Below the pieces are notes generated by a model. That model was not told the DNA's origin, ran no database searches, and was given only the letters and a program-made list of their open reading frames with translations. This document shows, in pieces, positions 1 through 64,000 of a stretch of DNA of 64,000 nt (the stretch's first letter is position 1; each line of letters begins with the position of its first letter). The position numbers were made by a program, and so were the translations under genes. This DNA is from Bryopsis sp. KO-2023. Taxonomy: Eukaryota; Chlorophyta; Ulvophyceae; Bryopsidales; Bryopsidaceae. The stretch spans positions 3,224,001 to 3,288,000 of the forward strand of contig BSYQ01000011.1 in the NCBI GenBank assembly GCA_030272585.1, in the 5' to 3' direction.

Positions 1-1044
1 TCACCAACACTTTCGACCCCCAAAGTCTCAGAGGGGGAGGGAAATCGCTCATGGTTCGTGGGAAGAAACACAGAAGGATACCTCGCGGTCTGGTTAAAAT
101 CGACGAGTCCCCGGTTGTACATCATTGGCTAAAGACGCTGCAGCAGTGCGAGCGGTTGAGGCCACTGCGGGCGAACGTATATATCGTCTGCAATGAAGTG
201 GATCGAAAGGAGTTTCTGAAGACTGTCGGCTTCGTCAAGGAAGGAGATGGTAGGACAAAAAACATCGAGCTAGATATATCTAGTTTTATGGTTTATATAA
301 ACCATAAAACACACGAATAGAAAAGAGTGGAAGGAACGCGATGGTCGAAAGATACGAAGATGCTCAGTTTGACAACTCAAAGTGGATTCCAGGATAGGTC
401 CCTCTGAGCGAAGCCAACATTATCAGCAATGGCGCCACTCGCCCTGATGAATGGCGAGGAGATGTAGCTGACCTTCAGGTGGCGCTGGAAAAAATCGAAC
501 CCCTCCGCCACATCCTGGCAATCTCAGCCTCCTCCATCGTTTCCCCTGGCCATAATTTCCAGAGGGTCCTTGAGCATTCCTTAATATATTCCAAAGAATT
601 CCTCGCTTTCAAGAGGCTCACAGCCACCGATGTCAGACTCAACGGAGATCGGGGTGTGGCCAGAGTAAAGCTTGGAGAAGACGCAGCATCGGTGCCCCGT
701 ATTCGGAGCATCAAGTCAAACATGTGTGGAACAGAGAGAGACGTTGAGGGGGTTCCTATTTGCTTGCTGCGGAAGGCTAGGGTGGAAGGAGTGTTCAAGT
801 CCCAGGCGTCGAGCTTGGTGGAGATGATGAACGATTTCCTCGAGAGTGGCATCCCAGTCCACGGCATCGACTTGGAATGGGGCCATATGCATGTCGATTC
901 TGTCAGATGGATAGACTACGCAAGCGAGTTTTTCAACTACTTCGCGCAGCAAATGTAAGCAGGCGTAAGCTGCGCGACGCACGTGAATATGAGCGATAAA
1001 ATTCGCTTTCAGTCTCTACCTTGCGAAAAAAGTTGGATTGATCT

Positions 1045-1075
<31 letters not shown>

Positions 1076-1375
1076 TTTGCCAGGCGGTTGGCAAAAAAAG
1101 CAGAGAACTCTAGATGCCACGACGACGATTTCGTGCTCGGCGATGATGTTTGTGAATTAGGGAAGAGTCTCCGACTTGATAGAGCAACTATGGCCCATTC
1201 AATTGCTTCAAATCTAGCGGAGAACCCGTCGCTCGAATTTGACCGAACATACTTTGCACAGCAATCCACCAAGTTCAAAGGGCTCTCCCGTCCGTTCTAC
1301 CAAACTCCAGCAACATTTTACATGACGGCATATCGCAGACTCGCTGGCGGGGTTCTTGATAAGAATGTTTGCTGA
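1..1375 (+). CDS. Partial nucleotidyltransferase-like protein (5' end outside window)
   Basis: Three exons join in frame: up to 249, 414-954 and 1084-1375 (stop). Donors are gtagga and gtaagc. The reading frame is open to the left edge, so the first in-frame ATG at 51 may be internal and the N-terminus missing. Early residues KIDESPVVHHWL and NVYIVCNE look like the first strands of a GT-A type sugar-nucleotide (NTP_transferase) fold. After the first intron come NIISNGATRPDEWRGDVADL and later GIPVHGIDLEWGHMHVDS, which resemble that family's 'NDG...R.GA..DL' and 'GYWLDIGT' segments. The conserved N-terminal GxGTR loop is not visible. The last exon (97 codons) was not recognised. The family is inferred from motif resemblance only. 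A kinase or transferase fusion is possible. Confidence 0.5.
1045..1070 (+). repeat. (TG)n microsatellite next to a splice acceptor
   Basis: An uninterrupted TG run lies inside the second intron of the nucleotidyltransferase-like gene and ends about 13 nt before the inferred acceptor tttgccag. It takes the place of the usual polypyrimidine stretch. Confidence 0.9.
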
Positions 1376-2505
1376 ATGGTGTCTCGTTTTTGGGATGTAT
1401 TGCGTGGCAGCGTTAACTTGTTCGCTGGTCGTGTGATGAACCTGAATTCGCCAAGGTTCAGGGGAGCCTGTATGTTGTAATGCACTTCGTAGTTTATTCC
1501 AAGACGTCTCAAGTTAAAAATCCCCGTACTCAAAAAAAACAAACAACAGAAACAGGTTTTTCACAAGTTAGGCACCACCCATTCACCATACATGCCCCAT
1601 ATCTCAACGAATAAAATTCAAGCACAGATTCAACAAAGTTTTTTGCCTACTACACGTACCATAATTCACACCAAATAACGCATTTATGACACCACGGATT
1701 TTCAACACAGCACCACAAATCACGTAACAGCACACAATTGATTGATTGCTTATTGAAGAATCGTGCCTTACATTCTACAATATCTCCGAAATGTGAATCC
1801 ATCTCGAGCGAAGGGGGGGGGGGCTGAAAGAAAGAAAATCAAGGACTGAAGTTTTAGCTGATGCTTATATCTGCAACGTGCTAAATTCTCGGGTCCACAT
1901 TCTTTTTTCTGATACATTTTTACTGCTATTCCCTGGTTACATTCCTCTATTACTCTTTTAAATTCTTGAGGTGCATATGAGGCACATCAGACAGCGAAAA
2001 AACATGGAAAAACATCTAACTCACTCGAAAATTGATTTCTGGTGGGCCAAAATTCCCTTTCTAGAGTCGTTTAACTTCATGAAGACAAACGACATTGCAT
2101 TGATGACCTACTCTTCAAAAAAGATCTTCTTCTGAGAATGACTGCCTTGCTTGTTCAATTGATGTAGAGGCAAAAAATCAGCTGCGAGAAGCTGAAACGT
2201 CAATTTGAGACTACGCAAAAAGAAAGCTTTCCTTACAAAAGCTATGTAAGAGAAACATGTTCTTTTCTGAAGGGGAAGATCCTATAAACTAGACCTTCCA
2301 ACTCTTGTTATTTGCACTGTACGAGCTTACACAGTGTTCCACATATGTTGGGCGGCGGCGGCGCAATGCAATATTTTGACTGATTCGAGAGGTTGTACCT
2401 GTGACTCCAATCGTATCCAAGCTGGCGAATCGCTCAACACACGATACGAAACGAATACAGCGTCACAGCTTTGAGGCCATCTGTGTTCCACAGTATCCCT
2501 TGAAA
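1376..2505. other. Intergenic, no gene seen
   Basis: AT-rich sequence between two plus-strand genes. It contains a short G run near 1816 and no exon-like open frame with supporting splice sites. It presumably holds the 3' end of the left gene and the promoter of the LRR gene. Confidence 0.5.
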
Positions 2506-5500
2506 ATGAACAAAATAACAGCACTTCTACATGTTTTTCTTCTGGCGAATTTTCTGAAAAATGTGGAAACTGCATCACGTGACGGTGAGACAATACTGAG
2601 ATTTGAGTTGTTTGAGATCGACTAGGAGATCCCTGCTGGAAGGTCTTGATTGTTTATGGCGTAGGTACTATTCTGGAAGAACTTGGAATTGATCTAGGAG
2701 AAACGCTGAACTGGGGGTCATCCGACCCTCTGTGTCCTTCAAACGAAAGTGACGGGTGGACGGGTGTCATGAAGTGTGATGATAACGGCCGAGTGGTCGA
2801 TCTATCGCTGCGTGGAAAAGGTCTGGAGGGTGAAATCAAGGACTCCATAGCTGATCTTACAAGTTTGCGGACTCTGTGAGTAGGGCTTCGTCACCAATTC
2901 TCAGAATCGAAAAGAAACAAGGCCTGGCCCATCTGCCATTCTTTTCCTTGGCAGAAAGTGTTCAATGCTGTTCTACAGAATTCTTGAGGGCAACAAATTG
3001 TCGGGATCCATTCCGAAACGATTGGAGGAGCTGAGCTTGGAAACTCTAAATCTAGCGGATAACGCGTTCACTGGTGAAAATCCTCTGCACGATGGGGGAT
3101 TTTGGGAAACTCCCCTGGGCCGAACGGCGCTTTCAATGTAGGAACCCATCTCTGACAGTACTTTTTGTGCCTCCTGACTGTGAAAACTTGATTTTTGTGG
3201 GATGTCGAAAAGACTGAAGATTCTGGTTGATGCAGCCGCCTTGAAAAAAATATGCTCAATGGGTCTCTCGGGACGCCACCCATATTTGAGGAGGAAAATG
3301 TGCCCCCGATCGAAGCGATTCGTTTAGAGGAAAACCAGATATCAGGAACGCTCCCTGAGGAGTTTACACAATTTGAAAGCCTCAGAGAGCTGTAAGATCA
3401 ATGACATACCCGAAATCATTGAGTTTGTACTAAGTCTTTCAATTCAGAATGCGCATCTGTGCTTTTTTCTGTTCAAGACGGCCTTGCCAAACTTCAACTT
3501 CAAACATCATAATTTGCACGCTGGGATAAAACACTGAATTGTTATCTTTTTGGTTACCCCTGTCGTCCTGGGATACTAACCTTCCTCTTATCCTAAATCA
3601 CAAAAGCAAACTGCAACCGGAGATCCTAGCATCTGTTCCTCTATTTTCAGACATGGTCTAACGGATTTTTCTCAGCGCCTTTGTGTCAATGTTGAGATAT
3701 TTTTTGAGGGATGATCTATCACAGGCACCTCAACATGAACGAGCTCGAAGGTCCCATCCCTTCCGAGTGGGAATCCATGCAAGCGCTGGTTAGCCTGTAG
3801 GTAGAAGTGTTGCGGCACTTGCCCTCGGAGCTGTATCTGCAGCCAAAACCAGCGACTGAACAGGAATTTTTTTTGCTTTGAAAAACTGCGAGATTTTTAT
3901 TCTATGCAAAAGCTCCAGAACTCAAACAACCTCTTGAAACCATGGCAATACTAAGCAAGGTAGAATTTTCGCACACTGGGAAAAACAACTGCCCTGAAAA
4001 AAAAAAGGTAAAGCTTTAGTCCCTACTGAAATCATTGATTTTCTCGCAGGAATGTCGAGGAAAACAAGGATCTGTGTGGACCAGCGCCGAACAACGCAAA
4101 CTTTGCCTTTCAAAGCGGGACGCGGGTCGGACAGGCCTGTCTTGTTGAGAGTGAATGTATGTCAATATTTCATTGAGGAGCAACAAATTGAACACGTACC
4201 AGCAAGACCCTTGCTTAAGGATTCTGTACTGTACTGATTCGCCTTGCGCCGCCACAACAGGGAACGCCCTCATAGCACTTTTGAAACCTTTGGCTACAGA
4301 ATTACCTCAAGAACTTGAAGGGTGGACAACAGAAAACAGACAAAATCTGTGCATCTGGTATGGGGTGACGTGCCGTCCACCACGCTGGGGGAAGGTCGTG
4401 GGGTTGAATTTGAGCAATCTTGGACTTGATGGGGAGGTGAACTCTGAACTCAATGGACTTCGATCCTTGGAGACCCTGTAAGACATTTTCTTTTTCAATG
4501 GCTTTGGACATGTGCAATCGAACAAGATGTTGCGATATCTGTTATTATAGGTTCTGAGGTTTTCTGTTTTCCACTATGTAGAGATATGTCGAACAACGAG
4601 TTGGGGGGGAATTTTCCCGACACTCTAGCGCTTCAAAATTTGATGACATTGAACATTTCCAATAATACGTTCAATGGAAGATTCCCGCTGTTCGAATTGG
4701 CGTTTCAGTGGGAGGGCAGCTTTTTTGGGACGGCAATTGAGCATCTGTAAGTGTACATGTCGTCGAATAGAGCAATTTTTCGAAGGAATGCACAATCTTC
4801 CACCAAATATATGCCATCCTTGGAGCAGCCACAAGTGGCATTTGTTTTTCGCAATTCCTACAAGAATAGTTGGCTGATTTTGGTTCTTGGTTCCGAGTCC
4901 CTCAGTCAGTGAAAACCACTTTTCAAATTTCTACAAGAATCGTTCAAGTGTATGCGCCTGTGCACATTGATTACGTCTGCAAAAAATTGTGGCCACCTGT
5001 GTGTGTGCAGAGATATTTCGGGCAATGAATTCGAGGGAGAGGTGCATGACGCGGATCCAGAAGCTTTTAGAAAATCCAGTCTGAAGTATCTTGATGTTTC
5101 AAATAACGAATTCAGCGGGAGTCTGCCTCGGGGCTTTGCAGGACTTGAAAACCTCCGAACACTGTGAGGGCACAAGCGCCTACTTTCTTTGAAACTTCAT
5201 CCTCCATAGTTGACGGAAGAACTCGACCATAAGGCCAAAAGTGTTGCAAAACTTCACCTGGAGCTTTTCAAAATTCCATTTTGGTTGTATCAATCAGGGA
5301 GACATTGGAAATGCTACCACTTTTTGAAAGTAACGACAATTTTATAATACCTCCCCTTCCATTTTTTCGGTTCCAACACTTTACTTTCGCGCTTTCAATC
5401 AGGATCCTTGGTTCAAATGATTTTACTGGGACCATACCCGAAGAGTGGGATTCTCCAGGTCTGCCGAGGCTACAAGAACTGTAAGTTCATTTCACGCATA

Positions 5501-6889
5501 CCAAATCCTCCAGCCCCATTACTTATCCATCTTTGTCCATGGGTGAAGAGTTCTCCTTGTTCATATAGATCATTGGCTGCTTTGCCCGGGTTGTGTGGGG
5601 AGCAACCTGTATTCCTAGATGTCACGGTAAGCAACGCGAAATAGGCCTTGAACATCCCCCAGCTCATCCTTGGATCCAGGAATTGAAGGACTGGTGTTGA
5701 ATTCTGATTTGAAACTATTTGCGCTCAACAAGGTTGATACGCACGACACGAAGACGGGTGGCGAATGCGTCGAGTTGGACGTCGACAAAGATGAAATAAG
5801 AGACGGTGAAGAGATACCAGGGGAGGAACCAAAGGAGGGACCAGGAGAGGAACCAGGGGAGGAACCAGGGGAGGGACCAGGAGAGGGACCAGGGGAGGGG
5901 CCAGGGGAGGGGCGAGGGAAGGAACCAGGGAAGGAACCAGGGGAGGGACCAGGGGAGGGGCCAGGGGAGGAACCAGGGGAGGGGCCAGGGGAGGGACAAG
6001 ACAAAGGGCAAGATGGAGGCGACGACGCTGCGCCAGAAAATAGTGGCGATAGCGACGACACCAACAAAAGCGACGGGAGCAATGACACTGCTGAGAGTCC
6101 TAACAACGATGGTGATAGTCCAAGCAACAAGATGTGTTTTGTGCGTTGGATTCATTGCAATGAATCCAAAAAAAAGCAATTGAAAGCAATTGCTTGCAAC
6201 GTCAATTGCCTACCACCCAAGTTTTCCAGACAAGATTAACACCGGCTACATCGTGCAGTTTTTTGTTGTCGTGCTTGCATGTGGGCATCAGGCACAGGCC
6301 TTCAAGGCTTAAGAAATATTTTGTCGTAAATGAATAGGTGGAAACACTCCTGACAATTCGCGGATTGGACAGTCTGGAATGAACGACACGAACACGGGAG
6401 ACCTGGTCGATCCCAGCAACAGAACAAGCGAAAACAATTCCACAGCTTTGAACCAAGCTGGCCTCGAGACAGTCATCGAGTGCGTACCCGCAATTTGACA
6501 AAGTTTTCTGCAGAATCAAACAAACAATGACTCGAATGAGAGAGAAAAAGCTAGGCTCAAACAAACAAACATTGAATTGAAGCTAAGCTCACCCGTCTAT
6601 GTATTCATTCAGGGGCGGCAATGATGGAAAGTATTTGGGGATGGGCGTCGTCTCTTGGGGACTGATTGCCTTTGCGGCGATTGTGCTGGTTGGGGCTGGC
6701 TGCCTGCTGATATATGCCCTTGCGATGTGGAGACGGCACCCTAAGCAGAGCGTAACAGTATCCACACCGAAGGGTGGTGATAGTGGGAAGCCTTATAAAC
6801 CAGAGCCAGGTGCTGCTGCAGAGGAAAACAACGCCGCCACCAAAACGACAACGGATCATGCTTCAGAAAAAGACCCCCAACGCGCGTGA
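2506..6889 (+). CDS. Leucine-rich-repeat receptor-like membrane protein without kinase
   Basis: Inferred exons: 2506-2584, 2665-2875, 2979-3137, 3236-3391, 3725-3796, 4050-4150, 4261-4477, 4582-4746, 5011-5163, 5403-5480, 5569-5626, ~5680-6111, 6338-6479, 6613-6889. Exon 1 encodes a signal peptide (MNKITALLHVFLLANF). Exon 2 has a plant-type LRR N-cap ending WTGVMKCDDNGRVVDLSL. The next exons carry plant-type LRRs with LxxLxLxxNxLxGxIP spacing, and most introns are phase 2 inside the conserved Leu codon. An LCGPAP segment ends the first block. A second N-cap (LCIWYGVTC) in exon 7 starts a second LRR block, which ends at LCGEQP. Then follow an acidic Glu/Pro/Gly stalk, a Ser/Asn/Asp-rich linker, one transmembrane segment (LIAFAAIVLVGAGCLLIYAL) and a tail of about 50 residues with no kinase. 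The protein should be a plasma-membrane surface receptor-like or adhesion protein. The join from exon 11 into the stalk exon is not settled: the phases I can see do not match. Confidence 0.75.
5815..6004 (+). repeat. In-frame GGGGARGRACCA minisatellite coding an EPGEGPGE stalk
   Basis: Degenerate 12-nt units (gaggaaccaggg / gagggaccaggg) lie inside the LRR gene. They encode alternating Glu-Pro-Gly and Gly-Pro-Gly and form the juxtamembrane stalk. Copy number is likely to vary between alleles. Confidence 0.85.
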
Positions 6890-7942
6890 GTGCCTGAGGG
6901 TGGAATCAGTTTTGTTTCCGTTCTAACATTCAGTTTTGCAAATCAAAACCAATGCGTTGAATATACTCTAGTCACTATGCCTTGTGTGTGTGTGCCGCAT
7001 TCAAGAGCCTTCGTTGTGGATACTCAATGTGTTTCTTTGAAATTCCACGAAACGTCAAGCAAAATGTTGCCTAACTACTGCCAGGGAGGAAGGACATGCT
7101 TCATCTACTGGAAGGCCTGTCATTGATAAACTTCCAGTGAACTCCACGGGAGGCCAGCCACATGACGCATCACCTACTGGGTAGAGCGGAAAAACCACCA
7201 CAGTTCTTTCTCATAAACTCAGAGCCTGCCTTGGTTACTAACAACACGGTGTTCTCACAAGAAAAGAAAACAACTCCTTTCTCTTTCCACCAAGTTCGGT
7301 AATTTCGGACATTCTGTGCAGCTTGTATCGCTCATGACAGACCCTCAGCAAGCTTTGTGTTGATATGTGTTTTGCTTGGGTTGTGCTCGTTGCAGGGAGT
7401 TCACGTGGGTGCATCGAAACTTTTTGTACCGAACGATGAACTCTCAGGCGGGTGGCGGCGCATTGAGCACCCAAAACACGATTTCCCCGGATGCGCTGGA
7501 GACAATAGAAGTGGAGCCAAAAGAAGAGTGATTTCAAGGGGATTAGATTGGTCATGTTGAGGTCCAGGAGTGCTAGCTGCAGTGCATTATAGTATATTAA
7601 TTTTTCTTTTCAGTGAATCTTGAAGCTCACCCCTCCATCAAGTTTTTTTTTGGGGGGAAGCGATGTTTGCGAAATGTTGTGTGTGAGATCATGATGAGTA
7701 ATTAACAGCTAATGAGCGTTGGAACAAATTTCCACAAAAGGCTGTAGTTCCACACAACAGTTATTTTCCCTTCGTCTCGACCTCTAGGTTAAAAATGAAA
7801 ATGCAATACCGAATATATTACACAGCAGCTGAAACCCCTCGCATAGCACAAACCTTGCCTTTTCACAATCCAACATCTGACGCCACCCACTAGATGAGAA
7901 AAAATCCGGTGGGGGCTGTGAGAAAAAAAAACGATCTCAAGC
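6890..7942. other. Intergenic between convergent genes
   Basis: The 3' flanks of the LRR gene (plus) and the helical-repeat gene (minus). A 67-codon frame at 7357-7560 starts MLICVLLGLCSLQGVHVGAS, which looks like a short hydrophobic leader, but no further exon supports it. Otherwise nothing is seen. Confidence 0.4.
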
Positions 7943-10456
7943 TCACACCAGGAGCTTCCCCCAAATGGGTCGGCCATCCTGTTGGGCCTCCTCTTCGGCT
8001 TGTTTCAACTTGACATACTTGAACAGCAATTCCCCCACTTCTTGCTCGGTCGCATCGTTTTGAGGGTAGGGGGGGTGGAACATCAAGCGCTCCCCCAGCG
8101 GACGGAAAATAGGGTAATCCCAATCTTGAGCAGCATCGAATCGAGCTGTACACTCTTTGGCCAGGATTTCCAAAGGCTCCGCTTGAACACAGGGAATCTC
8201 GTCCAACTTGGTCACCACCATTTGGAGCTCCTTGTCGCTGAATCCTTTGAGGCGCTCCGGTTTCAATACCTCCTCCAGGAAAGCCTCGATCGCCGGCTCC
8301 AGGAAGCACCTCATCCCGCTCAGTCCATACGCGATATTACACAAATCAGGACAAGTGCACCTCTTCAGTCTGTCTTCCCGACAAACCTCCGTTTCCAAAA
8401 TTTCGACGGAACGGCGATGGCCGAAGGAGAGCTTGCCCAAGCCGAACATCAAGTTGGATAGCTCCAGTTCGTTGAAGGTCAACAATCTGTCTGGCTGTGT
8501 CAGAGCAAATTCCAGCGATTTTAGCAGCTTTTTGTGTTCGAAATCCAGTTTTCCAAAGGCAAAAGTGATGTTGCTCAAAGCTTGCGGAGAGAATTTCGCC
8601 ATCCGGTGGCTCATCCCCACTTCTTTCCCCAGTCGGTTCAGAACATCCGGCTGTCGATAGTTCAACCTCCCCAGACAATAAACGATATTCGATAACCCCT
8701 GCTCAGTGTACATTTCCAGCCTCTTGTTCAAGGAAGCTTCCTGAACAACAGCCCCCACCGGCCCTTCGTTGAAATACTTGATTTTCCCGCAGCCCCACAA
8801 CACATTGGCGAGCTGGTGCTCCGTGAAATTCCCCAGCCGGCCCTCCTTAGAGATTTCCCACATGAGGGTGTCCAGCAGATCCTTGTTTCGGTACTCCAGT
8901 CGAGCGAACGCATACATAAGGGCACTCAAATGCTGCCCTTCGTATCTAATCAGGCGGTGTGGATTGACGGCTTGCGACGCTAGCACCTGCAACACTTTTC
9001 CATCCCGAAACCCCATCAACGCCAGCCCATACACCACATTCACGAAATCTTGATCGTCGAAGCCCCCCAGCCAGTCGCCCGCCATCAACATGCTCGAAAC
9101 TTCCCTCAACATGGAATCGTGTCGATGGGAGGCTTTTCCAAAACAAACCAACATGCAGGCGAACCGAGGATTGGGCAAGTTTCTGGCACGGCCCCCATTC
9201 ACGACTTCTTCCCCCAACCCCCTCCAAACAGATGCCTTTCTGTAACCCAGCTGAACGAAAGATTCCATGATATCCACCAATTGGCCATCCTCCAACGAGG
9301 CCATTCTCTTGGGATGACTAATTTCCCCCCAAAATGCATCGAAAACCACTGCATTATGGTAAGACCATCGTGCCAAAAAATGCAAAATCGAGGTCAGCTC
9401 CTCGTTAAGAAATCCCATCAGAACTTCACTATTGGAAGCCCTTTTCACCAGACTGTCCACCACATCGCTTGCATTATGCTCCAATTTGAACAAACCATCG
9501 AGGGCCATCCAGACCTCTTTGCTGCCGAACCCCTCCACCTTTACCAGCACCTCTCGTTTCAGCAGTGGCAAGAGTGGGGTGTCTTTGAATTGCATCGACC
9601 CCATCGCCCACACAAGCTGAGAAATCACCACTCCGCTGAATCCATCCGACGCATTCCTGTCAGTCACATCCTCATCAATTGGATCCAGTCCATTTCTGCT
9701 GCTTTGGCTGTTGCTTTCAGCACCCAAAGTAGAGCCCAGAAGCTGGAAAACTCTCCTGAAGACGGCGAAATGTTTGTACTTCATCACCCCACACGCCCAG
9801 AGAATGTCAGACAATTGGAGGGGTGTCAGCTGATCCAGATTTCCTCCCTTGCTCAACTCGCCCAGCACCACACCCGCCAATTGCCTGACCTCTCCTGTTA
9901 CTCGAAAAGCCTCCACCGAAGCCAGCAATCCAAAACCATGCAACACATCCGCATAAATCCCAGGACCGAATGAGGGGGGGTTGGAAGAAAATACATCCCT
10001 TGCCAAAGCGTCGTCCACGATTCGGCCCAGCAAAGCATCACAAGTGGAAAAAAATGCCTGCTGATCGGGATGGTGGGTCGATTTGGTCAATCCACCAGCA
10101 TTCCCCTCGAAACATTGAACAGCGAGGATGCCCAAGGCTTTGATCAAACCCCCGATCTCCGAGCCGTCGAAAACGCTCAGGTCCCCTTCCTCCAAAGAAA
10201 GCAAGCGATGAGTTAGCCCCACCAGAAACCCCTCGTTCAAATATTTCGCCTTCGAACAGCATTCCACGATGGCTGAGATTTCGAGGGGGTCGATTTCTTG
10301 CAAGGACTCCATCGCTCGATGGGCACATGCATCCCACGTCGATTTCTGGAACGCCCCGGTTTTCCGCAGTTTTTCGAATTCATCCAAGTGGTTTGGTCGG
10401 AGTCGAGCACCGCTGGCGGTTGAGAAACAGCAGCTATGAAACTGCATCAACAACAT
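7943..10456 (-). CDS. Large helical-repeat protein (OPR/RAP-family-like, organelle type)
   Basis: A single uninterrupted frame of 837 codons. The body is a series of roughly 38-40-residue helical repeats with the recurring signature 'L(S/A)N(I/V)xxxxGxLxY' (for example LSNIVYCLGRLNYRQPDVL, LSNLMFGLGKLSFGHR, LANVLWGCGKIKYF). Such arrays are typical of RAP/OPR-like RNA-binding proteins that act on chloroplast or mitochondrial transcripts in algae and other protists. The N-terminus (MLLMQFHSCCFSTASGARLR) is hydrophobic, Ser/Arg-containing and nearly free of acid, as expected for an organelle targeting peptide. No RAP domain is visible at the C-terminus. A related protein is encoded at 17.0-19.6 kb, and both share an N-terminal 'L.P.......C..(R/K)AKY..E.F' segment. 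The RNA-binding role is inferred from the family. Confidence 0.75.
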   Translation of the reverse strand: MLLMQFHSCCFSTASGARLRPNHLDEFEKLRKTGAFQKSTWDACAHRAMESLQEIDPLEISAIVECCSKAKYLNEGFLVGLTHRLLSLEEGDLSVFDGSEIGGLIKALGILAVQCFEGNAGGLTKSTHHPDQQAFFSTCDALLGRIVDDALARDVFSSNPPSFGPGIYADVLHGFGLLASVEAFRVTGEVRQLAGVVLGELSKGGNLDQLTPLQLSDILWACGVMKYKHFAVFRRVFQLLGSTLGAESNSQSSRNGLDPIDEDVTDRNASDGFSGVVISQLVWAMGSMQFKDTPLLPLLKREVLVKVEGFGSKEVWMALDGLFKLEHNASDVVDSLVKRASNSEVLMGFLNEELTSILHFLARWSYHNAVVFDAFWGEISHPKRMASLEDGQLVDIMESFVQLGYRKASVWRGLGEEVVNGGRARNLPNPRFACMLVCFGKASHRHDSMLREVSSMLMAGDWLGGFDDQDFVNVVYGLALMGFRDGKVLQVLASQAVNPHRLIRYEGQHLSALMYAFARLEYRNKDLLDTLMWEISKEGRLGNFTEHQLANVLWGCGKIKYFNEGPVGAVVQEASLNKRLEMYTEQGLSNIVYCLGRLNYRQPDVLNRLGKEVGMSHRMAKFSPQALSNITFAFGKLDFEHKKLLKSLEFALTQPDRLLTFNELELSNLMFGLGKLSFGHRRSVEILETEVCREDRLKRCTCPDLCNIAYGLSGMRCFLEPAIEAFLEEVLKPERLKGFSDKELQMVVTKLDEIPCVQAEPLEILAKECTARFDAAQDWDYPIFRPLGERLMFHPPYPQNDATEQEVGELLFKYVKLKQAEEEAQQDGRPIWGKLLV

Positions 10457-11348
10457 GACCCGACACTCTGTTTACTGGATGTGATTCCAATGCTCTCTGT
10501 AATAAGAAAGCACTCATATCTTCGTGGGGTAAATATGTATCCCTGATGACAGACTTACCAAAACGCACATCAAAATTGAATTCCATCAATCAGTAGATCA
10601 TTCTCCACTGATAACTGATTCACTATGTAATTTTCGTGTTATTCAACCCCATAAGTAAGCTAATCCAACAGATACTTTTTTTTCTTCTGGGAATAGGCAT
10701 AAAATCAACAAGAATAACAAAGGAGTAAGGCCCCACATGACTCAATGTCATGCATTTGGGAAGAAAAAAAACTACCATAACAGCAATCGTTGCAGAAAGC
10801 AAACGAACCCCCCCCCCTCGTCACTCACCCACCTCCGACCAGCCCTCGAGTCGCCATCCTCCACCAAAACACCGACTCGTTTTCCTTCCTCTGAGGTCTG
10901 CCCCGCGAAACTCAACCAGGCTGACGCAAGGCCACACAACCCGTGCGCTGGATATTCGAGTGTCGGAGATCGAAAACGCAGCCACTCGTCTCAACGAGCG
11001 CGTCAAGCGGTTTGCCATTGACGCTCGGATGCATTACGAAAGGACGGAAAAAACGAACCGATTTCCGCGAATTCGTCTGCTTTGGGGGAAAAAAACCTCG
11101 TTAATGAGCGAGTTGATGATCATTATCCGTAGAAAAGCTGGCGAGAAAAAACCACTAGCCTTTGCAGTAAAAATTGGGTTTCGTCGGTTGTTTGCTTCGC
11201 AAGACTTTCTGGATTCAAATGAAGGTTCTTCGATGAGCGCTCTTTTTCAGGGGTGTTTCTTGCCAAATCCAGCTCCTACGCTACATTGTGTGTTTTGTTC
11301 AGGCCTCTTTGCCGAACTTCACCCCGAGTGAGCGCCATATCCTCAACC
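10457..11348. promoter_or_regulatory. Divergent intergenic region
   Basis: Separates the minus-strand helical-repeat gene from the plus-strand DNAAF4-like gene, so it must hold both promoters. A frame at 10750-11331 (plus) contains a helix-like stretch (SEIENAATRLNERVKRF) but runs into clear 5'-UTR-type sequence and is not supported as a gene. Confidence 0.4.
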
Positions 11349-13312
11349 ATGCCGATAAGCCCTGACTATTCGTGGGAGGAAACCGAAGAGACTATCACAG
11401 TTCGCGTGTTGATTCCTGGGATATGTCGTCAGAAGCCTGACGTCTTTTTCTCAGCGGCTGTACTCAAGGTCAACGCCTCGCCATACTTCCTGCTGCTGGA
11501 CCTGTTCAAAGACGTCGACGAGAAGAAAAGCTCAGCCATCAAAGACGACAAAGGTGTCTCATTCAAACTCGTCAAGAGAAAGAGTGAACTGTGGGGACGT
11601 GTGGCCGCGGAGGGGGAAAAGGGCGCAGTTCTTGAAAGGCGAAAAGCCTCGATCGACCAAACACTTCGACGTTTAGAGGAGGCCCGCGAAGCGCGCAAAT
11701 CGAGAAAGGAAGTTCTTGAAAAAGAAGCTTCCCAGAAACAATTCGACCTCGAACGCCAAAAAAGGTCTCAAATCGAATCCGAAAAGGAGCTGGAACTGGC
11801 CGAGGAGCGATCCAAACTCCTCCAGTGGCAAACGAACGAAGGCCTCTCTGGACCAGGTCGAAAACACAACAACAGGTTGACCACAGTTCCAGAGGCTGTT
11901 GGATCTGATTGCGACGAAGATGAGGACGAAGGAATCGAGGAGATTGGGAACAAACACCACGAAGCGTACTACGGGAGAGGTCAGTGGGGCGAGACGTCGA
12001 ATCCACAAACCGAGTTCGTGGATGACGGCTGTTGTGAGGAGGAGTCGCAAAGTGACGACCGACAGGTTCAGGAAGGATATGAGGTTTGGAGCGACGAAGA
12101 GCTCTCGGAGGGGGAATGCAACGTCGCCAGGGAGCCTGTGGGGCCCTTGACGTCTATGCGTGAGCCTCTGGAGCCCGTTCCGATCCAGTTCACCAAATTG
12201 GAAACCCCCCACCTGCCTGCGAGGGAGCACAGAGAAGAGGAGCTTAAACTCTACAAGAAATATGCCCAAAGTAACAGCGAACTGGCGGACGAGGTGGATC
12301 TGGGAGAGAGGATGCCAGCTTTTCTGAAGGACAAGGGAGATTCGCTGTTTCAGCAGGGCAATTTCAAGGGGGCAGTGAATGCGTACAGCAGGGCGATCGA
12401 CTTAGACGAGCGACAAACGATGTGTTTCGCGAATAGAGCAGCGTGCTACCTGAAAATGGGGGAACAGAGGTCTTGTATTGCTGATTGCACGAAGGCCCTG
12501 GGACAACTGGAAGCCTCCGCAAAGGAAGCCAATCCAGGCCAAAGCGAAAAGCTGTCGAAAACCACTTGTCGCGTCCTGTGCAGAAGAGCCACCGCCAGGT
12601 TTGTACAAATACTTTAACCAGGGAAGAAACCGACTGTCACGCCGCACGGCTTCTAAAAAAGTTACAGTGGAAGTGGGGTGGCTGTGGTGTTAGATGTGAA
12701 GTCGATGATTTGGAGGAGGCGGCCTCAGACTTCAAGGAGGCGCTGAAATACGATCCCGACAACGACGAAATCCAAGATAACCTGGCGGAAGTGACGGTGG
12801 CTCTTCAGCCACCCGACGCTCCTGTTCTAATGCAACGAGCGTCAGCGCGTTTCAAGAAAGGAGACCACGCAGGGGCTAGAGAAGCCTACTCTACCGTCCT
12901 AAGGATGAAAGCCATCGACAAGAGCTGCAAACAGGAGGCGTTGGCCAACCGCGCGCTGTGCCACCTCGTGCTTGAGCAGTTCGAGAAGGCTGTGTTGGAT
13001 TGCGGTAACGCCATCGAGTTGGCGTTGAACGGGACAGGCGTTACTCTTGGGGGTCTGCACGATTGTGTGAAGTCTGGGATCCCCGAGGTGATGGACAAGG
13101 TGAGGGGGGCAGAATCCTACCGTGGGGTGTTATCTCGTCTATTATGCAGACGAGGAGCTGCGTTGGGTCATCTAAAAGAGTATGGCGGCGCGCTTTGTGA
13201 CTACGAAAGTGCGATGAAGTTGCATGAGGTTTGTGGGGACACCAAGAGGGTAGCCCTGATTGAAGCAGACATTGAGAAGATCAGGAATGTCATGGTTCAG
13301 GGCAGTAATTGA
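11349..13312 (+). CDS. DNAAF4: CS-domain plus TPR axonemal dynein assembly factor (DYX1C1-like)
   Basis: Two exons, 11349-12598 and 12694-13312, joined in phase 2; about 622 residues. Residues 1-85 form a p23/CS domain starting MPISPDYSWEETEETITVRV, with the LKVNASPYFLLLDLF strand and the Lys/Trp motif (VKRKSELWGRV) known from DYX1C1/DNAAF4. A charged coiled coil follows (about residues 95-165), then an acidic linker and TPR units from about residue 320 (KDKGDSLFQQGNFKGAVNAY) on both sides of the intron. DNAAF4 is a cytoplasmic co-chaperone that works with HSP90/R2TP to preassemble axonemal dynein arms, so motile flagella are implied. The protein is longer than the roughly 420-residue human one because of an extra C-terminal TPR block. 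The start was chosen because the CS domain begins at once. Other CS-TPR co-chaperones are the alternative. Confidence 0.78.
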
Positions 13313-13708
13313 TACTCGAGAAGGTCAATTCAGGGATGTATTTCTTGAAAGAAGTGAAGGGCCAAGCACCAGGGAAAGTGCTGGGACCTATTCAGCGTTT
13401 GAGCTTTGTGGTGGATTTTGGAGTTGGGTTGGGCCGGGGAAAGTGTTCAAAATGTTTAAATGTTCAAAAGTCTAGATTTCAATGATATTGTGGTGGAAGG
13501 ATAGACCTTGTTGAATATAGATGGCGTTTCTCCACAAGCACCACTCACATAACATCCTGGTGTTTTTGTTACAAAAGAAATTTCCCTTTCAACCCCCTCA
13601 GAAAGAATTCAAAAACGGAGTCCATGGTTTTTGCCTCCAAAAAAAAGTAATAATGAAGGTTCGTGCTACTGTTATCTGCTCTTTTCTTGAATCAAGAAAA
13701 GTGAGGTT
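13313..13708. other. Short convergent intergenic spacer
   Basis: The 3' flanks of the DNAAF4-like gene (plus) and the thylakoid-lumen gene (minus) meet here. No gene or repeat is seen. Confidence 0.5.
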
Positions 13709-15959
13709 TCACTTTACGACTTCGTTAATCGTATTGCATTGATTTCTCGAGGGCTCCTCCCTCAAGCAACTGTCGATTGCACCGACCTGTAGAACAAAAA
13801 AGAAACTTATGCGTATAATGTGAAACTAAACTCCAGGCCGAGATGGTGGATGGTATTAATTGAAACAAGCATCGCGAAAAACACGATGGGATTTCTTCCA
13901 TTATTTTGGCAAGAAAATGAGACAATCAACAATCTACCAGATATGAAACATGAGAAAAAAAAAAAAAGCAAAAAAAAAAAATTAGGCTTTTGCAAAAAAA
14001 AGGGTTGTTCATGAGAGACAGTCGATTGCATGCAGGAACCCATCAAGAATGGATAGTGTTTTTTTGTTTTTTTTTTTCCCTTTCATCTGTATTTGAAAAT
14101 AAAATACAAGGGAAAGCAGAAAAACCTACCGCGTTGATGATTGCAACGTTTTCCCCCTTTTCTCGCCAATAAAACTTATTGCCGAATTTTCCAGTCAGCC
14201 TTGACCAAAAATTCTGTGCAGAATCAATCACACATTCAAATAAAATTATCGAGTATTTATTTAGGAAAAAAAAATAACATATGTACACACATATACAACT
14301 AAAAAAAAAAAAAGTAAAAAAAAACAAAAACAAAAACACTTTCTTCTTTAGAAGAAAAAAGTCCATAGGTAGACCGAGATATGCACACCCAAACATCCGC
14401 CGCTTTATTCTCCTATTTCCAATTCAATTTAAGTTTAACTTAATTCTATTGCACAACTATTTTTTGTGTTGTACCTAAAGGGAGATTTGGCATGAATTCA
14501 AAACTACAGCAACTCGATTTCTTCCCCTTTTTTTTTCAATTTAAAAAACAAAACTAACCACCACAGAGCTGCACTGTCGCAACAATATGGATACGACAAC
14601 CATATTGTTGGTAGTTCGTTGATTTTTTTTTTTTTTTTTGCCATACTCACCCTGGGCACTTGAAAATCGATGTTTTGGCCAACATTGAAATTGAGAATGC
14701 CTCCAAAAGTCGGATCAGCAACAAAAACAACAGTATCTTCATCCACTTTCCAAAACTCTTTCACGGCCAAACCTTAAAACAGGGAAAAGAAAAACAGGTT
14801 TAAAAGAAAAGAAAAAAAAAACAATTCGTAAAAGAGCGACAGGAATTGGATCTAGCATCCAAAAAATAAAATCGGAAAAAAAAAATGAATTGAGGCTCAA
14901 TGCAATACATTCTTCAGAAAACACAAAAAGAAAACTGAAAATCGAATAGAATTCATATCGATTTCTGGTCAAAATGACAGCATCGAAACGACAAAAAGAT
15001 AATTTTTGACCAGAAGCCACCTGGAGTTTCTGGATAACTCTGTGCCAGCACCCTCAAACGCACACCGGTGTCGGCCTCCAGACTTGCAATTTCCTTGCTT
15101 AAATTTTGTTCCTATCAAAACACATGCAATAACAAATACGTTTCTTACAGTAATTGACTCAACCTGCAATTTCAATTTATTTTATTTTCAAACAATTCAC
15201 GTAACACTTGTGCTCGGATTTTTTTTTCAATCTCGTTTGGAAAATTTACAGGAAACACGAAGCTTTCACCGTTGATTTAACAGGTTGTTTTTATTTTTTA
15301 AGCAACAACGTGAAATACCGCACAACTACATGTATATAGCTGGTAAGCGGCACAATCTTTCCGCTCCAGAACACTTCTGGTTTTTTCTTTTTTTCTATTT
15401 TTCTTATTTTTTCTATTTTTTCTTTTTTCGGGAACGTACCTCTCTTTTTGTCAAGAACCCAGCGACATCTATAACGGTGGTTGGTTCTGAGGGCAATAAA
15501 TCCGGCCTGTTCACACTGTCTAATCGAGCACTGGCACCTGGACATCAAATTCACAGGCAAATCCAAAATTGTCTACAAATCCACATCAACCAGCAAAGAT
15601 TCCTGGCAAAACCTTGACATCCCTCCCCAAATCCCTAGCAAATGGCCTGTGAGTCATGCTGGTTTAATGTAATTTCGAGTTCGCCACGTTTCCATCCAAC
15701 CATGCAAAATCATGGAAATCGAAAAAAGAAAGTCGCGAAAATGTTGAAATCTGGGTTTACCTGAGACGAAAACCGAGGCCCCGAGCGCCACACCGACAAC
15801 GGCGCCAGCCAGTTTTCCAGCGAAGCCGGGTTGTTTCGCTGTCTCTCTTTCGAAACCAACCGACTTTTGGACGTCACCACGAAGAGCAAGACATTTTTTC
15901 CCAGATCGGCGGCCCACAAAAGCTGGCTTTCCAACGCAAACACTCGATGTGCTGAGCAT
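13709..15959 (-). CDS. Thylakoid-lumen protein, TLP15.0/TPM-like
   Basis: Six minus-strand exons: 15761-15959, 15440-15537, 15021-15111, 14651-14772, 14130-14213, 13709-13786. They join in frame to 223 residues. The leader starts MLSTSSVCVGKPAFVGRR and is followed by a second hydrophobic stretch (KLAGAVVGVALGASVFVSGA) with an Ala-Ser-Ala end, the layout of a stroma-then-lumen bipartite transit peptide. The mature part follows the plant thylakoid lumenal 15.0-kDa protein almost block by block: VNRPDLLP, TVIDVAGFL, DTGVRLRVLAQSYP, VADPTFGGILNFNVG, NFWSRLTGKFGNKFYW and a C-terminal CLREEP...C. It is likely a soluble lumen protein; relatives with this fold are tied to photosystem II upkeep, but its precise role is unknown. 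The assignment rests on remembered plant sequences. No ER-type signal peptide precedes the leader in this exon. Confidence 0.82.
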
Positions 15960-17005
15960 CGCTTCTCCAAGGACAACGACTTTTGGAATCCAATGGGAAA
16001 TCGATGTTTCGTGTAGGGGGTTTGAAATCCTAGACTCTGGTTTGATTTCCGATGCCCCCGTTGCATCACGTGGTAATGCATCACGTAGTAATGCATCACG
16101 CCTGGGGTTACCGTTTTCTTCATTTTCTCCTTCTTGTCCTGATTTCTCTTGCTTGCATGTGAATCGATTTCGATTTCGACAACGTCGACCTCTTTCTCGT
16201 GGGGCTCCTGCGGCGCCGCACACCGCAAGCTGGTGAGTTCTTTTCAGCAGACCTTATTTTTTTGTCGGTTTCCTTTTTGATATGGATACCAAAACGTCAA
16301 TGACCTCTGTAGGTTGTTATACAAATACATATTAATATATACATATATTCAACAAGTGTCATGTTTTCGATTGCCCGATTTCAAGAAGAGTGAACCCCAC
16401 TGACCTGGATTGATTTTCGATCGATTAATTGACTGATGGATGCACTGTGTGTTGCAAAAAAGCTCTCTGCAACAGATGCTTCGTCGATTGTCAAACATTT
16501 GCCATAAATCCCTGTGCCAAACATCCAGCATTTTGAATTTGGAGGTGCTCGGAGTGCTGGATTCGAAAAGGCATCCCTGCAATGCAGAGGGAGTCCGTCA
16601 TGGCAGCAGAAAGCCCGCCTCGTTTCTGGACACGGTACTAATTTCTTTCTTCATCTATTTCTATTTATTAATTTATGTATTTTAGTATTTGATTTAGTTG
16701 ATTTGTCTGCACCTTGTCGCATCCACTCTGGAAAAAAGCGATCTTGGCCATTTTTATTCAGTTGTTTATTCATGCGATTGCTGGAAGAGCATTTCTCAGG
16801 TGTTGGTGTTTTTCCAAATGCTTTTTTTTTTTTTTTTGCCAATCATTCACTTTGCCACATTTGGTATCGTTTCCTCTTCCTCCTTTTCTTTTTCTTTTTT
16901 TTTCCCTTTTTTCCTGGTGAAATGGTGGGGATTTATCAAGGAATGCATAGCTGGGTTGAATACGATTCCAAAAAAAAAAATCACAGACAATTGCACCCCC
17001 TAGCC
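15960..17005. promoter_or_regulatory. Divergent intergenic region, T-rich
   Basis: Lies between the starts of the lumen-protein gene (minus) and the RAP-domain gene (plus). It has long T and A runs from about 16820 to 16980. The plus frame is open from 16514 into the RAP gene, but the upstream part is low-complexity Phe/Lys and looks non-coding. Confidence 0.4.
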
Positions 17006-19582
17006 ATGAAAATACAAAAAAAAACAATTCTGTTTTCTGTCGGGATTAAAAAGGTGGTGAATGTCGGCCGAGTCCCCAAACGATTAAGGAAGAACCGGCA
17101 TCGGAGATTCGACGACGGAATTTACTTGTATTTCAAAGAACTGGAAGAAGCTTGTTTAGCCCGGCGGAAAAAGGGTCTGAAATCAATCCACATCAGCGAA
17201 TGGAATCAAGGTGTGAAAATGACGCTGGACAATGTCGAAAGCTTGACCCCCTTCCGCATGGCAAACGTGTTGAATTGTTTCAAGAGGGCTAAATATGTCG
17301 ATGAACCTTTTTTCGATGCATTGGTCGGCTTCGCAATCAGAAACCGGGATTTCGTGTCGAACTTCGACCCCGTTCAGTTGAGCATGACGATTCAATCGCT
17401 GGCCATGCTGGCCAGAGATGCCAGGCACAATCAGTTGGAAGGGATGTCCGAAAACAGCTTCACCAAGGGGGATTCGAAATTCTTCACCGCCAATTGCGTG
17501 CATTTTTCCAAGGTGTTGGCTCAAACGGCGGTCGATAATGGGCTGCTGTCCAGGGTGGAATTCACCACGCGGGAGCTGTCCAGTTTGGTGCATGCGTTGG
17601 GGCTGTTTTCGAGCGATAAGGATTTGGAACCGGACAAAGCTCTGAGGGCAATCGTGGCAGGGGTAGTGGATGAGTTCTGTGAAAAAGCTGCCCCCGGTCA
17701 AATCAAGGAATGCAAGGCCCAGGATTACTCGAATCTCCTGCATGGATGTTTGCACATCGGTTTCAGGGATCCCGAGGTTTTAGGCAAAATTTTCGAAAGG
17801 ATGAAACAGAGCTTAGCCAAGGAAGAATCCCTGTTCAGCAGCCAGTGCATCGGAAACATAATGTGGGCTCTGGGGGAAATCGGCGTTCGGGATGAGGTGC
17901 TGCTGAAAGCTTTGGTGGGTCGAGCGATGTGGGGGACGGAGTGGCGGCCTCGGTCCATCAGCGACGTGGCGTTAGGGCTGGGTTTGCTGGATTACTACGA
18001 CGGGGAATTATTGACACGCTTGGCGAGGTTCGTTTCGACTGGCCATATGGTGATGTCTTTCACGGATCGGGACCTGGCAAACACCATATTTGGCTTTGGG
18101 CTGCTCGGTTTCAGCAACTGGGATGCCACGGTGTGCATGGCAGAAGAGATGACTCGCAAAGGCCGGGTTTCTAGATTCACTCACAAAGACCTGGCAAGGT
18201 TTGTCGTTGGTCTTGGGTTGCTGGGGTACGATCAGGAAAGAGAGATTCGCCATCTGGCGAAGGAAATCGTTTTGCCCGACAGACTGTGGGGGTTTCGGGA
18301 CGAGGATTTGGCAAGCATAGTGCATGCGTTTGGTGCAATGAAATTCTTCGATCCGGAGGTGTATGGGCATTTGATCAAGGAGATTTCGCAACGGATGCGA
18401 GAAATGGCGCTGGTGGATTTGGCCAAGGCGGTGGCTGGATTTACGCTGGCAAGATCGAGCGGAGGCGACGCTTTGTCGAATTCGATGAAGGGGTTCTTTA
18501 GGAATTTGGCGGATGAAATCGAGTTTCGATCAACCCATGCCTGGGATGGTGCCTCCATCGCAGCCATATGCCGATTGTTTTCGGAGTTTCGGATCAGAGA
18601 CGATGGTGCTATGAAAACCCTCGCTGCACAGATCACCAAAGTCAGACAGAAAGGAAAAGAAGTCGATGTCGAGCACATGGTCGGTGTTTTCACAGGCTGC
18701 GTGGAAGCGAATGCTCCGATGTGTGAGGAGTTCGTCCAGCTCAGCGTGGATTTCTTGATGGAAAACTTGGATGCAATCACTGGGGTTGAAAACGTCACGA
18801 AAGCCATGTTTTCCATGGCAGCCGTGGGGAAGCTGACCGGAGCCCATCTCGATCGATTCTGCGCAAAATTGGGGTCTTTAGGCATGGCCTCGCTGGGTAA
18901 AACCTTTGACACGAGAAGCTGGGAAAGGGTCCTCTATAGTGGATTGTACGTGCGAAACGTAGTCAAGGAAATTGAGGGCATCAGCACCAGAACGCAAAGG
19001 CTAATGGATAGAGCAGAAAAAGTACTGAAATCGTCTAAATCAGGTCAAAAAACCGAAATGGAAGTCGAAGTGGCCAAGGTTTTGAACAGGAGGGGGGTCG
19101 CTCATGTGTTCAGAGGGGAGGTCTTGGATGGGTCTATTCGAGCTGGGTTTTTGATCGAAGGGACCCCAGGTCGTGTGATTCTTTGCGACGATTTTTCGTC
19201 GTTTGCTGTCGATAATAGCACTGGGAAAATGGTGCCGATGGGACAAATCGTGTTGAGAAATAGAATCCTGGAGGTGAATGGATACAAGGTAAGGGTTTTT
19301 TTTTCTTTTTACCCTTGCACATCTGCAAATGGATCGAGGCCGAAAGCTTCGTATGACTCATCCATGATAAAGGCCGATTTAGGCGGCAGTTTTGGTTATG
19401 TTTTTAAAGTGTCCTCCTGTGTGTTCATTAGAAGAAATATTGCCATGCCATGTCAGAGATCCCCCCCGCACTTGTGGTGTGAATGTTATCCCATGATCGA
19501 AGCTTTTGTTTTGCAGGGTTTGAGTGTCCCCAGCAATCTTACCAACATCAATGAAATGATCGAGAGATTCCTGAGCTCATGA
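17006..19582 (+). CDS. Helical-repeat protein with C-terminal RAP domain
   Basis: Exons 17006-19288 and 19517-19582 give about 782 residues. The start at 17006 (MKIQKKTILFSVGIKKVV) was chosen because sequence upstream is homopolymer-rich; the basic leader fits organelle import. The body has the same class of helical repeats as the gene at 7.9-10.5 kb (for example LANTIFGFGLLGFSNWDA, LASIVHAFGAMKFFDPEV). The last ~90 residues look like a RAP domain: an 'RRGVAHVFRGEV' start and, across the final intron, LRNRILEVNGYK followed by GLSVPSNLTNINEMIERFL, matching the family's 'R.R.LE..GY.v.svp...w' end. RAP proteins are nuclear-encoded factors that bind and process organelle RNA. The final intron (228 nt) is a multiple of three and has no in-frame stop. 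Confidence 0.8.
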   Translation: MKIQKKTILFSVGIKKVVNVGRVPKRLRKNRHRRFDDGIYLYFKELEEACLARRKKGLKSIHISEWNQGVKMTLDNVESLTPFRMANVLNCFKRAKYVDEPFFDALVGFAIRNRDFVSNFDPVQLSMTIQSLAMLARDARHNQLEGMSENSFTKGDSKFFTANCVHFSKVLAQTAVDNGLLSRVEFTTRELSSLVHALGLFSSDKDLEPDKALRAIVAGVVDEFCEKAAPGQIKECKAQDYSNLLHGCLHIGFRDPEVLGKIFERMKQSLAKEESLFSSQCIGNIMWALGEIGVRDEVLLKALVGRAMWGTEWRPRSISDVALGLGLLDYYDGELLTRLARFVSTGHMVMSFTDRDLANTIFGFGLLGFSNWDATVCMAEEMTRKGRVSRFTHKDLARFVVGLGLLGYDQEREIRHLAKEIVLPDRLWGFRDEDLASIVHAFGAMKFFDPEVYGHLIKEISQRMREMALVDLAKAVAGFTLARSSGGDALSNSMKGFFRNLADEIEFRSTHAWDGASIAAICRLFSEFRIRDDGAMKTLAAQITKVRQKGKEVDVEHMVGVFTGCVEANAPMCEEFVQLSVDFLMENLDAITGVENVTKAMFSMAAVGKLTGAHLDRFCAKLGSLGMASLGKTFDTRSWERVLYSGLYVRNVVKEIEGISTRTQRLMDRAEKVLKSSKSGQKTEMEVEVAKVLNRRGVAHVFRGEVLDGSIRAGFLIEGTPGRVILCDDFSSFAVDNSTGKMVPMGQIVLRNRILEVNGYKVRVFFSFYPCTSANGSRPKASYDSSMIKADLGGSFGYVFKVSSCVFIRRNIAMPCQRSPPHLWCECYPMIEAFVLQGLSVPSNLTNINEMIERFLSS

Positions 19583-19920
19583 CAGCCAATTGGGCAGTGG
19601 GCAGGAGGAAGGGAGGGGGGGGGGGTAGAATAAGAAAAACCACGTGGTGTTGCAGCTTGGTTGTCGATTCGACAGGGTATGTATATGATCGATGATGGGG
19701 ATTGATGCAAGTCCATGACTTTTGGTGGCGGTAGATCGCATGGCACCACTAGTCTCCTGTGTGTTTGATAATTAATTTGGGGTCGTTCTAGTGCTCAATG
19801 CCACTCTAGTTATCTTGACAGGCAAGTATTTGAAAAACGTTGTAGCGAGCAGTGAGCACGATGTGAATCGATGTGAACGATAAAGACGTCAAATCGGAGG
19901 CCAAGCGTGTGAATGTCACG

Positions 19921-20020
19921 ATGTTATTGGACCATTTCACAGCGGTTTTGTTTCACAATGTTATCGGACCATTTCACAGCGGTTTTGTTTCACAATGTTA
20001 TCGGACCACTTCACAACGTT
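19921..20020 (+). repeat. 37-bp tandem repeat, about 2.7 copies
   Basis: Units start at 19921, 19958 and 19995 with the core atgttatcggaccatttcac; the first two are nearly identical, and the third is partial and more diverged. The third copy ends in a short ttttaaaa palindrome. Confidence 0.9.
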
Positions 20021-20700
20021 TTAAAAAACGATATGACGCCCACAGTGATTTTTAGGGGTCGTCATAGTGTTTTCTCTTTGTTTCACATCATTTAAGACCT
20101 GTTTGTGTTACTCTGTATATATCAATCAATCAATGATTACATGTTACTCTGTGTATATACTAAATTGTGGAGGCCAGCCCAGACTCGAACTGAGCTGTGT
20201 TCCAATTAGCCTCAATTCTGATTGATAGAGCACTGACGTGGAATTCCTTCCCTCCAAATATTCTCTATCCCTCTTTCTTTCAATTTCTTTTTTTTTTTCT
20301 GCCCCTCTTCTGGATTCTGCATTAAGCTCCTCTCTGTTCTGATAAATTAGGAGTCTTAAACAGGCAGCAGTTTTCCTTGGACACCTTCGGGAGCCTAGAA
20401 TCGTTCGTGCAACCTTTCCTCAAGTCACAAAAGTGGAGAAGCACTTGCAGACATATATACATATGTATATATAGGTACAGATACACACAGAGCGTTGTGT
20501 TGTTTGTATTGTTTGCTGGCAGCTGGTCCTCGGCTTCGTTGAAGCGTGTTGCTGCGCAATTTTGGGAACGGACATCGTGTCGCACATAGGAACCGTTTCT
20601 GGCGATTTTTAACGGCTTTCAAAGATCCACGTTGGATCACGTAAACATCTCCAACCCATTCGGCGTGCGGCTGTGTCAAGGCAAAGGACGTCCCGTCAAA

Positions 20701-20707
20701 TATAAAA
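20701..20707 (+). promoter_or_regulatory. Candidate TATA box of the lipocalin gene
   Basis: TATAAAA lies 134 bp upstream of the lipocalin ATG with no other ATG-started frame of note between. The position is plausible only if the 5' UTR is about 100 nt. Confidence 0.35.
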
Positions 20708-20834
20708 CAGTCCAGAAAACTGTTCCGAAAACGAAACCACCCTCCAACTGTCTGCCCGTCTGTCCTCGCTTTGTTTCGACACTTGCTCCACTCCATTTCG
20801 AAAAGAAGAAGAAGAAGCAGAAGGAAAAAAAAAC

Positions 20835-23012
20835 ATGAATATGAAAGCAGTTGTTGTCCTTTTGGCTGTTGCTGGGATCGCATCCCCTGCGTCCGCGTGT
20901 GGGTTCTTGGGCCTCTTTTGCAAAGAAGACAAGAAATGCCCTCCCCGTGGCTTCGACTCCGTGGACAACTTTGATCTCGATCGTTATATTTCTGAGCCGT
21001 GGTATGTTCAGGAACAGGTGAGCGGCCAGCCGTGCGTTTCTTTAGTCACCGTCCGGGGGCTATAATTGGCAGATTCTATATTAAAAAAATTGGCCCGCGG
21101 CGACACAGAAAAAAAAAAAAAAAACTCTGGCGAAACATACTGTGGACAAACGAACACAAGCAGCGCTTGATTACTAATCTTAAAAAAATGTTACTATTTT
21201 TTTAAAAAGAATCTTATTGATCTTTTTTAAAAGTGAATCCTCCTGTGTGATGTTGGTGATGAGTAAATTTCTTTTCAAAAATTTTGAATCCATCATCACC
21301 ATGGCAAAACAGTGTGTTTTATTTTTCCTCGTTTTTTTTTTCCCTTCCTTTTTTGGGGGCGGTGTGGGTAAGTGGGGGGTTTTCACAATTCGAAAAATTA
21401 AAATTAAAAAAAAATTGTTTTGCAGATGCCCTTGAGATATCAACCTGAGGATCAACTCTTTTGTGTTCGAGCTGTATATGACTACATCGACCCTCAGGAA
21501 AAATCGGTGAGTGTCTATCTGGTGCAATCATTTCTGGTGTTCTTTTCATGCCAATTTTTTCCTTTACTCTATTTTTATTATGGAATGTGTGTGTTTTTGA
21601 TCAAATATCCTCTCGACAAAACTTTTCCACAGAGAAATAAAAAAAATTCGTTGGTGTATTCTTTTCTGCAATTTTTTCTGATGGGGGTTTTCAGCATGCA
21701 ATACATTTTCAAGAAACAAAATCTTGATTAAGTGTGGACATGATCAAAAAAATAAATATTCTCTTTCTTCAAAAAAAACAAACAAAAAAAACACATCAAA
21801 GCGACCTGGAAAATATGGAAATATTGAATAGCCAGGGAACCTGTTTCCATTTTTTTGTCTGTTTCTGAATCGTCTTTTCTTGCTTGGTTGATGTAGAAAG
21901 GAGTGGTGGTGTACAATTATGCCAATGAGAAAAAAGTAAATGGAAAAGCCAGAGGCACCAATGGATCAGGGTAAAGGCACTTTCCCCTATTTACAATTGT
22001 TTAGCACCTTTTCTGAAAGAAAAACAGCAGTACATGAGCGTACCTGCCAAAAAACACACCTGCCCATATCCACATGTGTACATATAGATATATATTTTCT
22101 ACATTTTGTCTCTTTTTCGTTTCCGACTTTTTTTGTCCATCTTTTTTTCTTTTTTTTTTGGGGGGGGGGGGGAATACTATCGAATAATCATCCCAAGGTT
22201 GAAGTCGAATTCAAAAGCACCGAGCAATTGCTCAGCTCTGTTGGTTTTTTCCCCCCAAGTGATTTCGATTTTTGATGGTATCATTTTTCTTTCTTTTAGT
22301 TTTTCTTTTAATGTTTTTAGAAAACTAAAAAAAAAAAACTCTCTTTTTTTATTTTTTGCAGAGGGCAAGGTAGTGCTTTCAGTGCATTGAGGGCATTCGT
22401 CCCAGACGCCAGTCAGCCCAGCAAGCTGGAGGTCGGACCGAACTTCTTTCAAGAAATCTTCGGAAGGAGAATCGCCCAAGTATTCTATGGACCATACTGG
22501 GTTGTCGCTTTGGGTAAGGAAATCAGCCAAAATTTGGGGTAAAAAAAAGAAAAAAAGAGAAAACTCGCTTAGGTACATTTTTCCATTCCGCCAGCAGATT
22601 TCGTCTGCTTTCATAAGGATTGATATCAGCCAAACTGGAAAGAAAAAAATAATATGAAAATTTCGCTTGGGTAAAATTTTTTATTCCTTGTCAGGCTCCG
22701 GTAGATTTCGTCTGCTTTTGATTAAGCGTTGATTGACTTGTTTTGTTTTGTTTTGTTTTCCCCTCAGACCCCAACTATGAATGGGCGATCATCAGTGGAG
22801 GAGCCCCCACAATCGAGACTGAAAAGGGTTGCATTCCCGGAATGAAGTTTTTCAGTCGATTCAACGGAAAGGGCTTCTGGCTGTTTTCCCGAAAACCCGT
22901 CGACCCAGAAAGCACAGCAATCATGAGACAAAAAGCCGAAGAGATGGGTTTCGACACGTCTGTGCTGTTGAATGTCGAGCAGGAGGGTTGCAAATACAAG
23001 GGAGCGATATGA
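20835..23012 (+). CDS. Secreted or organelle-targeted lipocalin
   Basis: Five exons, 20835-21017, 21426-21506, 21897-21970, 22362-22513 and 22768-23012, all with GT-AG ends and matching phases, give 244 residues. A signal peptide (MNMKAVVVLLAVAGIASPASA) is followed by a Cys-rich stretch and then the lipocalin entry strand FDLDRYISEPWYVQEQ, an E-P-W-Y version of the G-x-W motif. Later strands include YWVVALDPNYEWAIISGG, the typical 'Y.vialdp.Y.wa.vsgp' strand of the bacterial Blc, ApoD and plant temperature-induced lipocalins, and GFWLFSRKP. It is a small hydrophobic-ligand carrier, possibly protecting membrane lipids. Paired cysteines (CKEDKKC, EQEGC) suggest disulfides. The ligand and the final compartment cannot be read from the sequence. 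Confidence 0.82.
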
Positions 23013-26000
23013 TGCGTTGAATATGGCTGGATTCAGCATATGCCATCTTTCCTCTGTTTCGTTTTGGCAAAAAAAAAGAACAAAAAAAAAATGTGGCTTC
23101 GTTTGATGGGTTACTTCGTTTCTTAATTGGGGGTTTCAATTCATTTATGTATTTTTTGGAGCCATGGAAAGGTAAGCAAGGGGTTTTTAGAAAAAAGAAT
23201 GACTGATATGCATAGCTACAGGGCTTGGAGGTGGGTTTCAGTGGATTTTTTTTTTTCCCTTTTCCATGTTTTTAATATGATTATCAATTATCTGAAGTGG
23301 GTCTTGATTTATGCACAAATTACACCAAGTGATTTTCACAATGGAAAGAAAGCCTTGGGGGATTTTATGGTCGGTTGATTTGGATGTCATGATAGTGCTC
23401 CTTCTATATTCAGTGTTGTTTCATTTTTTCGTTGTTTTCGCAGCTTCCCTATCTTTTCTGTTGTTTTTTTCAGTTGAAACCCTAAGCCCAACAAGGTTAG
23501 AGTTTTCTCTAAGAAGGATTCGAAGAAAAAGCGCAAAAAGATTGGGCTAAAGTCAGGGAGCAGTCGAAATTGGGGATTGATTGATTGATTTGTTATATAG
23601 AATTGGGTTGGTCGCTGTGATGGCTTGTTATAAGTAAGAGTTCTGGGTTAGGTTGCATTATGCAAATTTGTTTCATTGGGACATCTATGTAAAAACTCAT
23701 TTGTTGAGAATCGGCTGTTTGGCAAGGAGCAGATTTTGCTGTGAATTTCTTTTGGTTGCATTCATAATACAGAATTGCAACAAAACTTAGTCAGAATACA
23801 AAAATTGCCTAAAATTCTGAAAAATCCTCTTTGTTGAGAAAAGAACATCACCATATGCTGAGTGGAATCATCCGATGCATTTCTGATGCATTTCCTTTTC
23901 CCGTCCATTGGTTGGGTATTTTTTTCTGAATCCATCCAAACGCAGATTGAAATGTTCAAACAAACAAACATAAATATAATAATTGAAATATTCAAGAATG
24001 CAACAGACTTTGACAGCAAATCTTGAGGGAAGATCCATCAAGTCAGTCGCACACGCAGGCACTTTCTGCAAAACATTCGTGTGCTTTCAGCAAACCAATC
24101 CGGTGTGTTCTTTCGTTTATAATCGATTTCGTATTTTCTCCTTTCTGTTTTTTTTTTTGAACTCTTCCAGGTTTTTCAAATTATAACAGAAGCTTCAGAC
24201 CAATTAAGGAGTGTTGAATTCACATTTTTACAGTAAAAAGTACGACCCCTGTTCCAACCAAAGCTCATTCAAATACCTCGACCTGGAGTCTTAACTGTAC
24301 AAACTGCACAGCAGCTACCCAACTGAATGAACCCCTTCCACACAGCAAAAAAAAAAAATCTGTGGTCTCGTTGAAGTTGGGGAGAGAGGGCAGGGCAAAA
24401 CTGGTAACTGAGTTAGTTTTTTTTAGTTTTTTTAGTTTTTTTTTTTAGTTTTGAGCGATAAGAATTCTTTCAAATATTGAACAAACACCAGTATATACAC
24501 CCAATCTGAGAACTCCAGACCCCCTGAAACTGAAAACAGGTGCACAGCCCCAGCGGCCTTCTCTGAAAATGCCATTAACGGATTATAAATTGGGGATGGC
24601 AAATTTAATGTTTGCAACTTGTTGTATTGAGCTGAAACAGAACAGGGACTTTCCTCGAATCTGAAGTAGAGAGGTATATTAGTCATTCTGTATGGCAGAT
24701 GGAGATCCGACCCAAAAGCGTGTTTGAAGTGGGTGGTCAGCTGCATGGAGACCATTTTTCTGTAAAAAGTCGCTGCACCAGTCCTTGTCGCATCCAAGTA
24801 CCAAACAACAAACTTGAAATTAAAAAAGAACTTGAACATTGGCATAATGGAGATACACAGAAGCCGTAGATGGCGTGAAGTAAAACACCCGCCGCATCGC
24901 CCCCATAGCCCACAGCGTTTCGTTCAAAAACGTTGGTTCTTTTATGGACATCTCGTCTTCCTCGATATATCTTTCCTAGTGCGCGTGAATCATATCTCTG
25001 GTGTTACAAAAATCCCAGCTGGAAGGTGTACATGGCACAACTTGCCGTCTTCATCGCAACCGGCCATGACCGAAAAACATTAACTGACGGTTGTGGATGG
25101 AAAACACGTACGTAGGCCGCGAGATGCCGCACAAGCTTCCCCAGTAATTCCTCAGCAGTGTCAGTGGGAGCTCTCTGAGTACTAGAGCAGTGGGAGTAAA
25201 CCGTCGCCTATGCATCTGAAGAAAAGACACAGTGTCGGAACCGCAGATTTTCTCTCCAACGCTTCCTGTGGCCCACAGAGCGGATGGAGTGTCAGTTTTT
25301 GGATGGTCGTCATTGGCTTCGGAGATATTTCTTACGTAAGCCATTTGCCGACTCGACGCCCCAACGCCAGCCCATGCTGAATATCGTTGTGAGCTCTTGC
25401 CCTCACCGTTGAGGTTCTTATCACTGAAATCCACAGCACCTGACGGTGCAATAAGTAGACTTCCTTGCATGTAACGTACTATCGGGGAAGCATAAAACAA
25501 AGACATAGGCGATCGCGCGGCGGGTGCTCAAGTTTAGTATTCAGTGTTCATTTTGCGGTGCAAGCAGCCCAGAGTTTGCTTTTGACGGTAGGTACTTTTT
25601 TCTGCAACCGCTGTCGCAAGCCCGCAGTCGCACCCCCTTAGTTTTTACCCCTATGGCCCGTAGCTCCTCGGCCAAGCTGTTACGATCGTTTGTCAACTTG
25701 AGCATGAAAACTTCTTGAATGGCGGTTCTTCATACTGTTCGTAAAAACTTGACTAGGGTGTTTCCTGTTCCCGCTTTGCCCAACCGACCGCCTGACTAGG
25801 TGGTTTTCTGTCTTGAGTGTGCAATCTACGGGTTATTTGCACCCGACGTTCGAAAGCATGCTGGTGTTGGTGTTTTACTCGCGTTCCACACGACCTGGGG
25901 GTGTTTCGAGAGGCGTTTTTTTTCGTGTGAATATAGGGTAGAGAGTGGGCTCCAGGGATACTCGGGTTTTGGGGAAGGTGGCTAGACAGGGTTCAATCCA

Positions 26001-26491
26001 GAAAAGAAAAAATATGAGAATAGAGAGGAAAAAAACCTGCCATTTAGCTGTGGCATGATTAGGATCTCCAGAATCAATCAACACGTTTGTGAAGTTGTGT
26101 ATTTATGTATATATTTTATTTATTTTTTTATTATTATTATTTTCCTCTCTGCCATGAGTCTTCCATCCATGATGGTGCCCTTCCTCAGATAGAATCCAGA
26201 TATTACCATTTCAAGATTGTTTGACATTCTGCTGAGTTTTCTCTGCAAGGTTCCGAGAAGTAGCTGTGGGCATCATTAGCTCTCAAACTGTTACTACTAC
26301 TAATAGTATTATTTTCTTTTTCTTTTTTTCTTTTTTTTGGGGGGCGGGGGGGGGGGGGGTGAGGAGGGATGAATGGTAGCTTTTTTCACTCGCGTGACAG
26401 ATAACAGCCAACCCTAGAGGGTAATTCTTCAAGATGCATTTTTCCAGCACTCAATCCAGGAATTTCATATCGCAGGTTTCAAAGCAGGAAG
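23013..26491. other. 3.5 kb with only weak coding signals
   Basis: Mostly AT-rich with long T tracts and a G run (26340-26360). On the minus strand, frames at 25051-25506 (starting MSLFYASPIVRYMQGSLL) and 24432-24845 have mixed, protein-like composition and could be exons of an unrecognised gene with a start near 25506. I could not find a consistent set of splice sites, so I do not call a gene. Confidence 0.3.
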
Positions 26492-27380
26492 ATGAGTGTG
26501 AGCGAAATCGGATCAGCTGTGAAGGACGTTTCATTTTCCTTGTTGCAGGTTGGATCTTGCAAGAGACAATAAAACCAAAAAAACTTAGACAAGAAATTGA
26601 TAGACGTGTAGTTCAATGAAAAAGACTGACATTTTTCACAGCTTTCAGTGACACGATTGGAGGGCAAGCTGTTGAAAACCCCTGCCATTGTTAATTACTA
26701 CTCACGCATTCTTACTTTCTGGTTGTTTTTCATCGCTTACTTCGACAATTTTCCACATTCTTGTCATACAGCGAAATTCCCAATTTTCAGCCAACTTCAC
26801 TCTTCCATACGGGGGAAAATCCTCAACTGGAGGAAATGTTAGGGCCATGATTTTCAAAAAAAATAAAAATAAAAATTTGGGGTGGGGGCTGATTTCAGTT
26901 TTTTTAAGATGTTGCGTTTCAAAATCTTTTTTAAAAAGAACAAAAAAATCTGTTGCATGTGTGCAGGATGCGTTCCGAGACAAACTCGAATGCCTCGATG
27001 GGACAATCATTTTGAAATCTCATATCAATGAACAAGAAATGCCAGCAGATGGTGAGGATTTCCTTCCCCATGATGTCTCCGTCGAGTATGACCTCTCGGA
27101 AGAGTTCAAAAGGCTGAAAGCCGAAAAGCGAAGGCTGCATTACGAAATCAAGACATCCACCAGGAAGCTGGAGGATATGGAACAGGTGTGCGAAAGTCTG
27201 AAGCGTAGAAAATGGGAAGTCGCCAAGAAAGCGGAAAAAATGAAAAAACGATTGCGGCGGAAGACGAACAGTGCACGAAACTGTCCCATCACCGAGAAAA
27301 TGACGGAAAACATTCTGAAGGCGCTGATGGGGTTCATTGGGTTACTCATCATGGTAGTTTTCTTAGCGTTGACATCGTAG
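26492..27380 (+). CDS. Small tail-anchored coiled-coil protein
   Basis: Four phase-0 exons, 26492-26548, 26642-26689, 26772-26837 and 26967-27380, give 194 residues. The N-terminal part (MSVSEIGSAVKDVSFSLLQ) is helical and amphipathic. The last exon has a charged coiled coil of about 70 residues (YDLSEEFKRLKAEKRRLHYE onward) and ends in a basic stretch and a hydrophobic segment (ILKALMGFIGLLIMVVFLAL) with only two residues after it, the layout of a C-terminally anchored SNARE-like or adaptor protein. The family is not recognised. The first three donors are gttgga, gttaat and gttagg, a weaker type than its neighbours' gtaag/gtgag, so the exon chain should be treated as a model. Confidence 0.55.
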
Positions 27381-30070
27381 AGAAGCAGGGGAACAGAGAA
27401 AGAGATAGAGAGAGGGAGAAATTCAAAACAGAAATATATATAAATATATATGTGAGAGAGGTGGGTGTGTGTGTGTGTTCGTGTGGAGTCTTCAACAAGT
27501 TCTTTGCCGATTTTCTGCTTTGTATTTTTACACTTGCCGGCTTCAGGTTATTTGAGCATTTGAGAAAAATCTGTCTATTTTTTGTACTCTAAGTAACCAA
27601 CGGTTTTGATGAGGAAACATATGAACTATTTTGGAAAAAAAAAAAAATCTTTCGGTCGACAGCTTTGAATATGAGGGGGAGGAGAAGAGGGGGGTGGGTG
27701 GGCATGCGCGGGGGATTTTCTACTATGTCGAGCCGGAATTGGGTTTTGTAGTTGGCATCAACGGGGACCTTGTAGGGGAGTTCTTCTTTTTCTTTCCTAG
27801 GATTTGGATTAATTGTTCATCTGCACATGTCAATTGGATTTTTTTCTTTTCCTCCCTATCCAGAGGCTTGGGATAAAGGCACATATGAAGTGCGAAAAAT
27901 GGGTTATGTAATGAAACAAAATGGTTGCACAGTTAGTGTTTCGGCGAGGGTACAGTAGCAATATGTTAAGTTTTTTTTGTTTTTAAATACTTTTGGAATC
28001 AATTGAATGAAAATGGGGCTGAAAAGCCCCCTTGTAAAATGAAAAGTCAGAAAAATCCAGAAAAAGAGAAGATGGTGGGTATGGACCTATGAATGAGGTG
28101 GGCTTCGTGAAAGCACTCAGATATTTTTCATATCTGCAAGCATTTCTGCAAACGTTTTTCAACGACTGTTTGTACATTCAAGATATTGGTTGCACTTATT
28201 GCCTGCTACAAGAGATCTCTGGTTTGGACCGTTCTCCATAATTCGACTACAACAGCAATCAACATATTAGTCGTTCGTTCGCGGTCTTGTTGTAAGATCG
28301 ACATAGATGGTGTGCTTTATCCACCATTGGGCTTAAAAAAGTTCGCACGAGAAAAAGGTTCGCACACTCCGCCAACAATTCGCAAATCTAAAACATGGCC
28401 CCGGGGTGGGGGTGGGGGTTGGTGGTGCTTCCAGCAAACGACGTGGGACCCACGCCGCCGTTTGGCATTGTATTTTTTTTTGGCCCATTGTGGCCCCAAA
28501 CAGATTAGAATGGCAGAACTTGGGGTTATGAATGGGCCAAAACGTTTTTTTACAAGATAATTTTGGGACCACAAAAGGGCCACAACTAGATGAAACGGCC
28601 AAATTTAAGACCACTTTGGGGCCAGTGAAATTGCAAAAAAATACACTGGTCGCCAAGACTCAACGATGCATTGAAAAGGTGGCAGAAAGTCTACATATTT
28701 CCTGCGACCTTATTTGAAGCGCCCCAGGTGGCTCTTGTTTAGATCTGGGCTTGCTTGTCTACTGTTGGGCTGTAGATTCCGATGGGCTGAGGAGACACAG
28801 TCAGTTTGGGAGATGTGGTACATTGAGACGTAAATGCAACTGTTTAGTCATGGTTCAGGGTCAGAGGAATCGGGAAGGATAAGGTGGTGGCTGTGAGAGA
28901 AAAAACTGACTCTTGTAAAAAGTTTGGTAGCAACTTTGTGTCACGAGGGTCTTACACTACAAAAGATGTGCCTAACATTGCCAAGTAACGCCACCACGCA
29001 AGCGTTGGAGATGATGGCTTTTTCCTGTTGAACCGTTTCGTAGATCGAAAACAATCAGCTTCGCCAACAGGCACTCTACATCCCACCGAAGGCATCCATC
29101 CCCGTTCAGAGCTGGCGACCAAGAAGGGAGGTTCTCAACTTCTGTAGGAATTCCCTGAGGTGTAGGGAGTCAAGGTCGCGTTTAGCTAGGAAGCAGAGCT
29201 CAGCTGCCGAGCGGCTGTAGAACTTCAGTCAACGAACGGCCTCAGCTCGTATTCACAGAAGCGAGAAGGCGGAAAAGCTCCGCAGCGGCCTCAAGCAGGA
29301 ACCGACGTCGGGTGAAAATCATCGCCTGGCGCAAGACAGGCGACACGATGGGCTTTAGGACGCACTCCCGGAGGCCAGGTTGAGCATTCACCACCACTTC
29401 ACAGTGGGAAAATCAAGGCCGTGGCTCGTATATTTCAGACAGGCTCATAGACGACCGAAATGAACTCATGACAAATGAACTTACATGTTTTATGAGGTGT
29501 TGCATGAAAAACAAACAAGCAAATAAATAAATAAAGATTACATGCGAAAATGTGTAGTCAGCATGCATTGCACAAAGTAGAGCAATGTTTACAGCAAAGC
29601 TGATTGGAACCCAAGATGAACCTCTACGAAAATAAACAACCTTTAACTGACCATGACAACGAAACAAACAAGGAAAGGATCGATGGGAAACCTAAATCCG
29701 CAAAACACCATTCATCCTCAATAACAACCTACCAACAATAAGCACAAGAATGGCATCCGTATGACCACCATCTAATCCACAATAGACACATGAATCATGA
29801 AGTCATAAACCGGGAACGAGTGCGATAAATCCGAAGGGACACTGGAAAAATGATAAGCTTTCAATCTCGATGGATGCTGTCGGTTGATCGACACGTTCAC
29901 CCGCTTCCTATTTTGAATTCCTCGTCCTCACACACATGAGTATTAATAAATGTCCACCTTCTTATGAATCTTAAGGCCCCTTCTCACATATCCTTGCACA
30001 CAGACGTAACAACGCATTTTATGACCCAAGAAAAGCTGTTGTAATTCTGACACGCCCAAAGAAAATTGAG
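27381..30070. other. 2.7 kb without a supported gene
   Basis: Contains a GT-rich stretch near 27470, A/T runs and a G-rich run near 28400. The last few hundred bases must hold the promoter of the giant cysteine-rich gene. I see no exon chain on either strand. Confidence 0.4.
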
Positions 30071-33000
30071 ATGCAGTTCTCCTCGCGCACAGGCCTCTTA
30101 CTGCTCATTGTAGCTATTTCCTGGATTGGGGGAAGCTCTGCAGCGACAGAAGAAGAAGTAACCTCCAACGCTGCCCAAGAGATCGGCCACGACTCCAGGC
30201 ATCTGGAAACCTATGTAGGGGCAATCACCTGAAAGCATCCTGTGCATCACTATCGTTGTCACCAGTCGAACGGGGCATACCTTACCTGTCAATCAAACCT
30301 CACTAATTTTTGTGAATATCGCAAGATTACATAGTTACCTCTGTTCGACTGTTGTTGGCTTTCCAGAGACGTAACAGCTGTGCAAATGTTGAGGAGAGCT
30401 GCGGTGATACCAGATGCTGCAACGTAAGGAAAAAATCCCTTCAACATTTGTCCCTTGGTGTACCTCGCAACGCTCAGCCTCAGCATTGTTGCCCCAAGCA
30501 GTCACGGGATGTTTTAAATACCTGTTTTGTGACCTCAGGGCGACTTGAAATGCCGAAGAAAGTCAGGGAGCAGTGAGAAGCACTGCTGCCTCAAAGACTG
30601 GAGAGTGTGCACTGAAAACAGCCAGTGCTGTTACAAAGGTTGTGTCGACAAGGTGGATGGTTGGGGAGATAAATTGGGAATGAAAGTTTGCGGGACCGAA
30701 TCCACTTGTAAGCCAACGGGACATTGGTGCAGGAGGGATTCGGATTGCTGTGGTGGATGGGTAAGGATTGCAACACACAGGGAGCAATACCGTGATAATA
30801 ATATATACTTGTGAACACATTTTCTGGGTCAACTCCCCCACGCTGTGTAATTAATCTTGCGCAGTCACAGGTCGGTTTATGTTTCAACTCAACATCAACC
30901 GAGTCCATTTGCCGCATTTTACAATGAAGATGTTTCGCCGCTTCACTGTTCCTCACTTCAATTTTCTTCTTTTGTTGTTATTAATACAGCGCCAGAAGTG
31001 CTGGGACGGAAAGTGTTGCAGGAAAGAAAAGAGGGAATGCTCTACAGATGATCAGTGTTGTGGAACCATGGATTGCATCAATAATGTACGAAAGAAGATG
31101 CAAAGCACTGCCCTTCAGAGAGTTGGCACCTTGATATTTATTAAATGTACTGTGCGTAGAGAACTTATATACGTTTACACATCAAGAAAATTCAAAAAAC
31201 GTTTCGATACATCAACCGCAAAACATAATCTACCAGGAAATGTATTTTTTTTGTTAATACTCACTAGTTTGTTTGAGTACAGCAATGCAGGAAAGCGTGC
31301 GCTGAACTCCAAGGGGACTGCAAAGACTCAAGATGCTGCAAGGTGATGTTCTGTTTCATTTTTTCCCAGCGTCCATTGACAAAGAAGCACTTGTGAATAC
31401 GAAAAAAGTCTTCAAAAGGGGATCGCTACCCCAACATTTGGACAGTTGTTCTGCTCATAACGCACATGTAAAACGCCTACCAGAATCATAGCTCCGTACG
31501 TGGCGAACCGCACGAGCAAAAGTTCCTCTTTTAAGAACAAACATCTGAGGACTTTCTCCAATCCAAACCACAGGAGTGTGTCGACAAGTCGCACGTTTCC
31601 AAAACATTTCCCTGTGTATTATTTTACAAAAGACCAGCCGCGGTGCCTGAGAGTGGGAAACACGGAGCCGAAAGTGTTTTTGTTTCGAATGCTAGGACGA
31701 GAACGCAACATGCAGAAAAACTGGAATCTGGTCGAGGCAGTGCTGTCTGCCACGCGATGAAAGCTGTTCAAGCGACGGGGAATGCTGTAACGATCTCAAA
31801 TGTGATTTCAAGGAGAACAAGTTTGGCGATCCCATTAGGTCTATGGGGAGGAAGTGCGTGAATAACAGATGCGACGACAAAAAGAAAACCGGAGAGCAGT
31901 GCTCCTCCAACCAAGAGTGCTGCAAGGTAGAGTAACGGAGCAGCGAGTTTCATGGATCCATCAAATCCAAAATATACAGGCATTTTGCCGGATTTTGTGT
32001 TTGCACGTTTCGGAGAAGCTCTCCCAATGAAAAAAATCTGAGGCGCCTCTGAACCTAGCCGCTGTATCTAAACTCGTTACAGGTGCTGAAGTGCAAAGAT
32101 GACAAGTGTTGTCGACCAGATTGGAGCGACTGCTCGAAGTCAGAGGACTGTTGTTCGGACTACTGCGACGAGAACGGGGTAAGGGGTAATTCGTGTCTTA
32201 TATTGTAATTATCGGTTAGTGTTCAAGGCGACCAGCACACTGACATCGTCGTGAGACCCCAATCAATCAGTTAGGAACGGAGAAGCCACCAGTTTCGAAG
32301 TACCAACGTCTTGTGCACATTCACGTGAATGTCTCTAAAAGTAAATGTGCTCCTGTGAATGATGAACATATTGTGTGTACGGCGGATAGCCAGGAGCAAA
32401 CTTCGACTTGATTCCATTTGTGTTGTGTGGGTGTATCCTCAGAAATGTATGGAGAAGCCCTGCTCAGGATTAGGAGAGGATTGCGATTCGAAGAGTTGCT
32501 GTGATGTGAGAATTCCTTCAAATGAAAGAAGAAAAAATGAAATATATAGATGAATGCTATTGGATGTTGAAACTCCTGGGAGATCTTCTTTATATTGCTT
32601 TCCTTCGCCATAGTTGCCAGAGTGACACCCCGACCCCCAAAGTGGCAAAGAATATCCCCAAAGTGATCTATTCTTAATGGACCAACGAGCGAGGGAGCTC
32701 CAATAACGGAAAAACATCGAGACAAAAATAAAAATCCTTTCCGAGTCCTGGATGCCTTTGAACTTCGAATTCAACAGCTTTTGCTTTTTTTTTTTCTTGA
32801 GGAAAGAAAATAATTCATTTGCGCTCAAAAAATTCTAGGATGCCAATGCGCAATGCCTGGAGCCCGTATTCGCCCCTCGAAAAAACATATGCTGCAGAAC
32901 GAAGTATGAACCCTGCGACTCGGACAAAGAATGCTGCGGAGGGAGCTGCGCTCCTGAGGAAGATGAGTTTGGCAATATCCCTGACAGAGAAAAGAAGATA

Positions 33001-36000
33001 TGCTTCGGTAACTCTTGCAAAGATGATGGTCTACTTTCCACGGGGCAAGGACCTTGCCAGGGGAACGATGAAAAGTGTTGTGGCTACGAAAGGGTGCGAA
33101 AGAAACGACTCTATGTAACCAGAGAATCCCTTCACGTTCATGAGCTTCCCCCTAGACGAAAATGCAACCAGCCCCCAATATGGTTGCGTACGAGTATCCC
33201 TGACAGGGCCGAATATCCTCGAAGCGAAAAGAAATGTATGGTGATCTGGATTGCTTGAAAACGCAGGGCTCCAACAAGTGCATGAGCGATATATGCTGTC
33301 GTCCCGACTCAAAACAGTGCGAAGCAAACGAGGATTGCTGCTCCAAGATGTGCCACCAAAAGGTAAATCCAACAGAGACTCATGCTTGCAAACTAAAGGC
33401 GTACGTCCCTTAACCGTCCAGACTTTTGCTCTGATTTGCGAGTACGAGCGGTAGAACATTGGCTTTTTTCTACAGTCGCAAATATTGCAGCATGAATAAG
33501 CATACCGAAGTACGAATCCCCCAACAGATAACTGGAGGTATGTGGTGGAGCAAAACTCAATCTCTCTAATATGTTCAACTTGTGCTCCAGAGGTGCATAC
33601 CGTCATGCACTGATGAAGGAGAATGCACCAATCACGACGACTGTTGTGGATCAAACCAATGCTACGACAATGTAAGCGCCGTACATAACCATAAAACATT
33701 CATTCTGCTGCCCTTGATTCAATGCTTTAGAAATTATTCAGTTTCGATTCTTTACTTCCTCCAGTGTGACAATCATCCCATCCAAGCTCTTCACGATAGA
33801 AACAAACAAAACCATACCAACAATTTGTACTCTTCAAAAATCTTCTTATTCACGATCTCAACCTTGTGCACCACCAACTGCCGACTTCTAAAAATATTCT
33901 TCTTTTATTTCCTTCATTCAAAAAGAAATCTCCTCCAACACGATTCATTGATCCATATTGAAAAAAAAAATCGTTTTTCTTTTGCCTTTTGAAAACAAAC
34001 ATCGAAACAAAATATACAACCAATGATAACTCTTCTTGACGCATGCATGACTAATATGCCTCGGTTCAAAACTTTCCACAACAAAATGTTAAGCTTATAT
34101 ATCCTGGTGTCTAATTAGAAATGCACGGATTGCGTTGCCTCCGGCAAGATGTGCACCGCTTCGGATGATTGTTGCGGAGATCACACATGCTACGACGGGG
34201 TGAGGGGGACACATATATTGGATGCTCATCTTTCCCAACGTGTTATTTTCTCCGTTCCAAGATGTTGAAATTGTGTTTGTCTTGTTTTCGTGTAGGCATG
34301 CACGGATTGCGTTGCCTCCGGCAAGATGTGCACCGCTTCGGATGATTGTTGCGGAGATCACACATGCTACGACGGGGTGAGGGGGACACATATTTTGGAT
34401 GCTCATCTTCCCCACCGCATTATTTTCTCCGTTCCAAGATAATGAAATTGTGTTTGTCTTGTTTTCGTGTAGGCATGCACGGATTGCATTGCCTCCGGCA
34501 AGATGTGCACCGCTTCGGATGATTGTTGCGGAGATCACACATGCTACGACGGGGTGAGGGGGACACATATGTTGGATGCTTAGCTTCCCCACCGTGTTAT
34601 TTCCTCCATTTCAAAATGTTGAAATTGTGTTTGTCTTGTTTTCGTGTAGGAATGCACGGATTGCGTTGCCTCCGGCAAGATGTGCACCGCTTCGGATGAT
34701 TGTTGCGGAGATCACACATGCTACGACGGGGTGAGGGGGACACATATATTGGATGCTCATCTTCCCCACCGCATTATTTTCTCCGTTCCAAGATGTTGAA
34801 ATTGTGTTTGTCTTGTTTTCGTGTAGAAATGCATGGATTGCGTTGCCTCCGGCAAGATGTGCACCGCTTCGGATGATTGTTGCGGAGATCACACATGCTA
34901 CGACGGGGTGAGAGAGACACATATGTTGGATGCTTATCTTCCCCACCGCATTATTTTCTCCGTTCCAAGATGTTGAAATTGTGTTTGTCTTGTTTTCGTG
35001 TAGGAATGCACGGATTGCGTTGCCTCCGGCAAGATGTGCACCGCTTCGGATGATTGTTGCGGAGATCACACATGCTACGACGGGGTGAGAGGGACACATA
35101 TTTTGGATGCTCATCCTCCCCACCGCATTATTTCTCCGTTCCAAGATGTTGAAATTGTGTTTGTCTTGTTTTCGTGTAGGCATGCACGGATTGCGTTGCC
35201 TCCGGCAAGATGTGCACCGCTTCGGATGATTGTTGCGGAGATCACACATGCTACGACGGGGTGAGGGGGACACATATTTTGGATCCTCATCTTCCCCACC
35301 GCATTATTTTCTCCGTTCCAAGATGTTGAAATTGTGTTTGTCTTGTTTTCGTGTAGGCATGCACGGATTGCGTTGCCTCCGGCAAGATGTGCACCGCTTC
35401 GGATGATTGTTGCGGAGATCACACATGCTACGACGGGGTGAGGGGGACACATATTTTGGATCCTCATCTTCCCCACCGCATTATTTTCTCCGTTCCAAGA
35501 TGTTGAAATTGTGTTTGTCTTGTTTTCGTGTAGGCATGCACAGATTGCGTTGCCTCCGGCAAGATGTGCACCGCTTCGGATGATTGTTGCGGAGATCACA
35601 CATGCTACGACGGGGTGAGGGGAACATATATGTTGGATGCTTATCTTCCCCACCGCGTTATTTCCTCCGTTTCAAAATGTTGATATTGTGTTTGTCTTGT
35701 TTTCGTGTAGGCATGCACGGATTGCGTTGCCTCCGGCAAGATGTGCACCGCTTCGGATGATTGTTGCGGAGATCACACATGCTACGACGGGGTGAGGGGG
35801 ACACATATGTTGGATGCTTAGCTTGTCCTCCCCATTATTTCCTCCGTTCCAAGATGTTGAAATTGTGTTTGTCTTGTTTTCGTGTAGGCATGCACGGATT
35901 GCGTTGCCTCCGGCAAGATGTGCACCGCTTCGGATGATTGTTGCGGAGATCACACATGCTACGACGGGGTGAGGGGGACACATATGTTGGATGCTTAGCT

Positions 36001-39000
36001 TGTCCTCCCCATTATTTCCTCCGTTCCAAGATGTTGAAATTGTGTTTGTCTTGTTTTCGTGTAGGCATGCACGGATTGCGTTGCCTCCGGCAAGATGTGC
36101 ACCGCTTCGGATGATTGTTGCGGAGATCACACATGCTACGACGGGGTGAGAGAGACACATATGTTGGATGCTTAACTTCCCCACCGCGTTATTTTCTCCG
36201 TTCCAAGATGTTGATATTGTGTTTGTCTTGTTTTCGTGTAGGCATGCACGGATTGCGTTGCCTCCGGCAAGATGTGCACCGCTTCGGATGATTGTTGCGG
36301 AGATCACACATGCTACGACGGGGTGAGGGGGACACATATTTTGGATGCTCATCTTCCCCACCGCATTATTTTCTCCGTTCCAAGATAATGAAATTGTGTT
36401 TGTCTTGTTTTCGTGTAGGCATGCACGGATTGCGTTGCCTCCGGCAAGATGTGCACCGCTTCGGATGATTGTTGCGGAGATCACACATGCTACGACGGGG
36501 TGAGAGAGACACATATGTTGGATGCTTAGCTTCTCCACCCCCTTATTTCCTCCGTTTCAAAATGTTGAAATTGTGTTTGTCTTGTTTTCGTGTAGGCATG
36601 CACAGATTGCGTTGCCTCCGGCAAGATGTGCACCGCTTCGGATGATTGTTGCGGAGATCACACATGCTACGACGGGGTGAGGGGAACATATATGTTGGAT
36701 GCTTATCTTCCCCACCGCGTTATTTCCTCCGTTTCAAAATGTTGAAATTGTGTTTGTCTTGTTTTCGTGTAGGCTTGCACGGATTGCGTTGCCTCCGGCA
36801 AGATGTGCACCGCTTCGGATGATTGTTGCGGAGATCACACATGCTACGACGGGGTGAGGGGGACACATATGTTGGATGCTTAGCTTGTCCTCCCCCTTAT
36901 TTCCTCCGTTTCAAAATGTTGAAATTGTGTTTGTCTTGTTTTCGTGTAGGCATGCACGGATTGCGTTGCCTCCGGCAAGATGTGCACCGCTTCGGATGAT
37001 TGTTGCGGAGATCACACATGCTACGACGGGGTGAGAGAGACACAAATGTTGGATGCTCAGCTTCCCCACCCCCTTAATTCCTCCGTTCCAAGATGTTGAA
37101 ATTGTGTTTGTCTTGTTTTCGTGTAGGCATGCACGGATTGCGCTGCCTCCGGCAAGATGTGCACCGCTTCGGATGATTGTTGCGGAGTTCACACATGCTA
37201 CGACGGGGTGAGGGGGTCACATATGTTGGATGCTTAGCTTCCCCACCGCATTATTTTCTCCGTTCCAAGATGTTGAAATTGTGTTTGTCTTGTTTTCGTG
37301 TAGGCATGCACGGATTGCGTTGCCTCCGGCAAGATGTGCACCGCTTCGGATGATTGTTGCGGAGATCACACATGCTACGACGGGGTGAGGGGGACACATA
37401 TTTTGGATGCTCATCTTCCCCACCGCATTATTTTCTCCGTTCCAAGATAATGAAATTGTGTTTGTCTTGTTTTCGTGTAGGCATGCACGGATTGCGTTGC
37501 CTCCGGCAAGATGTGCACCGCTTCGGATGATTGTTGCGGAGATCACACATGCTACGACGGGGTGAGGGGGACACATATGTTGGATGCTTAGCTTGTCCTC
37601 CCCCTTATTTCCTCCGTTTCAAAATGTTGAAATTGTGTTTGTCTTGTTTTCGTGTAGGTATGCACGGATTGCGTTGCCTCCGGCAAGATGTGCACCGCTT
37701 CAGATGATTGTTGCGGAGATCACACATGCTACGACGGGGTGAGAGAGACACAAATGTTGGATGCTCAGCTTCCCCACCCCCTTAATTCCTCCGTTCCAAG
37801 ATGTTGAAATTGTGTTTCTCTTGTTTTCGTGTAGGCATGCACGGATTGCGTTGCCTCCGGCAAGATGTGCACCGCTTCGGATGATTGTTGCGGAGATCAC
37901 ACATGCTACGACGGGGTGAGGGGGACACATATTTTGGATCCTCATCTTCCCCACCGCATTATTTTCTCCGTTCCAAGATGTTGAAATTGTGTTTGTCTTG
38001 TTTTCGTGTAGGCATGCACAGATTGCGTTGCCTCCGGCAAGATGTGCACCGCTTCGGATGATTGTTGCGGAGATCACACATGCTACGACGGGGTGAGGGG
38101 AACATATATGTTGGATGCTTATCTTCCCCACCGCGTTATTTCCTCCGTTTCAAAATGTTGATATTGTGTTTGTCTTGTTTTCGTGTAGGCATGCACGGAT
38201 TGCGTTGCCTCCGGCAAGATGTGCACCGCTTCGGATGATTGTTGCGGAGATCACACATGCTACGACGGGGTGAGGGGGACACATATGTTGGATGCTTAGC
38301 TTGTCCTCCCCATTATTTCCTCCGTTCCAAGATGTTGAAATTGTGTTTGTCTTGTTTTCGTGTAGGCATGCACGGATTGCGTTGCCTCCGGCAAGATGTG
38401 CACCGCTTCGGATGATTGTTGCGGAGATCACACATGCTACGACGGGGTGAGGGGGACACATATGTTGGATGCTTAGCTTGTCCTCCCCATTATTTCCTCC
38501 GTTCCAAGATGTTGAAATTGTGTTTGTCTTGTTTTCGTGTAGGCATGCACGGATTGCGTTGCCTCCGGCAAGATGTGCACCGCTTCGGATGATTGTTGCG
38601 GAGATCACACATGCTACGACGGGGTGAGAGAGACACATATGTTGGATGCTTAACTTCCCCACCGCGTTATTTTCTCCGTTCCAAGATGTTGATATTGTGT
38701 TTGTCTTGTTTTCGTGTAGGCATGCACGGATTGCGTTGCCTCCGGCAAGATGTGCACCGCTTCGGATGATTGTTGCGGAGATCACACATGCTACGACGGG
38801 GTGAGGGGGACACATATTTTGGATGCTCATCTTCCCCACCGCATTATTTTCTCCGTTCCAAGATAATGAAATTGTGTTTGTCTTGTTTTCGTGTAGGCAT
38901 GCACGGATTGCGTTGCCTCCGGCAAGATGTGCACCGCTTCGGATGATTGTTGCGGAGATCACACATGCTACGACGGGGTGAGAGAGACACAAATGTTGGA

Positions 39001-42000
39001 TGCTTATCTTCTCCACCGTGTTATTTTCTCCGTTCCAAGATGTTGAAATTGTGTTTGTCTTGTTTTCGTGTAGGAATGCACGGATTGCGTTGCCTCCGGC
39101 AAGATGTGCACCGCTTCGGATGATTGTTGCGGAGATCACACATGCTACGACGGGGTGAGGGGAACATATATGTTGGATGCTTATCTTCCCCACCGCGTTA
39201 TTTCCTCCGTTTCAAAATGTTGAAATTGTGTTTGTCTTGTTTTCGTGTAGGCTTGCACGGATTGCGTTGCCTCCGGCAAGATGTGCACCGCTTCGGATGA
39301 TTGTTGCGGAGATCACACATGCTACGACGGGGTGAGGGGGACACATATGTTGGATGCTTAGCTTGTCCTCCCCCTTATTTCCTCCGTTTCAAAATGTTGA
39401 AATTGTGTTTGTCTTGTTTTCGTGTAGGCATGCACGGATTGCGTTGCCTCCGGCAAGATGTGCACCGCTTCGGATGATTGTTGCGGAGATCACACATGCT
39501 ACGACGGGGTGAGAGAGACACAAATGTTGGATGCTCAGCTTCCCCACCCCCTTAATTCCTCCGTTCCAAGATGTTGAAATTGTGTTTGTCTTGTTTTCGT
39601 GTAGGCATGCACGGATTGCGCTGCCTCCGGCAAGATGTGCACCGCTTCGGATGATTGTTGCGGAGTTCACACATGCTACGACGGGGTGAGGGGGTCACAT
39701 ATGTTGGATGCTTAGCTTCCCCACCGCATTATTTTCTCCGTTCCAAGATGTTGAAATTGTGTTTGTCTTGTTTTCGTGTAGGCATGCACGGATTGCGTTG
39801 CCTCCGGCAAGATGTGCACCGCTTCGGATGATTGTTGCGGAGATCACACATGCTACGACGGGGTGAGGGGGACACATATTTTGGATGCTCATCTTCCCCA
39901 CCGCATTATTTTCTCCGTTCCAAGATAATGAAATTGTGTTTGTCTTGTTTTCGTGTAGGCATGCACGGATTGCGTTGCCTCCGGCAAGATGTGCACCGCT
40001 TCGGATGATTGTTGCGGAGATCACACATGCTACGACGGGGTGAGGGGGACACATATGTTGGATGCTTAGCTTGTCCTCCCCCTTATTTCCTCCGTTTCAA
40101 AATGTTGAAATTGTGTTTGTCTTGTTTTCGTGTAGGTATGCACGGATTGCGTTGCCTCCGGCAAGATGTGCACCGCTTCGGATGATTGTTGCGGAGATCA
40201 CACATGCTACGACGGGGTGAGAGAGACACAAATGTTGGATGCTCAGCTTCCCCACCCCCTTAATTCCTCCGTTCCAAGATGTTGAAATTGTGTTTGTCTT
40301 GTTTTCGTGTAGGCATGCACGGATTGCGTTGCCTCCGGCAAGATGTGCACCGCTTCGGATGATTGTTGCGGAGTTCACACATGCTACGACGGGGTGAGGG
40401 GGACACATATGTTGGATGCTTAGCTTCCCCACCCCCTTAATACCTCCGTTCCAAGATGTTGAAATTGTGTTTGTCTTGTTTTCGTGTAGGCATGCACGGA
40501 TTGCGTTGCCTCCGGAAAGATGTGCACCGCTTCGGATGATTGTTGCGGAGATCACACATGCTACGACGGGGTGAGAGAGACACATATGTTGGATGCTTAG
40601 CTTCTCCACCCCCTTATTTCCTCCGTTTCAAAATGTTGAAATTGTGTTTGTCTTGTTTTCGTGTAGGCATGCACGGATTGCGTTGCCTCCGGCAAGATGT
40701 GCACCGCTTCGGATGATTGTTGCGGAGATCACACATGCTACGACGGGGTGAGGGGAACATATATGTTGGATGCTTATCTTCCCCACCGCGTTATTTCCTC
40801 CGTTTCAAAATGTTGAAATTGTGTTTGTCTTGTTTTCGTGTAGGCATGCACGGATTGCGTTGCCTCCGGCAAGATGTGCACCGCTTCGGATGATTGTTGC
40901 GGAGATCACACATGCTACGACGGGGTGAGAGAGTTACATATGTTGGATGCTTAACTTCCCCACCGCGTTATTTTCTCCGTTCCAAGATGTTGAAATTGTG
41001 TTTGTCTTGTTTTCGTGTAGGCATGCACGGATTGCGTTGCCTCCGGCAAGATGTGCACCGCTTCGGATGATTGTTGCGGAGATCACACATGCTACGACGG
41101 GGTGAGGGGGACACATATGTTGGATGCTTAGCTTGTCCTCCCCAATATTTCCTCCGTTCCAAGATGTTGAAATTGTGTTTGTCTTGTTTTCGTGTAGGAA
41201 TGCACGGATTGCGTTGCCTCCGGCAAGATGTGCACCGCTTCGGATGATTGTTGCGGAGATCACACATGCTACGACGGGGTGAGAGAGTTACATATGTTGG
41301 ATGCTTAGCTTCCCCACCGCGTTATTTTCTCCGTTCCAAGATGTTGAAATTGTGTTTGTCTTGTTTTCGTGTAGGCATGCACGGATTGCGTTGCCTCCGG
41401 CAAGATGTGCACCGCTTCGGATGATTGTTGCGGAGATCACACATGCTACGACGGGGTGAGAGAGACACAAATGTTGGATGCTTATCTTCCCCACCGTGTT
41501 ATTTTCTCCGTTCCAAGATGTTGAAATTGTGTTTGTCTTGTTTTCGTGTAGGAATGCACGGATTGCGTTGCCTCCGGCAAGATGTGCACCGCTTCGGATG
41601 ATTGTTGCGGAGATCACACATGCTACGACGGGGTGAGAGAGTTACATATGTTGGATGCTTAACTTCCCCACCGCGTTATTTTCTCCGTTCCAAGATGTTG
41701 AAATTGTGTTTGTCTTGTTTTCGTGTAGGCATGCACGGATTGCGTTGCCTCCGGCAAGATGTGCACCGCTTCGGATGATTGTTGCGGAGATCACACATGC
41801 TACGACGGGGTGAGGGGGACACATATGTTGGATGCTTAGCTTGTCCTCCCCCTTATTTCCTCCGTTTCAAAATGTTGAAATTGTGTTTGTCTTGTTTTCG
41901 TGTAGGCATGCACGGATTGCGTTGCCTCCGGCAAGATGTGCACCGCTTCGGATGATTGTTGCGGAGATCACACATGCTACGACGGGGTGAGAGAGACACA

Positions 42001-45000
42001 AATGTTGGATGCTCAGCTTCCCCACCCCCTTAATTCCTCCGTTCCAAGATGTTGAAATTGTGTTTGTCTTGTTTTCGTGTAGGAATGCACGGATTGCGTT
42101 GCCTCCGGCAAGATGTGCACCGCTTCGGATGATTGTTGCGGAGATCACACATGCTACGACGGGGTGAGGGGGACACATATGTTGGATGCTTAGCTTGTCC
42201 TCCCCATTATTTCCTCCGTTCCAAGATGTTGAAATTGTGTTTGTCTTGTTTTCGTGTAGGAATGCACGGATTGCGTTGCCTCCGGCAAGATGTGCACCGC
42301 TTCGGATGATTGTTGCGGAGATCACACATGCTACGACGGGGTGAGAGAGACACATATGTTGGATGCTTAGCTTCCCCACCGCGTTATTTTCTCCGTTCCA
42401 AGATGTTGAAATTGTGTTTGTCTTGTTTTCGTGTAGGCATGCACGGATTGCGTTGCCTCCGGCAAGATGTGCACCGCTTCGGATGATTGTTGCGGAGATC
42501 ACACATGCTACGACGGGGTGAGAGAGACACAAATGTTGGATGCTTATCTTCCCCACCGTGTTATTTTCTCCGTTCCAAGATGTTGAAATTGTGTTTGTCT
42601 TGTTTTCGTGTAGGAATGCACGGATTGCGTTGCCTCCGGCAAGATGTGCACCGCTTCGGATGATTGTTGCGGAGATCACACATGCTACGACGGGGTGAGA
42701 GAGTTACATATGTTGGATGCTTAGCTTCCCCACCGCGTTATTTTCTCCGTTCCAAGATGTTGAAATTGTGTTTGTCTTGTTTTCGTGTAGGCATGCACGG
42801 ATTGCGTTGCCTCCGGCAAGATGTGCACCGCTTCGGATGATTGTTGCGGAGATCACACATGCTACGACGGGGTGAGGGGGACACATATGTTGGATGCTTA
42901 GCTTGTCCTCCCCCTTATTTCCTCCGTTTCAAAATGTTGAAATTGTGTTTGTCTTGTTTTCGTGTAGGCATGCACGGATTGCGTTGCCTCCGGCAAGATG
43001 TGCACCGCTTCGGATGATTGTTGCGGAGATCACACATGCTACGACGGGGTGAGAGAGACACAAATGTTGGATGCTCAGCTTCCCCACCCCCTTAATTCCT
43101 CCGTTCCAAGATGTTGAAATTGTGTTTGTCTTGTTTTCGTGTAGGAATGCACGGATTGCGTTGCCTCCGGCAAGATGTGCACCGCTTCGGATGATTGTTG
43201 CGGAGATCACACATGCTACGACGGGGTGAGGGGGACACATATGTTGGATGCTTAGCTTGTCCTCCCCATTATTTCCTCCGTTCCAAGATGTTGAAATTGT
43301 GTTTGTCTTGTTTTCGTGTAGGAATGCACGGATTGCGTTGCCTCCGGCAAGATGTGCACCGCTTCGGATGATTGTTGCGGAGATCACACATGCTACGACG
43401 GGGTGAGAGAGACACATATGTTGGATGCTTAGCTTCCCCACCGCGTTATTTTCTCCGTTCCAAGATGTTGAAATTGTGTTTGTCTTGTTTTCGTGTAGGC
43501 ATGCACGGATTGCGTTGCCTCCGGCAAGATGTGCACCGCTTCGGATGATTGTTGCGGAGATCACACATGCTACGACGGGGTGAGAGAGACACAAATGTTG
43601 GATGCTTATCTTCCCCACCGTGTTATTTTCTCCGTTCCAAGATGTTGAAATTGTGTTTGTCTTGTTTTCGTGTAGGAATGCACGGATTGCGTTGCTTCCG
43701 GCAAGATGTGCACCGCTTCGGATGATTGTTGCGGAGATCACACATGCTACGACGGGGTGAGAGAGTTACATATGTTGGATGCTTAGCTTCCCCACCGCGT
43801 TATTTTCTCCGTTCCAAGATGTTGAAATTGTGTTTGTCTTGTTTTCGTGTAGGCATGCACGGATTGCGTTGCCTCCGGCAAGATGTGCACCGCTTCGGAT
43901 GATTGTTGCGGAGATCACACATGCTACGACGGGGTGAGGGGGACACATATGTTGGATGCTTAGCTTGTCCTCCCCCTTATTTCCTCCGTTTCAAAATGTT
44001 GAAATTGTGTTTGTCTTGTTTTCGTGTAGGCATGCACGGATTGCGTTGCCTCCGGCAAGATGTGCACCGCTTCGGATGATTGTTGCGGAGATCACACATG
44101 CTACGACGGGGTGAGAGAGTTACATATGTTGGATGCTTAACTTCCCCACCGCGTTATTTTCTCCGTTCCAAGATGTTGAAATTGTGTTTGTCTTGTTTTC
44201 GTGTAGGCATGCACGGATTGCGTTGCCTCCGGCAAGATGTGCACCGCTTCGGATGATTGTTGCGGAGTTCACACATGCTACGACGGGGTGAGGGGGACAC
44301 ATATGTTGGATGCTTAGCTTCCCCACCCCCTTAATACCTCCGTTCCAAGATGTTGAAATTGTGTTTGTCTTGTTTTCGTGTAGGCATGCACGGATTGCGT
44401 TGCCTCCGGAAAGATGTGCACCGCTTCGGATGATTGTTGCGGAGATCACACATGCTACGACGGGGTGAGAGAGACACATATGTTGGATGCTTAGCTTCTC
44501 CACCCCCTTATTTCCTCCGTTTCAAAATGTTGAAATTGTGTTTGTCTTGTTTTCGTGTAGGCATGCACGGATTGCGTTGCCTCCGGCAAGATGTGCACCG
44601 CTTCGGATGATTGTTGCGGAGATCACACATGCTACGACGGGGTGAGGGGAACATATATGTTGGATGCTTATCTTCCCCACCGCGTTATTTCCTCCGTTTC
44701 AAAATGTTGAAATTGTGTTTGTCTTGTTTTCGTGTAGGCATGCACGGATTGCGTTGCCTCCGGCAAGATGTGCACCGCTTCGGATGATTGTTGCGGAGAT
44801 CACACATGCTACGACGGGGTGAGAGAGTTACATATGTTGGATGCTTAACTTCCCCACCGCGTTATTTTCTCCGTTCCAAGATGTTGAAATTGTGTTTGTC
44901 TTGTTTTCGTGTAGGCATGCACGGATTGCGTTGCCTCCGGCAAGATGTGCACCGCTTCGGATGATTGTTGCGGAGATCACACATGCTACGACGGGGTGAG

Positions 45001-48000
45001 GGGGACACATATGTTGGATGCTTAGCTTGTCCTCCCCATTATTTCCTCCGTTCCAAGATGTTGAAATTGTGTTTGTCTTGTTTTCGTGTAGGCATGCACG
45101 GATTGCGTTGCCTCCGGCAAGATGTGCACCGCTTCGGATGATTGTTGCGGAGATCACACATGCTACGACGGGGTGAGAGAGACACATATGTTGGATGCTT
45201 AGCTTCCCCACCGCGTTATTTCCTCCGTTTCAAAATGTTGAAATTGTGTTTGTCTTGTTTTCGTGTAGGCATGCACGGATTGCGTTGCCTCCGGCAAGAT
45301 GTGCACCGCTTCGGATGATTGTTGCGGAGATCACACATGCTACGACGGGGTGAGAGAGACACAAATGTTGGATGCTTATCTTCCCCACCGTGTTATTTTC
45401 TCCGTTCCAAGATGTTGAAATTGTGTTTGTCTTGTTTTCGTGTAGGAATGCACGGATTGCGTTGCCTCCGGCAAGATGTGCACCGCTTCGGATGATTGTT
45501 GCGGAGATCACACATGCTACGACGGGGTGAGAGAGACACAAATGTTGGATGCTCAGCTTCCCCACCCCCTTAATTCCTCCGTTCCAAGATGTTGAAATTG
45601 TGTTTGTCTTGTTTTTCGTGTAGGCATGCACGGATTGCGTTGCCTCCGGCAAGATGTGCACCGCTTCGGATGATTGTTGCGGAGATCACACATGCTACGA
45701 CGGGGTGAGAGAGATACAAATATTGGATGCTCAGCTTCCCCACCCCCTTAATTCCTCCGTTCCAAGATGTTGAAATTGTGTTTGTCTTGTTTTCGTGTAG
45801 GCATGCACGGATTGCGTTGCCTCCGGCAAGATGTGCACCGCTTCGGATGATTGTTGCGGAGTTCACACATGCTACGACGGGGTGAGGGGGACACAAATTT
45901 TGGATCCTCATCTTCCCCACCGCATTATTTTCTCCGTTTCAAAATGTTGAAATTGTGTTTGTCTTGTTTTCGTGTAGGCATGCACGGATTGCGTTGCCTC
46001 CGGCAAGATGTGCACCGCTTCGGATGATTGTTGCGGAGATCACACATGCTACGACGGGGTGAGGGGGACACATATGTTGGATGCTTAGCTTGTCCTCCCC
46101 CTTATTTCCTCCGTTTCAAAATGTTGAAATTGTGTTTGTCTTGTTTTCGTGTAGGCATGCACGGATTGCGTTGCCTCCGGCAAGATGTGCACCGCTTCGG
46201 ATGATTGTTGCGGAGTTCACACATGCTACGACGGGGTGAGGGGGACACATATGTTGGATGCTTAGCTTCCCCACCCCCTTAATACCTCCGTTCCAAGATG
46301 TTGAAATTGTGTTTGTCTTGTTTTCGTGTAGGCATGCACGGATTGCGTTGCCTCCGGCAAGATGTGCACCGCTTCGGATGATTGTTGCGGAGATCACACA
46401 TGCTACGACGGGGTGAGGGGGACACATATGTTGGATGCTTAGCTTGTCCTCCCCCTTATTTCCTCCGTTTCAAAATGTTGAAATTGTGTTTGTCTTGTTT
46501 TCGTGTAGGCATGCACGGATTGCGTTGCCTCCGGCAAGATGTGCACCGCTTCGGATGATTGTTGCGGAGATCACACATGCTACGACGGGGTGAGAGAGTT
46601 ACATATGTTGGATGCTTAACTTCCCCACCGCGTTATTTTCTCCGTTCCAAGATGTTGAAATTGTGTTTGTCTTGTTTTCGTGTAGGCATGCACGGATTGC
46701 GTTGCCTCCGGCAAGATGTGCACCGCTTCGGATGATTGTTGCGGAGTTCACACATGCTACGACGGGGTGAGGGGGACACATATGTTGGATGCTTAGCTTC
46801 CCCACCCCCTTAATACCTCCGTTCCAAGATGTTGAAATTGTGTTTGTCTTGTTTTCGTGTAGGCATGCACGGATTGCGTTGCCTCCGGAAAGATGTGCAC
46901 CGCTTCGGATGATTGTTGCGGAGATCACACATGCTACGACGGGGTGAGAGAGACACATATGTTGGATGCTTAGCTTCTCCACCCCCTTATTTCCTCCGTT
47001 TCAAAATGTTGAAATTGTGTTTGTCTTGTTTTCGTGTAGGCATGCACGGATTGCGTTGCCTCCGGCAAGATGTGCACCGCTTCGGATGATTGTTGCGGAG
47101 ATCACACATGCTACGACGGGGTGAGGGGAACATATATGTTGGATGCTTATCTTCCCCACCGCGTTATTTCCTCCGTTTCAAAATGTTGAAATTGTGTTTG
47201 TCTTGTTTTCGTGTAGGCATGCACGGATTGCGTTGCCTCCGGCAAGATGTGCACCGCTTCGGATGATTGTTGCGGAGATCACACATGCTACGACGGGGTG
47301 AGAGAGTTACATATGTTGGATGCTTAACTTCCCCACCGCGTTATTTTCTCCGTTCCAAGATGTTGAAATTGTGTTTGTCTTGTTTTCGTGTAGGCATGCA
47401 CGGATTGCGTTGCCTCCGGCAAGATGTGCACCGCTTCGGATGATTGTTGCGGAGATCACACATGCTACGACGGGGTGAGGGGGACACATATGTTGGATGC
47501 TTAGCTTGTCCTCCCCATTATTTCCTCCGTTCCAAGATGTTGAAATTGTGTTTGTCTTGTTTTCGTGTAGGCATGCACGGATTGCGTTGCCTCCGGCAAG
47601 ATGTGCACCGCTTCGGATGATTGTTGCGGAGATCACACATGCTACGACGGGGTGAGAGAGACACATATGTTGGATGCTTAGCTTCCCCACCGCGTTATTT
47701 CCTCCGTTTCAAAATGTTGAAATTGTGTTTGTCTTGTTTTCGTGTAGGCATGCACGGATTGCGTTGCCTCCGGCAAGATGTGCACCGCTTCGGATGATTG
47801 TTGCGGAGATCACACATGCTACGACGGGGTGAGAGAGACACAAATGTTGGATGCTTATCTTCCCCACCGTGTTATTTTCTCCGTTCCAAGATGTTGAAAT
47901 TGTGTTTGTCTTGTTTTCGTGTAGGAATGCACGGATTGCGTTGCCTCCGGCAAGATGTGCACCGCTTCGGATGATTGTTGCGGAGATCACACATGCTACG

Positions 48001-51000
48001 ACGGGGTGAGAGAGACACAAATGTTGGATGCTCAGCTTCCCCACCCCCTTAATTCCTCCGTTCCAAGATGTTGAAATTGTGTTTGTCTTGTTTTTCGTGT
48101 AGGCATGCACGGATTGCGTTGCCTCCGGCAAGATGTGCACCGCTTCGGATGATTGTTGCGGAGATCACACATGCTACGACGGGGTGAGAGAGATACAAAT
48201 ATTGGATGCTCAGCTTCCCCACCCCCTTAATTCCTCCGTTCCAAGATGTTGAAATTGTGTTTGTCTTGTTTTCGTGTAGGCATGCACGGATTGCGTTGCC
48301 TCCGGCAAGATGTGCACCGCTTCGGATGATTGTTGCGGAGTTCACACATGCTACGACGGGGTGAGGGGGACACAAATTTTGGATCCTCATCTTCCCCACC
48401 GCATTATTTTCTCCGTTTCAAAATGTTGAAATTGTGTTTGTCTTGTTTTCGTGTAGGCATGCACGGATTGCGTTGCCTCCGGCAAGATGTGCACCGCTTC
48501 GGATGATTGTTGCGGAGATCACACATGCTACGACGGGGTGAGGGGGACACATATGTTGGATGCTTAGCTTGTCCTCCCCCTTATTTCCTCCGTTTCAAAA
48601 TGTTGAAATTGTGTTTGTCTTGTTTTCGTGTAGGCATGCACGGATTGCGTTGCCTCCGGCAAGATGTGCACCGCTTCGGATGATTGTTGCGGAGTTCACA
48701 CATGCTACGACGGGGTGAGGGGGACACATATGTTGGATGCTTAGCTTCCCCACCCCCTTAATACCTCCGTTCCAAGATGTTGAAATTGTGTTTGTCTTGT
48801 TTTCGTGTAGGCATGCACGGATTGCGTTGCCTCCGGCAAGATGTGCACCGCTTCGGATGATTGTTGCGGAGATCACACATGCTACGACGGGGTGAGGGGG
48901 ACACATATGTTGGATGCTTAGCTTGTCCTCCCCCTTATTTCCTCCGTTTCAAAATGTTGAAATTGTGTTTGTCTTGTTTTCGTGTAGGCATGCACGGATT
49001 GCGTTGCCTCCGGCAAGATGTGCACCGCTTCGGATGATTGTTGCGGAGATCACACATGCTACGACGGGGTGAGAGAGTTACATATGTTGGATGCTTAACT
49101 TCCCCACCGCGTTATTTTCTCCGTTCCAAGATGTTGAAATTGTGTTTGTCTTGTTTTCGTGTAGGCATGCACGGATTGCGTTGCCTCCGGCAAGATGTGC
49201 ACCGCTTCGGATGATTGTTGCGGAGTTCACACATGCTACGACGGGGTGAGGGGGACACATATGTTGGATGCTTAGCTTCCCCACCCCCTTAATACCTCCG
49301 TTCCAAGATGTTGAAATTGTGTTTGTCTTGTTTTCGTGTAGGCATGCACGGATTGCGTTGCCTCCGGAAAGATGTGCACCGCTTCGGATGATTGTTGCGG
49401 AGATCACACATGCTACGACGGGGTGAGAGAGACACATATGTTGGATGCTTAGCTTCTCCACCCCCTTATTTCCTCCGTTTCAAAATGTTGAAATTGTGTT
49501 TGTCTTGTTTTCGTGTAGGCATGCACGGATTGCGTTGCCTCCGGCAAGATGTGCACCGCTTCGGATGATTGTTGCGGAGATCACACATGCTACGACGGGG
49601 TGAGGGGAACATATATGTTGGATGCTTATCTTCCCCACCGCGTTATTTCCTCCGTTTCAAAATGTTGAAATTGTGTTTGTCTTGTTTTCGTGTAGGCATG
49701 CACGGATTGCGTTGCCTCCGGCAAGATGTGCACCGCTTCGGATGATTGTTGCGGAGATCACACATGCTACGACGGGGTGAGAGAGTTACATATGTTGGAT
49801 GCTTAACTTCCCCACCGCGTTATTTTCTCCGTTCCAAGATGTTGAAATTGTGTTTGTCTTGTTTTCGTGTAGGCATGCACGGATTGCGTTGCCTCCGGCA
49901 AGATGTGCACCGCTTCGGATGATTGTTGCGGAGATCACACATGCTACGACGGGGTGAGGGGGACACATATGTTGGATGCTTAGCTTGTCCTCCCCATTAT
50001 TTCCTCCGTTCCAAGATGTTGAAATTGTGTTTGTCTTGTTTTCGTGTAGGCATGCACGGATTGCGTTGCCTCCGGCAAGATGTGCACCGCTTCGGATGAT
50101 TGTTGCGGAGATCACACATGCTACGACGGGGTGAGAGAGACACATATGTTGGATGCTTAGCTTCCCCACCGCGTTATTTCCTCCGTTTCAAAATGTTGAA
50201 ATTGTGTTTGTCTTGTTTTCGTGTAGGCATGCACGGATTGCGTTGCCTCCGGCAAGATGTGCACCGCTTCGGATGATTGTTGCGGAGATCACACATGCTA
50301 CGACGGGGTGAGAGAGACACAAATGTTGGATGCTTATCTTCCCCACCGTGTTATTTTCTCCGTTCCAAGATGTTGAAATTGTGTTTGTCTTGTTTTCGTG
50401 TAGGAATGCACGGATTGCGTTGCCTCCGGCAAGATGTGCACCGCTTCGGATGATTGTTGCGGAGATCACACATGCTACGACGGGGTGAGAGAGACACAAA
50501 TGTTGGATGCTCAGCTTCCCCACCCCCTTAATTCCTCCGTTCCAAGATGTTGAAATTGTGTTTGTCTTGTTTTTCGTGTAGGCATGCACGGATTGCGTTG
50601 CCTCCGGCAAGATGTGCACCGCTTCGGATGATTGTTGCGGAGATCACACATGCTACGACGGGGTGAGAGAGATACAAATATTGGATGCTCAGCTTCCCCA
50701 CCCCCTTAATTCCTCCGTTCCAAGATGTTGAAATTGTGTTTGTCTTGTTTTCGTGTAGGCATGCACGGATTGCGTTGCCTCCGGCAAGATGTGCACCGCT
50801 TCGGATGATTGTTGCGGAGTTCACACATGCTACGACGGGGTGAGGGGGACACAAATTTTGGATCCTCATCTTCCCCACCGCATTATTTTCTCCGTTTCAA
50901 AATGTTGAAATTGTGTTTGTCTTGTTTTCGTGTAGGCATGCACGGATTGCGTTGCCTCCGGCAAGATGTGCACCGCTTCGGATGATTGTTGCGGAGATCA

Positions 51001-53714
51001 CACATGCTACGACGGGGTGAGGGGGACACATATGTTGGATGCTTAGCTTGTCCTCCCCCTTATTTCCTCCGTTTCAAAATGTTGAAATTGTGTTTGTCTT
51101 GTTTTCGTGTAGGCATGCACGGATTGCGTTGCCTCCGGCAAGATGTGCACCGCTTCGGATGATTGTTGCGGAGTTCACACATGCTACGACGGGGTGAGGG
51201 GGACACATATGTTGGATGCTTAGCTTCCCCACCCCCTTAATACCTCCGTTCCAAGATGTTGAAATTGTGTTTGTCTTGTTTTCGTGTAGGCATGCACGGA
51301 TTGCGTTGCCTCCGGCAAGATGTGCACCGCTTCGGATGATTGTTGCGGAGATCACACATGCTACGACGGGGTGAGAGAGACACAAATGTTGGATGCTTAT
51401 CTTCCCCACCGTGTTATTTTCTCCGTTCCAAGATGTTGAAATTGTGTTTGTCTTGTTTTCGTGTAGGAATGCACGGATTGCGTTGCCTCCGGCAAGATGT
51501 GCACCGCTTCGGATGATTGTTGCGGAGATCACACATGCTACGACGGGGTGAGAGAGACACATATGTTGGATGCTTAACTTCCCCACCGCGTTATTTTCTC
51601 CGTTCCAAGATGTTGAAATTGTGTTTGTCTTGTTTTCGTGTAGGCATGCACGGATTGCGTTGCCTCCGGCAAGATGTGCACCGCTTCGGATGATTGTTGC
51701 GGAGATCACACATGCTACGACGGGGTGAGAGAGACACATATGTTGGATGCTTATCTTCCCCACCGTGTTATTTTCTCCGTTCCAAGATGTTGAAATTGTG
51801 TTGGTCTTGCTTTCGTGTAGGAGTGCACGGATTGCGCACAACCGGGTGGTGATTGTGATGACCGGGCTGATTGTTGTGGAGAATCTGATGTATGCTTGCA
51901 AAATTCTGTATCAAAGAGTCAATTTGTTTTTATACTGTTTTTCTTTTTTTCCATGGTTCTCCCGATAACAGACAACGCACCTACTCAAAGGGATCCCATA
52001 AGTAGTGACAGGACATTCTAGCGTGAGGGGGCCTGATTTTCGAATTTACGTTTTATTAAGGGGTGCTTTGCGGGGACAACAGTTGATAAGCTCATGAGAA
52101 CTCTTGAGAAAGAAGCCAAGACCGTCAAAGCAAACATTTCTCTGTTATACTGACACAGTTGTTCCCACAGGCGTCCATGTGCATGGATTCGAAGTGCTGT
52201 CTCAAGGACGGGGAAGATTGTGGTGACAACGGCGAATGCTGTGGAAACTGCGTGGAAGGGGTGAGCTGCAGAAAATGGTGGTGCAAATCTCTGACTGTCT
52301 CTTGGCCCTTGAAATCGATTGTTGTTTAAAGTTCACATACGAATCTGAGTTCTTAACGCTTGAAAAGGGCGCTTTGGCTGTTTGGCGTTACAGCCGGGGT
52401 CCAGATCATTAATCTGTTGTGCAATTCGTCATCTTTGTCAGTTTGAATACTTGCAGACCCAGGCAGCGATGCCGTAATACAAGATTCGCCTGTTTCCGTC
52501 AATCCTGTGTGTTTTATTCTTTCTTCCAATTAATCCTAACTTTGTTTTATATTTTTGTTTTGCCAGAAATGTTGCACAGCACCTGGGAATAGCTGCAATC
52601 CTACTAGCACCGAGCATCCTTGCTGCTCAGTAAGCAATGAAGAGCCAATTCGTGGATGAATTTTCCTGTTGCTTTGGGAACGGTTGACATCCAACAACTA
52701 AACGAGCTTTCGAATTTGGCACTAAGTCTCGCTCTGTGTTGTATAGCTCATCAACGTCTATGGCAACACGGTTCCTTATTCGTGCAACGTGAATCATGAC
52801 CCACCAATGGCGACTTGCTGCGTTACCCATGGGGGTTCTTGCAGGGATGATTCACATTGCTGCTTTGGCACGATATGTCGCGCTAGGAGAGACTTTTGGG
52901 GCGAAAAGACAATTGTAGACGGGGAGGAGGACAAAATCTGCATTTTCAAGGAGCAGGAATGCGTTGGAACAAATGAGAGTTGCAAGGACACAAAATGTTG
53001 CAACGAAGCTGCTGAGATGGTGCGTTAGGGGGCGTTGTTTTTTTTTTTCGTTGTTGCATCCGTTTTCGGACTTTTCTAATGTCTGTGTGAAAATTTGCGC
53101 CCCGTTTCTTAGCTGTCTATGCTTTCTGTGTTTCCAGCAATCATTCAATAGCCACAGGTGCTACAATGATGTGTGCAAGAGGTTGCCCAACAGTCCCTGC
53201 ACAGTTAACACTCCCCCTGATCCCTCCGAGTGTCTGTTTGGGATGTGCATGATGCCTATGGACCCAACGGTGAGATCTTTTGAATATTGACTCCTAAATT
53301 CAACAATATTTCAGTTTGAACGGCTTTCCCCTTATCACTCCAAAACGTTTGTTAACAATCCTAACAATTCACCCGACCGTCCTTCGACACCTGCACAATT
53401 TCCTAAGATTTCTTCGACACTCGCAATAGCTGGGTGAATCGAGTTGACGCTTGTATTCTTTGAAGCAATTTCGTTGCCACTGCGATATAAAAAACAGGAC
53501 AGATAGGGACTCTATGGTGGCAACTGTCGTTTTATTAAGAGACGAATTGTACAAACGGCAGGGGTATTGCATGCCAGTAGATACAACTGATTCAAAGCAC
53601 ACGAACAAATAAAACGAAACGCCCTTCCTCTTTGAGTTTTGAAAATCGCTGACTTTTTTAAATCTAACTCTGCAGATTACGGAGACATTCTGCGGTGGCA
53701 TGGGGGGCGACTGA
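30071..53714 (+). CDS. Giant secreted cystine-knot-like repeat protein, about 117 exons
   Basis: Exon 1 (ATG at 30071) encodes a signal peptide (MQFSSRTGLLLLIVAISWIG, then GSSAA); its donor is after 30157 or 30214. Further exons, all phase 0: 30367-30423, 30539-30760, 30990-31085, 31283-31342, 31696-31926, 32083-32178, 32443-32505, 32839-33093, 33267-33362, 33591-33671; then 100 near-identical 81-nt exons from 34119 to 51724; then 51821-51889, 52171-52260, 52567-52629, 52747-53019, 53138-53269, and 53676-53714 (or a read-through stop at 53290). The predicted protein is about 3,370-3,390 residues. Nearly every module has the 'C-x5/6-C-C' core with flanking cysteines, as in cystine-knot (knottin) mini-proteins. 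No transmembrane segment or enzyme domain is seen. It is likely a very long disulfide-rich extracellular or wall protein; its function is unknown. That all exons share one phase and conserve cysteines on this strand argues strongly for coding. Confidence 0.83.
30367..33671 (+). other. Diverged 5' cysteine-module exons of the giant gene
   Basis: Ten exons of 57-255 nt, each with one to three cysteine modules that differ from each other. Examples are CGDTRCCN, CTENSQCCYKGC, CSTDDQCCGTMDC, CSSDGECCNDLKC and CDSDKECCGGSC. Many introns fall just after the paired Cys, so one module is split over two exons. The last of them (33591-33671) already has the 81-nt, 27-residue form of the array (CTNHDDCCGSNQCYDN) and is the closest unamplified relative of the repeat unit. 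Introns here are 150-450 nt and unrelated to each other, unlike those of the array. Confidence 0.8.
35357..40312 (+). repeat. Higher-order repeat: two 14-unit blocks of 2,478 bp
   Basis: Intron variants recur in the same order at a 2,478-bp offset (units at 35357, 37835 and 40313 line up). The two blocks differ at few sites, fewer than neighbouring units within a block. Confidence 0.85.
41375..44029 (+). repeat. Higher-order repeat: 6-unit blocks of 1,062 bp, about 2.5 copies
   Basis: The order of intron variants repeats at 1,062 bp (units at 41375, 42437 and 43499 line up). The run ends where the next, 14-unit family starts. Confidence 0.85.
44030..51290 (+). repeat. Higher-order repeat: three 14-unit blocks of 2,479 bp
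   Basis: Units at 44030, 46509, 48988 line up, as do the private extra T (tttttcgtgtag) and a gagatacaaatattgg intron variant in each copy. I found no difference between the three copies by eye, so they are very recent duplications or an assembly repeat. Confidence 0.85.
51821..53714 (+). other. Diverged 3' cysteine-module exons of the giant gene
   Basis: The first exon (69 nt) still begins ECTDC like the array and then diverges (CDDRADCCGESD). It is followed by CGDNGECCGNC, CCTAPGNSC, a 91-codon exon with CCVTHGGSCRDDSHCCFGTIC and CKDTKCCN, and a 44-codon exon with CYNDVC. The terminal exon may be 53676-53714 (13 codons including stop, one Cys), or translation may end at 53290 if the last donor is not used. 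Confidence 0.75.
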
Positions 53715-54008
53715 GATTGAAAGGATTATTTGTTCGAGGTCAAACGACCCATAGCAATTGCTATTGTTGAAATTTTGAGACCTCTGTTCATGCTCGTGAC
53801 TCCAACAAAGGAAGATTGAAACATTGAATTGACGTTATGGAGGAGACGCCGTTCTTCAACTACCAGAAAAGTTATTCATGAATAGAGCTACAAAAAGAAA
53901 CTATCTGTAGATTAGATAAGTGCCCAGGAAAGGTCTTTGAACATCGGATGCAGCTCTTGCACCTTCATTGTTGTTGGCAGAAGCTGAACATTCCCGTCAG
54001 CTTTGGTA

Positions 54009-54559
54009 CCGTGGATAGGCTAATTTTTGCGCGCATGAACTATTGCGTGTTTATTTTTCTCGGGGACTAATTTTTGCGATTCAATCAGGTCGCGAAAATT
54101 AGTCCAAAGCGAAATTTAGGCCTTCGCAGAAAATAAGCAAGGCGCAAATAAGTGCCTTTTCAAAAACTGGTCAGTACCTGTTGTCGACACAAAAAAACCC
54201 ACCCAAAAGCAATGCTACAGACACCAATGTACACTGGTAGATACAAACACCAAATCTGGTTCAATCAGTGCTCACAGCCCCCTCCAGTCAGCCAACATGT
54301 GACCCAATTGCACAAAAACTACCCGTTCCATGGATCCGGTCACATTCACTCAAACAGTGGACGCAAGAAGGTCTTCACCCCTCCCCTTGTGACGCACAAC
54401 TCCAACCCTTTAAACGCCAGAAAAGCTGCCTCATTGGTTGCGTTGGTGGAATTTCTGCGCGTGCTCAGTGTTTGCGGTGCCTTAATTCTTGTGACACTAA
54501 TTCTTGCGATTTTTTCCGATCGCAAAATTAATCCAAGCAAAAATTAGCTTACCTGCGGT
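54009..54559. mobile_element. Short TIR element (MITE-like), TA target
   Basis: Imperfect terminal inverted repeats (left CCGTGGATAGGCTAATTTTTG; right end is its reverse complement at 17 of 21 positions) are flanked by TA on both sides, as for Tc1/mariner-type elements. Inside are two hairpins built on a ctaatt-tgcga motif, at about 54068-54105 and 54489-54533. It has no transposase, so it is a non-autonomous copy. Confidence 0.5.
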
Positions 54560-55076
54560 AACTGGCCAGGCGTACCGGCATAAACTGTGTGGTTATGGGC
54601 TATCATGTTTGTATGTTTGTTTTTTTTTCACCATAATGGTCTGCCAGATAATGACCGCTATTTCATAACAAACAGAGATGCCCACAAGGACCAAACTTTC
54701 TGTTGATGTCCAACATGCCTGAGACCGGCGCCAGACCGGTCCACAGGTCCGACACCGGTCGAAGACAGGCCATTTCTTGTCTCAAACCGGTGAACCACCT
54801 TCGGGTATCCTGATTTCTCCGTGAAGTAGTTCCTACCAGCCGCATTCCCACGACAGGAAAAAATCCAACCAAAACCACCACAAACCAAAAAAAAGAACGA
54901 GGACACCCCCGCAATTGTTTCTTACACATTTTTTACACACGAAACAAACAAACACGCAATCTTTTCCAGCGCAATCGAACTTCGATTCGCAATCGCTAGC
55001 GCTCACACTTTCTCACACACTTTCGCGGCACACACGCCATTAACACGGGTGAGTCTGCAACCAAACAAAGAACATT
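54560..55076. other. Spacer before the retroelement
   Basis: Contains several ccggt-type short inverted motifs around 54720-54800 and no gene. It flanks the 3' LTR of the Gypsy element. Confidence 0.4.
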
Positions 55077-55233
55077 TGTTATGGCCAAACGCGAGTTCCG
55101 ACCCTCGCGGCACAATGCAACTGTGATAAGAATTAATTTACAACCCGTTGTCTCTCCCTAAATCACCAACTCTAACCGTTGTCCGACATAACATCCCTAT
55201 GTCAGACTCAACCTCAGTCGGTCATATCAACCA
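55077..55233 (-). repeat. 3' LTR of the Gypsy element
   Basis: Runs TG...CA on the plus strand. Its inner end abuts a polypurine tract (minus strand GAAGGGGGGAG). It is short for a chromovirus, and the inner boundary is inferred from the tract because the other LTR copy is incomplete. Confidence 0.6.
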
Positions 55234-55412
55234 CTCCCCCCTTCAGACACAACGTCCTCGTAAAGTCCCACATTCAGGCAGCAAAAATAGAAAAAGGTCC
55301 CACATGAGATAGCAACTTCCCACAGATATATTTGCAGCCCATACTACTATCCACAGAAAGTCCCCCTCAATCCATTCATCCACCTTTTCTCCCCATCATT
55401 CACTGTCTTGAA

Positions 55413-58400
55413 TCATCGTTTCTTGGACTTCCCTTTCTTGGACGCTTGCGTTTGAAGATACTGGGCGATGAGGTCCGATACCGTATCGAGGTTTTGCTCC
55501 TTCTCCCAAGTCGCTTCATGTAATTCATATCCCAGCCATGCAACGAGGAACTGACGATTCTTGCCCTTTCCGCGATGATCGATGATGGCTCGCACCTTGT
55601 ATAACTCTTCGCCATCGTCAGTGATTATCGGCGGCGGCGGCGCCACTTCCCTTGCAAATGTCTCCGATCTCTTAAAGAGCTTCAGTTTACTCACATGGAA
55701 AACGTCGTGGATCTTCCAGTTCGCCGGTAACTCGATCCGAAATGCAACATCCGAAATCGCTTCGACGATTTTCAATGGACCCACATATTTCCTTCTGATT
55801 TTGGCAGGGATCTGGCTGTAGCATGTCTTGGGCAGTTGAGTGATTCGGAGACAAACTTCGTCACCGATGTTGAGTTTGATGTCTTTCCGTTTTCGGTTGG
55901 CGACATTTCTGTAATGTTCTCGGGATTTTTCGTAGTTCTGTTTCGCCTCCCCCTCGATGCGTTGCATGCGTCCCAGCATGACATCCACAGCTTCGTTCGT
56001 GGTCGGTGGCAGCATCGGAGGTATGGCGTTTGGTTGAAAGCCATAGAGAAGATAAAATGGCGACATCCCCGTGGTTGCATTCTTCATGCGATTGGCGGCG
56101 AATTCCAGCGACGACAGATGTTCACTCCACCGCTCGGGCTGATCCTCCACATATGGACGCAGCAGATTCTCCAGTGTGCGGATGGTGACCTCCGATTGTC
56201 CATCCGATTGAGGATGATACGCCGTCGACAGATGCAGATTTGTGCCGACCAACCTGAAGAGCTCCTGGTAGAATGCCGACGTGAAACGCGGATCACGGTC
56301 GGAAACGATGATCTCTGGCAATCCAAAATGTCGGTAGACGTTCTCGAAGAACATCCTGGCGTAATCGACCGCTGACGTCTCCTTTGTGCATGGGACGTAT
56401 TTGGCGAACTTCGTCAGTCGATCAACAAAAACGGCCACAGCAGTGTAGCCATTAGACTCGGGTAGATCCGTCATTAGATCGGTGGTGATCTGTTGGAACT
56501 TGTATTTTGGGATTGGGAGGGGATGTAATAAGCCTTGTGATTTTTTTGTAGTCCCCTTGCAGACCTGGCAAAGTGGACAGGTCCTGATGTAATGTTTGAC
56601 ATCCCTTCTCCATCCTTTCCACCAAAATTGTGTTTTCAACAACTCACAAGTCCTGTGCTCCCCAGAGTGGCCTGCAGTTTTGAGGTCATGAAAATTCTCC
56701 AAAATAGACTGTCTCCTTGCTTGAGGCACCACTGGCACCCACAGTTCACCATCATCAGAATGCTGTAGGACTCCTTTATCCCCCAGTCTGTAGTTTTTGA
56801 CTTTTCCACCAGCCTCCAGCTTATCCACTATTTTCTGCAACGGAGGTGAGGTTCGAACCTCCGCCTTCCAAGTCCCAATATCATCCTCAGACCACTGCAC
56901 CATTGTGATAGCAGCCACACTCTCTGGTTCCCCCAGCCCTGGTGGTCTTGACAATGCATCTGCAACCAGATTTGCCTTCCCAGGCAAATATTTTATTGTG
57001 GGGTTAATACTCTGGAAGTGCCCCAGTTGCAGCCACCTAGTCTGAGTTCTGGACATCTCCTTCTGTTCCAGAAAATGAGTTGCTGGCTTGTGGTCTGTAT
57101 AGACTATGGTTCCCTTGGCTGATCCCTCTAGGTAATGCCTCCAGAATTTTAGAGCATATGCTATGCCCAACATTTCTCTGTCATAGGCAGAGTACCTAGT
57201 TTCTGTGGGGATAAGCTTTCTGCTGAGGAAGGCACAGGGTTGTAGACCTGCACCTTGGTCTTGCATCAGAACTGCACCAATAGCCACATTGGATGCATCT
57301 GTTGTGACCACATACTCCAGTTCTGGGTTGGGGATGATTAGTAAAGGAGCACTGATCAGGGTGTCCTTTAGTTTCTGAAATGCTTGTTGCTGTAGTGGCC
57401 CCCATTTCCATTCTGCATCCTTCTTTGTCAATTCATGTAATGGGGATGCCAACTGAGCAAATCCTTGGATGAACTTTCTGTAATAGGACATCATCCCAAG
57501 GAAGCTTCTGACGTCTCTGACTGATTTCAATTCTGGCCAATTTTTGACGACTTCCACCTTCGATTCGACTGGTGCAATCCCTCCATTCCTGATCATGAAT
57601 CCCAAAAATTCGACTTCATTAACAGCGATCTCACATTTCGACGACTTTGCGTACATCGCATGCTGCCGCAGCCTCCCGAGCACACTTCGCAGATGTTCGA
57701 TGTGATCCTCCTGATTTCGCGAATAGATTATTATGTCGTCAAGGTAACAAACCACAAAGCAGTCTGTAAGACCCTGGAGGACGACATTCATGGCGGCCAT
57801 GAAATGTGCCGGCGCATTCGCGACCCCCATAGGCACGACATTCCATTCGAAGGATCCATATCGTGTCTTGAACGCCGTTTTGCTGCGATCCTCCTCACGC
57901 ACCGGGAGCTGCCAGTAGCCATGTTTCAGGTCGATCTTCGAAAATACATGCATGCCTTGGAATCTGTCCATCAGTTCGTCAGGGAGTGGCAACGGGTATT
58001 TGTTTTTGATTGTCAGGTCGTTCAGCCACCGATAATCCACGCAAAAGCGCAGCGTTCCGTCCTTTTTCGGCGCGAACAACACCGGTGCACCCCATGGCGA
58101 TTCTGATGGCCTGATGAATGCATGTTCCGTCAGATATTGGATTTGTCTGCGGATTTCCTCCAGCTCGGCCGGCGACATCCGGTAGATAGGCCGGTCGACC
58201 GGTTCTGCACCATCCTTGAGTTTGATTTCAAAATCCTTGATGTCTGCCCGTTTCGGCATGTCTTTTGGCAGGTCGTCAGGAAAGACGTCTGCATGTTTCA
58301 TGAGCAGATCTTTCATTCTGGGATCCATGTCGTCTCTCAGTAGTTTTTCCATTGGATTGTCTGTTTTCGGTTTCGTTTCAGTTGTTTCCTCTTTTTCCGC

Positions 58401-59288
58401 CGGTTTCACAACGACCATTAATCCCTGGCCGGTTTTCTGTATTGCTTTTCGCATTGTCGTCATCGAACACACGGTCATTCCGTGCGCCGCCAGTTCTTGA
58501 CGATCAGCAAATTCCATCGGATTCGCTCTGTATTTGCGTGGCAGAACAAACTCTTCTTCCCCCCGAACGACTGTGATGACGCCTTTTTCGAAATCGATGG
58601 CAGGGTTTGCATCCACCAGCCATGGTAATCCCAGCAGGACATCATATCCAAGGTTTGGTAGGACATCCGCTTCGATTTGAAATGACAGGCGTCCTGATCG
58701 GAATTTCATGTTTGGAATTTTGCCTGTAGTTTGTCGAGTGGTGTTGTCTGCCATTCGCAACTCCGATGTGCTGTTTTCTTGTACTTTCAGATTGACTCTC
58801 TTTGCGAATTCAGCAGAAACATAGTTGGCAGTGGATCCAGAATCCACACATGCACCAACTGTAGTCCCTTGAATTCTGACTTCAATCATGTAGCCAGTAG
58901 CAAAGGTTTTCCCTGTGACTGGACATGATGAATGTTGATCAGGTGCCTCCCCTGATCCTGTTTCCATTGTAGGCAGTTGTTCTTGTGATGACCCTTCATC
59001 CACAGTTTCGATTATCACATCGTCATCCCCTTCCGCAGGGTCTGACGTACCAGCGCTGGTTTTTGGATGCTCATCAGTTGTTTCTTTTTCGTCTCCTGAC
59101 GATTCTGATGATGCATCTGTTGATTGTGCCTTTTCCATATTCTCATTTTCCTTGATTGTGACCGTTTTCGACTCCACTGCCCCTGAGGGCTCCCCATACT
59201 TCAATGTCTTACAGTAGGCCTGAGCTTTTTCTCTCAAAGGACATAATTTCACCCCATGGCCTGTAGCCCCACATAAAAAGCATGTCAT
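55413..59288 (-). mobile_element. Pol region of the Gypsy element
   Basis: Domain order: a CCHC zinc knuckle at the very start (C-x2-C-x4-H-x4-C), a retropepsin-type protease (DSGST), reverse transcriptase with YLDD, RNase H (TDAS), an integrase with an HHCC zinc site and catalytic core, and a C-terminal chromodomain (LVAWLGYELHEATWE), which places it among the chromoviruses. Confidence 0.9.
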
Positions 59289-59692
59289 CGTCGTGTTAAA
59301 CGACCGTCCCCGACCATCTCCACGACCACGGCCGCGACCCCTGCCACGACCATACTATGGATCCGATCACGATCTAATCGGTCATGGATTGATCGGTCCG
59401 ACCGATTAAATCGTGATCGGGTTTTCCCGATCAGATCGATCGCCGATCAAATCGGTTTGGCCGATCATCGATGGAGATCGGCTGATCACTAATCTGATCG
59501 GCTGACCGATGAAATCGGCCGACTATGAACGGCCGATCACGATCACACCGTCCAACATCGGCCGATCAAGCGCCGACAGGGCGAGGCGCTTGATCGTGAT
59601 CGTGGTCGTGATCGGAGATGCCGATTAGATCGGATCATGATCGGTCAATTGATCGGTCCATCACAAATGCCGAGAAATCACCACCCGCAGGT

Positions 59693-59775
59693 GTTTCTGG
59701 GGTGCAGGGATTCGAACCTGGGACCTAACAGACTAGAGACAGACGCATTAACGCTTGGACCACTCGGAGCCACGG
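59693..59775 (-). other. tRNA-like sequence (left core arm)
   Basis: Read on the minus strand it has an A-box-like GTGGCTCCGAGTGG and a B box GGTTCGAATCCC at tRNA-like spacing. It is probably a Pol III promoter relic rather than a working tRNA: the acceptor stem does not pair well by eye. Confidence 0.55.
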
Positions 59776-59857
59776 TCACTAGGTCATCCGTGTCATTATA
59801 TACCTCAGTTTGTCGGACTGACAGATCACGTATATAATGACACGGATGACCTACAAA

Positions 59858-59940
59858 CCGTGGCTCCGAGTGGTCCAAGCGTTAGTGAGTATGTTTCTAA
59901 TCCGTTAGGTACCCGGTTCGAATCCTTCCACCTCAGAAAC
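59858..59940 (+). other. tRNA-like sequence (right core arm)
   Basis: Mirror copy of the left arm, with the same A-box-like start and B box (GGTTCGAATCC) but a diverged anticodon-side segment. The two copies point away from each other. Confidence 0.55.
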
Positions 59941-61737
59941 ACCTGCGGGTGATGACTTGTCGGTATTTTCGCGAGACCGATCAATTCATCGATCAAATGA
60001 TCAATACCGATCATGATCGGATGCAGGTCCGATCAGCATCGGCCGATCACGATCACACCGATCAACGTCAGCCGATCAAGTGCCGACAGGTCGCGGCGCT
60101 TGATCGTGATCGGGATCGTGATCGGTTTTGCCGATTTAATCGGTGATCGGTATACCGATCACGATCACGATCAAATGTTGATCGGCCGATCAAGAGCACG
60201 ATCAACATTTGATCGGCCGATCACGATCACGATCACCGATCAGCCAAAAATGAAAAAAAAAAAAAAAAAAACCGATCATTGCTAAAATCGGTTCTAGGAC
60301 GCAGTTATGATGTCGGATTACTGCTGTGACCTAATATTACCTTAGTTTTGGAAGATCGATCAGATCCATAGTATGGCCACGACCGCGTTCTGATCCAATC
60401 GCTCCCAACGTGTCCCCATTGCTCTGATTTTGAGTTTGGTTTGAATTGTCGTCATTCGCATTCCAGCCGAATCCACCACTGTTATTTCTCCCCCGCCCAT
60501 TAAAGTGTCGTCCACGACCTCGACCTCGCCAGCCGCCTCGATTTGAGTCTGCTCCATGCAACGCATGAATGCCATCCAAGCGATCAGCGAGACGAACAGC
60601 ATCCGCAAATGTAGATGTCTGGGCAAGGACAGTGGTGCGAATGTGCGGCTTGAGTCCAAAGGTGAATGCGCTGAATATTTCCTCTTCCGTCATCCCTGGG
60701 ATGCGAAATGCAATCGCCTGGAACCTTCTCTTGTAATCCGCGACACTCGATGTCTGGGTGCATGCACGCATCTCCACGCGCGCACGTTCGGATGTCGTTG
60801 CACTCTCAAAATTTTCTCTCAGCTCATGAACGAAATCCTCCCACGATGCAAATGAGGAACGATGCCCCTGCGAGATACGCAATTCCACCAGTGCCATCCA
60901 TCGCGACGCCGCGCCTCCCAGATATGCGGGCAAAATCTTAACCCAATCGCTTTCTCTGACGTCGTGAGCCCTGAACCATCTCGTAACTCTGGTCACCCAA
61001 TCCGTTACACTGAGGGCTCCCTCGCCGGTAAAGTGCTTTGGCGGATCGAGCCGCAGACTCCGCATGATGTTACTGAGCCCGCCAGAATTTCTGCCTCGTC
61101 CACCGCCGCCTGGTCCACCGCCACCATCGTCGGGTCCATCGTCCCCATCATCATCTCCTCCGCCTCCATCTCCTCCCCCAGATCGGCGCCCCCGACCATC
61201 ACCCCGACGGCCGCCACCGCGTCCATCTGCGGGATCATCATCGGGGTCGTCACCCCCTCCAGGGTCGCGTCGTCCAACACTTCGGTATGACCCCAAACGT
61301 GTGAACGGATCTCTCGGTACTGATCCTGAGGAGAATAGGTGGGATGGAGCAGGTGCCCCGTGACCACTGAGATTTGTTGGTTGTACAGGCGATGGTGCCT
61401 GTGGAGACGCAGATTGTGGAGCCCGGCGTGATGCTTGTTCGGCATTTCCATCTGACAGTCGTCTGCGTTCTGGTATTGGGCGTGAACTGGTGCCCACGTC
61501 TGCTGCTTGTGTTCGGACTGGAGGTGGAACAGTGTTTGTTTGTGTGCCCCCAGCCATGTGAACTTGTAGCTGCTGGTTGAATACATCCTCTGACAGCCCC
61601 AGTGTTGACAATATGTTGGTTTTTGTGAGCCTGGGGGTTTTTCCCAGAGCCCTGACTTGTGCATCAGTAACTCCCAATAGGTCCAATATTCTTTCTTTGT
61701 TCAGTGTAGATGGTCCTGTCAGTAATCGATCCTCCGG

Positions 61738-62203
61738 CAGAGATAGGACTTTCCGGTTACGGTACCGTAAACCGTACCGTAACCCCACTCCGGTCACTTA
61801 CGGTTACGGTAGTTACGGTCCGGACCGGAGTGGTTTTCGTGCTCGGAACCGGACCACCGTACCACTCCGTACTGCTCCGGTACCGGACCGTACCGACCGT
61901 AACCACCGTACCAACCGTAAACCGTAAATAGTAACCCCCGCAGGGTCCCGAGAACCCAAAGGAACCCAGGGGGATTCGAACCCACGACCTTACAGACTAC
62001 AGCCTAACGCTTTAACACTGAACCACACTACTTCACGATGATTTAGGGGCTACCGTAGCTATACCGTACCTGTTCCGTACCGTAAAAACAACATATTACT
62101 CCGGTTACGGTACGGAGTTACGGCCGTAATACGGAACCGTAACTCGACCGTAACCGGACCGGACCGTAGCCGGACCAGAATTTTGGCCCAAGTCCTATCT
62201 CTG
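61738..62203. mobile_element. Non-autonomous hAT-type element, 466 bp
   Basis: Perfect 14-bp inverted ends (CAGAGATAGGACTT / AAGTCCTATCTCTG) and a perfect 8-bp target duplication TCCTCCGG (61730-61737 and 62204-62211) are the hallmarks of hAT elements. The interior is repeated GGTTACGGTACCGTA palindromes around a tRNA-like core. No transposase. Confidence 0.88.
61961..62033 (-). other. tRNA-like core of the hAT element
   Basis: On the minus strand: A-box-like GTGTGGTTCAGTGTTAAAGC, then a possible GTA anticodon segment (CTGTAGTC) and B box GGGTTCGAATCCC. It resembles the cores of the GATC element in the stretch AAGCGTTA and around the B box. Confidence 0.5.
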
Positions 62204-63146
62204 TCCTCCGGTATTCCCAGAGTATCCAAAATTGCATTCTTCGTCAGGCTTGGTGGGGGTGAAAGCCTTTCTTGTATGTATGATTCCCACTGATCGAGGT
62301 CATCCCTCCTCGCATCGTACAATCCCTCAGTGGTTTCCCTGACTCCTTCCAGCCTTGTGTTCACTCTCTCCCACTGCTCGCACTGAACGTCATAATCCTC
62401 CAATTGTTTTCCTTCAATCTCCCCCAGACGACGTTGCAACAGACGATCTTCCTGCTCAGCCACTATCTCTCTCGACTTCACATGGTTGGTCAGGGACTCA
62501 ATCATATGGGTCGTATATTTCTGGTTCGCCCTTATCGTCTTGGTCACCGACTGGAAAGCGTTGTCCACGCGCTCGTCCAAATCCCGCCTGACGCGTCTCA
62601 CAGCATCGTCCACCACTGTTGCGAGTAAATCTGTGTTTGCGTGCGCTTTGTGGAGTTCCTGGTGAAGGGATTGGTTGAGCACGTTGATTCGATTCCCAAC
62701 ATCGCTTTGCACTTGGGCGACTTGGGCGACAGCACTATCCACCCGTGCGACTCGTTGCTCGACGTCCACGGCCAGATTTTGTTGTATATTCTGAACGTTC
62801 TGAACGAATATATTCCCTTGGCCGGGGTTCGGCTGACCCCCGTTTCCGTTTGGCCTTTCGTCGTGATTGTGATGCAAGGGGACATGGTCCGCCACCATGT
62901 CTTCGATATCTTCATCGGCCTCCAACATACGAGGATCGTTCAGAGCGAGGGCAAGGTCGTCCATGTTTGACCCGATTTTCGATTTCTGGCTCCTTTGGTT
63001 TTGAACGGGAGGATGTTAGCGCGTGAGGCGAGTGCAGTGGCAATAGGGAGCGTTCTGGAGATATGCCTGGCAGCGGAGCCAACCAATGCTCCGAAACCAG
63101 TTGTTATGGCCAAACGCGAGTTCCGACCCTCGCGGCACAATGCAAC

Positions 63147-64000
63147 CAGGGTTTGCTAGTAGATTGGCTAGTAGGCTGAAAAGTGGATATTTTCTATTAA
63201 TACCTACTGACTAGTTACATAATTATATATATCAAAAAAGAAACTGGGCGACAGTTGATATAGGCCCTAAGACCTTCGAAACACAGGCGCTCCCCCTTAG
63301 GGAAGCTACAGGTTACTAGCAAGAATAATTTTTACTTTACTCTCCCTTGCTCAAATCCTCTCAGTCCCACTCGCAATCCAGGTCCCTGACAATCAAGGTC
63401 GACATTAACCCAACACTTGATCCAATGTCGCCATCCCTTGATATCGGTCGCTAAAAGCGTTTTGGCCTGTATTTTGAGTGAGCCTCCCCGGAGGTAGAAC
63501 TGACCCTAGACCCGTTCTGCGAACCGTCGTAGTTCTGGTCAATAGATAAAAGTACTACCCGTTCGTAGGAAAAGACTGGGATCTGTTCCAGATTTTTCCA
63601 CAAGTTCTGCTTGGCAGTTTTTATCTCAAGTCAGCTTGGTATCCCTTTGTGGATAGTTCTCCAAGTAGACTTCCTTTACTTAATATGTCTCTTCTCGCGA
63701 GAAAGATAGTATCAAGCAAAGACTAACCAGAGTGGACATGACCCCTACTTAGGTTCGGGTTCTCCGTTGGGTCTTAGTCTTTTTCTTAGTCTTTTCCGTA
63801 GTCTTTTCCTTAGACTGGGTCCTCTGTCTGTTCTCCGGTTTGTTGGCTAAGTATTCCTTGAGCAAGTCCTGAGCATTGGCCAGGTGGCTCTCTGGCTCCC
63901 AGGTGGCTTCCATCAAGTCGTAACCCTTCCACAGAACCAGGTACTCCTTTCGAGTAGTGCCCCGGTCTCTGAGGATGCGTTCGACCTCGAACTCGATGGT
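63147..64000 (-). mobile_element. Edge of a second chromodomain Gypsy retroelement (fossil, continues past window)
   Basis: From the right edge down to a stop at 63749 the minus strand encodes the C-terminus of a Gypsy polyprotein: a chromodomain (KEYLVLWKGYDLMEATWEPE) and a basic Lys/Thr tail. The 600 bp below it would be its 3' end and LTR. It abuts the cut-short 5' LTR of the first element. Only the end lies in this window. Confidence 0.75.

Follow-up and report, generated by a model that had tools for sequence, protein, structure and literature searches.

A predicted 117-exon gene in the green seaweed Bryopsis sp. KO-2023 may encode a secreted chain of about 118 cystine-knot modules

The six cysteines of an inhibitor cystine knot (ICK) are paired I-IV, II-V and III-VI, forming the knot for which the fold is named, and the knottin toxins that carry it mainly have one knot, some two. 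Very long extracellular chains of small disulfide modules are exemplified by Dumpy of Drosophila, a giant protein whose modules are of the EGF and DPY types and not ICK. Knottin toxins with two ICK knots have been described (PMC6262176). In the Hc1a spider family, two-knot toxins, with one trivalent case, have arisen via duplication within one exon, while DkTx is thought to have another origin; according to the authors, in the sections of their paper drawn on here, no role of introns in bivalent toxins has been reported so far (PMC13172734). More broadly, secreted Cys-rich repeat proteins (SCREPs) are found in bacteria and eukaryotes, with chitin-binding and Sel1-like domains repeated up to 8 and 12 times, respectively. 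ICK lies outside the 20 most abundant SCREP folds, and the word "exon" is absent from the main text of that survey (PMC6262176).

The window analysed here is a stretch of 64,000 nucleotides (contig C11:3224001-3288000) from the 91.1-Mb, 28-contig genome of Bryopsis sp. KO-2023, and coordinates below are those of the window. Bryopsis is a siphonous, single-celled green seaweed of the Ulvophyceae. A preliminary description of the window had proposed a single gene of about 117 exons, and the model reached here agrees with it at the level of sequence: at 30071-53714 on the plus strand, 117 exons and 116 introns form a single reading frame, with all 116 introns GT..AG and in phase 0, every exon length divisible by three, and no premature stop or frameshift, the lone stop being the terminal one. 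The 10,185 coding bases specify a predicted chain of 3,394 residues, 348.6 kDa and pI 4.06, in which 713 residues (21%) are Cys, in keeping with the earlier expectation of over 600 Cys in about 3,400 residues. The predicted gene is made up as follows.

30071..30214, plus strand: exon 1, start codon and signal-peptide-like N terminus (MQFSSRTGLLLLIVAISWIGGSSA...), the signal peptide being judged by eye
30367..31085, plus strand: exons 2-4, supermodule 1, four knots
31283..32178, plus strand: exons 5-7, supermodule 2, four knots (exon 6 at 31696-31926)
32443..33362, plus strand: exons 8-10, supermodule 3, four knots, of which knots 3 and 4, merged by the pattern, were read by hand
33591..33671, plus strand: exon 11, a diverged 81-bp array-type exon (RCIPSCTDEGECTNHDDCCGSNQCYDN)
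34119..51724, plus strand: exons 12-111, 100 exons of 81 bp at a spacing of 176-178 bp, with 13 different exon sequences and 29 different intron sequences
43853..51289, plus strand: within the array, a 14-unit higher-order repeat of 2,479 bp in three successive identical copies
51821..51907, plus strand: exon 112, array-like at its start (ECTDC) and then diverged; edge of the array
52171..52260, plus strand: exon 113, most of one extra knot, whose last Cys lies in exon 114
52567..53269, plus strand: exons 114-116, supermodule 4, its final knot degenerate
53676..53714, plus strand: exon 117, C terminus and stop codon

The 17 flanking exons were placed by hand from splice signals and frame, with the Cys pattern as a guide, and the phase of these exons alone is therefore not independent proof of them. 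Their placement is supported by the recurrence of both sequence and exon layout in four copies: exons 2-4, 5-7, 8-10 and 114-116 align as supermodules of 125-156 residues each, with exon lengths of 57/222/96, 60/231/96, 63/255/96 and 63/273/132 bp, 27-34% identity to the first copy, and 23 invariant columns, 20 of which are Cys. The G+C content of the flank exons is 0.51, against 0.41 in the flank introns. Codon scoring ranked the coding frame best for the array exon (0.162, with introns at -0.17); for the flanks the coding frame scored 0.047, lower than another frame (0.113). Retention of any of the 116 introns would truncate the product or shift its frame, 113 of them by an in-phase stop and three by a frame-shifting length. 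Judged from the DNA, the locus is very probably a real protein-coding gene, and it is presumably transcribed and spliced.

Several other features lie in the window. An intronless frame at 7943-10456 (minus strand) is identical (100%) to the hypothetical protein BSKO_12119 of Bryopsis sp. KO-2023, and matches FAST kinase-like subdomain 1 and DUF6832 in Pfam; a large frame at 16514-19582 (plus strand) is, by eye, of similar repetitive style and had no Pfam match at E 0.01. The frame at 11253-12617 (plus strand) has an N-terminal CS domain and C-terminal TPRs, the layout seen in assembly factors for axonemal dynein, DNAAF4 among them. A 12-bp tandem repeat (ACCAGGGGAGGG, ~15 copies) is located at 5816-5997, and a 37-bp tandem repeat (~3 copies) at 19916-20022. 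Downstream of the knot gene, 55413-62964 (minus strand) holds a Ty3/gypsy-type retrotransposon with a chromodomain, with frames for gag (60337-61797) and protease-RT-RNase H-integrase (55413-59288); a further frame there, at 62059-62964, had no Pfam match over the cut-off, and a repeat search of 53700-64000 yielded no long terminal repeats, only one 115-nt pair.

The array corresponds exactly to what had been proposed for it, namely 100 near-identical 27-residue units on exons of their own: each of the 100 units contains an 81-bp exon that retains all six Cys, followed by an intron of 95-97 bp, and Tandem Repeats Finder reported a 177-bp unit in 100.1 copies at 34121-51836. All 99 introns between array exons start with GTGAG and end with TCGTGTAG. 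The step between units is 177 bp in 95 of 99 cases, 178 bp in three and 176 bp in one, the odd base always being intronic. The exons follow the consensus xCTDCVASGKMCTASDDCCGDHTCYDG with few variants, and whole units occur in 37 distinct sequences. One Lys is present in 98 of the 100 modules and Arg in none, and the commonest 27-residue tryptic form of the module (MCTASDDCCGDHTCYDGACTDCVASGK) is predicted to occur 66 times in the chain. A 27-base core pattern, with up to two mismatches, was found 100 times in the 91-Mb genome, always within the array; a satellite present elsewhere in the genome was rejected on this count. The earlier statement that the signal peptide is followed only by six-cysteine modules holds for the array and fails for the flanks, which consist mostly of the larger supermodules; the knot frame, moreover, crosses exon borders.

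When the 27-residue exon is itself taken as a knot, its order C-x2-C-x6-C-x5-CC-x4-C puts the CC pair in fourth and fifth place, and this frame was rejected. If the frame instead starts at the second Cys of one exon and closes with the first Cys of its successor, it reads C-x6-C-x5-CC-x4-C-x4-C, the ICK order, which is also that of the flank knots. The array knot then reads CVASGKMCTASDDCCGDHTCYDGxC, and the usual linker is TD (100 of the 116 linkers given by the knot pattern; MD once). The pattern returned 117 knots and hand reading 118, two adjacent knots of supermodule 3 having been merged, plus one degenerate knot; in the flank protein with the array left out it occurred 17 times, where 1,000 shuffles gave 1.1 on average and never more than 4. 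Exon borders fall one residue before the sixth Cys, between the fifth and sixth, in 104 of 116 cases, and the same position ends supermodules 1-3 and exon 11, but not supermodule 4. With the knot frame shifted in this way, and with the array introns in phase 0 just before the sixth Cys, a complete knot arises whichever two array exons are joined; recombination or exon skipping keeps the frame, and the length can drift freely. No description of this split-knot exon logic was found in the literature searched. The design offers a clean example of an intron position through which a repeat array can tolerate recombination and mis-splicing, and the array raises the question of how the spliceosome copes when a single transcript holds 100 exons that are almost the same.

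As to the fold, the six Cys stand in the order C-C-CC-C-C with loops in the ICK range. A profile search of solved chains returned ICK toxins as the best matches (best E 0.0012), with a Dumpy module (1oig) as a weak match (E 0.062), and single-sequence searches of the same kind were weak (best E 0.2 and 0.097). The structure model of the exon-6 flank knot is poor overall (mean pLDDT 57, pTM 0.47). In Foldseek it gave a best E of 0.24, with nine venom peptides and 11 other proteins among 20 matches, and it showed a modest fold match to solved knottins, one of 19 rows being an IGF-binding-protein domain. The description of the modules as cystine-knot-like is supported by the spacing, the toxin profile match and the modest fold match of one flank knot, with the amendment that the knot spans two exons and not one. 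The modules are very likely ICK, and each would be expected to close with the usual ICK pairing.

Among Pfam families, Dickkopf_N (PF04706) matched a four-module piece at 32.3 bits, above its gathering cut-off of 25, and none of seven single knots scanned reached that cut-off. Membership of this family was rejected, as the best stretch spans only positions 22-51 of the 51-position profile. Across the genome, Dickkopf_N had 13 matches, one over the cut-off; four were in the array and nine on contigs C8 and C12, where the matches are tandem Cys modules without the CC pair, and so in a different frame. Conotoxin_I2 (PF17557) scored 25.5 bits on the four-module piece, below its gathering cut-off of 27, and had three matches across the genome, none over the cut-off, the best (E 2.17) being in the array. 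A search of NCBIfam, and one of Rfam with the window at gathering score, led nowhere. Two other Bryopsis loci, L024:4084-5604 and L023:4432-5556 (both minus strand), have long uninterrupted frames with Cys modules in tandem that resemble Dickkopf_N; these modules lack the CC pair, and their frame is unlike that of the knot gene.

Variation within the array is concentrated in the introns. Variable columns number 11 of 81 in the exons and 28 of 67 in the intron core (P = 1.5e-4), with intron columns taken from 96 of the 100 units and the four of other intron lengths left out. Non-synonymous variable columns (6 of ~64 sites) are fewer than those of the intron core (P = 2.1e-5), while synonymous ones (5 of ~17) show no significant difference from the core (P = 0.41); in the last 24 bp of the intron, 3 of 24 columns vary. 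Mean pairwise diversity is 0.0127 at synonymous, 0.0102 at non-synonymous and 0.085 at intronic sites. Since the synonymous and non-synonymous values are similar and both far below the introns, and since the intron end varies little, recent homogenisation, and not only protein selection, appears to shape the pattern. The exon-intron contrast is compatible with a spliced gene, without cleanly proving that selection acts on the protein. When each unit is given a letter, the array resolves into nested blocks, the largest being the 14-unit, 2,479-bp block at 43853-51289; as its three copies show no difference, the array appears to be expanding or being homogenised. The triple block is read as a probable result of recent unequal exchange or conversion; alternatively, an assembly error at this place may lie behind the identical blocks. 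The array would derive from an exon-11-like ancestor via unequal crossing-over between near-identical exon-intron units, and that it grew by unequal exchange we hold to be highly probable.

In the genome itself, a search with exon 6 and with flank pieces of 472 and 227 aa found only this locus below E = 1 (best E at another locus, 1.27), in a coarse first pass from which diverged copies may escape. The protein of this gene was not found in searches with its N-terminal part of database entries of ~1,213-3,860 aa and 346-1,100 aa. Among 1,388 candidates, a protein search returned two relatives, P0002 (E 1.4e-6) and P0003 (E 6.6e-5), and a piece of P0002 led to a stretch of an archaeal MAG, L045, one of 39 candidate stretches. 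One pattern detects knots of the same frame in all three:

P0002: 890 aa, DUF7305, 4 knots
P0003: 745 aa, 13 knots
L045:1930-3612, plus strand: open reading frame of the Candidatus ainarchaeum MAG, 560 aa, 10 tandem knots, membrane-like N terminus by eye

The last of these is perhaps a knottin chain on the archaeal surface; for P0003, the structure model alone had a mean pLDDT of 35. All three share with the algal chain the knot frame and many short linkers, but their knots are far fewer and have diverged from one another. Because the module is so short, homology and convergence are not separable here. Searches for relatives of exon 6 in prokaryote genomes, and of the array and P0003 in viral contigs, led nowhere, and in searches of the open literature no algal knot chain appeared among the titles and abstract openings listed. 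The preliminary description's remark that no chain of about 100 knots was known needs softening, as these three proteins string together 4, 13 and 10 knots of that frame.

Cytochemists reportedly studied a wound-healing protein in Bryopsis in 1972. Judged by eye, the predicted chain begins with a signal-like N terminus and lacks a hydrophobic tail, and its array, of 2,700 residues, has no dibasic sites, no sequons, a net charge of -401 and a pI of ~4. Taken together, these features agree better with a structural protein, soluble or of the matrix, than with a peptide precursor. The product may be an extracellular, acidic, protease-resistant and mechanically stiff fibre in the cell wall or wound plug, which at an assumed ~2 nm per knot would be ~0.2-0.3 micrometre long; such a structural extracellular role is suggested tentatively, as the likeliest function. 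Bryopsis is capable of remarkable wound repair, in which membrane-free protoplasts form and the lectin bryohealin takes part in aggregation (PMC3252328), and a viscous cytoplasm has been suggested to help quick repair (PMC8929694). The explanation as a whole, a secreted chain of ~118 ICK modules, grown by unequal exchange and perhaps forming a structural fibre, is the one we moderately favour. We are doubtful of its boldest form, in which a ~349-kDa, ~118-knot protein (the others here have 4-13), with nearly every knot completed by splicing, would be proof against exon skipping and unequal crossing-over, would vary freely in length between individuals and would serve the wall or wound plug as a disulfide-armoured fibre and might be the wound-healing protein of 1972. 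Were the chain produced, it would combine giant size with an exceptional density of disulfides and would be a natural knottin polymer of interest to materials scientists, and possibly an unusually tough natural fibre growing by exon copying.

Other readings of the locus have to be set against this one. Cyclotide precursors are cut into peptides, and the product could likewise be a polyprotein precursor, cut into ~100 small knottin peptides for defence or signalling. Knottin peptides are typically small secreted effectors, and such processing would suit knots that are nearly alike and set only two residues apart, these being TD in 100 of 116 linkers. Chemical defence and wound response are also known from Bryopsis (PMC3252328). 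The lack of any dibasic site in the 2,700-residue array argues against a precursor, as does the TD linker, which would leave little room for a protease beside a knot. The strongly acidic array is, moreover, unlike most antimicrobial peptides, and we consider processing of this kind quite unlikely. With five Asp in 88 of the 100 modules, four in the other 12 and the net charge of -401, the identical knots might instead give high-avidity binding of calcium, a sugar or a bacterial surface, the chain being a multivalent binder or sink that would, for example, clump cell contents after a wound. Multivalency is described as raising avidity in two-domain toxins (PMC6262176), and the aggregation of Bryopsis protoplasts as depending on lectins (PMC3252328); the Pfam results for the pieces scanned hold no lectin or known binding domain, and a binding role of this sort seems unlikely.

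That the array is now a satellite-like repeat inside an old knottin gene, which has decayed or fallen silent and has ceased to be expressed as a single chain, would agree with its identical 2.5-kb blocks, with the near equality of synonymous and non-synonymous diversity, and with the failure to find the protein itself in the database searches, although BSKO_12119 of the same contig is in the database. A decayed gene would hardly be expected to give a 117-exon model free of premature stops and frameshifts with no Cys lost in 100 array exons, to vary less in its exons than in its intron core, or to have a core pattern that occurs nowhere else in the genome, and decay is accordingly rated as distinctly improbable. 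The minus strand of the array has frames of 220-347 aa, which might be taken for the real product of an antisense gene; these are open over a few units because the 177-bp unit is divisible by three. With 103, 225 and 115 stops over the array in the three minus frames, and with conserved and variable parts of the unit that track the plus-strand exon and intron, an antisense gene or chance frame is hardly credible.

Returning to a spliced chain of knots as the preferred reading, its modules have the six-Cys frame, with Cys 3 and 4 side by side, in common with calcins, atracotoxins, psalmotoxin and theraphotoxins, the likeness resting on the profile match and the modest exon-6 fold match. These toxins have mainly one knot, some two, as against ~118 predicted for the algal chain, and no toxin function is implied. 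Dumpy is likewise a very long chain of small disulfide modules, but the modules differ, and the comparison extends only to how such a chain might work. With SCREPs, as the portion of the survey used here defines them, the predicted chain has in common tandem repeated Cys-rich domains in one chain (PMC6262176); secretion would be a further likeness, suggested in the alga by the signal-peptide-like N terminus. The Hi1a/Hc1a family and DkTx resemble the algal gene in carrying ICK domains in tandem, the number of which rises or falls through recombination between domains that are alike. In the account of the Hc1a family drawn on here there are two knots, once three, with no intron between them (PMC13172734), whereas in the algal gene nearly every knot is interrupted by an intron and duplication took in entire exons. 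The algal chain is an extreme variant of a known tandem-knot architecture, and not a new kind.
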